The notes beneath the pieces are model-generated. The model did no database searches, had not been told where the DNA came from, and was given only the letters and a program-made list of their open reading frames with translations. The position numbers were made by a program, and so were the translations under genes. A DNA stretch of 64,000 bases. Origin: Owenia fusiformis (taxonomy: Eukaryota; Annelida; Polychaeta; Sabellida; Oweniidae). Below are positions 1-64,000 of the stretch, piece by piece. How positions within the stretch are numbered: position 1 is the first letter of the stretch; each line of letters opens with the position of its first letter. The stretch lies in the NCBI GenBank assembly GCA_903813345.2, contig CAIIXF020000001.1, positions 53,401,885-53,465,884 of the forward strand, in the 5' to 3' direction.

Positions 1-147
1 AAGGTTTAAAAGACATAAACTATAACCGCAATACTGCATATATACAATTAAAGTTGAATAAAGTAGATAGACCTACTATGTACGACTTTCAATCAATGGC
101 ACAGAATGTATTCATAATCATGTTTTATAAGCATACTGTATTTTCAG

Positions 148-3100
148 AAGCTTGACGAAAACATGGTTTTATCCAGACACAAAAGAGTGGTTGGAGGTAA
201 TCAGATAATTTCAATTTTCATATTTTCGTGATACTTTTAAACTCAATTTTTATTGGTAATCTTTTTGACTGAAATCCTTTTATATCTTTTAGGTTCGGAC
301 GCTGCTGTAGGGAAACACCCATGGGTAGTTAGGATAGACAACGGTGGTAAAACGTGCACAGGAACTCTCATTACACCCTGTCACGTCCTAACGGAATCAA
401 AATGCATAAAGAATGACAATGGAATAAAGTAAATGATAACACTTATGTACTTATTGATTATCAAAAAGATGTGAAGTACACACATATGATATGACTTAGA
501 CTTATACATTTAGTTATGATGCTTTCTTATTTTGTTTTAGAATGTATCTCGGTGAAAATCAAAAAGATGATGCTAATGTCCAGATTGTCACAGAAAAGGT
601 ACCAAGAGTGATCGATAAGGCAAAAAGTGTAACAATTACGATAACTCTTCTCGCATCCTGCGTTGATGTAAACGAATTTGTCGCACCTATAAATGTAGCA
701 AATGAACGAATTGTTGATGACACTCCAGCGACTGTATATGGCTGGGGCGAGACGATTCCACAATCAAATGTGTTACAAAGGGCAAGAGTTGTTTCAAAAA
801 CTGATGAGTGTTTGTCAAGATTTGACCCATCTAAACTTTTTGGGATGTTGTGTGCTTATGAAAATATCAAGAGTATAGGAGACGAAGGTGGACCAATGGT
901 AGTTCCGGGGATTGACGACCAGCCATGTTTGGTAAGACACAAAAATACATTAACTGCATTAATTCATCTGATCCTGCGTCCAATTTATACACTGGAGAGG
1001 TTAAGCTAACGATGTTTTTCACAACGTAACCGTGAACGCAAAGTACAAAAATTAACAAAGGAATGTATCGAGCGCTCATAGTTTAATGCGCGCTTAGTCT
1101 ACTTCAGATACTCTTTCAGCTTCAGAGTTTCGGGTTTAGAACGGGAGATTTTGAAATTTGACGTTGGGTCAACGGGAACCATTTTACTCGTGTCTATTGA
1201 ACACTATGCTGTCAATTTTGATTTCGATGCACAGTTGAATTCTTGCTGAACACGATGATGTATGTCATGCATGATTTAGCGCCAAAAATCTTACGAAACG
1301 AGCTCGTTTAAAATATGTATTAGAAAACCAGCTATAAAACCGCATCAATGACATACTAGAGAGGTTTCGCAAAACGAATTAGCTAAAACGTATCCGCATC
1401 CGTATCTCGTTACGTTTACGGATACGTATTTCGATAATTTTCGTTTCGCAGTTCGTTTTTTGAAGTACGTAATTATAAACGCATCTCAATCCGTATTTAA
1501 TAGTAGTGAAAACTAGGGTCAAATAAAAGGCTTCATCTGCACTAAGATTTCAAAACACCATTGGGAGTGTCAGCTTTCAGAATCACAACTCCAAAAGTAT
1601 TTTTGGTGAGTGCAAAAATACATATTAGCCCTTTCATCCCCAAGGTGTCATTTGTTAATTTCATGACATCAATTTCAAAATGAAGAATATCCTTTAGGCC
1701 AGAAAAGGTTATTTCTAGGTTTACAATAACCAATTCAGTGTCAAATTATACTTTTGGGAATATTTAAGGGTTTGAAAACAGAATAGCTGAATAGTGGTCA
1801 TTAACCTATTACAACCAAACACAACAACAGTACAATAGAACATAACCCAGTGTCAAAATACACAGAACGCAATAGAGCATAACCCAGCACCAAAGCCAGT
1901 ATAGCGCAACCTGACTTAACCACCAAAACACAACCAACTGTCAGATTAACACAATATGTCACAACCCAATAATAAGACAACAAAGACAAACACAACCAAT
2001 TGTTGAATTAACTCAACACAATTGTGCACAATTCAACACTAAACAATAAAAACACAATCAGGCACAACCAATAAAACACAACTAAACTAACAACCATGAA
2101 AACACATCGAACTGTGAAATTATCACCACACAATTTGGCACAACCCAATGGTAAATCAACAAAAGCAAAGACAGCCCATTGTTCAAGAACAGAACACAAT
2201 TTTTCAAAACCCAAAACAAAACAATCAAAACAAAATCAGGCACAAACAAAAAACTCTTTAAAATTGTAATACCGAGATACACAACTAACTTAACCCAATT
2301 GGAGAGAACGCCAATCACAAAACGCAATCAGACACAACAATATACCTCAACCGACTAGCCACAACCAGCTAGCCAACCAACATAACATATTCACAAGAGA
2401 AAACAACCCATAATAAGATTAACATAACACAATGGGACACAACCCGATACTAAATTACCAGACTAACAACCATCAAAAGAGAACCGAGTCTCAAACGTAC
2501 ACAACACAATTCGGCAAAACCTATACCCACATGACACTAACCCACCATTACACAACCAGGCTTAAACAAATACTCAATCGATTTTCTCAACCCATCAAAA
2601 CACAATCAGGCACAACCAATAAACAACAACGAAACGTTGATACCGATTTACTCAACTAAGTTATTCCAACTGGAGACAATCGCACAAAACAATCAGGGAC
2701 AATCCGATATCTACTGAATATGTACTTGAATAACAACCCCCCCCCTTCCCTATCATCACAAGGCTGCTAATGAAGAACACATCATGGACCACTACCCAAG
2801 AGTTAGGAACATCTGGGGCCCCTACCGTGACTCATATGTAAGAGAGAAGATCCGTTACAGGATCTGGATGTCAGGCCTGTCTTTACAAAAATGAAAATAG
2901 GAAATGATACGCCAATATCATCATCCTAGGATCAAAGAAATATACTCTACCTGTTACATAATCACTGACGGTGGTTCCGGGAAGCTTGGGCACTAAGCTT
3001 TAGTCTCCTTGGACCCCCAAACGAGGCCGCTTACTATTTGACATAGATCGCATCGACTTGATGCGTGTTCAAGTCATACCACGGGAAGAAGCTACCTGGC

Positions 3101-6100
3101 TAGACATTTTTTCAAAATCATTCAGTTTTGCATCATACTGAGCACTTTTCGGGAGTTTTAAGCCAAAAAGCTCCCCCTTGCCACAAGCTGGATACGGGCA
3201 AGAGTGATGCGGGGCGCCATCTTTAGACCCAATATCACATTCATTGTCGAGGTCAGGACCAAGCTACTATATTCAAACTAAGCCAAAGTCCCTGCTCTAT
3301 ATGAATTCGGAGCGTGACTTTCTAGGCACAAAATATATGTTCAGGTGGCCTAGCTGCTAACCATGGCCATTGGTTTGATGTCCCTAAGAAATTGACTACG
3401 GTATTACTATTGACCCCAGAAACGATAGACCTTACATCTGCCTATAAGCAAATGTGACTAAAGCTTTATTCGTACATATTGCAGTACAGGCCCCTCGCTT
3501 ATAATCAAATTTATCGGCAGATAAGGCTATTACTTCATCAAAATTAGCAAGATACACATGATAACATATGTGGGTTACTAAAATTATACATTTAGGGAAA
3601 AATTTATCAAGATTTGAAGGACAAAATAGATACGGAGACAACTACGCACAGAAAGTGTTAGTTTACGTACTTTCGGTATTGCTGTTGGTATCACAAACGT
3701 ATTGAGTACACTTTTACTCCATCGATGCGTTACGGATTTTGATACGGGTAGCTAAAACGTTGTGCGAAACATGTACACTGTAATTATTGCAATACCATTC
3801 CATACAGTGTAAAATGAATTGAACATACCATTTGAAAAACTCGATTTATTTCAAACAATAAACAAATTCATTCACCAAATTTTAGTCAAATTATACACAG
3901 CACACTGTGCTTGTTCATATAGTGATACCTTTAGAACTAAAAACAATATAATCGAAGGGTAAAATCGGATACGTAAATGACCAACGTACAGAAGCCTCAT
4001 TTTTCGTGTTTTCCGTACCATTTCACGTATAAATTGAACTGACAACGCATAAATCTGGTAAATACGTTACGGATACGGATACGTGGAGCTAAAAAGCGTT
4101 TTGCGAAACCTCTCTACTATAGAATCATTACACGCTATGTTGTAGTCTAAACAAACACTGGATTTGAACGGCTATTTATATGAGAAAGCTACATGAATTT
4201 GTATATGGTCGAGTGATACGTACAGGTTCAGTTTCGATTATATATGCAAAGCTTAACCTCTCAACTGTCTCAAATGTACACCCTATCTATATTAATAACC
4301 CACAAAAGGAAAATTCTTGCATGCAATTTTAAAAAGTAATGATTCCAAATTGAAACCAAATTTAATTTTGAACTCTTGTTTGATTTTAGTCATTTTCTAG
4401 TCATTTTCCTCATGAATCCGATAATAGAGAGGATAAGTAAACTTGAACGAAAACTTGTAAAGACCCCCTGAAATTGTTCACCATTGTTGTCCACCTCTCA
4501 ATTGGTTCTTTTCCTCATATCTTTATTTTCAATCGGGCAATAAAGGCCAGTGAATTGAAAATAGCCTATAACATGTATAAGAGACCATGATTTTACACAT
4601 TTCGCGTACACGTTCTTCAAACTAGTGCAAACTCCCTAAAAACTGATTTCCTAGCACATGTTGCTTTTAGGTTGGTTTGACACAGAACAATCGGGATCTC
4701 ACTGACACAACCGACCAAACTCCTGTAACCGTATCCACATTTACAGATGTAACAATTGGAAAAATTGTCAAACTGATTGGAACATTTATTGGAGGTAGGA
4801 GTGTATTTCATTTTCCTGCAATTAATGAGAATTGATGATAAGGAAACAAATAAACTTTCACTCATTACATATGATCAATTTCAATTTCAGCTAATCCTTG
4901 TGATTGTGGAAAAGGTTTAACTAATTGTAAACCAGCATTACCAGAATCGCCAACTGATAGTACTAACACTTCACCTACCGACTTAGTCACTGTACCAACG
5001 TCACTTTCTGAGATCACTTCAGAGCCCGAATCGGTCCAAACGACAATTTCTTCTGTAGTCACGGATACGCACCCATGGCTTGCTCGAATAGAAAATGGAA
5101 GGAAGCAGTGTTCTGGAACATTGATTACACCATGTCACATTATAACAAAGAAGACTTGTGTGAAGAAGAACAATGGTTTAACGTAAGTGAATTATACCAG
5201 TCTATGTAGGGATTACCCAATGACATATAACAAATAAGTATTATTTACCCACAGAGATTAGAACAACTTCTTCAAAGCTGGGAGTTATCCTACTAAATGT
5301 TAGTTGAATTCCGGTTTATTAAATATAAGTCGCACCTCCACACTCTCCCATGTATACCGTTCCGTATTAGTGAAATTGTTGACATTAATACGGAATAAAT
5401 CATACCATTTCATGAAAAAATGGTGACCTCGTCCTACGGAAATTGAGATTATGTTTCACAGCAAGTTTGCATGGCGATACTGTATAGCACATGCTCTGGG
5501 GAATTGATTCTACTTTCTATAGACACCAATCACATCTCTGTTGATAGAATAATAAAAAAGCCTTAGGGTCCCAATCTCCTTTGTTTACATTTACCAAAAC
5601 GTGAAAAAATGACAAAAGTTGTCATAACTTTTTAAATCTTAAACTTTTGAAACCGATTTCACTTGCCAGCAACAGATACTTTAGTCGTTGACGCACCGAA
5701 CATGTCAGTTTAGTTCGTAATATCTCCAAATAAACGATTTCAACATTTTAAAAAACTCGATGCTAGTCCACGTGTTAATACGGAATGTTGAATTCGTTTA
5801 TTTGGAGATATTACGAACCAAACTGACATGTTCGGTTCGTCAACGACTAAAGTATCTGTCGCTGGCAAGTGAAATCGGTTTCAAAAGTTTAAGATTTAAA
5901 AAGTTATGACAACTTTTGTCATTTTTTCACGTTTTTGTAAATGTAAACAAAGGAGGTTGGGACCCTAAGGCTTTTTTATTACTCTATCGACAGAGATGTG
6001 ATTGGTGTCTATAGAAAGTAGAATCAATTCCCCAGAGCATGTGCTATACAGTATCGCCATGCGAACTTGCTGTGAAACATAATCTCAATTTCCGTAGGAC

Positions 6101-9100
6101 AAGGTCACCATTTTTCATGAAATGGTATGATTTATTCCGTATTAATGTCAACAATTTCACTAATACGGAATGGTATACATGTGAGAGTGTCCATATAATT
6201 CGGGTTCAAAACGTTCGTAATTCATTATTTAGTTTACAATGTATATATTTCATGTGTGTATATTTTGCCAGGTCTGAATCCTAAAGCATCTGCACATCAT
6301 ATATTTAAAAGTTGAATAAAACTTTTGATTCATTCAATACGTGCATCGTATGTTAATGCCACTGTTCAAAATATTGGATGCGGGTCTTTTTTGTTTCAAA
6401 CACTCATTGAAGATGATACGTGTTTGAAAACATTATTAATTTGAGTCAGATTAAGCGTATTTTTATTTCAGAGTATATTTAGGAGAAGAAAGTCCAAATG
6501 ATGTTAACGTTCAGTCAATCGGAGAACTCGATCCCAGAAGGACTGCAAATAACGACGGTCTCTCAATTATAGTGCTTCAACTTGAGAAATGTGTCGAAAT
6601 CAATGAGTTTGTTGCGCCTATAAATGTTGCAGATTTGCGAATAGTTGATGATTCAGCGGCCTATGCTCATGGTTGGGACAAATCGGTTCCTTCTAAGACA
6701 CCCATTATTACCAAAACTAATGACTGCATTGCTCGATTCGGGGCACAGACATTCAGTGGATTGTTATGTGCATATGAAACACTGCCTTCAACGTTTCAAC
6801 TCGGCGGTCCTTTGGTAATCACTGGAGATGATGACAAGCCTTGCATGGTAAGCAGTCCTACCTACAGGATGTGGCCAAAAATCCATATTTCCATATTTTT
6901 GCTAAAGATACGGTTTTCTTGTGACATCAATTTGGTTGCAGTAACTGAAATCACTGTAAAACATATTACCTTGAAACCAGGAGTTTGTATTCACACCCTC
7001 ATTGAATTTTAACCTCAATTCCATTTAAATACCGCTATGGATTAATAATTATAAGTAATTCCATTTTGAGATTGATTAGAATCGAATCCTGCATACTCTG
7101 CGAAAATATACTATTGAAGTCAATGCATCATTTTCTAGGGATTTTTGACCAACAATATGGTTCAATTAATATCAGACTAAGACCATCTACTCTAGGAATC
7201 ATCGTCCTTCGGACCATGGTTCCCGGGGTATATGGCCATACGGACCTAAATTCTTATGGAGCTTTTACTTTTACACCGGCTGACTCATATATATTCGAAC
7301 AACAAAACAAAAACACATATAGTTTTCATAACTTCCATGGTAACAAGTGTGTAGGCAATTCTCAATAACAAATTATTTAGGCTTAATAGATTGAGCGCTG
7401 ATTGTGACATGACAATGATAACACGTTCATAAACATATTTACAAATACTAGTGTTTTGTAATATTTTTTTTATGTCAATCACTTGCATCTTTATAGGTTG
7501 GTCAAAATCACAAAAATCTCGTCGTCACAGACCTGTCATCGGGATCTACTGTAACTGTTTCCACGTTTATTGATCTACTTGATTCAGGAGTCACTCCCGA
7601 ACTGCTATCAGACTTCGTACAAGGTAATAATGTAGCACAACGGGAACCGCACGTAATATTTTACTGTGTGACTAGTAGGGTCTGTCCCTTGTATTGTTGT
7701 GTCCAGGTCCAGCTCATCTAAAAATATAAAAATAAAAAAGTAATTAACACTCTAAATAAATCCAATACATTTGTGATTTGATATCAGCATTTCAAATATT
7801 TCGTCCTATACTACTGCAGCCATGATTATCTTGCCAAATTATTCCATTTTAGCTAATCCTTGCTCAGCGGAATGCAGGCAAGGTATTACTCCATGTCGGA
7901 AACCTTCAGTTTCACAAGTCGTTACCACCACATCCACTTCTACAAGTCCAGTTGATGCCACGGACCAGGTCCCGACTACCCAACCTGACGCTACAACATC
8001 TACCCAACCTGATACCAGTGAGTCTCCATCCACTGATCCTTCTGCCACTACACCAACAGAATCTCCTACCCAACCTGATACCAGTGAGTCTCCATCCACT
8101 GATCCTTCTGCTACGACACCAACAGAATCTCCTACACAACCTGCTACCAGTGAGAAGTCCACATCCACAACAACAGATCCTACGTTGGCACATCCTTGGC
8201 TTGTCAGGATACAAAACGGCAATAGCAAGAAGTGTTCTGGTACTTTAGTTACTCCTTGCCATGTGATGACATCATTTACATGCGTAAGGAAAAATAATGG
8301 AATCAAGTAAGAAAATTATTTATATTATTTATTTAAATGTCATGCTATGAAAAGCAATAATTGACTCTTACGAGATTTTCCATAATGACGTCTCGGGCGC
8401 TTAAGAAAAGGTATAGAGTGAAACCTGTATATTCGAACACCGTACTCTCAATGCAAACGTTTTTTTCGGTCTCATTTTTAATCTTTCATTGATTTCCATG
8501 TTAGAAATAACTTGAAATGAAAACACCTGCCAATCCTAAGACGTTTGGCTGGTCCTAATGGCGTTCGAATTTGACGGTTTTTACTGTTATAGACGTTTGA
8601 CCAGACACTGACCCACTTTGGGTAGTTTTAGGGGCAACCAACATATTACTGTTCTTAAACCGTAGTTTTTAACGAAAAGCTGCATGCATTGATGCAATTA
8701 AAGATTGTAATAATTTGCATTTATAAAGGGTTTACATTGGCGAACATTCAGTTGGGGATGATGTAGAAGTTATTGATGCAGATAAACCCCGTCTTACGAA
8801 TAAAGCTCTAGGTGTATCAATATTCAACCTTGCTACGTGTGTTGATACAAATGCTCCTAATGTTGATGTCATAAGTGTTATTGACTCCACAATCCCAGAT
8901 GGATGGAACGCTAGATGGTTTGGATGGGGAACTGAACATATCACAGTTGGTTCACAAAGTCAGGTGGTACAGTCTGCAACTTGTCAGAGCAATGCTGGTA
9001 TAGCATTACAAACTGGACAAATATGTGCTGCACCGTCGACAACTTTTAATGATAACGGCGGTGCGCTTGTTATAACAGCAGAAGGTCGTGCCTGTCAAGT

Positions 9101-12100
9101 AAGCCTTATATTTGTACAAGAAGTAAGAGATGGTCGACCTTTGAATTGTTGTCATATATGCATTGTTAATTAAATTGCACCAGCTTCGACATTTCAGTGG
9201 CTGATAATTGTTTGTCTATAGGTTGGTGTTTCTCAGACGAATATCGTTGATGCAAACAACAGCACAAATATCGTAACACCATACAGTGATGTGTCAGAAA
9301 GACGTGTAATAGTAGACATGCTTACTACGTTTATAAACGGTAGTACAATTTTTAAAATTTTACTAAAAACTTCCAGCATACTGATAATTTTATTTTAAAT
9401 GTCATAGTAATGGTAACTATCTGCTTTACTTCATATATAATTTTGTGTAGTGCTTTAAGGATTTTATACTTTAATTTTAGAACTCTATGACTAATTGGGA
9501 AGATGTCTATCTTCTCAACCCGTTTCTGTGAAAGTTTAATATAATAATATTATGATTGCTTAAACCAATGTTTGACTTTTCGATGCTGTGTATGTTGCAT
9601 TAGATAATCCTTGCTCGCAATGTGGAGCTCAAGAAGTGAGGCAATGTACACTGCCTACCACTACTCCTACTACTATTCCACCATCAACAACTATTGCCTT
9701 AACCACCACAACCGAGAGTGTTGTAACCACATCTACAACATCAAAGGATGATACCACAATCACAGACAGTACCATAAGCCAACAGACAACTAAAGCAACT
9801 ACTTCTCCATCAACAGAACCTCCAACAACAACTACTACTCTACCATCAACCACTACAACCATAGATCCTGCATTAAGTCATCCATGGCTTGTTAGAATAG
9901 AGAATGGTAAAAAGAAATGCTCTGGCACTTTGGTAACACCTTGTCATGTAATGACATTAACATCCTGTGTCAAACGAGATAATGGAATAAAGTAAGTCAA
10001 TTGATGAATATATATGCCATTCACAGGTATTTATCACAAAGTTATATGACATATGAGGGAACAGAATACAGTGAAGCCATCTTAATTTTTCCAACAGATG
10101 AATGGTAAGTAAACAATCGTAACAATCGAAACATGTCTAGTGTGTAAATAATTGGCATCATAATGAGTAATAAAGTTCTTGCCCTTGATTAAGCCTCATT
10201 AACCTTACTATCACACCAAACTACATCTCACTACGTTCTCGAAAACGGGCTTAAACTTTGTGCGAATGGAATGAATGTAGCTGCAGCTTTCTACGGGCTT
10301 TTTACAAGCATAAACTAGACTTTTGTATGAACTTCATGGACCTGCTCAGACGGGAAGTTGATTTAGAATTTTGAATCATTTCAAAATTCGATGGCGCCCA
10401 TACAGTTCTGTAATTAGATCTTGTGGCAACGAACTTCAAACGAGATGACCTACTAAACTAGGAACGTAATTGCCGTACTTCGACCCTACTAGGGAACCGT
10501 TAACGACATTGTGCAACCGGATAACAATTGCAGTGCGTGTACACACCGACATGGTATAACCTGAACGAACTGCGAGTGAGATGGACGTATTGAAGACTTT
10601 ATGAACGAAGTAGCTAATTATGTTAGATTTATGAATTAGAATTATGCTAGATTTGCCCCATTTTAATACGATTTTTTTTGTACGACTGGAAAGAATGGTC
10701 GAGAACTAGTTTGGTGTGATTGTGGGGGTAAGAACCCCATGCTTAAATTACTTGAATTCTTTAACTTTTTACTCATACGTTTCAGGGTTTTTGCCGGTGA
10801 GCATATAAAAGGTGATACGGCTCAAAGTTTAGCTGCAAGTGCCGTTAAGCCAAGAGAACTAATAAAAAATCTTGGTGTGACTGTATTTAAGCTTGAATCA
10901 TGTTTCGACACAACTGCTCCAGATGTCGATGTCATAAGTGTGATCAATACAACAATTCCTGATGCATGGAGTGTTGATTGGTTTGGATGGGATGCCTTGC
11001 ACGATAAAGTTGAAATTCAAGGACAAGTTGTACAGACTGAAAAATGTCAGAGTGAACCTGGTATAACAATACAAACTGGAGAAATTTGTGCATCACCAAA
11101 AGCATTAGATAATACAAATGGAGCTCTTGTTTTGCCTCTTTCTGCTACATTTGATGCATGCCAGGTATGTGAATAGTGAATACCAGTAAATAGTAAAAGT
11201 AGATCGTGATATTGGTCCTTGAATGTTGGGGAGGGGGAATTAGTCTCTGTTTATTTTTACGTTGCATGATTTAGAATAGTTGGGTTTTTCTCATGACAAG
11301 TGTACTCTTAGATTTTATATTTTCTTCTGTAACCATTTTCGGAATTATTTTCCCGTTGACACTTACGCATACATATTTATTCAAATATGAAACAAAGGTA
11401 TATCCTTGAATTCTCATAAAATATCTAAGTAATTTTACCTGAACATTATTACAAGCATATAATGGTATGCTACTATTTTTGACTAATTTTTGAAGTGATC
11501 TCGCTGACATACTAGTTACGTTTTTGATGCTATCGTTACTGTTACATAGACAATGGTATCATGAGAAATTATGGCCTTCCATTAGTTTCTTGAGATTTCT
11601 AGCTGAAGGCGATATATGTGACGAGTATCAGAATGATTAGTAGATTTATTTACTTTTTGTCTATATTTTTTGCCAATGGATGCATCCTCTGCATATCTTA
11701 CCGTACACTGCCTACCTAAATCAAGCTTCACATGATTCTTGATCAGTATTTTTTCATCATTTTCACAGATGATTGATCAGTAACAACACTGTCAGTCAAT
11801 TTTGTAGACGTTGATGTGAATGACTCAGAACTAAAATAGTTGAACCAAGTTGACTTGGTTATATTTAGATTTTGAATAGAATGATACATATATCACTTGC
11901 TTGTGAAAGGTTTCAGGTAAAAATCAAGAAAGGATTACAGATACATTTTACAAAAATTTATTGATATACCTTCATACATGAATTTACTTTTTTAGGTAGG
12001 CGTTTCTCTGGCAAATCTAGTCGATTCAAACAATGTTACAAATATTGTAACAGCATATCTTGATGTTTCCCAAAGTGTTATTTTGGTCGACATGTTGACT

Positions 12101-15100
12101 ACGTTCATCAATGGTAAGATTTTTTATATCTTTGCATGGAATAATTTAAAAAAACTGTTGGTGTGCAAAAAAGCTTTTTTAAATGGCTAGAAAAGTATCA
12201 TGACATTAAGGTATTGACATAAAAATTAATTACTGAAACTTAAGGATAGGCATATTTTACCATTCAAATAGTTAAGCTAATACTGACTTCAATTTTCGTG
12301 AGATCTTTGAATTTCAATGGTAAATTGTTCATGTGTCTGGGATTTACTATTTTTCCTACCAATGTCCAATGTCTAATACAGATTTTTATCACTATCGTCA
12401 CTTTGGTATTATTGTTATACTGTATTAATTATTTCACGATCACATGGAGACGAGGACCGAACTGGTCAATAGCGAGGTCCAGCAATGGTAGCTCTCTTTC
12501 AGAGGACTGAGGGCTCTTTCAGCCCCAGTTGATTACATATTCCAGCAGGATATCGATCCAGGCCATAGAGTGCAAAAGTCACTTTGGAATATCTGGAGAA
12601 GAATACCCCTTGGTTCATTAGTCCTGATGAATGGCCGCCCAATACACCACTTATCAAAGATTGTAGCAGATTTAGTGAACATTATAAATGTGCTATTTAT
12701 GATCACATAAAATCATAGAACATCACATTTTCTAGAAAAACAGTAAATCTTGGACACGTGAACAAATTAGCAATAATATTCAAACATGTGACTAAAAACT
12801 GAGTATTTGAATGGTAAAATATGCCTATCCTTAAGTTTCTGTAAATAATTTTTTATGTCAATACCATTATGTTATGTTACTTTTCTAGCCGTCTAAAAAG
12901 TTGCAATTTTTTTTGGCACACCCTGTATACAGTGGTTGTTATGTCACCACCAAAAGTGGTGACATATTGTTATGGTCTCCGTTTTTTTGCGACGGCGGTT
13001 GGCGTCCGGCGGTTGGTGGTTGGCGTCCGGCGGTTGGCGTCTGGCGGTTGGCGTCTGTAACAATTTCTTACAACTTCCTATAACTTAACAAATACTGTTT
13101 AGACTGACTTCAATTTTTTTCTAAATCATCTACATGTTCTCAGAAGTTCAAATCTGACTTTAGATTTGACATTTGACCTTCAATGACCTTCTCAAGGTCA
13201 AAAAGGTCTTTTTTCAACTTGCTTCACATTGACTAAATTTTTTTTCAAAATCATCTACATGTTCTCAGAAATTCAAATCTGACTTTAGATTTGACATTTG
13301 ACCTTCAAATCTGACTTTAGATTTGACATTTGACCTTCAATGACCTTCTCAAGGTCAAAAAAGGTCAAAAAGGTCTGTTTTCAACTTGCATCAAATTGAC
13401 TAAATTTTTTTTTCAAAATCATCTACATGTTCTCAGAAATTCAAATCTGACTTAAGATTTGACATTTGACCTTCGATGACCTTCTCAAGGTCAAAAAAGG
13501 TCAAAAAGGTCTGTTTTAAACTTGCTTCAAATTGACTAAAATTTTTTTTCAAAATCATCTACGTGTTCTCAGAAATTCAAATCTGACTTTAGATTTGACT
13601 TAAGATTTGACATTTGACCTTCAATGACCTTCTCAAAGTCAAAAAAGGTCAAAAAGGTCTTTTTTCAACTTGCTTCAAATTGACTAAATTTTTTTTTCAA
13701 AATCACCTACATGTTCTCAGAAATTCAAATCTGACTTTAATTTTGACATTTGACCTTCAATGACCTTCTCAAGGTCAAAAAAGGTCAAAAAGGTCTGTTT
13801 TCAACTTGCTTCAAATTGACTAAATTTTTTTTTCAAAATCATCTACGTGTTATCAGAAATTCAAATCTGACTTTAGATTTGACTTAAGATTTGACATTTG
13901 ACCTTCAATGACCTTCTCAAAGTCAAAAAAGGTCAAAAAGGTCTTTTTTCAACTTGCTTCAAATTGACAAAATTTTTTTTTCAAAATCATCTGCATGTTC
14001 TCAGAAATTCAAATCTGACTTAAGATTTGACATTTGACCTTCAATGACCTTCTCAATGTCAAAAAAGGTCAAAAAGGTATTTTTTCATCTTGCTTCAAAT
14101 TGACTAAATTTTTTTTCAAAATCATCTCCATGTTCTCAGAAATTCAAATATGACTTTAGATTTGACATTTGACCTTCAATGACCTTCTCAAGGTAAAAAA
14201 AGGTCAAAAAGGTCTTTTTTCAACTTGCTTCAAATTGACTAATTTCTTTTTTCAAAATCAGCTACATGTTCTCAGAAATTCAAATCTGACTTTAGATTTG
14301 ACATTTGACCTTAAATGACCTTCTCAAGGTCAAAAAAGGTAAAAAAGGTCTGTTTTCAACTTGCTTCAAATTGACTAAAAAAAATTTTCAAAATCATCTA
14401 CGTGTTCTCAGAAATTCAAATCTGACTTTAGATTTGACTTAAGATTTGACATTTGACCTTCAATGACCTTCTCAATGTCAAAAAAGGTCAAAAAGATCTT
14501 TTTTCAACTTGCTTCAAATTGACTAAATTTTTTTTTCAAAATCATCTACATGTTCTCAGAAATTCAAATCTGACTTTAGATTTGACATTTGACCTTCAAT
14601 GACCTTCTCAATGTCAAAAAAGGTCAAAAAGGTATTTTTTCATCTTGCTTCAAATTGACTAAATTTTTTTTCAATATCATCTACATGTTCTCAAAAATTC
14701 AAATATGACTTTAGATTTGACATTTGACCTTCAATGACCTTCTCAAGGTCAAAAAAGGTCAAAAAGGTCTTTTTTCAACTTGCTTCAAATTGACTAATTT
14801 TTTTTTTCAAAATCATCTACATGTTCTCAGAAATTCAAATCTGACTTTAGATTTGACATTTGACCTTTAATGACCTTCTCAAGGTCAAAAAAGGTCAAAA
14901 AGGTCTGTTTTCAACTTGCTTCTAATTGACCAATTTTTTTTTTCAAAATCATCTACATCTTTTCAGAAGTTCAAATTTGACTTTACAAGTTCTCAGAAAT
15001 TCAAATCTGACTTAAGTTTGAACTCATAATATTGTGAGCAACTAGGTGGTGACATTTTGTCATGTTAATGCCTTGTTTTGCATGTGATCATAAACGGACA

Positions 15101-18100
15101 AAACAACAATTAAGAAAATGAATGAGCATTAAACGACAAATTACACAAATAGTATACCTGGCTTTATCATTGCATTAGATAACCCATGTAGCGACTGTGG
15201 CAGTCCGTCGGTTAAAACATGTGCTCCTCCACCTCCCACCACTTCTCCCCCTTCGACAACTACGCTACCAACACCCGCGACAATCACAACCGAACAAATA
15301 GCCATAACAACAGATACAACAGAACCCTTACAACAAACAACTACTACTACTCTGCCTCCAACCACCTCCACTATAGACCCTACATTAGCTCATCCATGGC
15401 TAGTAAGAATAGAAAATGCTGGGAAGAAATGTTCGGGTACTTTGGTAACACGGTGCCATGTAATGACATCATCCAGTTGTGTAAATCGTGACAAAGGAAT
15501 AAAGTAAGTCGTGACTTTTAAAGTACGCAAACTTGAATCTTTCAAAAACGAGACATGGCTTGTAGACTATATTGTATTCTCAAATGCAACTAACGCCTGT
15601 CGGCTACCAGATTTACCTGCTATTTCATGGGCAACTCATTTAAATATGAATAGTACTTGCCGCTATTCCATTCATATTTAAATGAATAAGTCATGAACTA
15701 TTAGATTAATCCGGTAGCCGACAGGGCGTTAGTTGCATTCGCGAATACAAGGATAGTTTCCTTCACTCACCATCCAGTATCATAACTGGTTGCAATAACA
15801 CATCAATATCGATAACTTTTGAAATGCAGGTAGTAAATATATTTTTATCTGGAATTATACCGATTTTAATATATAGTATCTCAGCTCTCCGTAATAGAAA
15901 ATACCAAACTAACGTTGAGATATCTTTTTCATTGTACGGCTTTCCATTTATCTAAAGAGTCTATGCTGGGGAACACAAAGTCGGCGATTTGGCTCAATTT
16001 CTACGTTCAAGTCCTGCTAACCCTAGGGAACACATCGGAGAAAAATCACTTGGTGTAGCTGTATTTAAACTAGAAGACTGTTTCAACATAACTGAAGATG
16101 TAAATGTCATAAGTGTTATTGACACAACTCTTCCTGATGGCCTGAGCGGCGATTGGTTTGGATGGGGATCATCACACGATACAGTTGGAACATTAACTCA
16201 AGTCGTACAAACCGCCGTGTGTAATAAGAATGACTCTGGGATTATACTTAACAGCGGAGAGATTTGTGCGTCACCACAGACGGATTTTGATGATACTGGA
16301 GGCGCCCTTGTTATATCATCAGCCGGAGAAGCATGTCAGGTAAAAGTGCCTGGAATAAAATCATGTTTGTTGTTTTAATGTTCGAATGTAATGCTAAAGG
16401 TGGTTTGCAGCATATTTGTGAATGTGTTTAGAGAATATCAACCCATGGTCCAGTGATGGCTGGGCCACGTTTGTTAAAGGACAACTGAAATAGGTTTTCC
16501 CAACTTGCAGCTAAAGAAATGCGGTTTTCTTCATTGTAACGTGTCAAAATACATTTTTAAAAATTCTATTCATTCCTTTAGGTCAAAAATACCATTTCAT
16601 ATCTGTTTTCAATAAATTTTTAGTGACGTTATGATTTTTACATTTTTAGGTAGGCGTATCTCAACTAAACATCGTTGACCAAAGTGACTCGTCGGCTGTT
16701 ACACCATACAGTGATGTTTCTCAGTCAGGAATATTAGTGGATATGCTAACTACATTTATATCTGGTACATTACACTTAACTTGTGACATATACTATGGCA
16801 ATGAAAACTTGTATTAAATCTTGTAAATTCATTTTGAATAACACGAAGTCTAGTCTCGATTAAAAATATCTTTGATAACAAATGTTATGCATGCGGCATT
16901 ATGTAGGATGTCACTTTTTATTCAGACCATCCATGTGATACATGTGGCAGTGCTAGTGTTAGGATATGTACTTTACCTGCCCCACCAACTACTCCACCAC
17001 CACCATCTACAACGCCTTCTCCTACAACAACCCCTGAGCCAACGACAACAACTACGACACCAAGACCAGTAACAACACTACCACCTGGACTGCGTCATCC
17101 TTGGGTTGTCCGTATTGAAAATGCCAACAAGATTTGCTCAGGGGTCATCATTTCAAGTTGTCACGTATTAGCACCAAGTATATGTGTTAGGAAAAACCAG
17201 GGAATTATGTAAGTTGTCTCCAATTTATTCTCTTGTTCTCACCTCCGATGCTACAATACTTCACAGTGATATCAAAAGAAAAATATTGAACTGATGAAGA
17301 TACAACAAGTATAACAACGTCTAATAAATAAAATATGCCCTGAGGTGTAATGTTTTAATTAAGCAACAGTAACCAAAGTGATTAAGGTGTTTATCTTGTC
17401 ATTTTCAATTTCACATTGTCCTGCACAATCTCCAATTTTGCCAATCTAGCACATTTTGACGTATTTTATAAAAGAAGTGTTAGTTTAACTAACTGTTTTT
17501 ATATCCAGGGTCTATGCTGGGCAACATAGAAAATCGGACGAGGCTCAAATTCGGCAAGAATTCAACCCAGATAAAAGAGAAATCAAGGCAATAAAAGCAT
17601 TAAGTTTGACAGCATTCAAACTTGATAATTGTTTGGATATGTCATTTAAAGATGTAGATGTGATAAATATTGCTAGTATTGCGGTATCTGATAACACTAC
17701 TGTTGACTGGTGGGGATGGGGAGTATCTGATACGATAGGTAATACCTATGTTCGAATTGTTACTCATATTAGAAATCAATGATGAATATTAAACATCTCA
17801 GTAAGCCAATGGTGTGTGTGAAAATGATTGTTCTGATGCTCTTGTGTGGTTTCGGATCATGATAATGGATGTTTGATGGTGGGGATGGACAGCTTCCAAA
17901 TGTTCCTATGTGTATTTTAACATATTTGGGATGGTTGTGTATTTAAATGTTACTATTTCTTACTTTGTTTTTAATCTTCTATTCTCTCCAATTTATGGCA
18001 ACATGTGCTTACACAATGATAAGAATTCCAATAGATGCGCTTGCCATGATATCTTGAAGCTTTCTAACAATAAAAAACAGAAAAGGTCATAATGAATGCA

Positions 18101-21100
18101 ACTTTTGGTGTCACTTTGATATCGGCATCTTTGGCTTTTGTTTTATTGTTTATTTTTTGTTTTACAATAGATGTAATTTTGTAATGTGCATTTACTTCAT
18201 CATTTACGTTTAGGACACTTACAGATGACTGTTCGAAGTGAAGAATGTATGGAAGTGTTTAGTGGCACTTGGGACCCACTTCAGCAATGCGGGACACCAC
18301 CGACAGACAATGAGGATGTTGGAGGCTCCATTGTAAAATATGATGATTACGGTGATCCATGTTTGGTAAGCTCTATAGGATAGCGTCCGATTGCTTTCCG
18401 ATATGCTTTCATTATACAATTTTAGACCTCGCTTAGTGTTAACTGGCAAAATTGTATACCTTGAAAGTACTGTTGACCCAGAAGACGAAATACAATATAT
18501 CTACCGGAGGATATACCCTGTATCCAAAACCTCCCATTAAATAACCCTCATTTATACCATGGTCAGAGCAATATTAGGTACGTTAAATCAGGGGATAAAT
18601 CACACATTTGGGGAAGGGATGATATTGGGATTAGAGGGATAATATCATTTTTCTTATCTTATTCTTATCTTATCTCATTCAACAGAGGATTTTAGGTAGA
18701 TATTACTCTTGACCATGGTATAACGTCGTCGTTATTCACCTGCTAAGATGATATGAGGAATATCCCTCGGATGATATCAATATTTCACTCTGTCACTGCG
18801 TTCCCTCCTGAAATATTGATATCATCCTTGTGATATTCACCATATCAAATCCCTCCTGGTGAATAAGTTCTTTTTATCTCATTGTTGCAAGGATATATAT
18901 CGAATATCACGTGAAGATATATTTGCTATGTGGATCAAGATATCATATTTTAGCCCAAAAATCCCCAAACCATGGGATACCACTTCTTAAAAAGTGATAT
19001 TTGATGGTTTCAAAAGTGATATTCGATGGTTTGATTTTTTATTTTTCTAAACGATTTTCAATTTTTCTCAAAAGTAGCGGTTAACATTATCTAGTAGCGC
19101 ATTTTGATCAATTTTTAACTAACCTATCAAAGTTGAGTACTAATATTTCAACTGGGATATTAATTAGAGGTTATGTCACTATCATGGCCCGAGGTCTTAG
19201 TGATATATGGCCCGACCTTGGGAGGGACATTGATCTCTGAGAACCGAGGGCACATGTGTCACGGTAGTGACATAAACGATTTATAACATACCTTAATGAT
19301 GTAGACTGGTCAGAGAGTACCGTTTTCTTATAGAATTGACAAACAAATGGTTTGAAAATGATTGAAATGAGTTTAGAAATATTGCTCGCGCAGTTTTATC
19401 TTCGATTGATTGGTTATGACGTCAGCGCCTTGACCAATCAGAAAGTAAGCGGGCGCGGGCTTTTCAAAACTTATATTGGCCCGCTGTCTTGTGTACACTT
19501 TGCACTATACATCATCATAGGTATGTTATTGAACCAGTTTGAAGCAGCAATTGAGCATTTAAAAATCATTATATCAAAATGAACATTTAGTACATCATTA
19601 TATCAAATAACCATTTATCACATCATTATACCAATATAATAGTTCATGGTATGAAATCTCTAGGACGTAAAGGAGCTGGTTACGTAGCTCACGACATTTG
19701 ACCTAACATTAACATACCTACATATGTTCTTCCGGCTTTTAGGCTGAATTATGCCTGCCATTAACAGCAAATGACCAAAAAATAAAATCCCAATTTTTCA
19801 CAATTTGGAGTACACAATGCAACAGAGAATATTACAAAATGATTTTAAATATATGATTTAGGTTTCTAAGCTATAAGTTTGAGGTTATTTTTCTTATCAA
19901 TACCAAAAAATTATGTAATCAGGGTATCGACGTTTTGTATTGTTTCCCAGGTATTAATAAGATAAATGCTACAAATGAATCACTTTTACATTAGAATGAC
20001 AAATGCTTAAATTATGCTAGTTTTTCACAAAATTTTATATTATGATAATATATTTTTTGTTCGTATGCTTAAAATAACGGTCTGTGTATTATAAAAAAGT
20101 TCGAATCATAATATTTACGTTTTTTGACCCCTTGTGATGAAAGACATTTTTCGATCCGAAAGCCGGAAGTTTTTTTTCAGCAAAGTATTTTAAAAGAATC
20201 AAGACAAGTGCACCTCCATACAGTTGGACGGCACATTGCCTTAACCCATCAGCTTTATGACGTGCACTTCCGCGATGGACTATATCTTTACAACGGGAAT
20301 TTCAATTTTTTGTCAGTGTAGACATAAAAAGTTGCGGTCCTCTTACTCGCGCAGTTTTTAATATTTTCATTTGAAACTTGCAGGAACGGTGCTTTGAATC
20401 TAGCTCTCTACTCTTTGAAAACGTCATGTGTAATCAATACAGTTGACCTATTTATTTTTTGTCGTGAAAATATTATTTTTTTAGTTTATTTTTATTTTAC
20501 AACTTTTTGGGAAAAAATGTAACAAATTTTTATTTCTTGTCATATTTATCCGATATTTTGTCATCATGAAATTCGAGATTCTTTTTAATGATGGTGCAAA
20601 TTTCATAACAATTGATGAATTTTTATTATCAGTGTTATGTTTTCCAAAAAGGGTGTACCACTGTGCATGTTTCTTTAATTGACGGCACATTTGCTTTTAA
20701 TTGGGCGAACGTACAGGTCCCGGCGCAATAAGCTTTATTTGATTTAATACACTCAAAAATAAAGTTTGCTATCAAATCGGAATGTTCATAAAACATAAAC
20801 CTTGCCTTCGTTTTCCCAATTCTAAAAGCAGACCAAATAAACTATGATAATCGTTTGACTCTCGAGACTACAGAACTTGAACTTGAACATACTAAAATCG
20901 AAGTTGCCTATAGTTACGCTTGTAAAGTTAATTACATGTTTAACGGCCTGCTGAGTGAATGTATCTAATCAAATTTGTGACATACCCATAAGATCGTAGA
21001 TCACAATTCTAAGTTTAAATGTAATTTGGATTCGTAAGAAGTAATTCTATTTTAAACTTACCTTTGCTGTCTGAAAAAGATCAATATTCATAGACGAGGA

Positions 21101-24100
21101 TGTTGAAACCTATATTTCCTTTGAATGACCTGCATTTGTATTACGAAATGATCCTGTGGAGAAAAGTTGATGAATTCCAAACAGCTAGTTCTAGCAAATC
21201 TACTAGTATAAGCTTACTTTCTTTCTTATTTCAATGTTGAAAATATCTATTCAAATGTTTCATTTTTAAAATGATCTTGGCTTCCCTTAACTTAGATGTG
21301 TGACTTATGAAGAATGCTTTTTACCACATCAAACTTAAGACGTGAACTTGACAATTACTCGTGTTATAACGCGATTTTCTTTCATTTTCTACAAAAATGG
21401 TATGTTTTCGAAAGGTCACTTATGTTAATCTATCACCTTGGTATGATTGAAAATGAAAGAACTGAACCAAGTATTGTCGACTTGTTTGAATTATAAGATT
21501 TATTTTGATTGATTTAATCTCTTCTTGAATTTTAAAACTTTTGTCCGAATTACATCTGCTATGGAATTAAAGTTCAAATATACCTCAGAATTGCTTATTG
21601 AATTAACCTAGCAATTAATTTGAAAATAATTCTTTTCATAGGTTATATATCATAGATCATAGATATGTAAAAAATAAAAATGTGTTTTGAAAGATGAATT
21701 GATAACAAACGTTTTTGCACACGTGCCATTTCCACTTTCAGCCCACTTAAAGCACGAAATCCCGTATGACGTAATGTAACGAAAATGCTCAGATAATTGA
21801 TATTTTTTATTTTAATTCAACTCACATTGACCGTTCAGTTATGAACGTTTTTAAAGTTCTCATGTTAAAATAAATAAATATGTGGAAAGGCAATGGTTTA
21901 AAGCTTATGAAAATGTCAAAATCATAATTCAGTTTAAAAAAAAAGATATTGACATGCATTCACGCACATTTGACATTATCTCTTTTTGTGCGATTCAAAC
22001 ATAAAAATCTCATTACAGTTGTACATAAGAACCAATCTTAGCCATGCCTTTCTAATAAAGGAACTAAATTTGAATCGAAAAATAATTCTGTGTAAAGATG
22101 ATTCCCCATAGATATAATAAATGTCAAAAATGTCAAAAAAAATTATCAAAAATTAAATACTCACACGCTTTTAAGCACACCTTTTTCAGTTTTGCTCATA
22201 TAATTTACCTTGAAAACCAAGGAGACCGAACTCAATTTCTAAATACAACCTTGATACGTGTACCAGGTCTATAATTGCATTTTCTCATGGAAGGAATCAA
22301 GCAAAAATTATAAAAATAATTCTGCGTAGAGGTGATGCCTCACAAATAATATTGATGTAAAAAATTAATTCATTTCTTCAAAATTAAATACTGACACGCA
22401 TTTACGCACACATGACCTTTTCCAGTTTTGCACAGTATTTCATTGACCTTGAAAACCAATGAGACTGGACGCAATTGCCAAATACTTCGTTGATACGCGT
22501 GCCAGGTCTATAATTGCATTTTCTCATGGAAGGAATCAAGCAAAAATTATAAAAATAATTTTATGTTAAGGTGATGCTTCACAAATAATATTAATGTCAA
22601 AAAATGAATTCATTTCTTCAAAATTAAATACTGACACGCATTTACGCACACATGACCTTTTCCAGTTTTTCTTATTTCATCTACCTTGAAAATCAATGAG
22701 ACTGGATGCAATTGCCAAATACTTCTTTGATACGCGTGCCAGGTCTATAATTGCATTTTCTCATGGAAGGAATCAAGCAAAAATTATAAAAATAATTCTA
22801 TGTCAAGGTGATGCTTCACAAATAATATTTATGTCAAAAAATTAATTCATTTCTTCAAAATTAAATACTGACACGCATTTACGCACACATGACCTTTTCC
22901 AGTTTTGCTTATTTCATTTACCTTGAAAACCAATATGAGACTGGACGAAATTGCCAGATACTTCTTTGATACGCGTGCCAGGTCTATAATTGCATTTTCT
23001 CATGGAAGGAATCAAGCAAAAATTATAAAAATAATTCTATGTTAAGGTGATGCTTCACAAATAATATTTATGTCAAAAAATGAATTAATTTCTTCAAAAT
23101 TAAATACTGACACGCATTTACGCACACGTGACCTTTTTCAGTTTGCTTATTTCATTTACCTTGAAAACCAATATGAGACTGGACGAAATTGCCAAATACT
23201 TCTTTGATACGCGTGCCAGGTCTAGAATTGCATTTTCTCATGGAAGGAATCAAGCAAAAATTATGAAAATAATTCTATGTTAAGGTGATGCTTCACAAAT
23301 AATATTAATGTCAAAACTTTAATTCATTTCTTCAAATCCAAATACTGACACGCTTTTGCGCACACGTGACCTTTTCTTCTTTTGCTCATTTTATTTATCC
23401 TCAAAATCAGTAGGCCTAAATACATTGTCCGATACTTCTTTAATACGTGTCAGGTCTAAAATTGCAGTTTATCATGAAAGAAATCGAACAATTGTCATAA
23501 AATAATTATGTGTAAAGGTGACTGATGTTCTTCAGATTATATAAACATCAAAATTGTAATTCATTTATTGAAGGTTAAATATCCACATGCTTTTAGGCAC
23601 ACATAACCTTTTCCCTTTCGTTCATTTTATCTATCTTTAAAATCAGTGAGCCTGAACTCATTGCTAAATACTTTTTGATACGAGTCAGCTCCAGGTCTAA
23701 AATTGCATTTCATCATGGAGCAAATCGAGCAATCATTATGAAAATAATTCTGTGTAAAGGTGATGTTCCAAAGACAATATATATGTCAATTTGATAATTC
23801 AGTTACTCAAAATGAAATATCCACATGATTTTACGCACACATGATAATTTCCTGAATGACGCTACTTTTTGGATTCAACCATGCATATAACGTCGTAAAA
23901 TACACATTTCTACCGAAATTATGCCCAGCCGTTTTCGTAGAAAATGTAACAAATGAAGGCATTTTATCGGAACTGATTGATATTTGGTACTTATAGAATA
24001 TCGTATTTACTTTAACTTTTAAGCGATTCAGACATTTAAAAAAATTATGTTTAATCAATGTTAATTTCGCACGAATATAGGGTACAAAATGAGTGAAAGT

Positions 24101-27100
24101 CCCACGTGTTTGATTGCATTTTACTCCCATTTATGTGCATTTTTCTAACATTAAAACGAGATAGTTGGAAAGAAGAGATCAGTAGAATTCTATCTGTCAC
24201 TTTCATTTTCAAATGTTTAAATGTTTCCCGTTTCATTGGACCTCATAAAGATGGTAGCCAACGGACCAGAAACAAGTAGTGCGATGACGTCATATATCGC
24301 TACACCACTTTGATATTAAGTTTGGTAAACAACAATGGGTTTTTTCAATGTGCCGTCCTACTGATAAATATTGCTTCAAATGTTGCTGCGCTATAGTGTG
24401 CTACGGATCCTTCATATTAGGAAGTCATACCATGGACTATAACGGGAACCTGGTATGAATGAACCAGAGTAATGGGTTTACTGCATAACACATATTATTG
24501 GGTTATTGTATAGTCCATGGTATGAAATTCCTTGAACGCCTAATTAAGGAGCTGGTAACACAATATAGTGCAGGATATTACACATGCCCAGTATTGCTCT
24601 TTTATTACACATTACTATACCTAACACCTAGAAATGCATAAGATACTTTGTTTGTCCAATTGTATTGTTTAGTATATTTTTGAAAGTACCTTATTAACAT
24701 CTAACTTTCAACCGATAAACCATTAATAAGGAACAGACAAATAAAAACAAATACATAATCATTACTAATAAGCCAAATTGGTTGCTCATGAACACCAAAT
24801 GCAAGGTATAGTAGAGTGATTATAGCCGTTCAATATTCTTCGGCCTTTTGTGCCGAATAATGCATGTCATTAGCAGGGGCAAAAACATTAGAAAAACGAA
24901 ATCACCCTTTTTACAATTTGGATTACATACTGCTACTGAAAATTATATGAAATAAATGTTGAGTGTATTTTTTAAGTTTCTCAACTATGATTTGCGTAAT
25001 CAGCTCATCAACATTTTGAATTGTTTCTTCAATATTGGTGATGTAAATGGTATCGAAGAATAGTTTTATATAAGAATGAAATATGAAAAATGGGTCTTAA
25101 TACGTTTTGAGATATGGACTGTCATCATCAGGGATCAGCTATCAATGAAGGAGGACGTATTGCTCTTCATTGACTTACTGTGGCTTCGCCTAAAATTATT
25201 TTGCCCCTAGTTAGATATTGCTCGGTTGATTATAAAACAACCATTAAGACCTGGTCCAATTCACGAAGCTTTGAGAAAAACGCTTTTGATTTTCACTAAA
25301 AATGTGATGATAACCAGCAGTTATGTCAGAAAATGTGATAATATGCAGCAACGTCGAAAGAGAAATGTAAGGCTTTTGATTGCATACGTCTCTTATAAAC
25401 TATTAGACATGCCCTCTGAATATATAAAGGTTCTGATAACATTGGTCATTGTTTTATTAAACACAGGCAATTATTTATTGTTTGACTCATGGCGATGATA
25501 GGGATTAATTCTTAAAATAAAACTTTGAAATAGTAAAAACTTAAAATATTTGAAATTATGAAGTTTTTAAATAATACACACAATTTTATCAGTTCTACTT
25601 GACCAGTATTTAAAGAAATAAACAAAATATATACAATTTAATTTTGATATATAGTGATTATCCAATTTATTGAAAATATGCTTACATTAACGTGTCGAGT
25701 CTTATAAAATGTGTAAGAATTCAAATGAAAAAATTTACGTTTTTTGACCCCTTGTAATGAGAGGCATATTTCGATTCAAAAGTCCGTTTTTAAATTTTAA
25801 GTTTTTTTAGCGAACGGTTTTTTAAAAGAATCAAGACATATGGACCTACTTAAATAATGGTTCAAATGTTGCTGCACTATATTGTGTAACTGATATTCTT
25901 CATATTCCGGAGTCATGCCATGAATTGGTAAAGCGCCGTTTAAGGGACGGGGTAAAGCCGAAGCGGGTATTCTGGTCACGTTTGACATCACTCCAAATAT
26001 AAAAGTATAGGTTATAGAATTGAGATTGACAAACTATTTACTTCAATTATCACTTTTCATATTGAAAATATATAACATGCATGTAAACATGCAGAAACAT
26101 TATTCAGTTTTGTACTCTTGTTCTGTATTTCTTTGCCCTTACATAGTATTTGTAAATTTTTCCTTTCCTTTATACAGCTTCACCTATAGTATAGCTCCAA
26201 TTCAGCCACAACATGTTTGTATTCTTTTTTACTCCTATTATTTTCCTTTTTCTGGGACCCCAAAGACAGAGGCAGAAGATAGTACATGTAAATGCAGATA
26301 CAATTTCATTTACATTTTAGATTTACATCGAGGGATACCAATAATGACACTGGGGATGGATTCCTCATGTCTGACCTGTACTTTTATGAATTAATGACAA
26401 TAAAATCTGTTTATAAAAAGAACATTGACATACGTATTAATTATTTGGATAGGTCGGAACAGCAGCAGCAAACAGAGCCCAGTTGGACCCAGTGACATCT
26501 GAAGCGTTGTTTACAGTGACTCCATTCACTGACGTGTCAATCCCTGATGTGATCAATGACCTTAGACTTTACGTAGCAAGTACGATATTCTATAGTCTAG
26601 CTATAACCCCTTGCACAACAAGCGAGAAGGTGTTATTCAAGTAGAGGGGGTCACAACATCATGACAAAATGGCCTTCTATTTGCTTCACACTAGTATCAT
26701 ATTTCTGATTGAAGACAGAAAGATGTGATGAGTATCAGAATGGGGTCACAAAGGCTTGTAGCTAGACTAGATATATTTTACTCAATGTTGGTGCATATTC
26801 AGGGTGATCAATCACATTGGTCAATACTGTTATGCAGCAATTTTAGATCATCTATAATTTCAACATCTCTGATCATATACTGCAATTTTGAGCATCTTAT
26901 CGTTTGCAATTTTGAACATGTGTCTTAAAACAAGAAATTGACACTGAATTCTAATCAAAAATGCTAAAGGTGAATGAGATGAATGAGCGTTATTACAATT
27001 TTTGCGCAATGCCATGAAAATGAAATTCCAAACACCCGGATTTTAAATATTACATGCATATAATCATAGCCTAAATATTTTCAAATTGAATATGTGTACT

Positions 27101-30100
27101 TCTAGGCAATCCATGTACCGAGTGTAATGAAACTCCATCAATCAGGAACTGTCGATTCGAGCTGCCACCTGGCGCAACCCCCTTGCCTCCACCTACCCTC
27201 CCCACTTCGAACTGTCCTTCGCTAGATATCAACAACAGTACCTACACGTAAATATATATGAATGACTAGGCTACACAAAGAAAACAAAATCATTATTTTG
27301 GAGAATATCGTACTTTTTCCAATGTTTCATTATCTTTACATTTCGAAATAGTTTAATAGAGCTTCATTTACAATGACACCAGGATTCTTTATCATAAGCT
27401 AGTTGTGTCTTTATATCCACGTGTGCTTTTCTATTTTCATTCCTCGTTACATACAGGGTGGTCATTTTAAGAAATAACTTTACACAATTGTACATCATTC
27501 AATTTCCTACCAGCCTTCTATATTTCATGGTGGGGTTGTAGGAAATTGAATGATTTACAAAAGTGTGAAATATCAGGGAGTAATTTCTTAAAATGACAAA
27601 GATATATGAGGAAAATGCAGGGTTCCCATTTTTTGACCACCCTGAACATTTTTTGACTCATATATATGAACCGTGATTAAAGAATACACTTTAATTTACT
27701 ATATCATCTACACCACCGATTTATCAAAATTCAGAATAACTAGTTCCTCTCATTTGTTGAAAAAATAAGAACTAAAAATTGTACTTTAATTCCAGAATGG
27801 AGTGTAAGACGTTAGAAAGATGTACTGCCATTGTAACATGCGATATCTGCCATGAAATAACAGGATATGGAAAGAGAGAATGTAGCAAGGGAAAATGGGA
27901 TAAGCTTATCACAATATGCAGCCCAACGGGTGAGATGACAATACGTTTGATATCCCCCTACTGGAGGCATGATATCATATGATGATTGATATCAATATCA
28001 GCAGTGAATATATCAAGAGTCAAAGAATAAATCAAGAGTCAAAGAATATATCAAGAGTCAAAGAATATATCTAGAGTCAAATAATATATCAAGAGTCAAA
28101 TAATATTTCAAGAGTCAAAGAATAATATCAAGAGTCAAAGAATATATCAAGAATCAAATAATATATCAAGAGTCAAATAATACATCAAGAGTCAAATAGA
28201 ATATCAAGACTCAACGAATAAATCAAGAGTCAAAGGATATATCAAAAGTCATAGAATATATCAAACGTCAGAGAATATATCAAAAGTCAAAGAAGTGCTG
28301 ATATTTACAGATTTAACTCGGTTGCAACAGATGAAAAGAATCATATCAAGAAAATCATAAAAAACAATGGTTATTTCCAAATGTATTTTTGTCCCAAAGT
28401 AGATTAAATAGTTTAACTGACATCAACACGGAGGGTTTGAGAGCATACGTTGTAACCACGCACACACGCAGGACTTACGCATGTTCACTACAATTTATAA
28501 TTATCCTATATAATGAATCATTTGTGCGCCTTTTTACGTCACACATTTACACAAAATGCCTCCCACACTATTGTGGGCGAGTATTAGTTCTAATAGACTA
28601 GATGCGAGTAGAAATAATCTTGATTTAAGTCATCAAAAAATAAAAATTCAGTCAAACTGATGTCATATTTGGAATCTACATGTAGAATTACATCTAGAAA
28701 TGTGGTTTTGAAAAGAGTTTATCAACTTTGAAAATTTAATTTCCTTTGAAAATGTGACTTCTAGGTCGGGGAGATTCCCCATAGAGCCCATGTTGTAAAA
28801 TCAAAAAAAGTGAAATATCTTTTCTTGTGTTCGGCAGATTATATTTTCTTTTACTGGGCATATTTTAATTTGTATAACTATCAGATACAAAAGGGTAATA
28901 TGGAAAAGTGAACCACTAAAACTGATGAATATGCAAGTTTAAGGGAATTCTGTAATACCCTGCCATGTTATTTCCCCCGACTCAGCCACCTGGTGGCGAA
29001 ACTGGTAACTACCTACTCGCATCTGAGTAATTGTTATAGCTATTGTCATATCCGTAAACATCCCGTAAGTTTAGATGATACATGTGTATGATTGATGATG
29101 AATGGTCGCGTGGTTGGTCGGACTACCACTGTCATATTGGTTAATATCATATATGTTTAGATGATACATGTATGACTGATGATGACTGTGTCAGTCGCTA
29201 CAACACAAGCCGACCTGTTTGTAAAGATTGTCGGTGTACGTGCATTGACGATTACGATTGTCGAGGATTTAGCCCTGACGGCGGAGTTTGTGATATCAAG
29301 GCTGAAATTATAGAATGCAGTACGTGAAAGTATTCAAACATGATATTTTTGTGTTTTGCTATATATGTATTCACTCCCCTCAAAAATTGTATTAGCAATA
29401 GGACCAATGGCGTAGCGTCATATACGCATAAAACGCCATGACGTACTTTCGAAATTCAGAGAAAGGTTGATTTGTTATACTGATTGCCCTACACTTTAAA
29501 AATGGACAAAAAATGGCTAATAACTTGCATGTTATTAGTCCTTATTAAATGATATTTCGTGTTTTAAAACGCCCCAGAACGCCTCAAATGTAAAAATCAT
29601 TTTCAAATTTCCTTAAGGGGTCACCCTAAGAGCTCGTTCGATTTACTCATTCGTAGCGTACACTCTCAAAATCCCCACGCTACGCCACTGAGGACGTCCC
29701 ATTTCAATCCATGTTTAATTTGATGAAGATAAAACCATAATACGTCTTCATGAGACAATACTTTCTGTCATTCCTACAGAGCTGATGTGCCCATATCTCA
29801 AAGCACCGGAAAATGGATCAATCGTGTTTGATCCTCCTGTCATAGAAAACAACGCCAACTACACGTTTTCATGTGATCCTGGATTCGAGTTGTTTGGCTC
29901 TGAATCACGTGTGTGCATGAACAACACTTGGGATGGGAAGCTAACCGCCTGTGTTCCGGCTAATGGTAAATGTCTAAAATTTTTCATACGTCGCCAGATT
30001 TTCCAATTTGTGATAGAAGGATGTCAGTTTCGGAGGCAAATCATAAATGGTCAATATTCAGAAAAGGTGGCAACATTTAAAATGAATAAAACATGTTCCT

Positions 30101-33100
30101 CAGGTAAATACTAATTTATCGCTATTGTTTGCAGATGAATGTGAAAATGTGACTTGTGAAAATGGTGCAAATTGTATTGACGGACCTGGTTTCTTTACAT
30201 GTAACTGCTCCACTGGATATACGGGGACTTTCTGTGAAATAGACATAGGTAAACAATGTGTCCTTTCAATCTACCAATGGATTCATGCAGTATATGACCC
30301 ATAGACATAATACTCCTTGAATGTTACATAATTGCATTTGTATTACTTGACAAAATCAAATACAAAAATGACAACATATCCAATGCCCTTTGTGGTAGGA
30401 ACGTAAAAACTGGTTTCACTTTTCAGATGAATGTGCCAGTTCGCCATGTATGAACAATGCAACCTGTAACAACTTGATAGGCAGGTTCAGCTGCAATTGT
30501 ACTGCTGGATGGATTGGGGAATTTTGTCAAGGAGAAGGTAATGTTTATTTCAATTGTAAAAATGGCATAATATACCAGTAGTGCTTTTTGAACACGAAGG
30601 CAAGATAACAAGAGGCGGGACAAGAGGCCAATAGAGTAGCTCTACCGAATATACCAACCAACTAAAACTCAACGACTCAAAATAAAGCTGCTTTTCAATG
30701 ACAACAGAATAATATCACGAATTTTCGTTGCAGATATTTGTTACAGAGACGATCCCTGCGTTAATGCAGGAACATGTGCCAATATATTAACCTCATATGT
30801 AGTGCCTCTTTGTGAGGAAAATGCACTAATATGTAAAGAATACGGCACCACTCTTCCAACAACCGTAGCCTATATTGCACCTTGTAATGAAACTGCTGCA
30901 AACTGCACCACTGTTGAAACAATGATGAACTTCACCTTAACGACGGGAAATTCCTCCATAACGAGAAATATTACCAATATGACGACAACGGTTCCCATGA
31001 CAACGGGAAATATGACCATGACAACAAGTGGGTTTTTGTTAACAACTGCAACGCCAGTGCCGTGTAATTCAACATTAGAAAATTGCACAGAAGTGTCAAC
31101 AACAAACCCATGTAATTCATCAATTGAGAATTGCACAGAATTTTATACAACTACAAGACCGTGTAATTCATCTGTTGAGAATTGCACAAAGTTGGTCAAT
31201 ACAACAGAGATGATGCCGATGTGTGATTATGCATTGGCTGAACGATGTGCCATTTTGGATCCTAACAGTACATTTTCCTTCCAATGCACATGTCTGCCTG
31301 GATTTACAGGTGTTCGTTGTGAAACAGGTAATATATGGAGTCAATATTAATCTTTCACGTTTCTTTTGAGGCAAGGGGAGTAAATCGCCCTCACATTAAA
31401 AGCCTAGACTATAGTTTATAATTCAGAGGATAGAAAGAATGGGTGACCTATACTCTACCTAAACTGTCAATCTGGCAGTCAATGCTCTGTATATTTAGAT
31501 TATTAATAGAGAAGAATAAAAGCAAATATGATGTCAAACAGTGAACATCAGAATGCAAAAAAGGTTGTGAAGAGTTATTTGTTTTTTGGGAATCTCGTGG
31601 CTTGCTCTGTTCAAAACCTCGTGGTTATAATGATATACTCACTATTTCAGATATCAATGAGTGTGAAAGCTCACCGTGTTTGAATAACGGCACATGCGTA
31701 GATCTGATTGACATGTATGAATGCAACTGCACCTCTGATTGGAACGGCACACATTGCGAGAATCTACTGAGTAAGCTTTTACTTAATAATAAAATGGACT
31801 TTATATTAGTCAGAGACATATAAAATATATGTTTTATATGTCTCTGATATAGTCAAGCGTTCTGAAATCAATTGTTGTAACCATGGATATTATGAAATCA
31901 TAGTAAGATAACAATGGACTTAAAAATCTTATTCTACTAAAGCCTCTGGTAATGAGGCTGCAGGACGAGTTTATGATATAGACACAAGATCCTAAAGCTC
32001 TCACCTGGCTGGGAAACATGGTCACATGATCCCAACTAGACTTGCCATTTGTTTTTATTCAGATTATACAATCAGTATTTGCAAAAGTTTCATGTTCCAT
32101 CATTCCTTTGCATATTCGTTTCAGATGATTGCTTTTTTCTGCCATGCAAAAATGGTGCTACATGTATTGATGGTGTCCAGTCCTACACATGTATATGTCA
32201 TGAAGATTATACAGGCGAAAATTGTACAGAGCTAATAGGTGAAGAAAACTTTAAATATAAATCCGTAGAAAAGTGTGCCAATGGCTAAAAAAATCACGAT
32301 ATACCATGCACAGGGTGTCCATAAAATATTACAATTTTGATACAAATCCACTGGTATTGCACTCTTCAAACTAGAACCGAAACGACAAAATGTCAGTTTT
32401 TCTGGAAATTCTGCCTACAACTTCAAGGAGGATTGGCTCCCAGAGTGCACCACCGATATTCTGTCCCATATATGGGTATGTCGTTATACAAAATTCGAAT
32501 TCAAACAGCCGCCATTTTGTTCACTTCAACATTTAAATCGTGAATTTTGGTCTTATTTCCAAACGAAAAATTCCAAAACTCACAAGAAATGATCGAGATA
32601 TTGGTTCGAATCTTTTGAACTGTTTATTTTGAATTTATAGTCGGTTTTAATTTCAGAAAATAACGACATTTCGACGTTTTCATTGTTGGAAAATATCGAG
32701 TTTCGATCCTGGGAGCCAATCCTCCTTGCTACAACTTGTGAAATACGGAAAAAAGAAAAATCCTAACTTCGAAGTTCCCATAATTTGTTGCAGGTAATAC
32801 ACGCGGTGTCTGTGCAACAAAATGACCTGCTTGGTTTCTCGAAGCGCCATATTCACTGGGGAGTATCGTGATGCAACAACACCGTGTTGTTGCATCAAGA
32901 TGGCCAGACTTCCGGTGATAGATTTTCGTACGATATTTTGTTTCCCCAATTAAACCCATTTCTAGGACGAGTTGCTCAATAACCATACACGTGCAGTTAG
33001 CGAACGATCTATATTTAAAGAAACTGTCATTAGTATACATGTACCATCACCAAGAAGCAATAAGTTCACGGTTTTAGTTCCTCACTATTGATGCAACAAC

Positions 33101-36100
33101 ACCAAACCGAAGATGCAACAACACTCCTCTAGATTTGAGCAATGATGCAGCAACACCAATTAATAGTATAATTTCAGAAGACCATAAATCTCGAGAGGAA
33201 CAGATTTTTAAATGCTACTATTGCAATACAGTTACCAATTAGCCTACCCATATTTGCGTTCTTCTCAAGGCATTCAAAATACACGTCCTGTGGGCGAAGA
33301 TCCTTTATATGTATTTTCAAAAATTTATACTTTTACATATTATAATGTACTGGACGTTATTCTATAACATAGTTCAATCGCCTTTAACATGGCAAGCTTT
33401 AGTAACCCAATCTATTTTCATAAACCACTGTTCCATAGCTTGATGGCCCTGACTCCAGTTAGTATCATTCAAAGTGGTGGACAAACATCTTTCGTTCTCG
33501 GTAAACATGATGAGCTATTGGATATTATCATGATATTATCTGTCATCCATCTGTGGAACAGTGATAAACTAGTAGATGTACAGGGGCGGATCTGGGAACC
33601 AACAAGGGGGGGGGGGGGGCCAAATTTCAGGTCAGAGAAAAACACGTCCGCGCTTGCTGGGAAAAAAATTTTGGGCCCCTAAAACCCAAAAGTGGGCCCA
33701 AATTTTGAAATTTAGAGGCCCATTTTCTTCAAAATTTGGCCTGAAATTAAAAAATAAGGCCTTAAAAGGCCCATTAATGATCAAAAAGGCCCACTTTTTG
33801 GGGCCTGAAGGCCTTTTTTGGCCCAAAATCTTTTTAGGGCCCAATTTTTTTTCTGGGCCCACCAAAGGGGGGGGGGGGCGGGCCCCCAGGCCCCCCCCCC
33901 CCTAATCCGCCAGTGATGTACGTTACCACTGTTTATCAAATTATAACTAAAACAGTTTAACTGTGACATTCGTGAGCTGATGTTGATGGGATGATTGCTT
34001 CATCTATGATATAATATGACATGATTCTTTATTTCCTACAATTTGGAGAGCCAACGTGTAAAAACGTCTAATTGATTTATTAGAGAGGCCGTTTAGTTAC
34101 ACGTTTAATGGAAATCTTGCACGACGCACATGTAGAATTATTGCTCTCTTTGGATTCCTTCTCTCCGACTGAGTAAAAAGGTAAACAAAAGTGATAAGAT
34201 TTAGGGCCCAAAAAGGTAAATTGATAGGGGTACAGTTATCCCAGATATCCCGGGCCCTCGGGAAATATCATATTGTCTCTCGAAATAAAACCAATATTGA
34301 GTCCCTCTCAGTAAATAACTTTTATATAATAGCATTGTATAACTGCAATATCATTAAACCAACACTCATCCTATACAACTCTTGAGAACGATGTACAACT
34401 CCTGGATAGCGTAAACTCCTGAGCAGCGTATACAACTCTTCAACTTGATATATGACATCATACTTTGGGTGGGATAACAAAGGATATACAATATACAATT
34501 GTAGACCCCTCTTGAGGTCAACTGGCAAAATTGTATACCGATATTGTAAACGTTGAAAGTACTGTTGATCACTGAGACCAGATGTCGAGGACACTTTTGC
34601 CAGTTGACCGAAAAGAGAGGTTAACAATTGTTCTGTTAGTCCAAATAATATAATAATTGGACGAATATATAATCGAATATCACGTGAACATATTTGATAA
34701 GTAAAGGTATCATATTTTAGCAAAAAATCCCCAAACCGTCGAATACTTGTAATTTTTTACACAACTTATTTTTTCAAAATTAAAAAAATTTCAACATTAA
34801 AAAAACAATTTTTCAAAAATAGGGGTCAACAGTACCTAGTAGTGGTCAACAGTTTACAATTGTTGACCTCCCCAGAGGCCAACCGGCAAAATTGTATACC
34901 GAGACTGTAAACCGAAAAAATACTGTTGACAGAGACCGAAGGTCGAGGTCAACAGTAGTTTCAAGGTTTACAGTCGAGGTATATGATTTTGACGGTTGAT
35001 CGAATGGAGAGGTCTACTATTGTTTTGTTAGTCCGAGTAAACTAATAATACACATATAGACGACGATCATCAATCGGCATGGCTTCATTTCACAACCTTT
35101 TCTCCGAACCACGTTAGCAATATTTTTTTAGAAAATATGGAGACAGTGCAAGAAGCTTAACTCTGTATTTGGCACATCACGGCGTACTCGTTAGTGAATT
35201 AATGTTAATTTTAAGTTTCTATTTGTATTTTTGCTATACTTGTCGCCTAGTAAAGTCATTTTCATCAACACTTACAAAATGTCCGTCTTCCATGATTTTT
35301 TGTGACGTCATGAAACTTTTTTTAGAAGTAGCGGTCAACAGTACCTAGTAGCGGTCAACAGTGTACAAATAGTGACTGCCATTGAGGGAAATAGTGCAAA
35401 ATATTTTCCTCAAGGGAATATCCTGTCCACTGACATGTTCCCGAGGCTGCAGGCCGAGGGAACAAGTCAGTGGACAGGATATTCCCGAGAGGAAAATTTT
35501 TACACTATTTCCCGAAAATGTGGCAGTCAATATTTGTTTTATTATATACCTGATAAAGTGATAAGTACTCTGTAAACAAAAACAAAATTGAGAAGTCTTT
35601 TCATTTCAATATCAAATGTTCACAGGTTCTTATTGGCATTTAAAGGCATTTTACCTTTCAACTCCTATAATCTCAGATTTGGGGGAAGATAAAATGTACT
35701 ATTGACTGGTCACATGACCTAACTGGTGATTAGTACAATTCATCTTCCAGAGGATTCCCGTTTTAAGTTATTATTGTTCAACATCAATACAGAAAACTCC
35801 CCTATCACTCCTAGTTCAAAAGCTCGCCTATTTTCAAAATGGTCGCCATTTTTGTCTCGCAAAATTGTATTGTAAAAAGTCATGTCATTGTAAAGAGTAT
35901 TTGTATGAAATAATTTTGTTACAAAAAATCGGCAAAAAAGTATATCCTTTTTTTATTTTCTGCCATTTTAGCCATCATTCATTTTTGAGCAACACCATGT
36001 GAGCCCAGTACCCACAGTACTATTTATTTAAAAAATAGAGATTATGTACTAACTGCACGCATACGATTAAAGTAAAAAGTATATTCATTCCATGTACATG

Positions 36101-39100
36101 AAAAAAGCAACATCGTTATAGATTTACTAGGGTTAAATGGAAGAGCTGACCAGTACGCTTACTTTTGATTATCCCCGCGATAAAATATATTAGTACAATA
36201 TTTTTATTTAGTTATATTGCCGAACGAGATATCCACTTAGTTTGTTTTTGTAAATGTTTTGATGGTTTTGTACAGAGATCGACGAATGTGAAAGTAATCC
36301 CTGTCAGAATAATGCAACTTGCTGGGATGGACGTTTCTTATACACCTGTACCTGCCCTCGTGGATGGGAAGGGGTCAATTGTGAAAATAGTAAGTTTTTT
36401 CAAGGATTGCTTACAGGGTGTCCCAGAACTCATGAGAATTTTTTGAGGGAGATATAAGGCATGAATGATTTTCCTTCAAATTAAGTGGACTTAATAAACA
36501 AATATTGAGGAATAACTGACATGAATTTCAGGCACATATCTTTTATATTTCCGAATATATTGACATTTGAATTCTACATCGCCACAAACCCCGGAGTAGT
36601 CAGAGAAATACAACAATTTACGTCACATTTTGATAATATTAATATTAATATTTACACAACTTCTCTACTCTAATAGCATTGTTTTCATTGAATTATTTCA
36701 GCGTTTCAGTACATTAATTAATAGGATCATACACATTCAGCTAACGTATCTCCACGGAGTTATTAGAGCATATTATCTGCAGTTGATGTCGTCTTTTCAG
36801 CTACTCTATACACATTCCCAAATCGTCCAATAGCCATTTCTGTAAGGTCCTCTGAAACAACATGACTCAATTCTTCCTCTGTTTCAGTAACATGGCTCAC
36901 TAATCTTTGTTTAAGGTCCCCAAAGAAATCAAAAGTCTAGTAGAGCATATCTGGCAAGTATATGGAGCTACTATAAACTGTGAAGTCTCAATAGAAAGTA
37001 AATTGGATACACTACTGACATGCATGTAGTGACTTATTCACTGGTGCATTGTCAATATGCAAGATCATATTGGCTAGCAAATGGGGACATTTCTTTCAGT
37101 CCTTAGGAACATGTCATTATGATCTTTCAGCAAACCAATTGTACAATCTGTTGATGTATCGGGTCTCTATCAAAGTTTATATATCGTTTTATCAAAGTGC
37201 ATCATCAATATGAGAAAAATGCTGAACTGAGCTTATACAAAAAACATTGGTTTTATAGTTGAGAATTTGTATAAAATTTACAAAATGTGACATAAACTGT
37301 TGTATTTTCCCGATAACTCCGGGGTTTGTGGCGATGCATAATTCAAATGTCAATAAATTCGGAAATATAAAAGATATGTGCCTGAAATTCATGTCAGTTA
37401 TTCCCCAAAGTGTGTTTAATAAGTGTACCAAATTTGAAGAAAAATCACCCATGCCTTGTATCTCCCTCAAAAAATTCTCATGAGTTCTGGGACACCCTGT
37501 ATTTATAAGACATTTTTACTGATTTACAGAGATTTATTTGTGTTTCAAATGTTGCCCAAAATATGACATTAATACATGTTCGACTTTCTTCATGGGCTTC
37601 CATAGAGAGAATCTTTTTTGAAAAAATATATTTTTCATCAATTCATGATTGAGTTTCTTCATGGGCTTGTTTTTTTTAAAAATTCATTAATAGTGCAAGA
37701 CAAATGCAGATATATATTCAAATAAGCCATGAAAAAAGCACAGCTGCTACATTTGTAAGGAAACCACCTTCAAATCATGAAACACCTAGACATATCATCC
37801 TCTTGTACTTACATTGCTCAGTTATTTTCTATTCTATGTTGTATGATGTGTACTTTGGGCATGAAAATAGATAATGAGGTCAAATACATGCAATGACTCA
37901 AACATTTTTCTAATCATTTTTATATGATTTTTGATCACTCTGATTACATCATGAATACGCAGTTGCTAATAAGTAGCCTGTAATTGGTTATACATCATAT
38001 TCAAATAATATACGTAATTCGTGTCCAGGGTTCGAACAAACTTATGAGAAAATCATGAATGTGTTCTCGCTAAAGATTCTAGCTTATTGTCAAATAGCAA
38101 ATTAGTCGCCATTACTCCCATTCAGTAACAGGAAGTTAAACGTATATTGCATGTCATTATTCGCTTACAAGTACAGGTACGTGACGAAGGTAACAAGACC
38201 ATTCAACCCCTTTACAACTCATCCCTGGACACCTCAGTCTTTAGACCACTCGACTCCTCTATCTCCTAGGCAACTCTGATAACTTATCTCCTTGACAACT
38301 CATCCTTTAAAGGAATATTCCTTGCCAAACCATCTCTCTCCTCATATGGTAGCTATAACCATAAATATGCTTGCCATGTTTAGCAAAACACGCAAAAATG
38401 TTTTGATATGGTCAAATTTGATCACTTAGAAATGTGATGCTCAATTCCAGTAAGCTGCCATCTTTTAAAATTTCACACAGGAAGTGATGTCATCGACTCT
38501 CAACTTTGCATATAGCATTAGGTGAGGAGCTATTAAGAATTACAAAACCAGCTAAATATTCTTTTTCAACTTTGTATCTTATTTTATCCTTCTGAAAATC
38601 TCTTCTTTTACTCTAAGTTGACAAGCCCTGAAAATATTTTTGCTCAGAAAGTAATGATCACTTGTCTAGAAGTGATTTTGTGCTACTTTCCTATACTGTT
38701 ATGGGCAAGGTTATAGAAGTTGAGAGTTGATGACATCACTTCCTGCAAGAAATCTTAAAAGATGGCAGCTCACTGGAAATAAGCACTAGATTTTTAAATG
38801 ATCAATATTGACCATATTAAAACATTTTTCCATGTTTTGCTAAATATGGAAACTATATATATGATTATAGCTACCATATCAAGAGAGAAAGGGTCTGGCA
38901 AGGAATATTCCTTTAAGCGTAAGCGAAAATTTCACTGATGCATACATATTATCATTGACACAAAATGGAAGTGCCACTTTAAGATATTAGCTTCTATGCC
39001 TGAGTCCAAGCCCTGAGAAATCATTTGAAAATCAAAAATAAATGGATAATACAGGTATAGGTAACAATTCAAAGAATATCAAATCATGTACAAATAAAAA

Positions 39101-40816
39101 TCTCCCTGTATCTTTGTGTTGTGACCACTTATAGTGTAAATGTCTTGTTAAGGATGACGAATGACATCGCTTGGGAACTATTCATTGTTACTTAGGTTGA
39201 CCTACTTATGATACAAAATACAAATACATCTAGCTTAATTCTAACCATACTTTTCATCATTCATCTGTAGGGACTGAGCCACCGCCCGATTGCCTTCCTC
39301 TGGAGACACCAACAGACGGCTATGTGATACACAGGGGAAATGGCAGTACAGGGACTAATACGACGTTTGGATGTGATCCTGGTCATTTACTAGTTGGATC
39401 CAGCACACGTGTTTGTATTGGTAGAAATACTAACAAGTGGTCTGGCTACAAAAACAACTGTGCCAAATGCTGTAAGTAATAATGTACTGGTGTAAATTAA
39501 AAACCTTCCACAAGGAACATTGTCCATATTGCATTGTTGAAGCCTATATAATCCCTGAGTATGACCATCACTCGATGATGTAGACGTATAATAGGCCATC
39601 ATATGTGAACCCAGGCAAGAAGCGCTTGTACTCTGGCAATGTACCAATTCACATCAGAATGTGAGATTAACATATCTTAGTATTTGCAATATGTTGGGCA
39701 CGTAAAAACAAAAATCATTTTAAATTCTATTGGTTCATGAAGTCAATGAACCAGCCATCCATGATCTTCATAAGAATAGATCAATGTATACTGACATAAA
39801 TATGTGCAAAGTTCAATTGCACATATGACGTACATAACCGGTCATAAGTAACCAAACCACCAACATCCCAAACAATGATCTAACATACAAAGGAAAATAC
39901 CTAACTTCCATATTCATAAGTTAACTCAATATCAGCATTTTTATAGAGGCTATTATTATTTACAGGTGATGATGCATGTAACATCACAGCACCAGCTAAT
40001 GCCATGATTGTTGCCAGTAGTGGAGGTTATATAGGTCACTGGACTGGTCACATGTGCCTCGAGGGTTACATACAAGAGTCTGGTACAAATTACAGAATGT
40101 GTTTCGCACGTCCTAACATGTGGACTGGAGATGGGCCTATCGTATGCACTTCGCCCGAGGGTGAGAAGATAAAGCTATAAAATAAAGATCACGTGTACAA
40201 TGTACATTAAAACAAGAAGTGGCCTTCTTTCAATCGTTAGCAAAATTGAAAAATTAATCTTTCAAAGCCTTTTGAAATGCTGCAGTTACGCTTTGCTATT
40301 CCTGGTTATGTTCAAGAGGACCAGTAAATTCTAACCTAGAGAATCTTCCTTTAGTTGCTTGGCTTCTTTCCAATGAGAAATAAAAATGCTGATCGTGAGA
40401 TTGTTTGTTCTTTCAGGATGATTTGTTCAGGTGAACGAATAAATATTCTTAGTGTTAATACATAATTTTCAGTGATCCCATCGTTTCCAAGTGTTTACAT
40501 GGGATTTGCTACCGAAGTGGAGTTGCTTTCTACCCTTTGCATTCGTTCGACTTCACTTCTTAAAAGAGAGCATCATTCAAACGCTGTCTATCTTTTTGCA
40601 GACTTCGTATGTCCACCCGGAGAAACAAGATTCTATGAGAATTACTACGATTGTACTAGATACTATAGATGCTTCAATGGTCAGCTCTCTGAACTACAAT
40701 GTCCTTTCAATTTGGCGTTCGACATAAGGAGGGCGACAAAGAGGGGCACGAACGCATATAGTTGTACACAGCAATTTAGAATAGCAAACTGCCGTCATAC
40801 TTATAATAACATTTAA
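148..40816 (+). CDS. Giant modular protein: six pseudo-trypsin units, CCP, EGF and CBM14 domains (5' partial)
   Basis: One spliced gene read from exons with AG/GT borders: 148-196, 293-428, 541-931, 4671-4794, 4891-5182, 6472-6847, 7497-7623, 7853-8306, 8729-9098, 9222-9339, 9604-9991, 10786-11164, 11996-12113, 15179-15503, 15958-16339, 16650-16764, 16926-17208, 17509-17738, 18214-18365, 26453-26579, 27106-27247, 27796-27929, 29161-29319, 29780-29965, 30135-30248, 30427-30537, 30734-31327, 31651-31770, 32125-32238, 36276-36389, 39271-39471, 39966-40160, 40602-40816. The sum is 7,335 nt, divisible by three, and ends at TAA. Seen: six trypsin-like units, Cys mini-modules with mucin linkers, CCP, EGF and chitin-binding modules; no transmembrane segment after the last domain. 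The start codon and signal peptide must lie upstream. Inferred: a secreted matrix, mucus or cuticle-associated protein. Splicing is predicted only. Two or more adjacent transcripts are possible, but continuous intron phases and the absence of any internal start or stop context favour one gene. Confidence 0.78.
1359..4114. mobile_element. 2.76-kb terminal-inverted-repeat DNA transposon in intron 3
   Basis: Ends are inverted copies of each other: GAGAGGTTTCGCAAAACG on the left and CGTTTTGCGAAACCTCTC on the right, continuing into inverted copies of AGCTAAAACGTATCCG-like sequence. TACTA flanks both sides (1354-1358 and 4115-4119), a 5-bp target duplication. Both subterminal regions are packed with GGATACG-like motifs. 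No transposase reading frame is recognisable, so it is probably non-autonomous. It accounts for most of the 3.7-kb intron. Confidence 0.8.
1800..2710. repeat. CA-rich degenerate tandem repeat inside the 2.76-kb element
   Basis: About 0.9 kb almost without G, built from variants of ACACAACCA, ACAATCAGGCACAACC and AATAAAACACAACTAA. Strong strand composition bias produces long artefactual reading frames on both strands. The remainder of the element (2710-4050) shows no gene. Confidence 0.7.
4891..7623 (+). other. Cys mini-module, Ser/Thr linker and pseudo-trypsin unit 2
   Basis: Exons 4891-5182, 6472-6847 and 7497-7623 encode 265 residues. It opens with [13 protein letters not shown], a three-Cys mini-module, then about 45 Ser/Thr/Pro-rich residues, then [10 protein letters not shown]. 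The region around the catalytic His reads [17 protein letters not shown] (Thr at the His position). The second exon gives YLGEE, a segment [10 protein letters not shown] close to unit 1, HGWDK for the GWG motif and LLCAYE. The active-site loop is FQLGGPLV, with Leu at the Ser position and Gln-Leu for the usual Asp-Ser. The last exon reads VGQNHKNL and ends with a helix-like segment. It is closer to unit 1 than to units 3-5. The intron 5183-6471 contains an 851-bp inverted repeat. Confidence 0.8.
5340..6190. repeat. 851-bp fold-back element with 407-bp arms
   Basis: Left arm 5340-5746 and right arm 5784-6190 are near-perfect reverse complements separated by about 37 bp. Each arm itself contains TTCCGTATTAG and CTAATACGGAA-type short inverted repeats near its outer end. 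The element sits in the intron after the first exon of unit 2. It may be a fold-back transposon or two copies of one MITE joined head to head. Confidence 0.85.
7853..9339 (+). other. Cys mini-module, long mucin linker and pseudo-trypsin unit 3
   Basis: Exons 7853-8306, 8729-9098 and 9222-9339 encode 314 residues, the longest unit because its linker is expanded. It opens [15 protein letters not shown]. The roughly 95-residue linker contains a 66-bp (22-residue) tandem duplication rich in Thr, Ser, Pro, Asp and Glu. Then come [11 protein letters not shown] and [17 protein letters not shown], with Thr at the His57 position. FGWGTE and QICAAP follow, and the active-site loop is FNDNGGALV (Asn for Ser). 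The last exon reads [10 protein letters not shown] ... VTPYSDVS, a match in position to the trypsin GVYTRVS segment. Clustered Thr/Ser in the linker suggests O-glycosylation (inference). Confidence 0.82.
8002..8160 (+). repeat. 66-bp in-frame tandem repeat in the mucin linker of unit 3
   Basis: Two full 66-bp units (8002-8067, 8068-8133) and part of a third encode a 22-residue Thr/Ser/Pro/Asp-rich period with [17 protein letters not shown] as its core. The copies are almost identical, so the expansion is recent and may vary in length between individuals. Confidence 0.85.
9340..9603. other. Short introns of units 3-4, no extra feature
   Basis: This intron, like 7624-7852, 8307-8728, 9992-10785, 11165-11995, 16340-16649 and 17209-17508, holds AT-rich sequence in which I see no gene, element ends or array. 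Confidence 0.5.
9604..12113 (+). other. Cys mini-module, Thr-rich linker and pseudo-trypsin unit 4
   Basis: Exons 9604-9991, 10786-11164 and 11996-12113 encode 295 residues. It opens [15 protein letters not shown], then about 70 residues that are mostly Thr, Ser and Pro, a typical mucin-like spacer. [11 protein letters not shown] and [17 protein letters not shown] follow, with Ser in place of catalytic His. The second exon shows [19 protein letters not shown] and EICASP. The active-site loop reads DNTNGALV, so even the first of the paired Gly-Gly neighbours is altered. The last exon reads [10 protein letters not shown] ... MLTTFING. Intron phases (1, 2, 0) equal those of units 2, 3 and 5. Confidence 0.82.
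12156..12925. mobile_element. Mariner-like non-autonomous element with ~120-bp arms
   Basis: GGTGTGCAAAAAA near 12158 is inverted at the right end as TTTTTTGGCACACCCTG, and the arms continue through GGCTAGAAAAGTA and CTTAAGGATAGGCATATTTTACCATTC for about 120 bp. The right end abuts TATA. The interior has no transposase. Boundaries are good to a few bases. Confidence 0.7.
12990..13060 (+). repeat. GC-rich 14-bp tandem repeat
   Basis: About four copies of GGCGTCCGGCGGTT or variants. It stands out in otherwise AT-rich DNA and lies just ahead of the ~140-bp satellite. Inverted GTGGTGACAT motifs flank the whole block near 12955 and 15046. Confidence 0.7.
13090..15030 (+). repeat. ~140-bp satellite array, about 14 units, in the intron between units 4 and 5
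   Basis: Each unit contains CATCTACATGTTCTCAGAAA, AAATCTGACTTTAGATTTGA, CATTTGACCTTCAATGACC and TCAAGGTCAAAAAAGGTC, then CAACTTGCTTCAAATTGAC and a T run. Unit length varies about 125-165 bp because short internal pieces are duplicated. TGACCT/AGGTCA half-sites recur on both strands in each unit. It is non-coding. Confidence 0.9.
15179..16764 (+). other. Cys mini-module, Pro/Thr linker and pseudo-trypsin unit 5
   Basis: Exons 15179-15503, 15958-16339 and 16650-16764 encode 274 residues. It opens [15 protein letters not shown] followed by a Pro/Thr-rich linker of about 50 residues. [11 protein letters not shown] and [17 protein letters not shown] carry Ser at the His position. The second exon reads [24 protein letters not shown] and EICASP, and the active-site loop is FDDTGGALV, which has Thr instead of Ser, the most conservative of the six replacements. 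The last exon is [10 protein letters not shown] ... MLTTFISG, nearly the same as in unit 3. The preceding 3.07-kb intron holds a satellite array, and a palindromic transposon sits in the intron after the first exon. Confidence 0.82.
15572..15750. mobile_element. Palindromic MITE, copy 1 (family GCAACTAACGCCTGTCGGCTAC)
   Basis: Arms TTGTATTC...GCAACTAACGCCTGTCGG and their inverse end the element. Between them are shorter inverted ATTTAAATGAATA-like segments. Related copies lie at 41187-41310 and 62663-62812. It sits in a unit 5 intron. Confidence 0.8.
18366..19300. repeat. Cluster of fold-back hairpins in the 8.1-kb intron
   Basis: Three hairpins are visible: 18552-18723 (ATACCATGGTCAGAG and its inverse), about 18740-18870 (GATGATATCAATATTTCA and its inverse) and 19173-19271 (TGTCACTATCATGG and its inverse). 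The part at 18420-18475 (AACTGGCAAAATTGTATACC) and 18890-19110 matches sequence at 34480-34900. Confidence 0.65.
19640..20280 (+). repeat. Dispersed repeat copy in the 8.1-kb intron
   Basis: Contains CATGGTATGAAAT, AAGGAGCTGGT, TTTAGGCTGAATTATGCCTG and TTTTTTGACCCCTTGTGATG in this order. The same order recurs at 24500-25870, so these are two diverged copies. No coding potential is visible. Confidence 0.55.
20341..21719. other. AT-rich intron sequence, nothing recognised
   Basis: No exon with matching phase, no inverted-repeat ends and no array were found here. Confidence 0.4.
21720..23860 (+). repeat. ~238-bp satellite array, about nine units, in the 8.1-kb intron
   Basis: CCAGGTCTATAATTGCATTT recurs near 22264, 22503, 22740, 22979, 23218, 23451 and 23690. 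Each unit also carries CTCATGGAAGGAATCAAGC, AATACTGACACGCATTTACG and CACATGACCTTTTCCAG. Central units are nearly identical and edge units are diverged, typical of unequal-exchange homogenisation. Confidence 0.9.
24300..25980. repeat. Second dispersed-repeat copy with internal palindrome
   Basis: Shares ordered blocks with 19640-20280, but is longer. It includes an inverted pair CATACCATGGACTATAAC / TATAGTCCATGGTATG at about 24427-24522. CAAATGTTGCTGC recurs near 24378 and 25862, suggesting direct ends about 1.5 kb apart. 23861-24299 and 25981-26452 show nothing recognisable. Confidence 0.5.
27106..27929 (+). other. Seventh Cys mini-module joined to a CCP-like module
   Basis: Exons 27106-27247 and 27796-27929 encode 92 residues. 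The first starts [16 protein letters not shown], the same three-Cys module that opens units 2-6, followed by a short Pro-rich spacer. Instead of HPW and a trypsin unit, the chain then goes to [13 protein letters not shown], and across a phase-2 intron to a segment with several cysteines and ending [10 protein letters not shown]. The pattern of spaced Cys, a Gly-x-x-x-x-Cys and a Trp before the last Cys resembles a sushi/CCP domain. The Cys count is higher than the usual four, so CCP-like is a moderate call. The module marks the point where the trypsin repeats stop and shuffled extracellular domains start. Confidence 0.68.
27454..27644. mobile_element. Short mariner-like MITE
   Basis: Begins CAGGGTGGTCATTTTAAG after TA and ends TTGACCACCCTG. 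Inner inverted copies of CATTCAATTTCCTAC are present. The right flank lacks a clear TA. Confidence 0.65.
28005..28295 (+). repeat. 19-bp minisatellite
   Basis: About 15 copies of variants of ATATCAAGAGTCAAAGAAT. In the intron between the CCP-like and Cys-rich exons. Confidence 0.85.
28599..29025 (-). mobile_element. MITE family with AGATGCGAGTAG ends, copy A
   Basis: Ends are TAGATGCGAGTAG and CTACTCGCATCTG, perfect inverse over at least 12 bp. The body includes the sequence CACCTGGTGGCGAAACTGGT and a segment matching two other copies at 44774-45198 and 50512-50930, which are in the opposite orientation. Lengths are 427, 425 and 419 bp. Confidence 0.88.
29161..29319 (+). other. Cysteine-rich module (single exon)
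   Basis: A 159-nt exon, phase 1 at both ends, encoding 53 residues with eight Cys. It begins [15 protein letters not shown], continues with [14 protein letters not shown] and ends with [12 protein letters not shown]. The acceptor follows ATATGTTTAG and the donor is GTACGT. I do not recognise a named family; the Asp/Cys-rich start is reminiscent of whey-acidic or EB-type modules. The first bases of this exon are duplicated about 86 nt upstream with a stop codon in the copy. Confidence 0.6.
29405..29690. mobile_element. 286-bp TIR element with 5-bp target duplication AGGAC
   Basis: Ends CAATGGCGTAGCGT and ACGCTACGCCACTG are inverted copies. AGGAC at 29400-29404 and 29691-29695 is a clean 5-bp duplication. 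Related end sequence and duplication length occur at 44705-46483. hAT-like ends of CAGTGGCG type are known with 5-bp duplications in some groups; the superfamily call is tentative. Confidence 0.85.
29780..29965 (+). other. Sushi (CCP) domain
   Basis: A 62-residue symmetric phase 1-1 exon. It has the classic sushi order: [13 protein letters not shown], then [19 protein letters not shown], then a Trp in [11 protein letters not shown]. Four Cys are expected to pair 1-3 and 2-4. Two N-glycosylation sequons are visible. Such domains mediate protein binding in complement-type and adhesion proteins. Confidence 0.9.
30135..30248 (+). other. Calcium-binding EGF-like domain 1
   Basis: A 38-residue phase 1-1 exon starting [14 protein letters not shown] and ending [12 protein letters not shown]. 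All six Cys have EGF spacing, and the leading Asp-Glu plus the aromatic before the fifth Cys suit calcium binding. Confidence 0.93.
30427..30537 (+). other. EGF-like domain 2
   Basis: A 37-residue phase 1-1 exon: [14 protein letters not shown] followed by [14 protein letters not shown]. Six Cys with normal EGF spacing and two sequons. It lies 0.2 kb after EGF 1. Confidence 0.93.
30734..31327 (+). other. EGF-like domain 3, interrupted by a ~150-residue glycosylation-rich insert
   Basis: A single 198-residue exon, phase 1-1. It opens with the first half of an EGF domain ([15 protein letters not shown]) and closes with the second half ([14 protein letters not shown]). Between them lies an insert of roughly 150 residues, mostly Thr, Asn, Ser and Met. 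It contains four copies of a C-x6-C mini-motif of the form PCN(S/E)-(S/T)-xx-NCT, and 15 Asn-x-Ser/Thr sequons in the exon. The insert keeps frame and has no splice site of its own that I can see, so it looks like an in-exon expansion. The two EGF halves could still pair if the insert loops out (inference). Confidence 0.82.
31651..31770 (+). other. Calcium-binding EGF-like domain 4
   Basis: A 40-residue phase 1-1 exon, [16 protein letters not shown] then [14 protein letters not shown]. The Asp-Ile-Asn-Glu-Cys start is the standard calcium-binding EGF signature. Confidence 0.93.
31810..31847. repeat. Perfect 16-bp-arm hairpin
   Basis: TCAGAGACATATAAAA and its exact inverse are separated by 6 bp, 40 nt after the donor of EGF 4. 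Confidence 0.75.
32125..32238 (+). other. EGF-like domain 5
   Basis: A 38-residue phase 1-1 exon, [14 protein letters not shown] then [14 protein letters not shown]. Six Cys with EGF spacing. A 4.0-kb intron full of fold-back elements follows. Confidence 0.92.
32300..33060. repeat. Intron block with inverted AAGGAGGATTGGCTCCCA
   Basis: AAGGAGGATTGGCTCCCA near 32423 recurs inverted near 32707. CAGGGTGTCCATAAAAT near 32310 looks like a lone mariner end. A second small inverted pair GCAACAACAC/GTGTTGTTGC lies near 32875. No exon fits here; 33061-33575 shows nothing recognisable. Confidence 0.45.
33581..33915. mobile_element. 335-bp G/C-run TIR element with 5-bp duplication ATGTA
   Basis: Starts CAGGGGCGGATCTGGG and ends CTAATCCGCCAGTG. 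ATGTA occurs at 33576-33580 and 33916-33920. Just inside the ends are G(13) and C(10)-type runs. The core is made of palindromic GGGCCC, GGCCC and AAATTT words like those at 43500-43900. Confidence 0.85.
34496..35022. repeat. Two related fold-back hairpins
   Basis: 34496-34630 and 34857-35022 each begin CAATTGT-GACC and include ACTGGCAAAATTGTATACC or a close variant, and end in the inverse (GGTTAACAATTG, GGTCTACTATTG). Fragments of the same family occur at 18420-18475. Confidence 0.7.
35365..35537. repeat. 173-bp near-perfect hairpin
   Basis: ACAAATAGTGACTGCCA at the left is inverted at the right as TGGCAGTCAATATTTGT. The arms continue with GGGAAATAGTG, GGGAATATCCTGTCCACTGAC and GTTCCC, leaving a loop of only a few bases. 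Intron sequence on either side up to 36275 shows nothing else. Confidence 0.85.
36276..36389 (+). other. Calcium-binding EGF-like domain 6
   Basis: A 38-residue phase 1-1 exon, [16 protein letters not shown] then [14 protein letters not shown]. It is isolated between two transposon-filled introns, but its phase joins exactly to EGF 5 and to the next sushi exon. Confidence 0.9.
36414..37499 (-). mobile_element. 1.09-kb mariner-type transposon remnant with TA duplication
   Basis: Ends CAGGGTGTCCCAGAACTCAT and ATGAGTTCTGGGACACCCTG are inverse copies that extend over about 40 bp, flanked by TA on both sides. Between them the minus strand keeps a decayed transposase. It inserted 24 nt after the donor of the EGF 6 exon. 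Confidence 0.88.
36790..37130 (-). pseudogene. Decayed mariner/Tc1-family transposase fragment
   Basis: Read on the minus strand, the second catalytic Asp motif survives as [11 protein letters not shown], followed by stops and then YLPDMLY and [20 protein letters not shown], which match the usual YSPDL..DFFL..LKQRL region around the third catalytic residue. At least three in-frame stops break it. The first catalytic Asp region is missing or unreadable. Confidence 0.75.
38311..38912. mobile_element. 602-bp TTAA-flanked inverted-repeat element
   Basis: Starts AGGAATATTCCTTGCCA and ends TGGCAAGGAATATTCCT with TTAA on both sides (38307-38310, 38913-38916). Arms of about 200 bp share GCTGCCATCTTTTAA and GAAGTGATGTCATC inverted. 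TTAA targets point to piggyBac or Kolobok-type mobilisation. The surrounding intron (37500-38306, 38917-39270) shows nothing else. Confidence 0.85.
39271..39471 (+). other. Sushi (CCP) domain
   Basis: A 67-residue phase 1-1 exon. [32 protein letters not shown] and a Trp in [10 protein letters not shown] give the four Cys and the Trp of a CCP domain. It resembles the first sushi domain in the Cys-Asp-Pro-Gly stretch. Confidence 0.87.
39966..40160 (+). other. Sushi-like (CCP) domain
   Basis: A 65-residue phase 1-1 exon with [29 protein letters not shown] and [11 protein letters not shown]. Four Cys, the Gly-Tyr and the Trp are in CCP order; the start is less typical than in the other two sushi domains. 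Confidence 0.8.
40499..40570. repeat. Repeat fragments just ahead of the last exon
   Basis: TGGGATTTGCTACC...GTGGAGTTGC is shared with 51380-51413 and 54781-54815. It is followed by TACCCTTTGCATTCGTTCGA (40531-40570), a partial copy of the small element at 59530-59603 and 62844-62919. Confidence 0.6.
40602..40816 (+). other. C-terminal chitin-binding (CBM14/peritrophin-A-like) domain and stop
   Basis: The last exon encodes about 70 residues to [36 protein letters not shown] and a later Cys match the CBM14 pattern: six Cys, the DC-xx-YY-x-C core aromatics and the CP-xx-L-x-F motif. Known CBM14 domains bind chitin. The chain ends shortly after with no membrane segment or GPI signal, so the protein is probably released. 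Upstream bases 40472-40601 are an intron with a repeat fragment, not coding. Confidence 0.88.
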
Positions 40817-40937
40817 AAGACGACATTTCAGATTCAGATAGACTATGATGTTAAACAGAATTTGTCCAGTAGTTGCATAACATCCAAACGCATTAATGAC
40901 AGCTATACGCATTAATCCAAATGGCTCGATATTTTAA

Positions 40938-40943
40938 AATAAA
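40938..40943 (+). terminator. Polyadenylation signal of the giant gene
   Basis: AATAAA in an A-rich stretch 122 nt after the stop. It is the first such hexamer downstream of TAA. Confidence 0.6.
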
Positions 40944-41186
40944 AAAATGTTACTAATGTCTCATCAAGTCTCTGACCCCCCCCCCTCCCCCCTAGTGGAG
41001 GTGAGCGGTGAAGGGAATTATAATGAACTCAAGCAAGACTGACATGTAACATTAGAGTTTTTGAGCAAGGCATATAAAATTGAAACGTCAACCTGTACGT
41101 ATAAATTGCCCTATTATACACGAATGCACGTAGTTTCTCACATAAACAATTGTTCAGTTACAGTGTTTACATAGTCCGTTTCTTAC

Positions 41187-41310
41187 CTTGTATTCGCGAA
41201 TGCAACTAACGCCTGTCGGCTACCGGATTAACCTACTTAACTATTTTATGACCAACTCATTTAGGTTAAACCGGTAGCCGACAGAGGTTAGTTGCATTCG
41301 CGAATAAAAG
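41187..41310. mobile_element. Palindromic MITE, copy 2
   Basis: TTGTATTCGCGAATGCAACT at the left is matched by AGTTGCATTCGCGAATAAAA at the right, with the shared CCTGTCGGCTACCGG and CCGGTAGCCGACAG inside. Shorter than copy 1. It lies 0.25 kb downstream of the giant gene's poly(A) signal. Confidence 0.85.
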
Positions 41311-43186
41311 CTTAGACTACGCACCCGGGACTACACATCATCGTGTAATATGCCATTGATAGTACATGTAGCTGGTTTTCTATGATAGATATTTTAAACA
41401 AGCTCGTTTCGCAATGTCGCATTTTGCCCCAATTTAAGATTAATTCTCAAGTTTGCAAATATCAGGTTAATACGACGATCATGACGTCATGTTATGACTG
41501 ACAACTTGTCGTAATAGCAAGAATAAGTGTAGACAAATAACGGAGGGCTATATAACACTTTTAAAGATATGACGGGACAGTCCATACCCAATTAAGGTTC
41601 ACTGATTAATGTTCGGTATTTTCGAATGAATTTAATTGAAATTGGAATTGGAATGGAAGGGCATTGCTGGTTTATTGGAAAATAAATGTATTAAATGTAA
41701 TATGAACTAAATCATAAACAATGATGTTCTGTACATTTGAGAAAACACGAAGGACATTAGTGTAGGGGAGTGCATTCAACAATCATCGACCAGTGTCAAA
41801 ATATATTTAAGTTTGGATATTTCGTCATCAAGACTAACATTATATATATATATATATTTATTATCTTCAAAGAAACCCCCTGGATGAATATCATTTCAGC
41901 TGATATTCCTCTCGAAACGTGGTGGATCTTAAAAAGCTATAAGTCGGACTCCCTTGTGGTCCATATCGGCAAAAAGACATTGATATTTTGGAGCAAGGAC
42001 AGAGAAGAGTAGTCAGGTTGTATATCCAAATGCCACTCAAGAGAACCAGGCTGCGTCACCAAATCACTCCAAGGCCTGCAATGGGATTCACTAAAAGAGC
42101 GTATGAAAATGAACTTTTTATTATTTTTTCTCTTGATTCAAACACTTTGGAAGTGCATAGAAATCCGCTGAATAGCAATATACCAATACGCGATAACGTT
42201 TAATTTCGTTCAGTTTAGCTGCTTCCCGTTTGAAGAGCTCTCATGTATGGTACAACTTCGTCTACATCCGGGTTCTTTCCCATTGGATTACACAGGGGTG
42301 CTATTTTCAATGCCGCACTGCGACTCTATTAAACATTTATGTAGAGTTTCATTTGCACAAACGATAGGTATGTATGCAATTAAGATATATGACAAAGCTC
42401 TTTGAACTATTATCCCAAAATCCGAAGAAATCTGTAGTTGAAAATGCCGTCCAATTCCAGTGACGTCACTGATATCCCAGAAATTGCTCAGACGCCATCG
42501 AAGATAGAAAAAACATAAATAATGTTACTTTGAATCTCCGATTATCTTTCTGATTATTGAATAGATTGGATTATATAACTATGCTTGAGGGCTTATGGAA
42601 GATCAGAAGCTGAGAAACGTTCAGAGTAATCGACTCGTTCGGCGGGCCAATGAAAAGTTGTCCCTTCCAAAGCGATGCATCATGGGAGATATTTATGTAA
42701 ATTACCACCTGAACTCATATCGCGAATAGAATAGCATTGTACCCCTTGCACCCTCGCACCAGAGAACAGTGGAAATAAATATGTTTTAATTTTTTATTGT
42801 CTGAAACAAAAAAAGTTTCAAGAAATCATCCCAAAACAATTCTGTAATAATTCTGATTTTTTCTGTTGTCTCTAACACTTAGAGTACTTGTGAAAGGATC
42901 TGTCAAGTGTCATTCAGTATAAATTAGATAAATCGAAAAATTGACTTGGTATAACACATATTGATATATGATCATCACCAATTTTCTCCAATTATGAGCC
43001 AATTTTCACCAAAAATGCAGCATTTTATATCAATTTTTACGACTTAATTGCCATGATTTACCGCTCAAGGGGGCTCGTACGAGCCACCTTGATATCTCCC
43101 TAAAAAAATGTGGAGTAGTGGATCTAATCCCATTAAAAATGCATGATTATTGATGTAGTTGTTTGGTAGATACCCGGGTAGATATA
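41311..43186. other. Intergenic, no supported gene
   Basis: A TA microsatellite lies near 41843-41861. Two overlapping frames at 41770-42203 have no recognisable domain and are not credible as exons. A 26-bp near-perfect palindrome around GGCTCGTACGAGCC lies at 43066-43091. Confidence 0.5.
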
Positions 43187-44085
43187 CAGGCCCGTAGCCA
43201 GAACGAGACCCCAGAGCCCCCCCCCCTGATATCTCCTAAAAAATGTGGACCTACCTTTTTGCTTCCTTGAAGTAAAACTTGCTCTTCCCCACATTCACTG
43301 AGCAATGAAGATTAAAAACTGGCATAATTGTGCATTGTTTTTCGAATTTGGGGATTATTTTTTAAAATTTGGCCCAATTTTTTTCGCGGACATATTTGTG
43401 CCCCTTTCCCTCTGTTTTTTAGGATCTTCCTTTGTGTTTTGTTAAACAAAGCCTTCTGGCGGTTCCAGGAGGGGGGGGGCATGGGGATGGGCCCGGAAAA
43501 AATGTTGGCCCAAAATGTTGTAGGGCTTCTTTAGTGGGTCTTTTTGGGCATTATTTTTTCAATTTCAGGCCAAATTTTCAAAAACAGGCTATAAATTTTC
43601 AAAATGTTGGCCCGAAATTTTGTTTAAGGGCCTTAAAAAATTTTAAGCGCGGCCCTAAGGATGGGCCCAGGAAAAAAACGTTGTGATAAAAATATTGTAG
43701 GGCCTCTTTAGTTGGCCTTTAATTGACCTTTTTGGCCTTATTTTTTAATTTTAGGCTAAATTTTCAAAAAACGGGCCATAAATCTTCAAAATTTAGGCCC
43801 AAATTTTGGTTCTAGGGCCCTAAAAGGTTTTCCGCGCGCCCATAGGATTGGCCCAGAAAAAAATATTGGCCCAAATTTTGGTTTAAGGGCCCTAAAAAGT
43901 TTTTCTGCGTTTTTTCCTGACTTGAAGTGTGCCCCCCCCCCCCCCCCTTGTTAGCTTCCGGATCGGCCACTGTCCTCAATACAACAAAGGGGCTTGTTTT
44001 AGCATGGGAAAATTTTTTGAGGGGGTTTGCGGGGGGGGGGGTTCGAGCCCCCCCCCCCCCTTTCAAAAAGCTGGCTACGGGCATG
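43187..44085. mobile_element. G/C-run TIR element, ~0.9 kb
   Basis: Starts CAGGCCCGTAGCCAG and ends CTGGCTACGGGCATG. It contains several long C or G runs and tandem blocks of GGGCCTTAAAAA, GGCCCAAATTTT and AAAATTTTGGCCC. An inner end CCGGATCGGCCACTG near 43963 suggests one element nested in another. I see no clear target duplication. Confidence 0.65.
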
Positions 44086-44704
44086 TATGAGATACAGCAT
44101 GAGGCGTCACGCCTAACTATAATATAAAATTGCGTCCGCGGCCCTATTTTTGTGAAAAAATAAGCCAACGTTCGTATTTTTGAGCGTTCGGGAATTTACT
44201 GCATTATTAAAAGGTGAAAACAAATTTCTGACTTACGATAAGATAAAACATCTTTAAAAACGATCTAGAGTAGTAATGAAATAGGCACCAGGCAGATTGA
44301 AGGTGAGATTTTATTACTCTGATGCAAGTGAACTGTTTTATTTTTTTTACTTTCAGCCAGGTAGGCTTAGCATTGTAGTTGTAGACGAATTCACGGACTT
44401 CAAATTTCAATTCAACTAGGCCTACATTCTCCGAACTCTTTCTCCCAAGATTATATGTATTTAAACAGGAAACAATTTTCAAAAAATAAAGTTACGTTTT
44501 TAGATTAGCTCATCTTGGTGACTTGAACTCGGGCAGCTGCATTTACCAGACGAGTACAGCAGGGGGGAGATTTCCCGAAGATTTCCTTTCGTATTGGCAC
44601 GTTCGAAAACAAATTTTATTAACAGGCCTCATTTGCCATTGAAATGGATCTCCAAATGTTCGCTGCAGTTTTATGAGTATTCTCTAAAAGTATGGATCGA
44701 GTAA

Positions 44705-46483
44705 CAGGGGCGTAGGAAGGTGTAAATTCAACACTACGCCAAAAATCCCGCCAAAAAATATGAAACAATAACGCAGATGCGAGTAGGTAGTTACCAGTTT
44801 CACCACTAGGTGGCTCGTTCTGGTCAGATAGCATGGCGGGTATAGAAGGAAGTTCCCTTTAACTTAAATTACTTCTGTTTTTGTGGTTCAATTTTCATAT
44901 AACCCTTATGTATCTAATAATTATGCAAATTAAAATATGTCCAGTAAAAGAAAATGTTATCTGTCCAATACAAGAAAAGATATTTCACTTTTTGTGATTT
45001 TGTAATATGGGGTCTATGGGGAATCAACCCGAAAAAGAAGTCACATTTTCAAAAAAAATTAAGTTTTCAAAGTTGATAAAAACTTTCGAAACCATATTTT
45101 TAGATGTACTTTTACATGTAGATTTCAAATATGACATCACTTTGTCTGCATTTTGAATATTTAATGACGTAAATCAAGATTATTTCTACTCGCATCTGGT
45201 CTATTGTGTCAATATTCTATATCAAAACGCCTATATTATGTTCGTAAAACGTCATTTTATGGTAACAGAGGTTTTAAGCTTGCAATATTCACAACCTAAA
45301 TGTGAACGAAAATTTGTATTTGTATTTGTATGGGCGATTGGTCATATGTATAGGTTGACGTTTCGATTTCATATGCAAGCTTTAAATCCCCGATACCTTT
45401 TTAATGTGCTTTAAAATGTTCGAATGATTTTCATCATTTAAAATCACCTTGGAAAGCCTATCTTTTAAATCTCGACACAAATCATTCTCACTTTGCTAAT
45501 GTCTCGAACGATTGAGACGACCAATTTCAAAAAAATAATTAGAGATTTTTTAATCATTTTCGAATAATTGAATTAAGATATATAGTATTGTCGGATTCCA
45601 TCGTGTACCGTGCAATACAATACGTACAGATTAAAGAAACAAGTTTGATCAATTGATATAAAGAAACGCATTCGTGATCAATGAAACAAATAAACGCACC
45701 CACCACAAAGGTCAAATCGAGGTCAACGTGACTTAGGGGATGCCAAAAAATGTTATAAAACAAGAATCTATTATTTTTCAAATGAAAAAAACTAGGTTAT
45801 CGCTTTTCTAGAACTGAAATCAATGGAACGCGTAATTGAATAATCAGCATTTTCAAGTTGTTTTTGTCTTTAACATCCATATTTCAAAAAGTACTACCAA
45901 CAATAAGTGATTTAGTAAGAAAATAGATATTTGTTGACTTAACTTTAATTTCGTGTCTATGATTTTGCATAGCAACGGAATATAAATCGATAGTGAAATT
46001 GAAAAATTAGGGTAGGGGAGAATAAAAAAAATATACATCTAAATTTAAAGAGGTTCATCATTATAATTATATGATACCATAGTTAGCATAAGCATTACGG
46101 AAAATGCAGAAAAAATGTCAAAGGTATTCATCAAGTAGTTTTTGAAAAAAAAACAGTTTTCCTCTCAAATTCGTAAAGAGAACGCGATTCACGAATATTT
46201 GGCGAAATTGTATTTATAAGACAGTCAATAGTGGCTCGATTTTCATGAAATAAAGCATGTTGGTAAGGGAATTCAATCTGTTAAATGATATTTGCCAGAC
46301 AGACCAATAATGATATGGTATCCACAAAACATTTCTTTAGGCTAGTGTGCTCGAGATTACTTTTACAATTTAAACAATGAGAAAATATGACTAAAGAACA
46401 TAGGAAAATTAAAAAGTCTTTTTTATTCTCACTTTTCAACACTACGCACTGGCGTTTTGGCGTACATTGTTCCTACGCCACTG
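44705..46483. mobile_element. 1.78-kb TIR element with 5-bp duplication AGTAA and a nested MITE
   Basis: Starts CAGGGGCGTAGGAA and ends TTCCTACGCCACTG; AGTAA flanks at 44700-44704 and 46484-46488. Subterminal CAACACTACGC occurs near both ends. MITE copy B (44774-45198) lies inside, so this element is the older. No transposase is visible in the remaining 1.3 kb. Confidence 0.85.
44774..45198 (+). mobile_element. MITE family with AGATGCGAGTAG ends, copy B (nested)
   Basis: Starts CAGATGCGAGTAGGTAGTTA and ends CTACTCGCATCTG. The body aligns with copies A and C, including TTTCACTTTTTGTG and GGGGTCTATG. Confidence 0.88.
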
Positions 46484-46495
46484 AGTAACTACGTG

Positions 46496-46732
46496 CAGTT
46501 GGGGACAAAAATAAATGACAGGTCGATTTTCAATCACCATTTCCTAATTATGGTGGTCTGAAAGCCCATAATTTCCAATATTGTCTAGATATATATCCCT
46601 TAAAATTTGTATATTTTACATTTTGTATAATCTCATCCACTGATGTATGGCCTCTTGTAAATTCTCTTATTTTTAACATGGGAAATCCTCACTTCAGCAA
46701 ATCCACCTGTCATTTATTTATGTCCCCAACTG
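46496..46732. mobile_element. 237-bp Tc1/mariner-type MITE, copy 1
   Basis: Starts CAGTTGGGGACAAAAATAAA and ends TTTATGTCCCCAACTG with TA on the right flank. The 237-bp copy at 53277-53513 is nearly identical along its length. It lies 8 bp beyond the AGTAA duplication of the neighbouring element. Confidence 0.9.
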
Positions 46733-47656
46733 TAGGTTTGAAATGATGATGTTGAACTGATGTTAACACGATTCCCACGATTTCAAATTTGACTTTGCGC
46801 ATGCGCAGCACTGAGAGACCAAGTGCTCGTGATTGTTCAATTGATCACATCTTGCAATTTGATTGGAAATGATGCGGGAGATGATGTAATGGGGAATCCC
46901 CGAATACGATAGAATATGAAAGAATTGTGGGAGCTACTCACTTCTTTTGATAAAAAGGTTTATATTCATCATGTCAAGTCTTAAACGGTGAACACCGCCT
47001 CTAATGCGTTGGATTGTCTGGGGCCAACACGATCCTCAGTGACCCAGAGGGTGCATGAATGCACCTAGTCAAGTGTAATCTTAGTATGTTGAAAGTTACA
47101 CCAACTAATTATCAGCTCTACCACATTATTAAATTGGTTTGCTCTAATTTTGGATGGTTGGGCAAAGGTTAATCAGTGTTCAAAGCTAGAAAATGTCCAT
47201 CAAAATATATTATAAGTATATAATAACTTTTTTTAGAATTATAAATCACTTTCTACATTAAATAAGAAGTACACATATTTTAAAGCATATTTGACTGTCA
47301 TTAAAATGTGTCCCTTGCAGTTTAAGGTGTTAGGAGGTTCATTTTGATTGAAATATTAAGCGAATAAATTTGGAGATACCAGTACCTCCTGTTTATTGTC
47401 AGGCACCTGATGAAAATACTGTCAACACTTAAGTGAAATAAATTACCTGGAATTTTTTGAAATTCGAACTTTTGGAATTTCATGGCTATTATTTTTTGCG
47501 AAAAGTGCAAAATATAGTAGCACAAAAAAATTACTGGGAGTACAGTAAGCGCTACGCTCTAAAGACAATTTTACAGATCTTCGGCCCCACCCCCACTGCT
47601 TGTGGCCATCCATCTTAGCATGGGCCATAAATCAATTCAAATCAACTGTGCTGACA
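46733..47656. other. Intergenic, nothing recognised
   Basis: AT-rich unique-looking sequence without credible exons or element ends. Confidence 0.4.
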
Positions 47657-48145
47657 TTTGAGGGATTCATCTGAAATTTTTAGGGATGTTTCTACATATC
47701 AACGTCAAGAACTGATTAGTTTTTGGGCATTCTGGGTAAATTTTAAGGTGGCCATTTTGGATTTTCCGTCCTAAAATCTTTACTTTCAAGACTTGTCTAC
47801 AGGTTTCCAGCCAAACCTTTTGAGGGATTCATCTGAAATTTTCAGGGATGTTTCTACATATCAACGTCAAGAACTGATTGGTTTTTGGGCATTCTGGGTA
47901 AATTTTAAGGTGGCCATTTTGGATTTTCCGTCCTAAAATCTTCACTTTCAAGACTTGTCTACAGGTTTCCAGCCAAACCATTTTAGGGATTCATCTGAAA
48001 TTTTCAGGGATGTTTCTACATATCAACGTCAAGAACTGATTAGTTTTTGGGCATTCTGGGTAAATGTTAAGGCTGCCATTTTAGATTTTCCGTCCTAAAA
48101 TCTTGTCTATCGAGGCTTGTCTACAGGTTTCAAGCCAAACCGTTC
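47657..48145 (+). repeat. 163-bp tandem repeat, three units
   Basis: AGGGATTCATCTGAAATTTT, TTTCTACATATCAACGTCAA, GTGGCCATTTTGGATTTTCC and CTTGTCTACAGGTTTCCAGC recur at 162-163 bp spacing from 47657, 47819 and 47982. The third unit is a little more diverged. Confidence 0.88.
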
Positions 48146-49761
48146 AAATTTTTATATAAGTTACACAGTGATAAGTTCTAGAGCTGATTAACTTTTCTGC
48201 GGCCATCTTGCTTTCTTGGTCAACAAGACCACAATGCTGTGTTTTAGGTACGATATTGTTCACGTCTGTGCCTTGTTTATGTAAGTATTGTCTCTTGACA
48301 ATTTTCTCAATAAGTCAGCCATTTTGAAAAATGGTGGTCATTTTCACATTTGTCATTTTACATATTTCGATTGCTGGCAGTCTTGTCTGATGCTTATCTG
48401 ATGTTATTAGATGAAATGTGTTTGCCTTGGTCTTGCCATTAGCTAAATGATTACTATTTTAATAATGGACAGGAAACTTGATTATTAGATATTGCATTTA
48501 TTAATCATTCAGTCCGCCTTTTTTTCTTGATTTTTTGCTACCTATTCAGCCAGGAACACATTAATTTCCTCGCCTAAAATATTAATAAGTAAGGAGTTGA
48601 CCAAACTCTTTCATTCAAACTCTTAAAAAAGCTATAGGTAATTTATGCAGGGAGGGGAGACTGAGGTAATAAGGATTGTTGGGCAAGAAGGGCCACTCAG
48701 CTTATTTTTTCGCTTTGAAATATATGTTTCCTGTATTATCTCCTGATGGGAGGTCCTCACTTGACTTGGATTTTTCATCCAAAGTAGCCTTTCCTGCCTC
48801 ATTCATTTAATTATGTGGTAAACATTTTTGTCAAAGTATCACACGGAATGCCAAAATTGTCACTAGTTTTATGGTCAAAAATCTAAAGTATTCTAACCAT
48901 TGGTTTTAGAGTTGATTAGATTTAAGGATGCACCTGGAGGTGGAACTTCCTGGGAGACAAACTAATTTGTTGTTGTTAAATATTAATTGAAATAATAAAT
49001 TTGTATATTTGTATTTATAAATATATATAAAAAACACCCATTTTGACTCCTACATTACCTACCACCTATCAACATGCCTTTCATAATGTAGCAACACATC
49101 AAAATATTTATAATTATATTATTTCATTTGGATATTTTTAACTTTAAATAATTGTTCATTAATTATCCCAACGAACGAAGTTCAGTAGGGATATAGTAAA
49201 GCATTCCATCTGTCAGTCTGTCCATACACAATGAATAATCAATAAAAATCATAATAATAATCATAAAAAAACTAGAAAGACAAGGATTTAGAACACGCAA
49301 ATTCGTCTAGAAGGAAAAAGAAGTTAATAGAGCAAGTAAAAGGGAATTAAAGCTTGTAAAGTTACCACATTTTGATCAAGGCCACAAAAACCGAGTAAAC
49401 AACAAAAGGAAAAAGAATGAGTTTAATGGAGCAAAGACAATGACAGATAAAGACAATTGAAGAATAAGAATGGCCATGTCGCTAATGTAGCATACCAAAC
49501 CATTCTCCTTTAGTTAAGCTCTTCTGAGCCTGGAGGCCGTGTTCCCAGTGAAGCAGGTGGCGCTTAAATTGGCCAAACACGGGTCACAGTGGTTTGATAT
49601 GGCACATTGGTGAGGTATACCACATGACTAAGAATAAAATAAATTCCAAATAAGAAAAACAAAGAGTTAAAAGAACAAATGTATTCTCAAGCTAACAATA
49701 CAAGCAGCAACCTAAAGACGTCCACCTGTCCGTCCAGAAGATAACTTGAATCCTCACGCTC
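48146..49761. other. Intergenic, one transposon-end fragment
   Basis: ATTATCCCAACGAACGAAGTTC near 49164 matches the end of the element at 53752-54786. No gene was found in the rest. Confidence 0.4.
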
Positions 49762-50150
49762 GGTGATCGTACAAAATGGATGGAGGGGGGATTAGGCAGT
49801 TTCTGCAAGAAAACTTAACAAATTTGGAAGATTTACTTTTTCAAGAGAAAATTTACAACTGAATTGCCAAATGAATAGGCGCAGTGCATGGCAAAATATG
49901 TTAGGTCATCTAGTATTTTTTTGAACTGATACCCTTCTAAGATATGAGATCTATTAAAAAAGGCGCATCATCACCAACATGCAAAGGTCAATGTTTTTGC
50001 TATAAATCGGCAACAATGGTCTACACTCTGTAATAATTAGGTATAAGGGACGTTATTAAAACAATACTAATGACATTGCTCACTTCTTAAAGTCAGTTTC
50101 CATGCGTTATACAAAAAAATCGAAATAAATTAATATTGGATGGAGGGGGG
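49762..50150 (+). repeat. Dispersed ~390-bp repeat, forward copy
   Basis: Begins GGTGATCGTACAAAATGGAT and ends AATATTGGATGGAGGGGGG. A close copy lies inverted at 55023-55420. GGATGGAGGGGGG occurs at both ends in the same orientation. The sequence GGAGGGGGGGGGG follows at 50159. Confidence 0.85.
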
Positions 50151-50511
50151 ATAGAATGGAGGGGGGGGGGTTTATATGTCTTTACTATGGAACAAATTCA
50201 CAAGAACTCATGTATTTGAAAAAACTAAACTCAGTACCCCATTAAGAAACTGGATATTATATCTTTGGAGAATGAAAAATGGGAAAATTTGGAGTCATAA
50301 GAATAAATTCAAGTAGCATGTCTTATCATGTCTTATATACACGTTATCCCCCCCTCTCCAATATTAAGTTATTTCGACTGTTGTTTTACTGTTGTTTTAT
50401 TGTCTAGATTACGTAAACATATATATACAGAAATATACACAGAAATATAAACACGGATTATAAACCTCAAGGTGACATATACAGATTCATGAATATTTTG
50501 CATGAATTACT

Positions 50512-50930
50512 CAGATGCGAGTAGGTAGTTACCAGTTTCGCCACCAGGTGGCTGATTCGGGGGAATTAACATGGCAGGGTATTACAAAATTCCCTTAAAC
50601 TTGAATATGCATCAGTTTAAGTGGTTCACTTTTCATATTACCCTTACGTATCTGATAGTTATACAAATTAAAACATGTCCAGTAAAAGAAAATATTAACA
50701 GCCCAACACAAGAAAAAATATTTCACTTTTTGTGGTTTTACAACATGGGGTCTATGTGGAATCTCCCCCACCTAGAAGTCACATTTTCAAAGAAAATTAA
50801 ATTTTCAAAGTTGATTTACTCTTTTCAAAACCACATTTCTAAATGTAATTTTACATGTAAATTCCAAATATGACATCAGTTTGACTGAATTGTTAATGAA
50901 GTAAATCAAGATTATTTCTACTCGCATCTG
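50512..50930 (+). mobile_element. MITE family with AGATGCGAGTAG ends, copy C
   Basis: Starts CAGATGCGAGTAGGTAGTTA and ends CTACTCGCATCTG. It lies only 80 bp upstream of the acceptor that precedes Ly6 paralogue A, so it may lie in the promoter or 5' leader intron of that gene. Confidence 0.88.
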
Positions 50931-51046
50931 GGATATCGTACATGTATATGATATAGGAATGTAGTTAAATACTTCAAATATCATTTTTTATCATACTTTT
51001 TCTGTTTTAGAAACATACTGCTGAAGGTTAACCTTGAGAACTCGTA

Positions 51047-53167
51047 ATGGAATTCAGAGCTTACATTCTTTTGCTCTCTCTCATATGCCTTGGTAAGTCT
51101 GCATTCGATAATTATTTTTCTATCATTTAATTCCCATTGAAAGAATTACATGTAAGTTCAGGAATGATATAGAGAAGCTAATCCCTCATTCATTCATCTC
51201 AGTGAAAACTCAAGTACCAGTTGACAGATTAGATTCAAATTTTACAGGCTGTGCCATATCCTCATGGGATTTCTATTCAAGAAGGAATTTTTAATATGGT
51301 GTCATATCATGTCATTGGTTATATCTATCATGAAATATTCATAATTACAAGTGATTTGATAATATGTGTTTTGTTTAGTGGGACTTGCTACCCCGGGTGT
51401 GGAGTTGCTGTCAATGTTCTGTTTCTTTTACAGCATCTGCGGCCACTAAAGAAAAAAAGCCTGTGATTTACACTGGGCCAGTGCAGCCTCTAGAGAATGT
51501 CAATTGTTACATGTGTACAGTAAGGATGAAGAACTCAATGGTATATGAAGGGCATCAGGATTGTCTTCAAATTGATTCAAACAGGACATCCATTAAGGCT
51601 GAGCCTTGTCTTGCTGGCTTCTGCTCTGTAAGTATGAAGAAATTATTTTAGGCTTTACTTCCACTTGAGGATTTAAACCCTGGACTCCATGCAATGTGGA
51701 ATAATCATTCCTTCAAGGTATTGCTTTCTAAAATTTGCACGAGATGCGCAGTTGTAGCATAGTGTTAATTTTAGGAAACAATGCCTGAAACGCCACTTTT
51801 TTTACTTCATATATTCTGTATCTGCATGCTGTTGGATATATCATATACACATGTATGTACTCTGCATATACCAACAGAAGGTTGGTTGAGATGTATTGTG
51901 AAGCCATACATAAATAAACAATAGGGTATCATTTCTCCGATCTTTCAGCGTCGCTTGTAAATTACAAGAAAAAAAAAGGGACCATACATAAGAAAAATAT
52001 TTTGAAAAAACAGGCCTCTTTGTAATTACAATTATGATAAAAATAGGAAGATAATTACTCTCAGCAATATATAATAGTTATGATTAATATTTATGACATA
52101 TTGTTGAAAACAACTTATAGATGAATGTCCTTGGGTTTACACAGCTTACATAACTTATTATTCAGAAAATACATGTACACATTAGATTCTGCTCTGCAAT
52201 ATATTAAGCTCTAGTTTATCAAAGCCGTCTTGCCATTAATTTGTAATTTCAAAGTGAAATGAGTCAAAGGACGATTCTCGGTTTGGAGAAAAGTCTCCTG
52301 GGCTAATAATTTTTTTCATGAAAAATATAGAAATATTACCCAAATTAAACTATGAATATTCAAAAGAGGACATTTAGATCTACAAGATGTAAAAATAACA
52401 AATTGGTCTGAAGCAGGGATAACGCTCAATTTGACCGATTCAATAAATTACAAGTCTCGATTTGGGGAAAGAAGTTCATCAGTGTACTGCGCGAATATTT
52501 TTTTGCGAAAAATTTAGAAATATTACCCAAATTAAATTATGACTATTCAAAAGAAGACATTCAAATCTATATTATGTAAAAAAATCAAATTTGTCCGAAG
52601 CAGGGATAATGCTCATTTGGATTGATGAACTTCGTTCTCCAAACCGAGAATCGTCCTTTCAATTAATGTGTTTAAGATTCAAATTGGCCCACTTTGCAAA
52701 ACTAATGTTTTTAAGATTCTGATTTTTAATCTATATAAAGTTATATTTGATAATTGGCCCATTTGGTTAAACTAAATCTACCTAAGACTGATTTCGACTT
52801 TTATGGTCAGAAACTGAAATTCAAGGCTACATTTCAAACCTTACAAAATTAGAATACATTTCAAAACTTACAAAAGTATTACCTTGAAGACTGTAATAAG
52901 TAATAAGTCTGTAATAAGTAATAAGGAAATCGATGGATTGAGGATATTACATTATGTGTGTTCCAGATCATGCGTATAACACAGGGAGATGTGATGACTG
53001 TATCAAGGATGTGCCTTCCCCATTGTAAGGTTACAGACAAAACAGACCTCGTAGGTGGCTATAGATCAATTGTTAACTGTTGCACCACAGACAAGTGTAA
53101 CTCGGCCCAAGCCATCAGGGTTGGGTTCCTCACCATCCTCATGGTGTTCATCATGAAATTTTTATAA
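51047..53167 (+). CDS. Ly6/uPAR-domain GPI-anchored surface protein, paralogue A
   Basis: Three coding exons (51047-51092, 51434-51627, 52967-53167) give 146 residues. MEFRAYILLLSLICLG is a signal peptide; the first intron is phase 1, the second phase 0. The mature part has ten Cys: CYMC, DC, PC, FC, MC, HC, CC and a closing CCTTDKCN, the Ly6/uPAR signature. A sequon NRT is present. After CNSA comes a hydrophobic tail ending MVFIMKFL, typical of a GPI-attachment signal. The family forms three-finger folds used in receptor, adhesion and modulatory roles; the exact role here is unknown. An acceptor at 51009-51010 upstream of the ATG suggests a spliced 5' leader. The start is the only Met giving a signal peptide in frame. 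Confidence 0.9.
51628..52966 (+). other. Second intron of Ly6 paralogue A with a 394-bp TIR element
   Basis: 52266-52659 begins AAAGGACGATTCTCGGTTTGG and ends with its inverse. Inside, GAAATATTACCCAAATTAAA and CGAAGCAGGGATAA-like blocks occur twice about 180 bp apart. The rest of the intron has no recognised feature. Confidence 0.7.
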
Positions 53168-53199
53168 AGTTTGCAGTGGTTAATGTGCGCGGGTTGTTC

Positions 53200-53205
53200 A
53201 ATAAA
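53200..53205 (+). terminator. Polyadenylation signal, Ly6 paralogue A
   Basis: AATAAA 33 nt after the TAA. A Tc1/mariner-type MITE starts only about 70 nt further on. Confidence 0.7.
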
Positions 53206-53276
53206 TACTGATACAAGTGCTCTAATTCTTTTGTTTGTAAGGGAATCAAGATGAAATTTTGTATGAAAACTTTGTA

Positions 53277-53513
53277 CAGTTGGGGACAAAAAGAAATGAC
53301 AGGTCGATTTTCGATCACCATTTCCTAATTATGGTGGTCTGAAAGCCCAAAATTTCCAATATTGTCTAGATACATATCCCTTAAAATTTGTATATTTTAC
53401 ATTTTGTATAATCTCATCCACTGATTTATGGCCTCTTGTAAATTCTCTTATTTTTAACATGGGAAATCCTCACTTGAGCAAATCCACCTGTCATTTATTT
53501 ATGTCCCCAACTG
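53277..53513. mobile_element. 237-bp Tc1/mariner-type MITE, copy 2
   Basis: Starts CAGTTGGGGACAAAAAGAAA, ends TTTATGTCCCCAACTG, flanked by TA on both sides. Exactly the same length as copy 1. It begins 110 nt after the stop of Ly6 paralogue A. Confidence 0.92.
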
Positions 53514-53751
53514 TATCATTTTGGAATTTAATTTCAAACTGGTCAGGCTAAATTAGTTAAAATTGTATGCAGCATGAAGGGACATTGCACAGATATGTGT
53601 TTGATCATTATATGATTACACCTATTACACAGTGATTTATTCTCTGAAAAACATTGAAGGAGATAATCTTCTTTAGCTCGAGGTTCGTGCTATAATATTG
53701 CATTGTATGATGTATAAGTGTATGATATGTTATTATGTTGCTTCAGTAATT

Positions 53752-54786
53752 ATCCCAACGAACAAAGTTCGGTAGGTATAGTGAAACCCTCTGTCTGTGG
53801 AATTTTGCAATAAAGAATGGGTATCGATATGGCAAACTTTTTGAACACATGTCTCTCTTAAACCGGTCATCAAAAAATTCTGAAAATCTTACAAGTTGTC
53901 AATTTAATGACCATCTTTTGAATGGTAACAATATAATTTGAAATAGATATACATACTTTCATCTATATTGTTTTAAAAAACACATCAAACACTTGTTCTG
54001 TTCTTGGTATCATATTTCCAGGGTGAAATGAAACATCTTTCCGAACCTCATTGGAACAAAACGACATAAACACAACATGTTTAGGTCTCTCAATATTGTA
54101 CAAAGGAAATTTTGGTTGATTTTAAAAAAGTATCTTGTTAATGAAATAAAAGTTTTTTCTTGATTTTAATCTATTTAAGGGAATTTTGTTTTAATTTTTT
54201 CAATGCTTTTTTAAAATCAACCAAAAATTCCTTTGTATAACTTTAATATTGAGAGGTCTAAAACATGTATATGCTATTTTGTTCCAACAAGGTTCGGAAA
54301 GACATTTTATTTCATTCTCAAGAATTGGTAGAAAGGAGCAAAAACAATTGCACTAAAAAAAACAAAATGTTAACAAAAACAGTTATACAAAATATTTCTA
54401 AATAGTTTTCGCATGAAATTGTTGTCAATCAGTCAACATTACATAAAATACCATGTTTTTTTACAGAATGTTTTCAATGATTCAACGAATGAGAGAAAAA
54501 CATTGTTGAATTCAGTTCTCCATATCGATACCTATCCTTTCTGATCTCTTCAAGTATGACTATATTATTCCCAAATTGAAGGAAAAGGGCAGATCACTAT
54601 TCTGGTATTGTTTTCCTGATTTGTGCCTCAGAAAATTCAAATTGTCAAATTCAAATTATTTGTGCCTTTAAACGGTCACCCGAATGCTTTTAAAATTGGT
54701 AGAATTCTGATATACCTCTAATGTTTCCAATGTTTATATTTCTGTGACAAATACAGATTCATATATGTTATAGTGTTCGTTGGGAT
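53752..54786. mobile_element. 1.03-kb element with short TIRs and an internal fold-back
   Basis: ATCCCAACGAACA at the left is inverted at the right as TGTTCGTTGGGAT. Inside, 54029-54309 is a long hairpin: AATATTG-ACAAAGGAA-TTTTGGTTGATTTTAA and its inverse. No transposase is recognised. Confidence 0.65.
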
Positions 54787-55022
54787 TTGCTACTACGTGG
54801 AGTTGCCATTTTCAAGTTTGATTAAAATCTTTACTCATGAAAATTGATTTGTACAATCACCACGGGAGTAATCTCCAGGCATGAGACCTATCAGTATTTG
54901 AAGACCTTAGCTATGTTCCTGATAACTGATTTACATGTATTTGAAAATATGAAGTAGGTCACAAACAGCTGAAATTTGAATTTTTTTATTTATTTTATAG
55001 TACCTAGTACCCCTCCATCCAC

Positions 55023-55420
55023 TCCCCCCCTCCATCCAGTATTAATTTATTTCGATTATTTTTTGTATAACGCATGGAGACTAACTTTAAAAAATGAGCA
55101 ATGTCATTAGTATTGTGATAACAACGTCCCTTATACCTATTTATTACAGGTCGTGTAGACCATTGTTGCCCGATTTATAGCAAAAACATTGACTTTTGCA
55201 CGTTGGTGATGATGCGCCTTTTTTAATAGATCTCATATCTTTGAAGGGTATCAGTTCAAAAAAAATACTAGATGACCTAACATATTTTGCCATGCACTGC
55301 GCCTATTCATTTGGCAATTCAGTTGTAAATTTTCTCTTGAAAAAATAAATCTTCCAAATTTGTTGACTTTTCTTGCAGAAATCGCCTAATCCCCCCCTCC
55401 ATCCATTTTGTACGATCACC
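55023..55420 (-). repeat. Dispersed ~390-bp repeat, inverted copy
   Basis: Reverse complement of 49762-50150 with small differences, for example near GACGTTGTTATC. The pair flanks Ly6 paralogue A at about 1.3 kb and 1.9 kb. Confidence 0.85.
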
Positions 55421-55536
55421 GGGCGTGTAGTAATATTTCAGGGAGATACATGTAACTGGGGATGTGAACTTCATATATGCCATGAGTGGAGAATATTATG
55501 GTATTGTTTATTCTCGACCCCAAGAGATAAAGTTGT

Positions 55537-55857
55537 ATTCCATACCTACTAAGGTTATAGATAAATTACGAGCGGGAATATATACTGGATCTAGGGATCT
55601 TTCACTGAAGAGCAGGGCGGGATGGATTCAGGCTGTTTTCATCCCGGTCCCGCTCCTAAAAGCGAACTCGATTTACGTTCGTTTTTCCTATTCATACAAA
55701 AAATAAAGATAATATTTCAAACTCACAAACGTTGTATATTTTATCAATTCATTGATCTGCTAAGAGTAAGAAAATGCATATTTTTGAATTTTGGAACTTT
55801 ATAAGACAATATTGATATATAAGAATATACCTAGAACCTTAGTAGGTATGGAATACA
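55537..55857. repeat. Inverted repeat ending GTATTCCATACCTACTAAGG
   Basis: GTATTCCATACCTACTAAGGTT and its inverse bracket about 320 bp. The downstream part (55880-55960) contains AACCCTGTATCCAAAACCTCC, also found near 18515 and 59970. 55958-57815 shows no gene or clear element except a hairpin near 56425-56515 (CAAGTCGGT / ACTGACTTGGGCAAGGC). Confidence 0.6.
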
Positions 55858-57815
55858 CCTATTATGTACAGCCTTGGTCCCTCGGGATATACACATATTC
55901 CCTTGGGATAAACCCTGTATCCAAAACCTCCCAGTACATAACCCTTATATATTCTCTGCTTCAAGGGATTTTTGTTGAGTGATAAATAATCATCATCAAT
56001 TTCTTATGTATGAGAAGTATAAAATCAGATATGTAATGGTTTATATAAGTTATATGTATTATAACCCTAATATATGCTTTTTAGTTTTGAATGACGTAAA
56101 TTAACATGTTTGCATTAGCAAAGAATTTATGTTAGTTAACAGAGCAATTTCCAATTCATATTTCTAAAAAACAAAGTGTAATGAAATGTATGTAGAGTGT
56201 ATATGAAGCTCAAAAAGAATCTGTTGATTAAGACAGCTCATATTTACTTTTCATAAATGCAACTAATGAAAGATAAGAGCCATATGGAATATATACACAA
56301 ACAAATGAATTAATTTTCAATGTGTTCAATTATTTATACATTTATTTCTTCCCCAGGTAAACTGAAAAAATTCATATCCACTGGTATTACTAATGTAGAA
56401 ATAATGCTATGAACTCAAGTGCTAGCCTTGCTCAAGTCGGTATTTTTTTTTACTTATCTGATCTTGAATTATTAATAGAAATCAAGATAAGTAAAAGAGA
56501 CTGACTTGGGCAAGGCTACTCAAGTGCATAAACATTATATACATTAAGTTATGGGCAGATATATTTATTAAGTGCATAAGATATTTTATGTACATGTACA
56601 TGTATTCATTTATAACTGTAAGAAATGAACTGTCTTTGCTGTTGTGTAACCTCAATTGATCCACAGTGTATTGCCTGATCAGATGATAAGCCTTATATTG
56701 TATTAATGAAGCTTGTATTTTGTGAATCAGGGAGGATTGAGGATTTCATATGTTGATGAATGAGTAAATTTGGGATTTTAAATGAGTAGTAATTGTATTG
56801 ATATTGACTGGTGGTACAATGGGATCGCACACGCGTGTCTATATTCATTGTAAACCAAAGATCAAGAATGCTCTTGTGACTGAACATTGGATCTTATTGG
56901 TATCTAAAAATAAATTATATTGAGTAAGCTTTATGAGGTGATAAGTGATATACAACTTATACATATTGTTTTTTATATTGTATGAATCTAAATAAACACA
57001 GCTACCCAATATTACAATGTATGTTTTTCTATCACAAAACCCAAGCCAAACTGTCTCATGTTATATATCATGAAACACCATAAATATACCAGTACATATT
57101 TACATGCATATATACTACATATACTATTCTAGTATATCATATTGCTAGAAAATGAAAATAATTGTATAATACTATCACATTGTCATCACTTGTATTGATA
57201 TCATGATACAAAGTAATTTATAAGCCTTTTAAGTCTAGGTGCCTTTGGTGCCTGGCACTAAAATAGATACATGAAATCTTATTAAAAAATTAGTTGATTA
57301 ATCCGTGTGTTGTTAGATATTTTGATGTTTTTTTAAGAATGGTTTGATTGTTTAGATGGAATGTTTAAGTGTCTATATATGATATATGTAAACCTTTTTA
57401 TTAAAGTAATGAATACTGATGTGTTTGTTTCGAATTTGATTTGGAAATATAAAATGTTCATGTACATTATACTTCTAGTATTGTTTTGTTCTTTCAATGC
57501 ATAATGATAGAAAAGATGATTTACAAACTACTGTATTTTGCATCCATTTAAGCTTGGTGTATTTAATTAACAGATCCAAAGGAGTGAAGAGTCCTCAAAA
57601 AGGGCTAAATGTTTGTTCTTTCTTGAACAACTGCCCTGATACAAAATTTAATACCTGTTTTTCTTACTCAGTATCTCGGGTCAGTGTCAAGATACAAATT
57701 ATACAGCCAATAATAAAGTATTCAGTAATTTGAGAATGGTCGTTCTTTGAAATATTTTACTCAAAGAGATGTCACTGCCTAAACTCAATAATACTTCTTT
57801 AATCTGTATACTATA

Positions 57816-57870
57816 CAGGCCTGTAGCCATGGGGGATTGCCCCCCCCCCCCCCCGGCTAAAAATTCTTTC
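57816..57870. mobile_element. Truncated end of a G/C-run element
   Basis: CAGGCCTGTAGCCATGGGGG followed by a 17-base C run matches the left end of the element at 43187. No right end was found. 57871-58816 has no recognised feature. Confidence 0.5.
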
Positions 57871-58867
57871 AAAATTATGCAGTTTTTCACCATTTTGAGC
57901 ACTTCTCAAGTGATTTTAGCCATATTTGGGTCAAAATTGTCAAATTATGAATAAGATAACTTTAGGACACGTAATTTTTTAAAGCATCTCAAAGAGTAAT
58001 GCTCAGCTATAACCATAGGCCAAGGGTAAAGTAATAGTAAGCCGTATATAGAAGAGACTATAAGGTTTTGACTCGATTTAAAGATGGCAGCAAGTAGAAT
58101 TCCGCTTAAAAGTATAAATAAACGCAGATTGACTGGCCTGCCCTCTTTCATTTAAAAATTATTTATTTTGAAGGTTTAATACAAAATTATAGTATCCCCT
58201 GGCCCACTCTTCGGGAACTGATGTCACAATTCAGGACCACAAGACCGTGGCTCATTTCATCGATTGAATAACATTACAATTCATGGCGAAGAATAAGATC
58301 AAACTGAAAACCAATACTTGAGATTGAGTTAGTATTCAATACTACATTGAAGAGATCGAGTGTATATTTGTGATCTGTTTTACTTTTAATAATTAATTTT
58401 TGAACCTGGTCACTCTGCCAAGAAGTTGTGCCAAAACCATAGGTATTCATTTTTTCTTAATTTCTTGAACGGGCGTTTTATGAACCTGCACTATACCCAT
58501 CGCATATCTAAAAAGTAGGCAAAGCAAACCACATTTGAATTTTGTGGTATATGTGTCAATAACAAACGCAACAAGTGTTTTTCAGGTGTCCTCGGAGAAT
58601 GATTTGAAGAAGCAATCGTTCTCCGGCTAGATGATCTTTGATAAAATGCCCACGACAATCCCGAAACCTCACTTACAGTATACTTCACTTAGAAGTTACA
58701 AACACAACGGCAATGAATGGATTTATCATCTTTTAAAGGGCCTCCAAGCGTGAAAGAAGCACCTTAGTAAACATGATAAAAAGTGGTTTATGTTTTCTAT
58801 ATGTTTTTTCTTCTAGATTTTCATATTGTCGAAGTCAAACTGTTGACATTCAGGATATATAAATAAA

Positions 58868-61775
58868 ATGGATATCGGATATTTTACGATTCTTTTGCTC
58901 TCGCTAGTGTGTCTCGGTAAGTAAATGTGTAGTTTAGCCTATTTTCAAAATTCTTCTATTCCAATATCAAGTTACGGTACGTGAATAGTAGAGGGACTGA
59001 GCTTCGCGCGTTATGAGAACTTGGACGCGAACGTGCATGTGAAATTATCGTTCTCTGGGGATAAGTTCTTCGAAGTAAACACTTGCCCAATTGAGTATAA
59101 AGGTGAAAGGAAAATAGGTGCAATTAGGCCCCTGAAAAAAACAGTTGATCGAAAAGGCCGGGCAGTAATCCGACCATCATGTGGGTCATAATATTACACG
59201 TGCACGTTCTATAACAAACGCGTAACTTAACTTTCATAATGTTGAACTGTTAAGATAAGTGGGCAGTGGTTCTGATATCCATGGGTTCCTAAATCAGGAA
59301 TCTGCAGTAAACATTATATAAAAGCATAAAACTGGGTTATACAAAAGTCTCAGTATGGTTAATTATGAGAGATTTTGATAAAGGGTATATCTGAGGGAAA
59401 TACAATATATTAACCCTAGGGACCGTATATCACCCGCTCACTTCAGATATCAATTATATTCCTGCATGTTATTAATAACACTACGAAGTATGGAATAAAC
59501 AACATTATCCCATACTTAGTAGTGTTATATACCCTTTACATTCGTTTGCCTTCACTTCTTAAAAGAGAGCTTCGTAGTTTAACTAGACTCTGCACGCAGG
59601 GTAAATGTTATAGGGAAATAAAATGCGGGAATATAATCGATGAGGTGAGCGGGTGATGTATATATCTCCCGCTGAGGTGAGCGGGAGATATATATATCCC
59701 CCGCTCGTCAGCAATCCCCGATCTTTCGGTGCTTTTTGAATTCCCGGGATATACTTTGGCTCTACTTGATAAATATTAATTTCATACACTGTTAAATGTT
59801 AAAAGCTGTTGAGTTTTAAAATTGAGATAAAATACTAAGTATAGGATAAATCAGTTATTGAATGCTCGATTTTTGATACAGGGTATCCCTCGATAAATAC
59901 AATATATCAACCCTCGGTCCCTACTAAGTCCCTCGGGTAGATATAATGTATTTCCCTCAGATATGCCCTGTATCAAAAACCTCCCATTAAATAACCTCTA
60001 TTTACACTTTTTAAGCAAATGGGGCTACTAAAGTGGAAAAGCCTGTGGTTTACACTGGGCCAGTACAACCTCTGTCGAATGTAAGCTGCTATACGTGTAT
60101 GGTGAGGCTAAAGAACTCAATGGTATATGAAGGGCATCGGGATTGTCTTTATATTGACTCAAACAGAACATCCATTGAGGCTCAGCCTTGCCTCGCTGGC
60201 TTCTGCTCTGTAAGTATAGTATGAACAAAAGCTGACCTCGGATTTTAGAAACACAACATTTGGACATTTATTGATTGATGATTTGAACTCTGATATAAGT
60301 AGGGGAGAGCGGGGTAAGATGGAACGCGGGTTGAGACGAACGATGGATTTTTATTGAATATTTGTTTAAAAGAGGTTACTGAAGTAAGCTTTTTTTGAAA
60401 ATATATCAAGTGATCTTTCTATTCAATCACAATTTCTTGTCGGCTGCAACTAAAACCCATCGTTCCGTCTCACCCTGCGTTTCATCTTACCCCGCTCTCC
60501 CCTAGTAACCAAAACCCCGCAAAATCTTGAAAAATGTCCTGTTGAAGATTCATATTTTTATTACTTGGAACCTTTAGTATCGATATTCCTCTACTGATTC
60601 CTGTGCAAATCGCTCGGAGTTTGTTTTTTGTAGTTGTGGAGGATTTCAGTAAGGGGCGATTTTCAAGAATTATTTAAAAGTACAAGTATTTCTAAAATAA
60701 ATCCATTCACAGTAGGCTATATACAGAATATCACATCATTTTGAGTGATATCATTTTTGTCGCCGAGTTGATATCAAATATCAACACGAGTGAGCGAAGC
60801 GAATGAGTGTTGATATTTGATATCTACGAGGCGATAAAATGATATCACGAGAAATTATATGATATTGGGTTTATCCCATGATTACAATCACCTTGTGATG
60901 TTCTGATCCAATTTCCAGGACATTGGCAGACAATATAAACTAGAAATTAAAATATCAATTGAATATTTGAAACACTTTATTTTAACAATTAAAAGTAAAT
61001 AACACGATATAGTTCGTCATAAATACCATTTTTTAATCGTTAGTTAGCAGCCTTCTAATCAAATTATATACGCAATCGTAATTCAATACACCAATGAAAC
61101 TTAAAGAGAATAAATTAACGGACCTATTTTCTCAAAAGAGAATAAATTATCTGACCTAATTTCCAACAATATTGTGGCGCGAAATGCAAATGTGATATCA
61201 CACGGATATGCGTGAGATAAACGATATCAGTTTGATAAACGATTTTCTGGAAAATATCACACGGATTTCAATAATATCAGAAATATCAATAGCTGTTATT
61301 CATGTTATTGTACAGATAACACATTTATCGTGGGATAAACACAAATATTTTATGAAATATGTTATTAAAGAACCTCACAGTGTCAGAAAAAAATAAATTA
61401 TCGGTTGAGTAATCATCAGATAAGATAATAAACTCTATTTTTAATTTTTTCCCTTTTCTATGATCTTGCTACTGGTGATCGTCACATTTGTTTGCACTCA
61501 AACAGTCTGTATTGACTATATACATGTAATGCAAGTTGCAACATATTAATGATGGCGGATATTCATTTCAGATCATGCGTATCACACAGGGGGATGTTAT
61601 GACCGTGTCCAGACAATGTTTGCCTCATTGTAAGGTCCGTGACAACACAGACCTTGAGGGGGGCTACAAAACAGTTGTTAATTGTTGCACTAAACACCTT
61701 TGTAACTCGGCCACATCCTTCAAGTTTGGATTCCTCACAACAACCTTTATTGTATTCTGTATAAAGTTTTTATAG
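58868..61775 (+). CDS. Ly6/uPAR-domain GPI-anchored surface protein, paralogue B
   Basis: Three coding exons (58868-58916, 60016-60209, 61572-61775) give 148 residues. MDIGYFTILLLSLVCLG is the signal peptide. Exon 2 is 194 nt, exactly as in paralogue A, and both introns keep phases 1 and 0. Ten Cys are in the same order, ending CCTKHLCN. From KPV to FCS only 10 of 57 residues differ from A. Two sequons (NVS, NRT) are visible against one in A. The tail after CNSA is hydrophobic and ends FCIKFL, again GPI-like. An acceptor at 58815-58816 points to a spliced 5' leader. The pair arose by tandem duplication in the same orientation 5.7 kb apart, and coding exons are preserved while introns are not. 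Confidence 0.9.
58917..60015. other. First intron of Ly6 paralogue B, repeat-rich
   Basis: 59530-59603 is a small element with TACCCTTTACATTCG and CACGCAGGGTA ends. TAACACTACGAAGTATGG at 59498 has its inverse at about 59511-59530. 59877-60000 carries inverted and direct copies of CAGGGTATCCCTC / CCCTGTATCAAAAACCTCCC. Confidence 0.55.
60301..60503. mobile_element. 203-bp MITE with AGGGGAGAGCGGGGTAAG ends
   Basis: AGGGGAGAGCGGGGTAAGATG is inverted at the right as CATCTTACCCCGCTCTCCCCT. AGT flanks both sides, a 3-bp duplication. It lies in the second intron of Ly6 paralogue B. Confidence 0.85.
60745..60848. repeat. 104-bp hairpin around GATATCAAATATCAACAC
   Basis: GTGATATCATTTTTGTCGCC through TCAACACGAGTGAGCG is followed by its inverse, with only GAAGC-like loop sequence between. 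60849-61571 is AT-rich with no recognised feature. Confidence 0.75.
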
Positions 61776-62089
61776 AGACAACTGCAAAATTACAGTATAT
61801 AACTATGACTGCGCCTGTGAATCAACTTTGACTTCGTCCGTTCTGTGCTACTTCATATACAGGTTTCTCTCTAGTTTTGACAAACAAGGTGTTGCGTCCG
61901 AAGAGAAAATACAAAATAGGCAACCCACCACACTGCCATCTTTCTATTGGCCCTGGTGTTATGGGAGGAAACAACAAATGTAGAGTAGATCCTATTATTG
62001 GACCCTTCATTTAGACTAGAGATGCAAATCTTGGCAATTTATGACTCGAATATGAAGGGACTATATAGTCTTTTGGCTTCGTTTTTGTT

Positions 62090-62095
62090 AATAAA
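62090..62095 (+). terminator. Possible polyadenylation signal, Ly6 paralogue B
   Basis: AATAAA about 315 nt after the TAG. It is the first clear hexamer downstream; a variant signal nearer the stop is possible. Confidence 0.35.
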
Positions 62096-62166
62096 GTAAC
62101 AGTATTATCGTTATGATTAATGTTCGCTTCAGTCATGTGTTTTGTACTTCCGTAGTCCTTATAGTA

Positions 62167-62530
62167 TGCAGGGCTTCCCAAAAAACGCAACACGATTGTA
62201 AAACCACAAAACCAGTGATGATTACATCAATTTCATTTATTTTACCATGAAGCCACGTGTCTTCTTTTTCAAATGATATGTTATTTATTCATATATGACC
62301 ACAGACCACTGAGGTTTTAGACATTACGACTATTAACAGAGAATCACCAATGAGGTTGCTGCTCTTCGCTAGAACACATATGATTCAAAGAGGTATTTGT
62401 GACATGGAGAGAAGAGCCAATCTCTGTTTAGAGAAATGGTGGCCATGTGATAAATGAAATTGATGTAATCATCACTGGTTTTATGGTTTTACAATATTTT
62501 TGCTTGTTGCGTTTTTTGGGACGCACCGCA
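62167..62530. mobile_element. 364-bp TA-flanked MITE
   Basis: Starts TGCAGGGCTTCCCAAAAAACG and ends GCGTTTTTTGGGACGCACCGCA with TA on both sides. Arms extend about 75 bp through AACCAGTGATGATTACATCA. Confidence 0.82.
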
Positions 62531-62662
62531 TATAACCATGGGATTTGCGAATTTGGCGATTATACTAAATAAAAGCATGAATAACTGCACTTTTCATCCT
62601 ACACTCCCCTCAGTAAATTTGGCTACTGGAAGTCCTAAAGCCTATTCATGTTTGAATCTTTG

Positions 62663-62812
62663 CTTGTATTCGTGAATGCAACTTTCGGCTTTCGGCTACC
62701 AAAATATGGAATAGTGGCAAGTCCTATTGATATTCAAATGAGTTGCCCATAAAATAGTAGGCTTAAGTTAATCCAGTAGCCGACAGCCGAAAGTTGCATT
62801 CGTAAATACAAG
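62663..62812. mobile_element. Palindromic MITE, copy 3
   Basis: CTTGTATTCGTGAATGCAAC and GTTGCATTCGTAAATACAAG end it, with GGCTACC / GGTAGCC-type inverted inner parts as in copies 1 and 2. ACTTTCGGCTTTCGGCTAC replaces the ACGCCTGTCGGCTAC of the others. Confidence 0.82.
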
Positions 62813-62843
62813 CTTTATTTTGTTACTTCAATACAAACATTTG

Positions 62844-62919
62844 TACCCTTTGCATTCGTTCGACTTCACTTCTTAAATAAGAGCTTCGTAGTTCATAACT
62901 AGACTCTACGCGCAGGGTA
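62844..62919. repeat. 76-bp small element with TACCCT/AGGGTA ends
   Basis: TACCCTTTGCATTCG at the left and CGCGCAGGGTA at the right. Same family as 59530-59603 and the partial copy at 40531. 62920-64000 has no gene; ACTCGTACCCAAGACAACT is tandemly repeated near 63600-63650. Confidence 0.65.
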
Positions 62920-64000
62920 AAACATTAGAAAATGATGAACATTTTTTAAGTCCACAAAAATATAAGGCTTAATGCGAGATTCAGAAGGGAACTTCTGGTT
63001 TCCAAACTAATGGAGGGGTGTAAATAATCTTGGAATATTTTTCAGCCGTAATGCTATGTATCCTTCTTCTTGCCTTCTTTTCTGAAATATTCGCACGTTT
63101 TTTTCGATTCTAAAAAGAAATGTCTACATGTTTTTAAGCTTCGATAATCACAGAAAATGAGCTTTATGAACAAGCCTTTTGATTGTGTAAAGCACATGTC
63201 ATTATGATTTATGAAATATGAGAATCTCAGCTATTAACTCTTAAGAATGTTTTTGTACCAAAAGCGAAAAACTGAATCCGTGAATCCATCGCTAAGTTAG
63301 GATGCTAGATGAAGAAACTAATAACATTATTTGGAACTTAGATCGTACGTTAACTACACGTATAAGATTATTGAGAATTAACCTTTCCGAGAATTGGGTT
63401 TAAATTGGGAAAACGAAATATTTTTCGAAACTCTATCACCGGAATGGCCAAATGTACTGTTTACATTAAGAACCCCTATTCTTACGAATGACAATGTATT
63501 CTAGAAATACTATCCAACATGAATCTACTTGTTGAGACTCGATCAACTTGAGTTCTTCTGAGAAATGAGGATTTCAGCAAGCGTACATTGACTTGGTAAC
63601 TGGTCAACTCGTACCCAAGACAACTTGTACTCAAGACAACTCGTACCCAAGTATATATTTTGGGCTTGGAATGTAAATAGATATACAAATTATAATTGTT
63701 ACAATATAATTGTTCAGAATAGTTTAAAGTTTGAAGAAGAATTTTCGGAAGAAATTGATTTAATTTTGTGACATTTTGATTATTGTCAGAAGTCACATTC
63801 ATGAAAGTCACATTCATGAAATTTAGCAAGAAAATATTTTGAATAATATAATATACATAATAATATAATATTAATATCGAATATTATTTTGGTACTAATT
63901 CATACATGATATAATATACTTTGTACGCATGTGCTCAAACATAATCCAATTTATTTACGAAGTGGAAAAGAAATTAAGAGATTAAACTAATCCTTTAAAC

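Follow-up and report, generated by a model that had tools for sequence, protein, structure and literature searches.

Six tandem trypsin-fold units without a catalytic triad in one apparent gene of the marine tube worm Owenia fusiformis

The marine tube worm Owenia fusiformis carries one apparent gene for a long, apparently secreted modular protein in which six tandem trypsin-fold units have all lost the catalytic triad. The units are joined by mucin-type linkers and followed by sushi, EGF and CBM14 modules, and we give an even chance to the reading that the product is a secreted, tethered, multivalent pseudoprotease scaffold that has a chitin-binding end and works in an extracellular layer containing chitin or mucus. 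Dead proteases are common, and how they arose from an active ancestor can seldom be tested. In this case a single genome contains intact-triad relatives, a two-headed dead locus and the six-headed dead gene, all of the same subfamily, so that the way in which an enzyme became a likely binding protein can be followed and put to the test.

The gene model comprises 2,476 codons without an internal stop, and all 34 introns are GT-AG with fitting phases; the architecture is described below as it reads from the sequence. The first-pass annotation had placed six dead trypsin-fold units at 148 to 26579 of the window (the whole stretch of 64,000 nucleotides that was analysed). This observation was borne out and both coordinates are exact splice edges in our model, but the gene does not begin within the window: its start lies upstream at -1127, with two 5' exons at -1127 to -1114 and -103 to -22. 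The NCBI record P0001 spans units 1 and 2 and ends inside unit 2 exon C, and therefore units 3 to 6 and the tail rest on our model and on the parallel exon order of a paralogous locus, C1:6.2 Mb. The 100 kb upstream (500 bases of which are N) yielded no extra trypsin unit, and a search of the window and these 100 kb for missed EGF or sushi exons gave nothing new below E 0.2.

Within the window, all exons lie on the plus strand. Exon e0 (148 to 196, identical to P0001) encodes the end of the propeptide and the activation site HKR-VVGG of unit 1, which continues in exons A (293 to 428, with Cys50), B (541 to 931) and C (4671 to 4794). The exon at 4891 to 5182 combines an NPC-Cys motif, a Ser/Thr/Pro linker (59 aa, 47% S+T+P) and exon A of unit 2, whose exons B and C lie at 6472 to 6847 and 7497 to 7623. 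Each of the remaining units opens on an exon that joins an NPC motif and a mucin-like linker to its exon A: 7853 to 8306 for unit 3 (112 aa, 61% S+T+P; exons B and C at 8729 to 9098 and 9222 to 9339), 9604 to 9991 for unit 4 (91 aa, 60%; 10786 to 11164 and 11996 to 12113), 15179 to 15503 for unit 5 (70 aa, 61%; 15958 to 16339 and 16650 to 16764) and 16926 to 17208 for unit 6 (56 aa, 66%). In unit 6, exon B is split into B1 (17509 to 17738) and B2 (18214 to 18365) at the same position as in the second unit of C1:6.2 Mb, and an intron of 8.1 kb precedes exon C (26453 to 26579). All five inter-unit linkers are thus rich in Ser, Thr and Pro, as expected of mucin-type linkers, and the protein is predicted to be glycosylated, including O-glycosylation of the linkers.

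At the position of His57, units 1 to 6 carry K, T, T, S, S and I, and at that of Ser195 they carry E, L, N, N, T and V, as the first-pass annotation had it, although an alternative gap placement gives T at 195 in unit 4. Beyond that claim, we found T, S, G, G, G and S at position 102. Positions 102 and 195 fall in exon B (in B1 and B2, respectively, in unit 6), and the Lys at 57 of unit 1 falls in its exon A. His57, Asp102 and Ser195 are each kept in none of the six units, so the triad residues are gone from all of them, and the units are serine protease homologues in the sense of S1 domains with a substituted triad. The complete units nonetheless match Pfam PF00089 with E-values of 4.4e-21, 4.3e-10, 7.6e-10, 9.2e-7, 1.2e-13 and 1.2e-5, and because all six scores (25.7 to 76.2 bits) exceed the cut-off of 20.6, the likeness to trypsin is not due to chance; the profile search that the first-pass annotation had proposed thus supports its assignment. 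The fold landmarks that it had listed are mostly kept, with the exceptions of CTGTL in unit 1 and CSGVI in unit 6. Unit 1 retains Asp194 and is the only unit with a zymogen cleavage site, the other five having no activation site. The S1 pocket region has been rebuilt: aligned position 191 is not Cys, and position 189 is I, L or a gap.

A sixth NPC linker exon (27106 to 27247), which we add to the first-pass annotation, bridges the trypsin part and the tail and includes the start of a degenerate sushi-like domain. The remainder of this domain (27796 to 27929) has no Pfam match and is 44% identical across 34 aa with one exon of C1:6.2 Mb, and a Cys-rich exon (29161 to 29319), also without a Pfam match, has a Cys-rich frame at the corresponding place in that locus, as judged by eye. 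These are followed by sushi 2 (29780 to 29965; Pfam 1e-8), EGF 1 (30135 to 30248; 3.7e-6), EGF 2 (30427 to 30537; 2.5e-8) and an EGF-like exon (30734 to 31327), which is interrupted by an Asn- and Thr-rich segment containing numerous N-glycosylation sequons and which gives weak EGF-type matches below the cut-off. EGF 4 (31651 to 31770; 4.3e-6), EGF 5 (32125 to 32238; 3.6e-8), EGF 6 (36276 to 36389; 1e-8), sushi 3 (39271 to 39471; 4.5e-7) and sushi-like 4 (39966 to 40160; assigned by its Cys pattern, with no Pfam match) lead to a CBM14 chitin-binding domain and the stop codon (40602 to 40816), with AATAAA at 40938. The CBM14 match (PF01607) covers 40 residues at 8e-7 and scores 29.5 bits against a cut-off of 22.1. 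Chitin anchoring is predicted from this single match, and the location of the protein is accordingly a guess.

The loss of the triad and the constraint on the units can both be read from the sequence: dN/dS between units is well below 1, although dS is near saturation and is undefined in 4 of 15 pairs. Structure prediction, likewise proposed in the first-pass annotation, gave a chymotrypsin double beta-barrel for unit 1, the unit covered by the fold model, with residues about 231 to 270 weak (block means 49 to 62); prediction was poor for the second half of unit 2. The alignment behind the unit 1 model has 44 rows, namely four proteins and 40 of 79 bacterial trypsin stretches (extracted from 80 of at least 120 pattern-scan loci), and the model leans towards a trypsin fold because trypsins are in it. 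A prediction from the four-row alignment A2 reached pLDDT 40 and was discarded. Retention of the fold without catalysis fits the dN/dS values, the unit 1 model and a second, paralogous locus where two dead units occur in the same exon order.

That locus, C1:6.2 Mb, has two dead units and then candidate sushi, Cys-rich, sushi and EGF exons, in the same order as in the six-unit gene. The first of these units lacks GWG and Cys168, so the landmarks are not kept everywhere in the family. Two further paralogs, C10:20.5 Mb and C12:19.1 Mb, each show one unit with an intact triad and are predicted on that basis to be catalytically active. The six-unit gene and all three paralogous loci have in common the unusual Cys50 and Cys111 and an odd C-terminus where it was seen (that of the second C1 unit was not). 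The NPC motif occurs at C1 and C12, and in C12 the unit is followed by this motif and a Ser/Thr-rich frame. Cys50 was absent from all 30 A-exon motifs of 28 trypsin loci, a count that is not a census because the loci were chosen from the best trypsin matches. In the tree, all eight dead units, six from this gene and two from C1:6.2 Mb, group in a single clade adjoining the intact-triad C10 and C12 (96/93); one loss before the unit duplications explains this more simply, and the loss of the active site was probably a single event. According to the first-pass annotation, the fold had persisted through five duplications during which each active site disappeared; the fold without catalysis fits, but the history of loss needs changing to one earlier event. 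Tentatively, and with more doubt than confidence, we suggest that a mucin-tailed active protease became an all-dead, multi-headed binding string through one loss in a two-headed ancestor, that internal duplication within one gene copy then took the two heads to six, and that the chitin-anchored product regulates or captures its own active relatives or foreign proteases. The cysteines shared across the Owenia subfamily and the exon order shared by both dead loci make a kept surface, head avidity and regulation of intact-triad relatives testable.

The encoded chain runs from signal peptide and propeptide through six dead chymotrypsin-fold domains on Ser/Thr-rich stalks to sushi, EGF and a C-terminal CBM14 domain. 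As the tethered scaffold that we favour, it may act in the tube lining, the cuticle or a gut layer. The CBM14 end would grip the matrix and the glycosylated stalks would set the spacing between heads, while the dead heads, in a binding or structural role, would bind proteases, inhibitors or matrix partners via surfaces retained from the active ancestor. The shape of unit 1 may still be switched by cleavage at HKR-VVGG.

Rather unlikely, in our view, is a decoy or dominant-negative function, in which the dead heads take up inhibitors, substrates or activating enzymes in competition with C10 and C12, thereby tuning the activity of these paralogs. The intact-triad paralogs, with their shared cysteines, odd C-terminus and (in C12) NPC motif and Ser/Thr-rich frame, would supply the competitors, and dead polyserase domains have been suggested to act as dominant negatives (PMC11172050), but with the rebuilt S1 pocket region canonical inhibitors may not bind. 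Less probable still is that the protein assists an immune or clotting cascade as a cofactor, in the manner of the clip-domain serine protease homologues of insects, with cleavage at HKR-VVGG in unit 1 as the switch. Unit 1 does retain the zymogen site and Asp194, sushi and EGF modules occur in immune and clotting cascades, and dead homologues are reported to serve as cofactors in insects. However, the 45 residues before VVGG contain no Cys and thus no clip domain, units 2 to 6 have no activation site of their own, and no annelid case was found in the literature searched. That the locus is a pseudogene in decay, an artefact of assembly or at least two separate genes, as the missing catalytic residues, the annotation ending in unit 2 and the 8.1-kb intron within unit 6 might suggest, is very improbable given the uninterrupted frame and fitting introns, the low dN/dS and the exon order repeated at the diverged C1 locus.

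Proteins of this kind are already known, namely the polyserases and a beetle protein in which two domains are dead (PMC11172050). At least two S1 domains per chain are present, six in the gene model and units 1 and 2 within one NCBI record, whereas an active domain, as in human polyserase-2, is absent; two of the three domains of that enzyme are dead and the first is active, and the domains of polyserase-3 have no activation motif (PMC1435904). Human polyserases 1 to 3 likewise place several chymotrypsin-family domains on one secreted or membrane chain, but have two or three rather than six, and the available part of the same account makes no mention of mucin stalks, EGF or CBM14. The Tenebrio molitor polypeptidases, chief among them pSerPH608 and its two dead domains, resemble the Owenia protein in their tandem dead domains per secreted chain and in sushi domains, the most frequent in that group; they differ in having two or three units, each of them preceded by regulatory regions, and, in the six secreted ones, an activation site before every unit rather than before unit 1 alone (PMC11172050). 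Among the matches listed in openly readable literature, we found no protein with six dead trypsin domains, mucin linkers and EGF, sushi and CBM14 domains, in keeping with the first-pass annotation. The scabies mite inactivated protease paralogue S-D1 is a single domain. It belongs to another lineage than the Owenia units (PDB 3h7t), and the literature searched on the scabies homologues added nothing of use. In the PDB comparison, position 50 of the aligned coagulation factor XII is a Cys (LIAPCWVLTAAHC), as it is in the Owenia units, and HGF activator ranks next to factor XII; both are active enzymes, unlike the Owenia units, and the likeness in Cys50, which would pair with Cys111 in a disulfide, is likely convergent.

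Homologues were sought among 5.8 billion proteins, with scoring limited to candidates sharing most words. Units 1 and 2 gave four matches in this set, the Owenia record alone being close, while units 3 to 6 gave none among entries above about 630 aa and unit 1 with its signal peptide matched none of 396 candidates; a prokaryote genome scan with P0004 revealed no relative. In the window there was no Rfam match at the gathering threshold, no tRNA, and no Pfam match in ten other open frames (eight of them at 43 to 64 kb, the other two within the span of the gene on the minus strand). When introns were compared among the units, matching introns showed no similarity, and the two matches obtained both fell in one pair of non-matching introns.

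Each of the six complete trypsin units of the window gene matches the Pfam Trypsin profile, at 25.7 to 76.2 bits versus a cut-off of 20.6, and each has a substituted catalytic triad. Using chymotrypsin numbering, with residues read off alignments by us, units 1-6 carry K, T, T, S, S and I at position 57, T, S, G, G, G and S at position 102, and E, L, N, N, T and V at position 195. Cys42, Cys58, Cys168, and Cys182 are kept in all six units, as are Cys50, Cys111, and one cysteine near position 208, and no cysteine is found at position 191 in the alignment of units 1-6. Unit 1 has an activation site (HKR|VVGG) and Asp194, while a linker replaces the activation site in units 2-6. Factor XII and HGF activator ranked high in a PDB search with the N-terminal half of unit 1, and the search alignment shows Cys50 in factor XII as in unit 1; we take Cys50 and Cys111 to form a disulfide in the factor XII and HGF activator group.

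Splice sites of the window gene were placed manually and checked for phase. The units recur on one plan: exons A (with the linker), B, and C are entered in phases 1, 2, and 0, respectively, and the unit is left in phase 1; the exceptions are unit 1, whose activation site has its own exon, and unit 6, with one additional intron. The trypsin part spans 20 exons encoding 1,645 residues free of stops, and two upstream exons and the tail bring the full model to 35 exons and 2,476 residues, with the stop codon at 40816 and AATAAA at 40938. A protein search identified an NCBI record of 514 residues (P0001, 'unnamed protein product, partial [Owenia fusiformis]') to which our hand-built model is identical over 514/514 residues. 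Because this record ends within unit 2 and is marked partial, the window gene seems to be truncated in the public annotation. The linker before unit 3 includes a 66-bp coding repeat (window 8000-8154, 2.3 copies, 95% matches), and the length of this stalk may thus vary among animals.

The window is C1:53401885-53465884, and relatives of these units occur elsewhere in the genome of this tube-dwelling annelid. A search of 498 Mb in 525 contigs for unit 5 yielded 19 matches, of which 13 fall in the window gene and six at four other loci; the published assembly comprises 505.8 Mb with 12 chromosome-scale scaffolds (PMC9977687, in excerpt). The C1:6.2 Mb locus (minus strand) encodes two dead units joined by an NPC-Cys linker, with W and K at position 57 and Y and D at position 195 by our reading, and exon B of the second unit is split as in unit 6. 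Its tail follows the window-gene order: a sushi-like exon (44% identity over 34 residues to its counterpart) and a Cys-rich frame come first, followed by one sushi exon, two EGF exons, and a third, EGF-like frame. Profiles built on the window gene detect the sushi exon and both EGF exons (E 5.7e-12, 7.4e-15, and 2.6e-16), and the Cys-rich frame and the third EGF-like frame were paired with their counterparts by visual inspection, the locus being read as frames without a splice model. The shared exon order is good evidence for a single gene comprising both the trypsin part and the sushi/EGF part. One unit each at C12:19.1 Mb and C10:20.5 Mb has His57 (in exon A at C10), Asp102, GDSGGP, Cys50, and Cys111. 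At C12:19.1 Mb (C12:19100001-19102000), an NPC-Cys motif lies within about 1 kb after the intact-triad unit, and an open frame of at least 452 residues (38% Ser/Thr/Pro) reaches the end of the fetched piece. A weak match at C12:24.9 Mb (E 0.009) is a full-length trypsin frame from the genome-wide trypsin-profile list. That list holds at least 161 matches, some of them clustered at C1:2.59-2.62 Mb, C8:19.37-19.43 Mb, and C11:20.77 Mb, and in some C11 and C6 copies the His of the A-exon motif is altered.

A tree was built from ten subfamily rows, four other Owenia trypsins, and three bacterial trypsins, thereby sampling part of the genome's trypsins; the last exon is missing from one paralog unit and the first from the C10 row. 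All ten subfamily rows fall into a single clade (100/100), within which the eight dead units group together (96/93) beside the two intact-triad paralogs (94/90). Units 1 and 2 join the first C1:6.2 Mb unit (91/90), and units 3-6 join the second (97/95), which pairs weakly with unit 6 (80/77). The simplest reading of this grouping would be a single loss of the active site and a two-headed ancestor, with later expansion to six heads in the window gene.

Pairwise identity is 60-62% within units 3-5, 45% between units 1 and 2, and 30-37% for other pairs. NG86 dN/dS is 0.186, 0.180, and 0.204 within units 3-5 and 0.334 between units 1 and 2, ranging from 0.18 to 0.39 over the 11 of 15 unit pairs with defined dS. 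The dS between units is at least 1.4, near saturation, and matching introns show no similarity at E 1e-5. As such, the copies look old and their domains look to have been preserved by selection.

Tandem and dead protease domains are already known, and the window gene is a variation on them. In the excerpts available, polyserases carry two or three domains (PMC1435904) and seven Tenebrio polypeptidases have two to three units each, including one in which two domains are dead (PMC11172050), whereas the window gene has six units. Sushi domains are the most frequent companions of the Tenebrio polypeptidases (PMC11172050, in excerpt). Excerpts of PMC10036332 and PMC1761132 add nothing further on multi-unit proteins, and the literature matches listed, from papers open without subscription, include no six-unit or annelid example.

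Judged by its signal peptide, Ser/Thr-rich stalks, and EGF, sushi, and CBM14 domains, the product is probably secreted and belongs to a matrix or to mucus; Riftia is the case of measured chitin named in the source literature. The product most likely serves as a tethered multivalent binding scaffold. The main alternative is that it acts as a decoy toward the intact-triad paralogs.

Tandem arrays lie in introns of the window gene at window 13304-14985 (136-bp unit), 22149-23844 (239 bp), and 28006-28294 (19 bp), and downstream of it at 47655-48141 (162 bp). In addition, sequence at window about 1020-1260 and about 4190-4300, within the 3.7-kb unit 1 intron, is near-identical to pieces adjoining the C1:6.22 Mb locus, and probably represents a mobile repeat.
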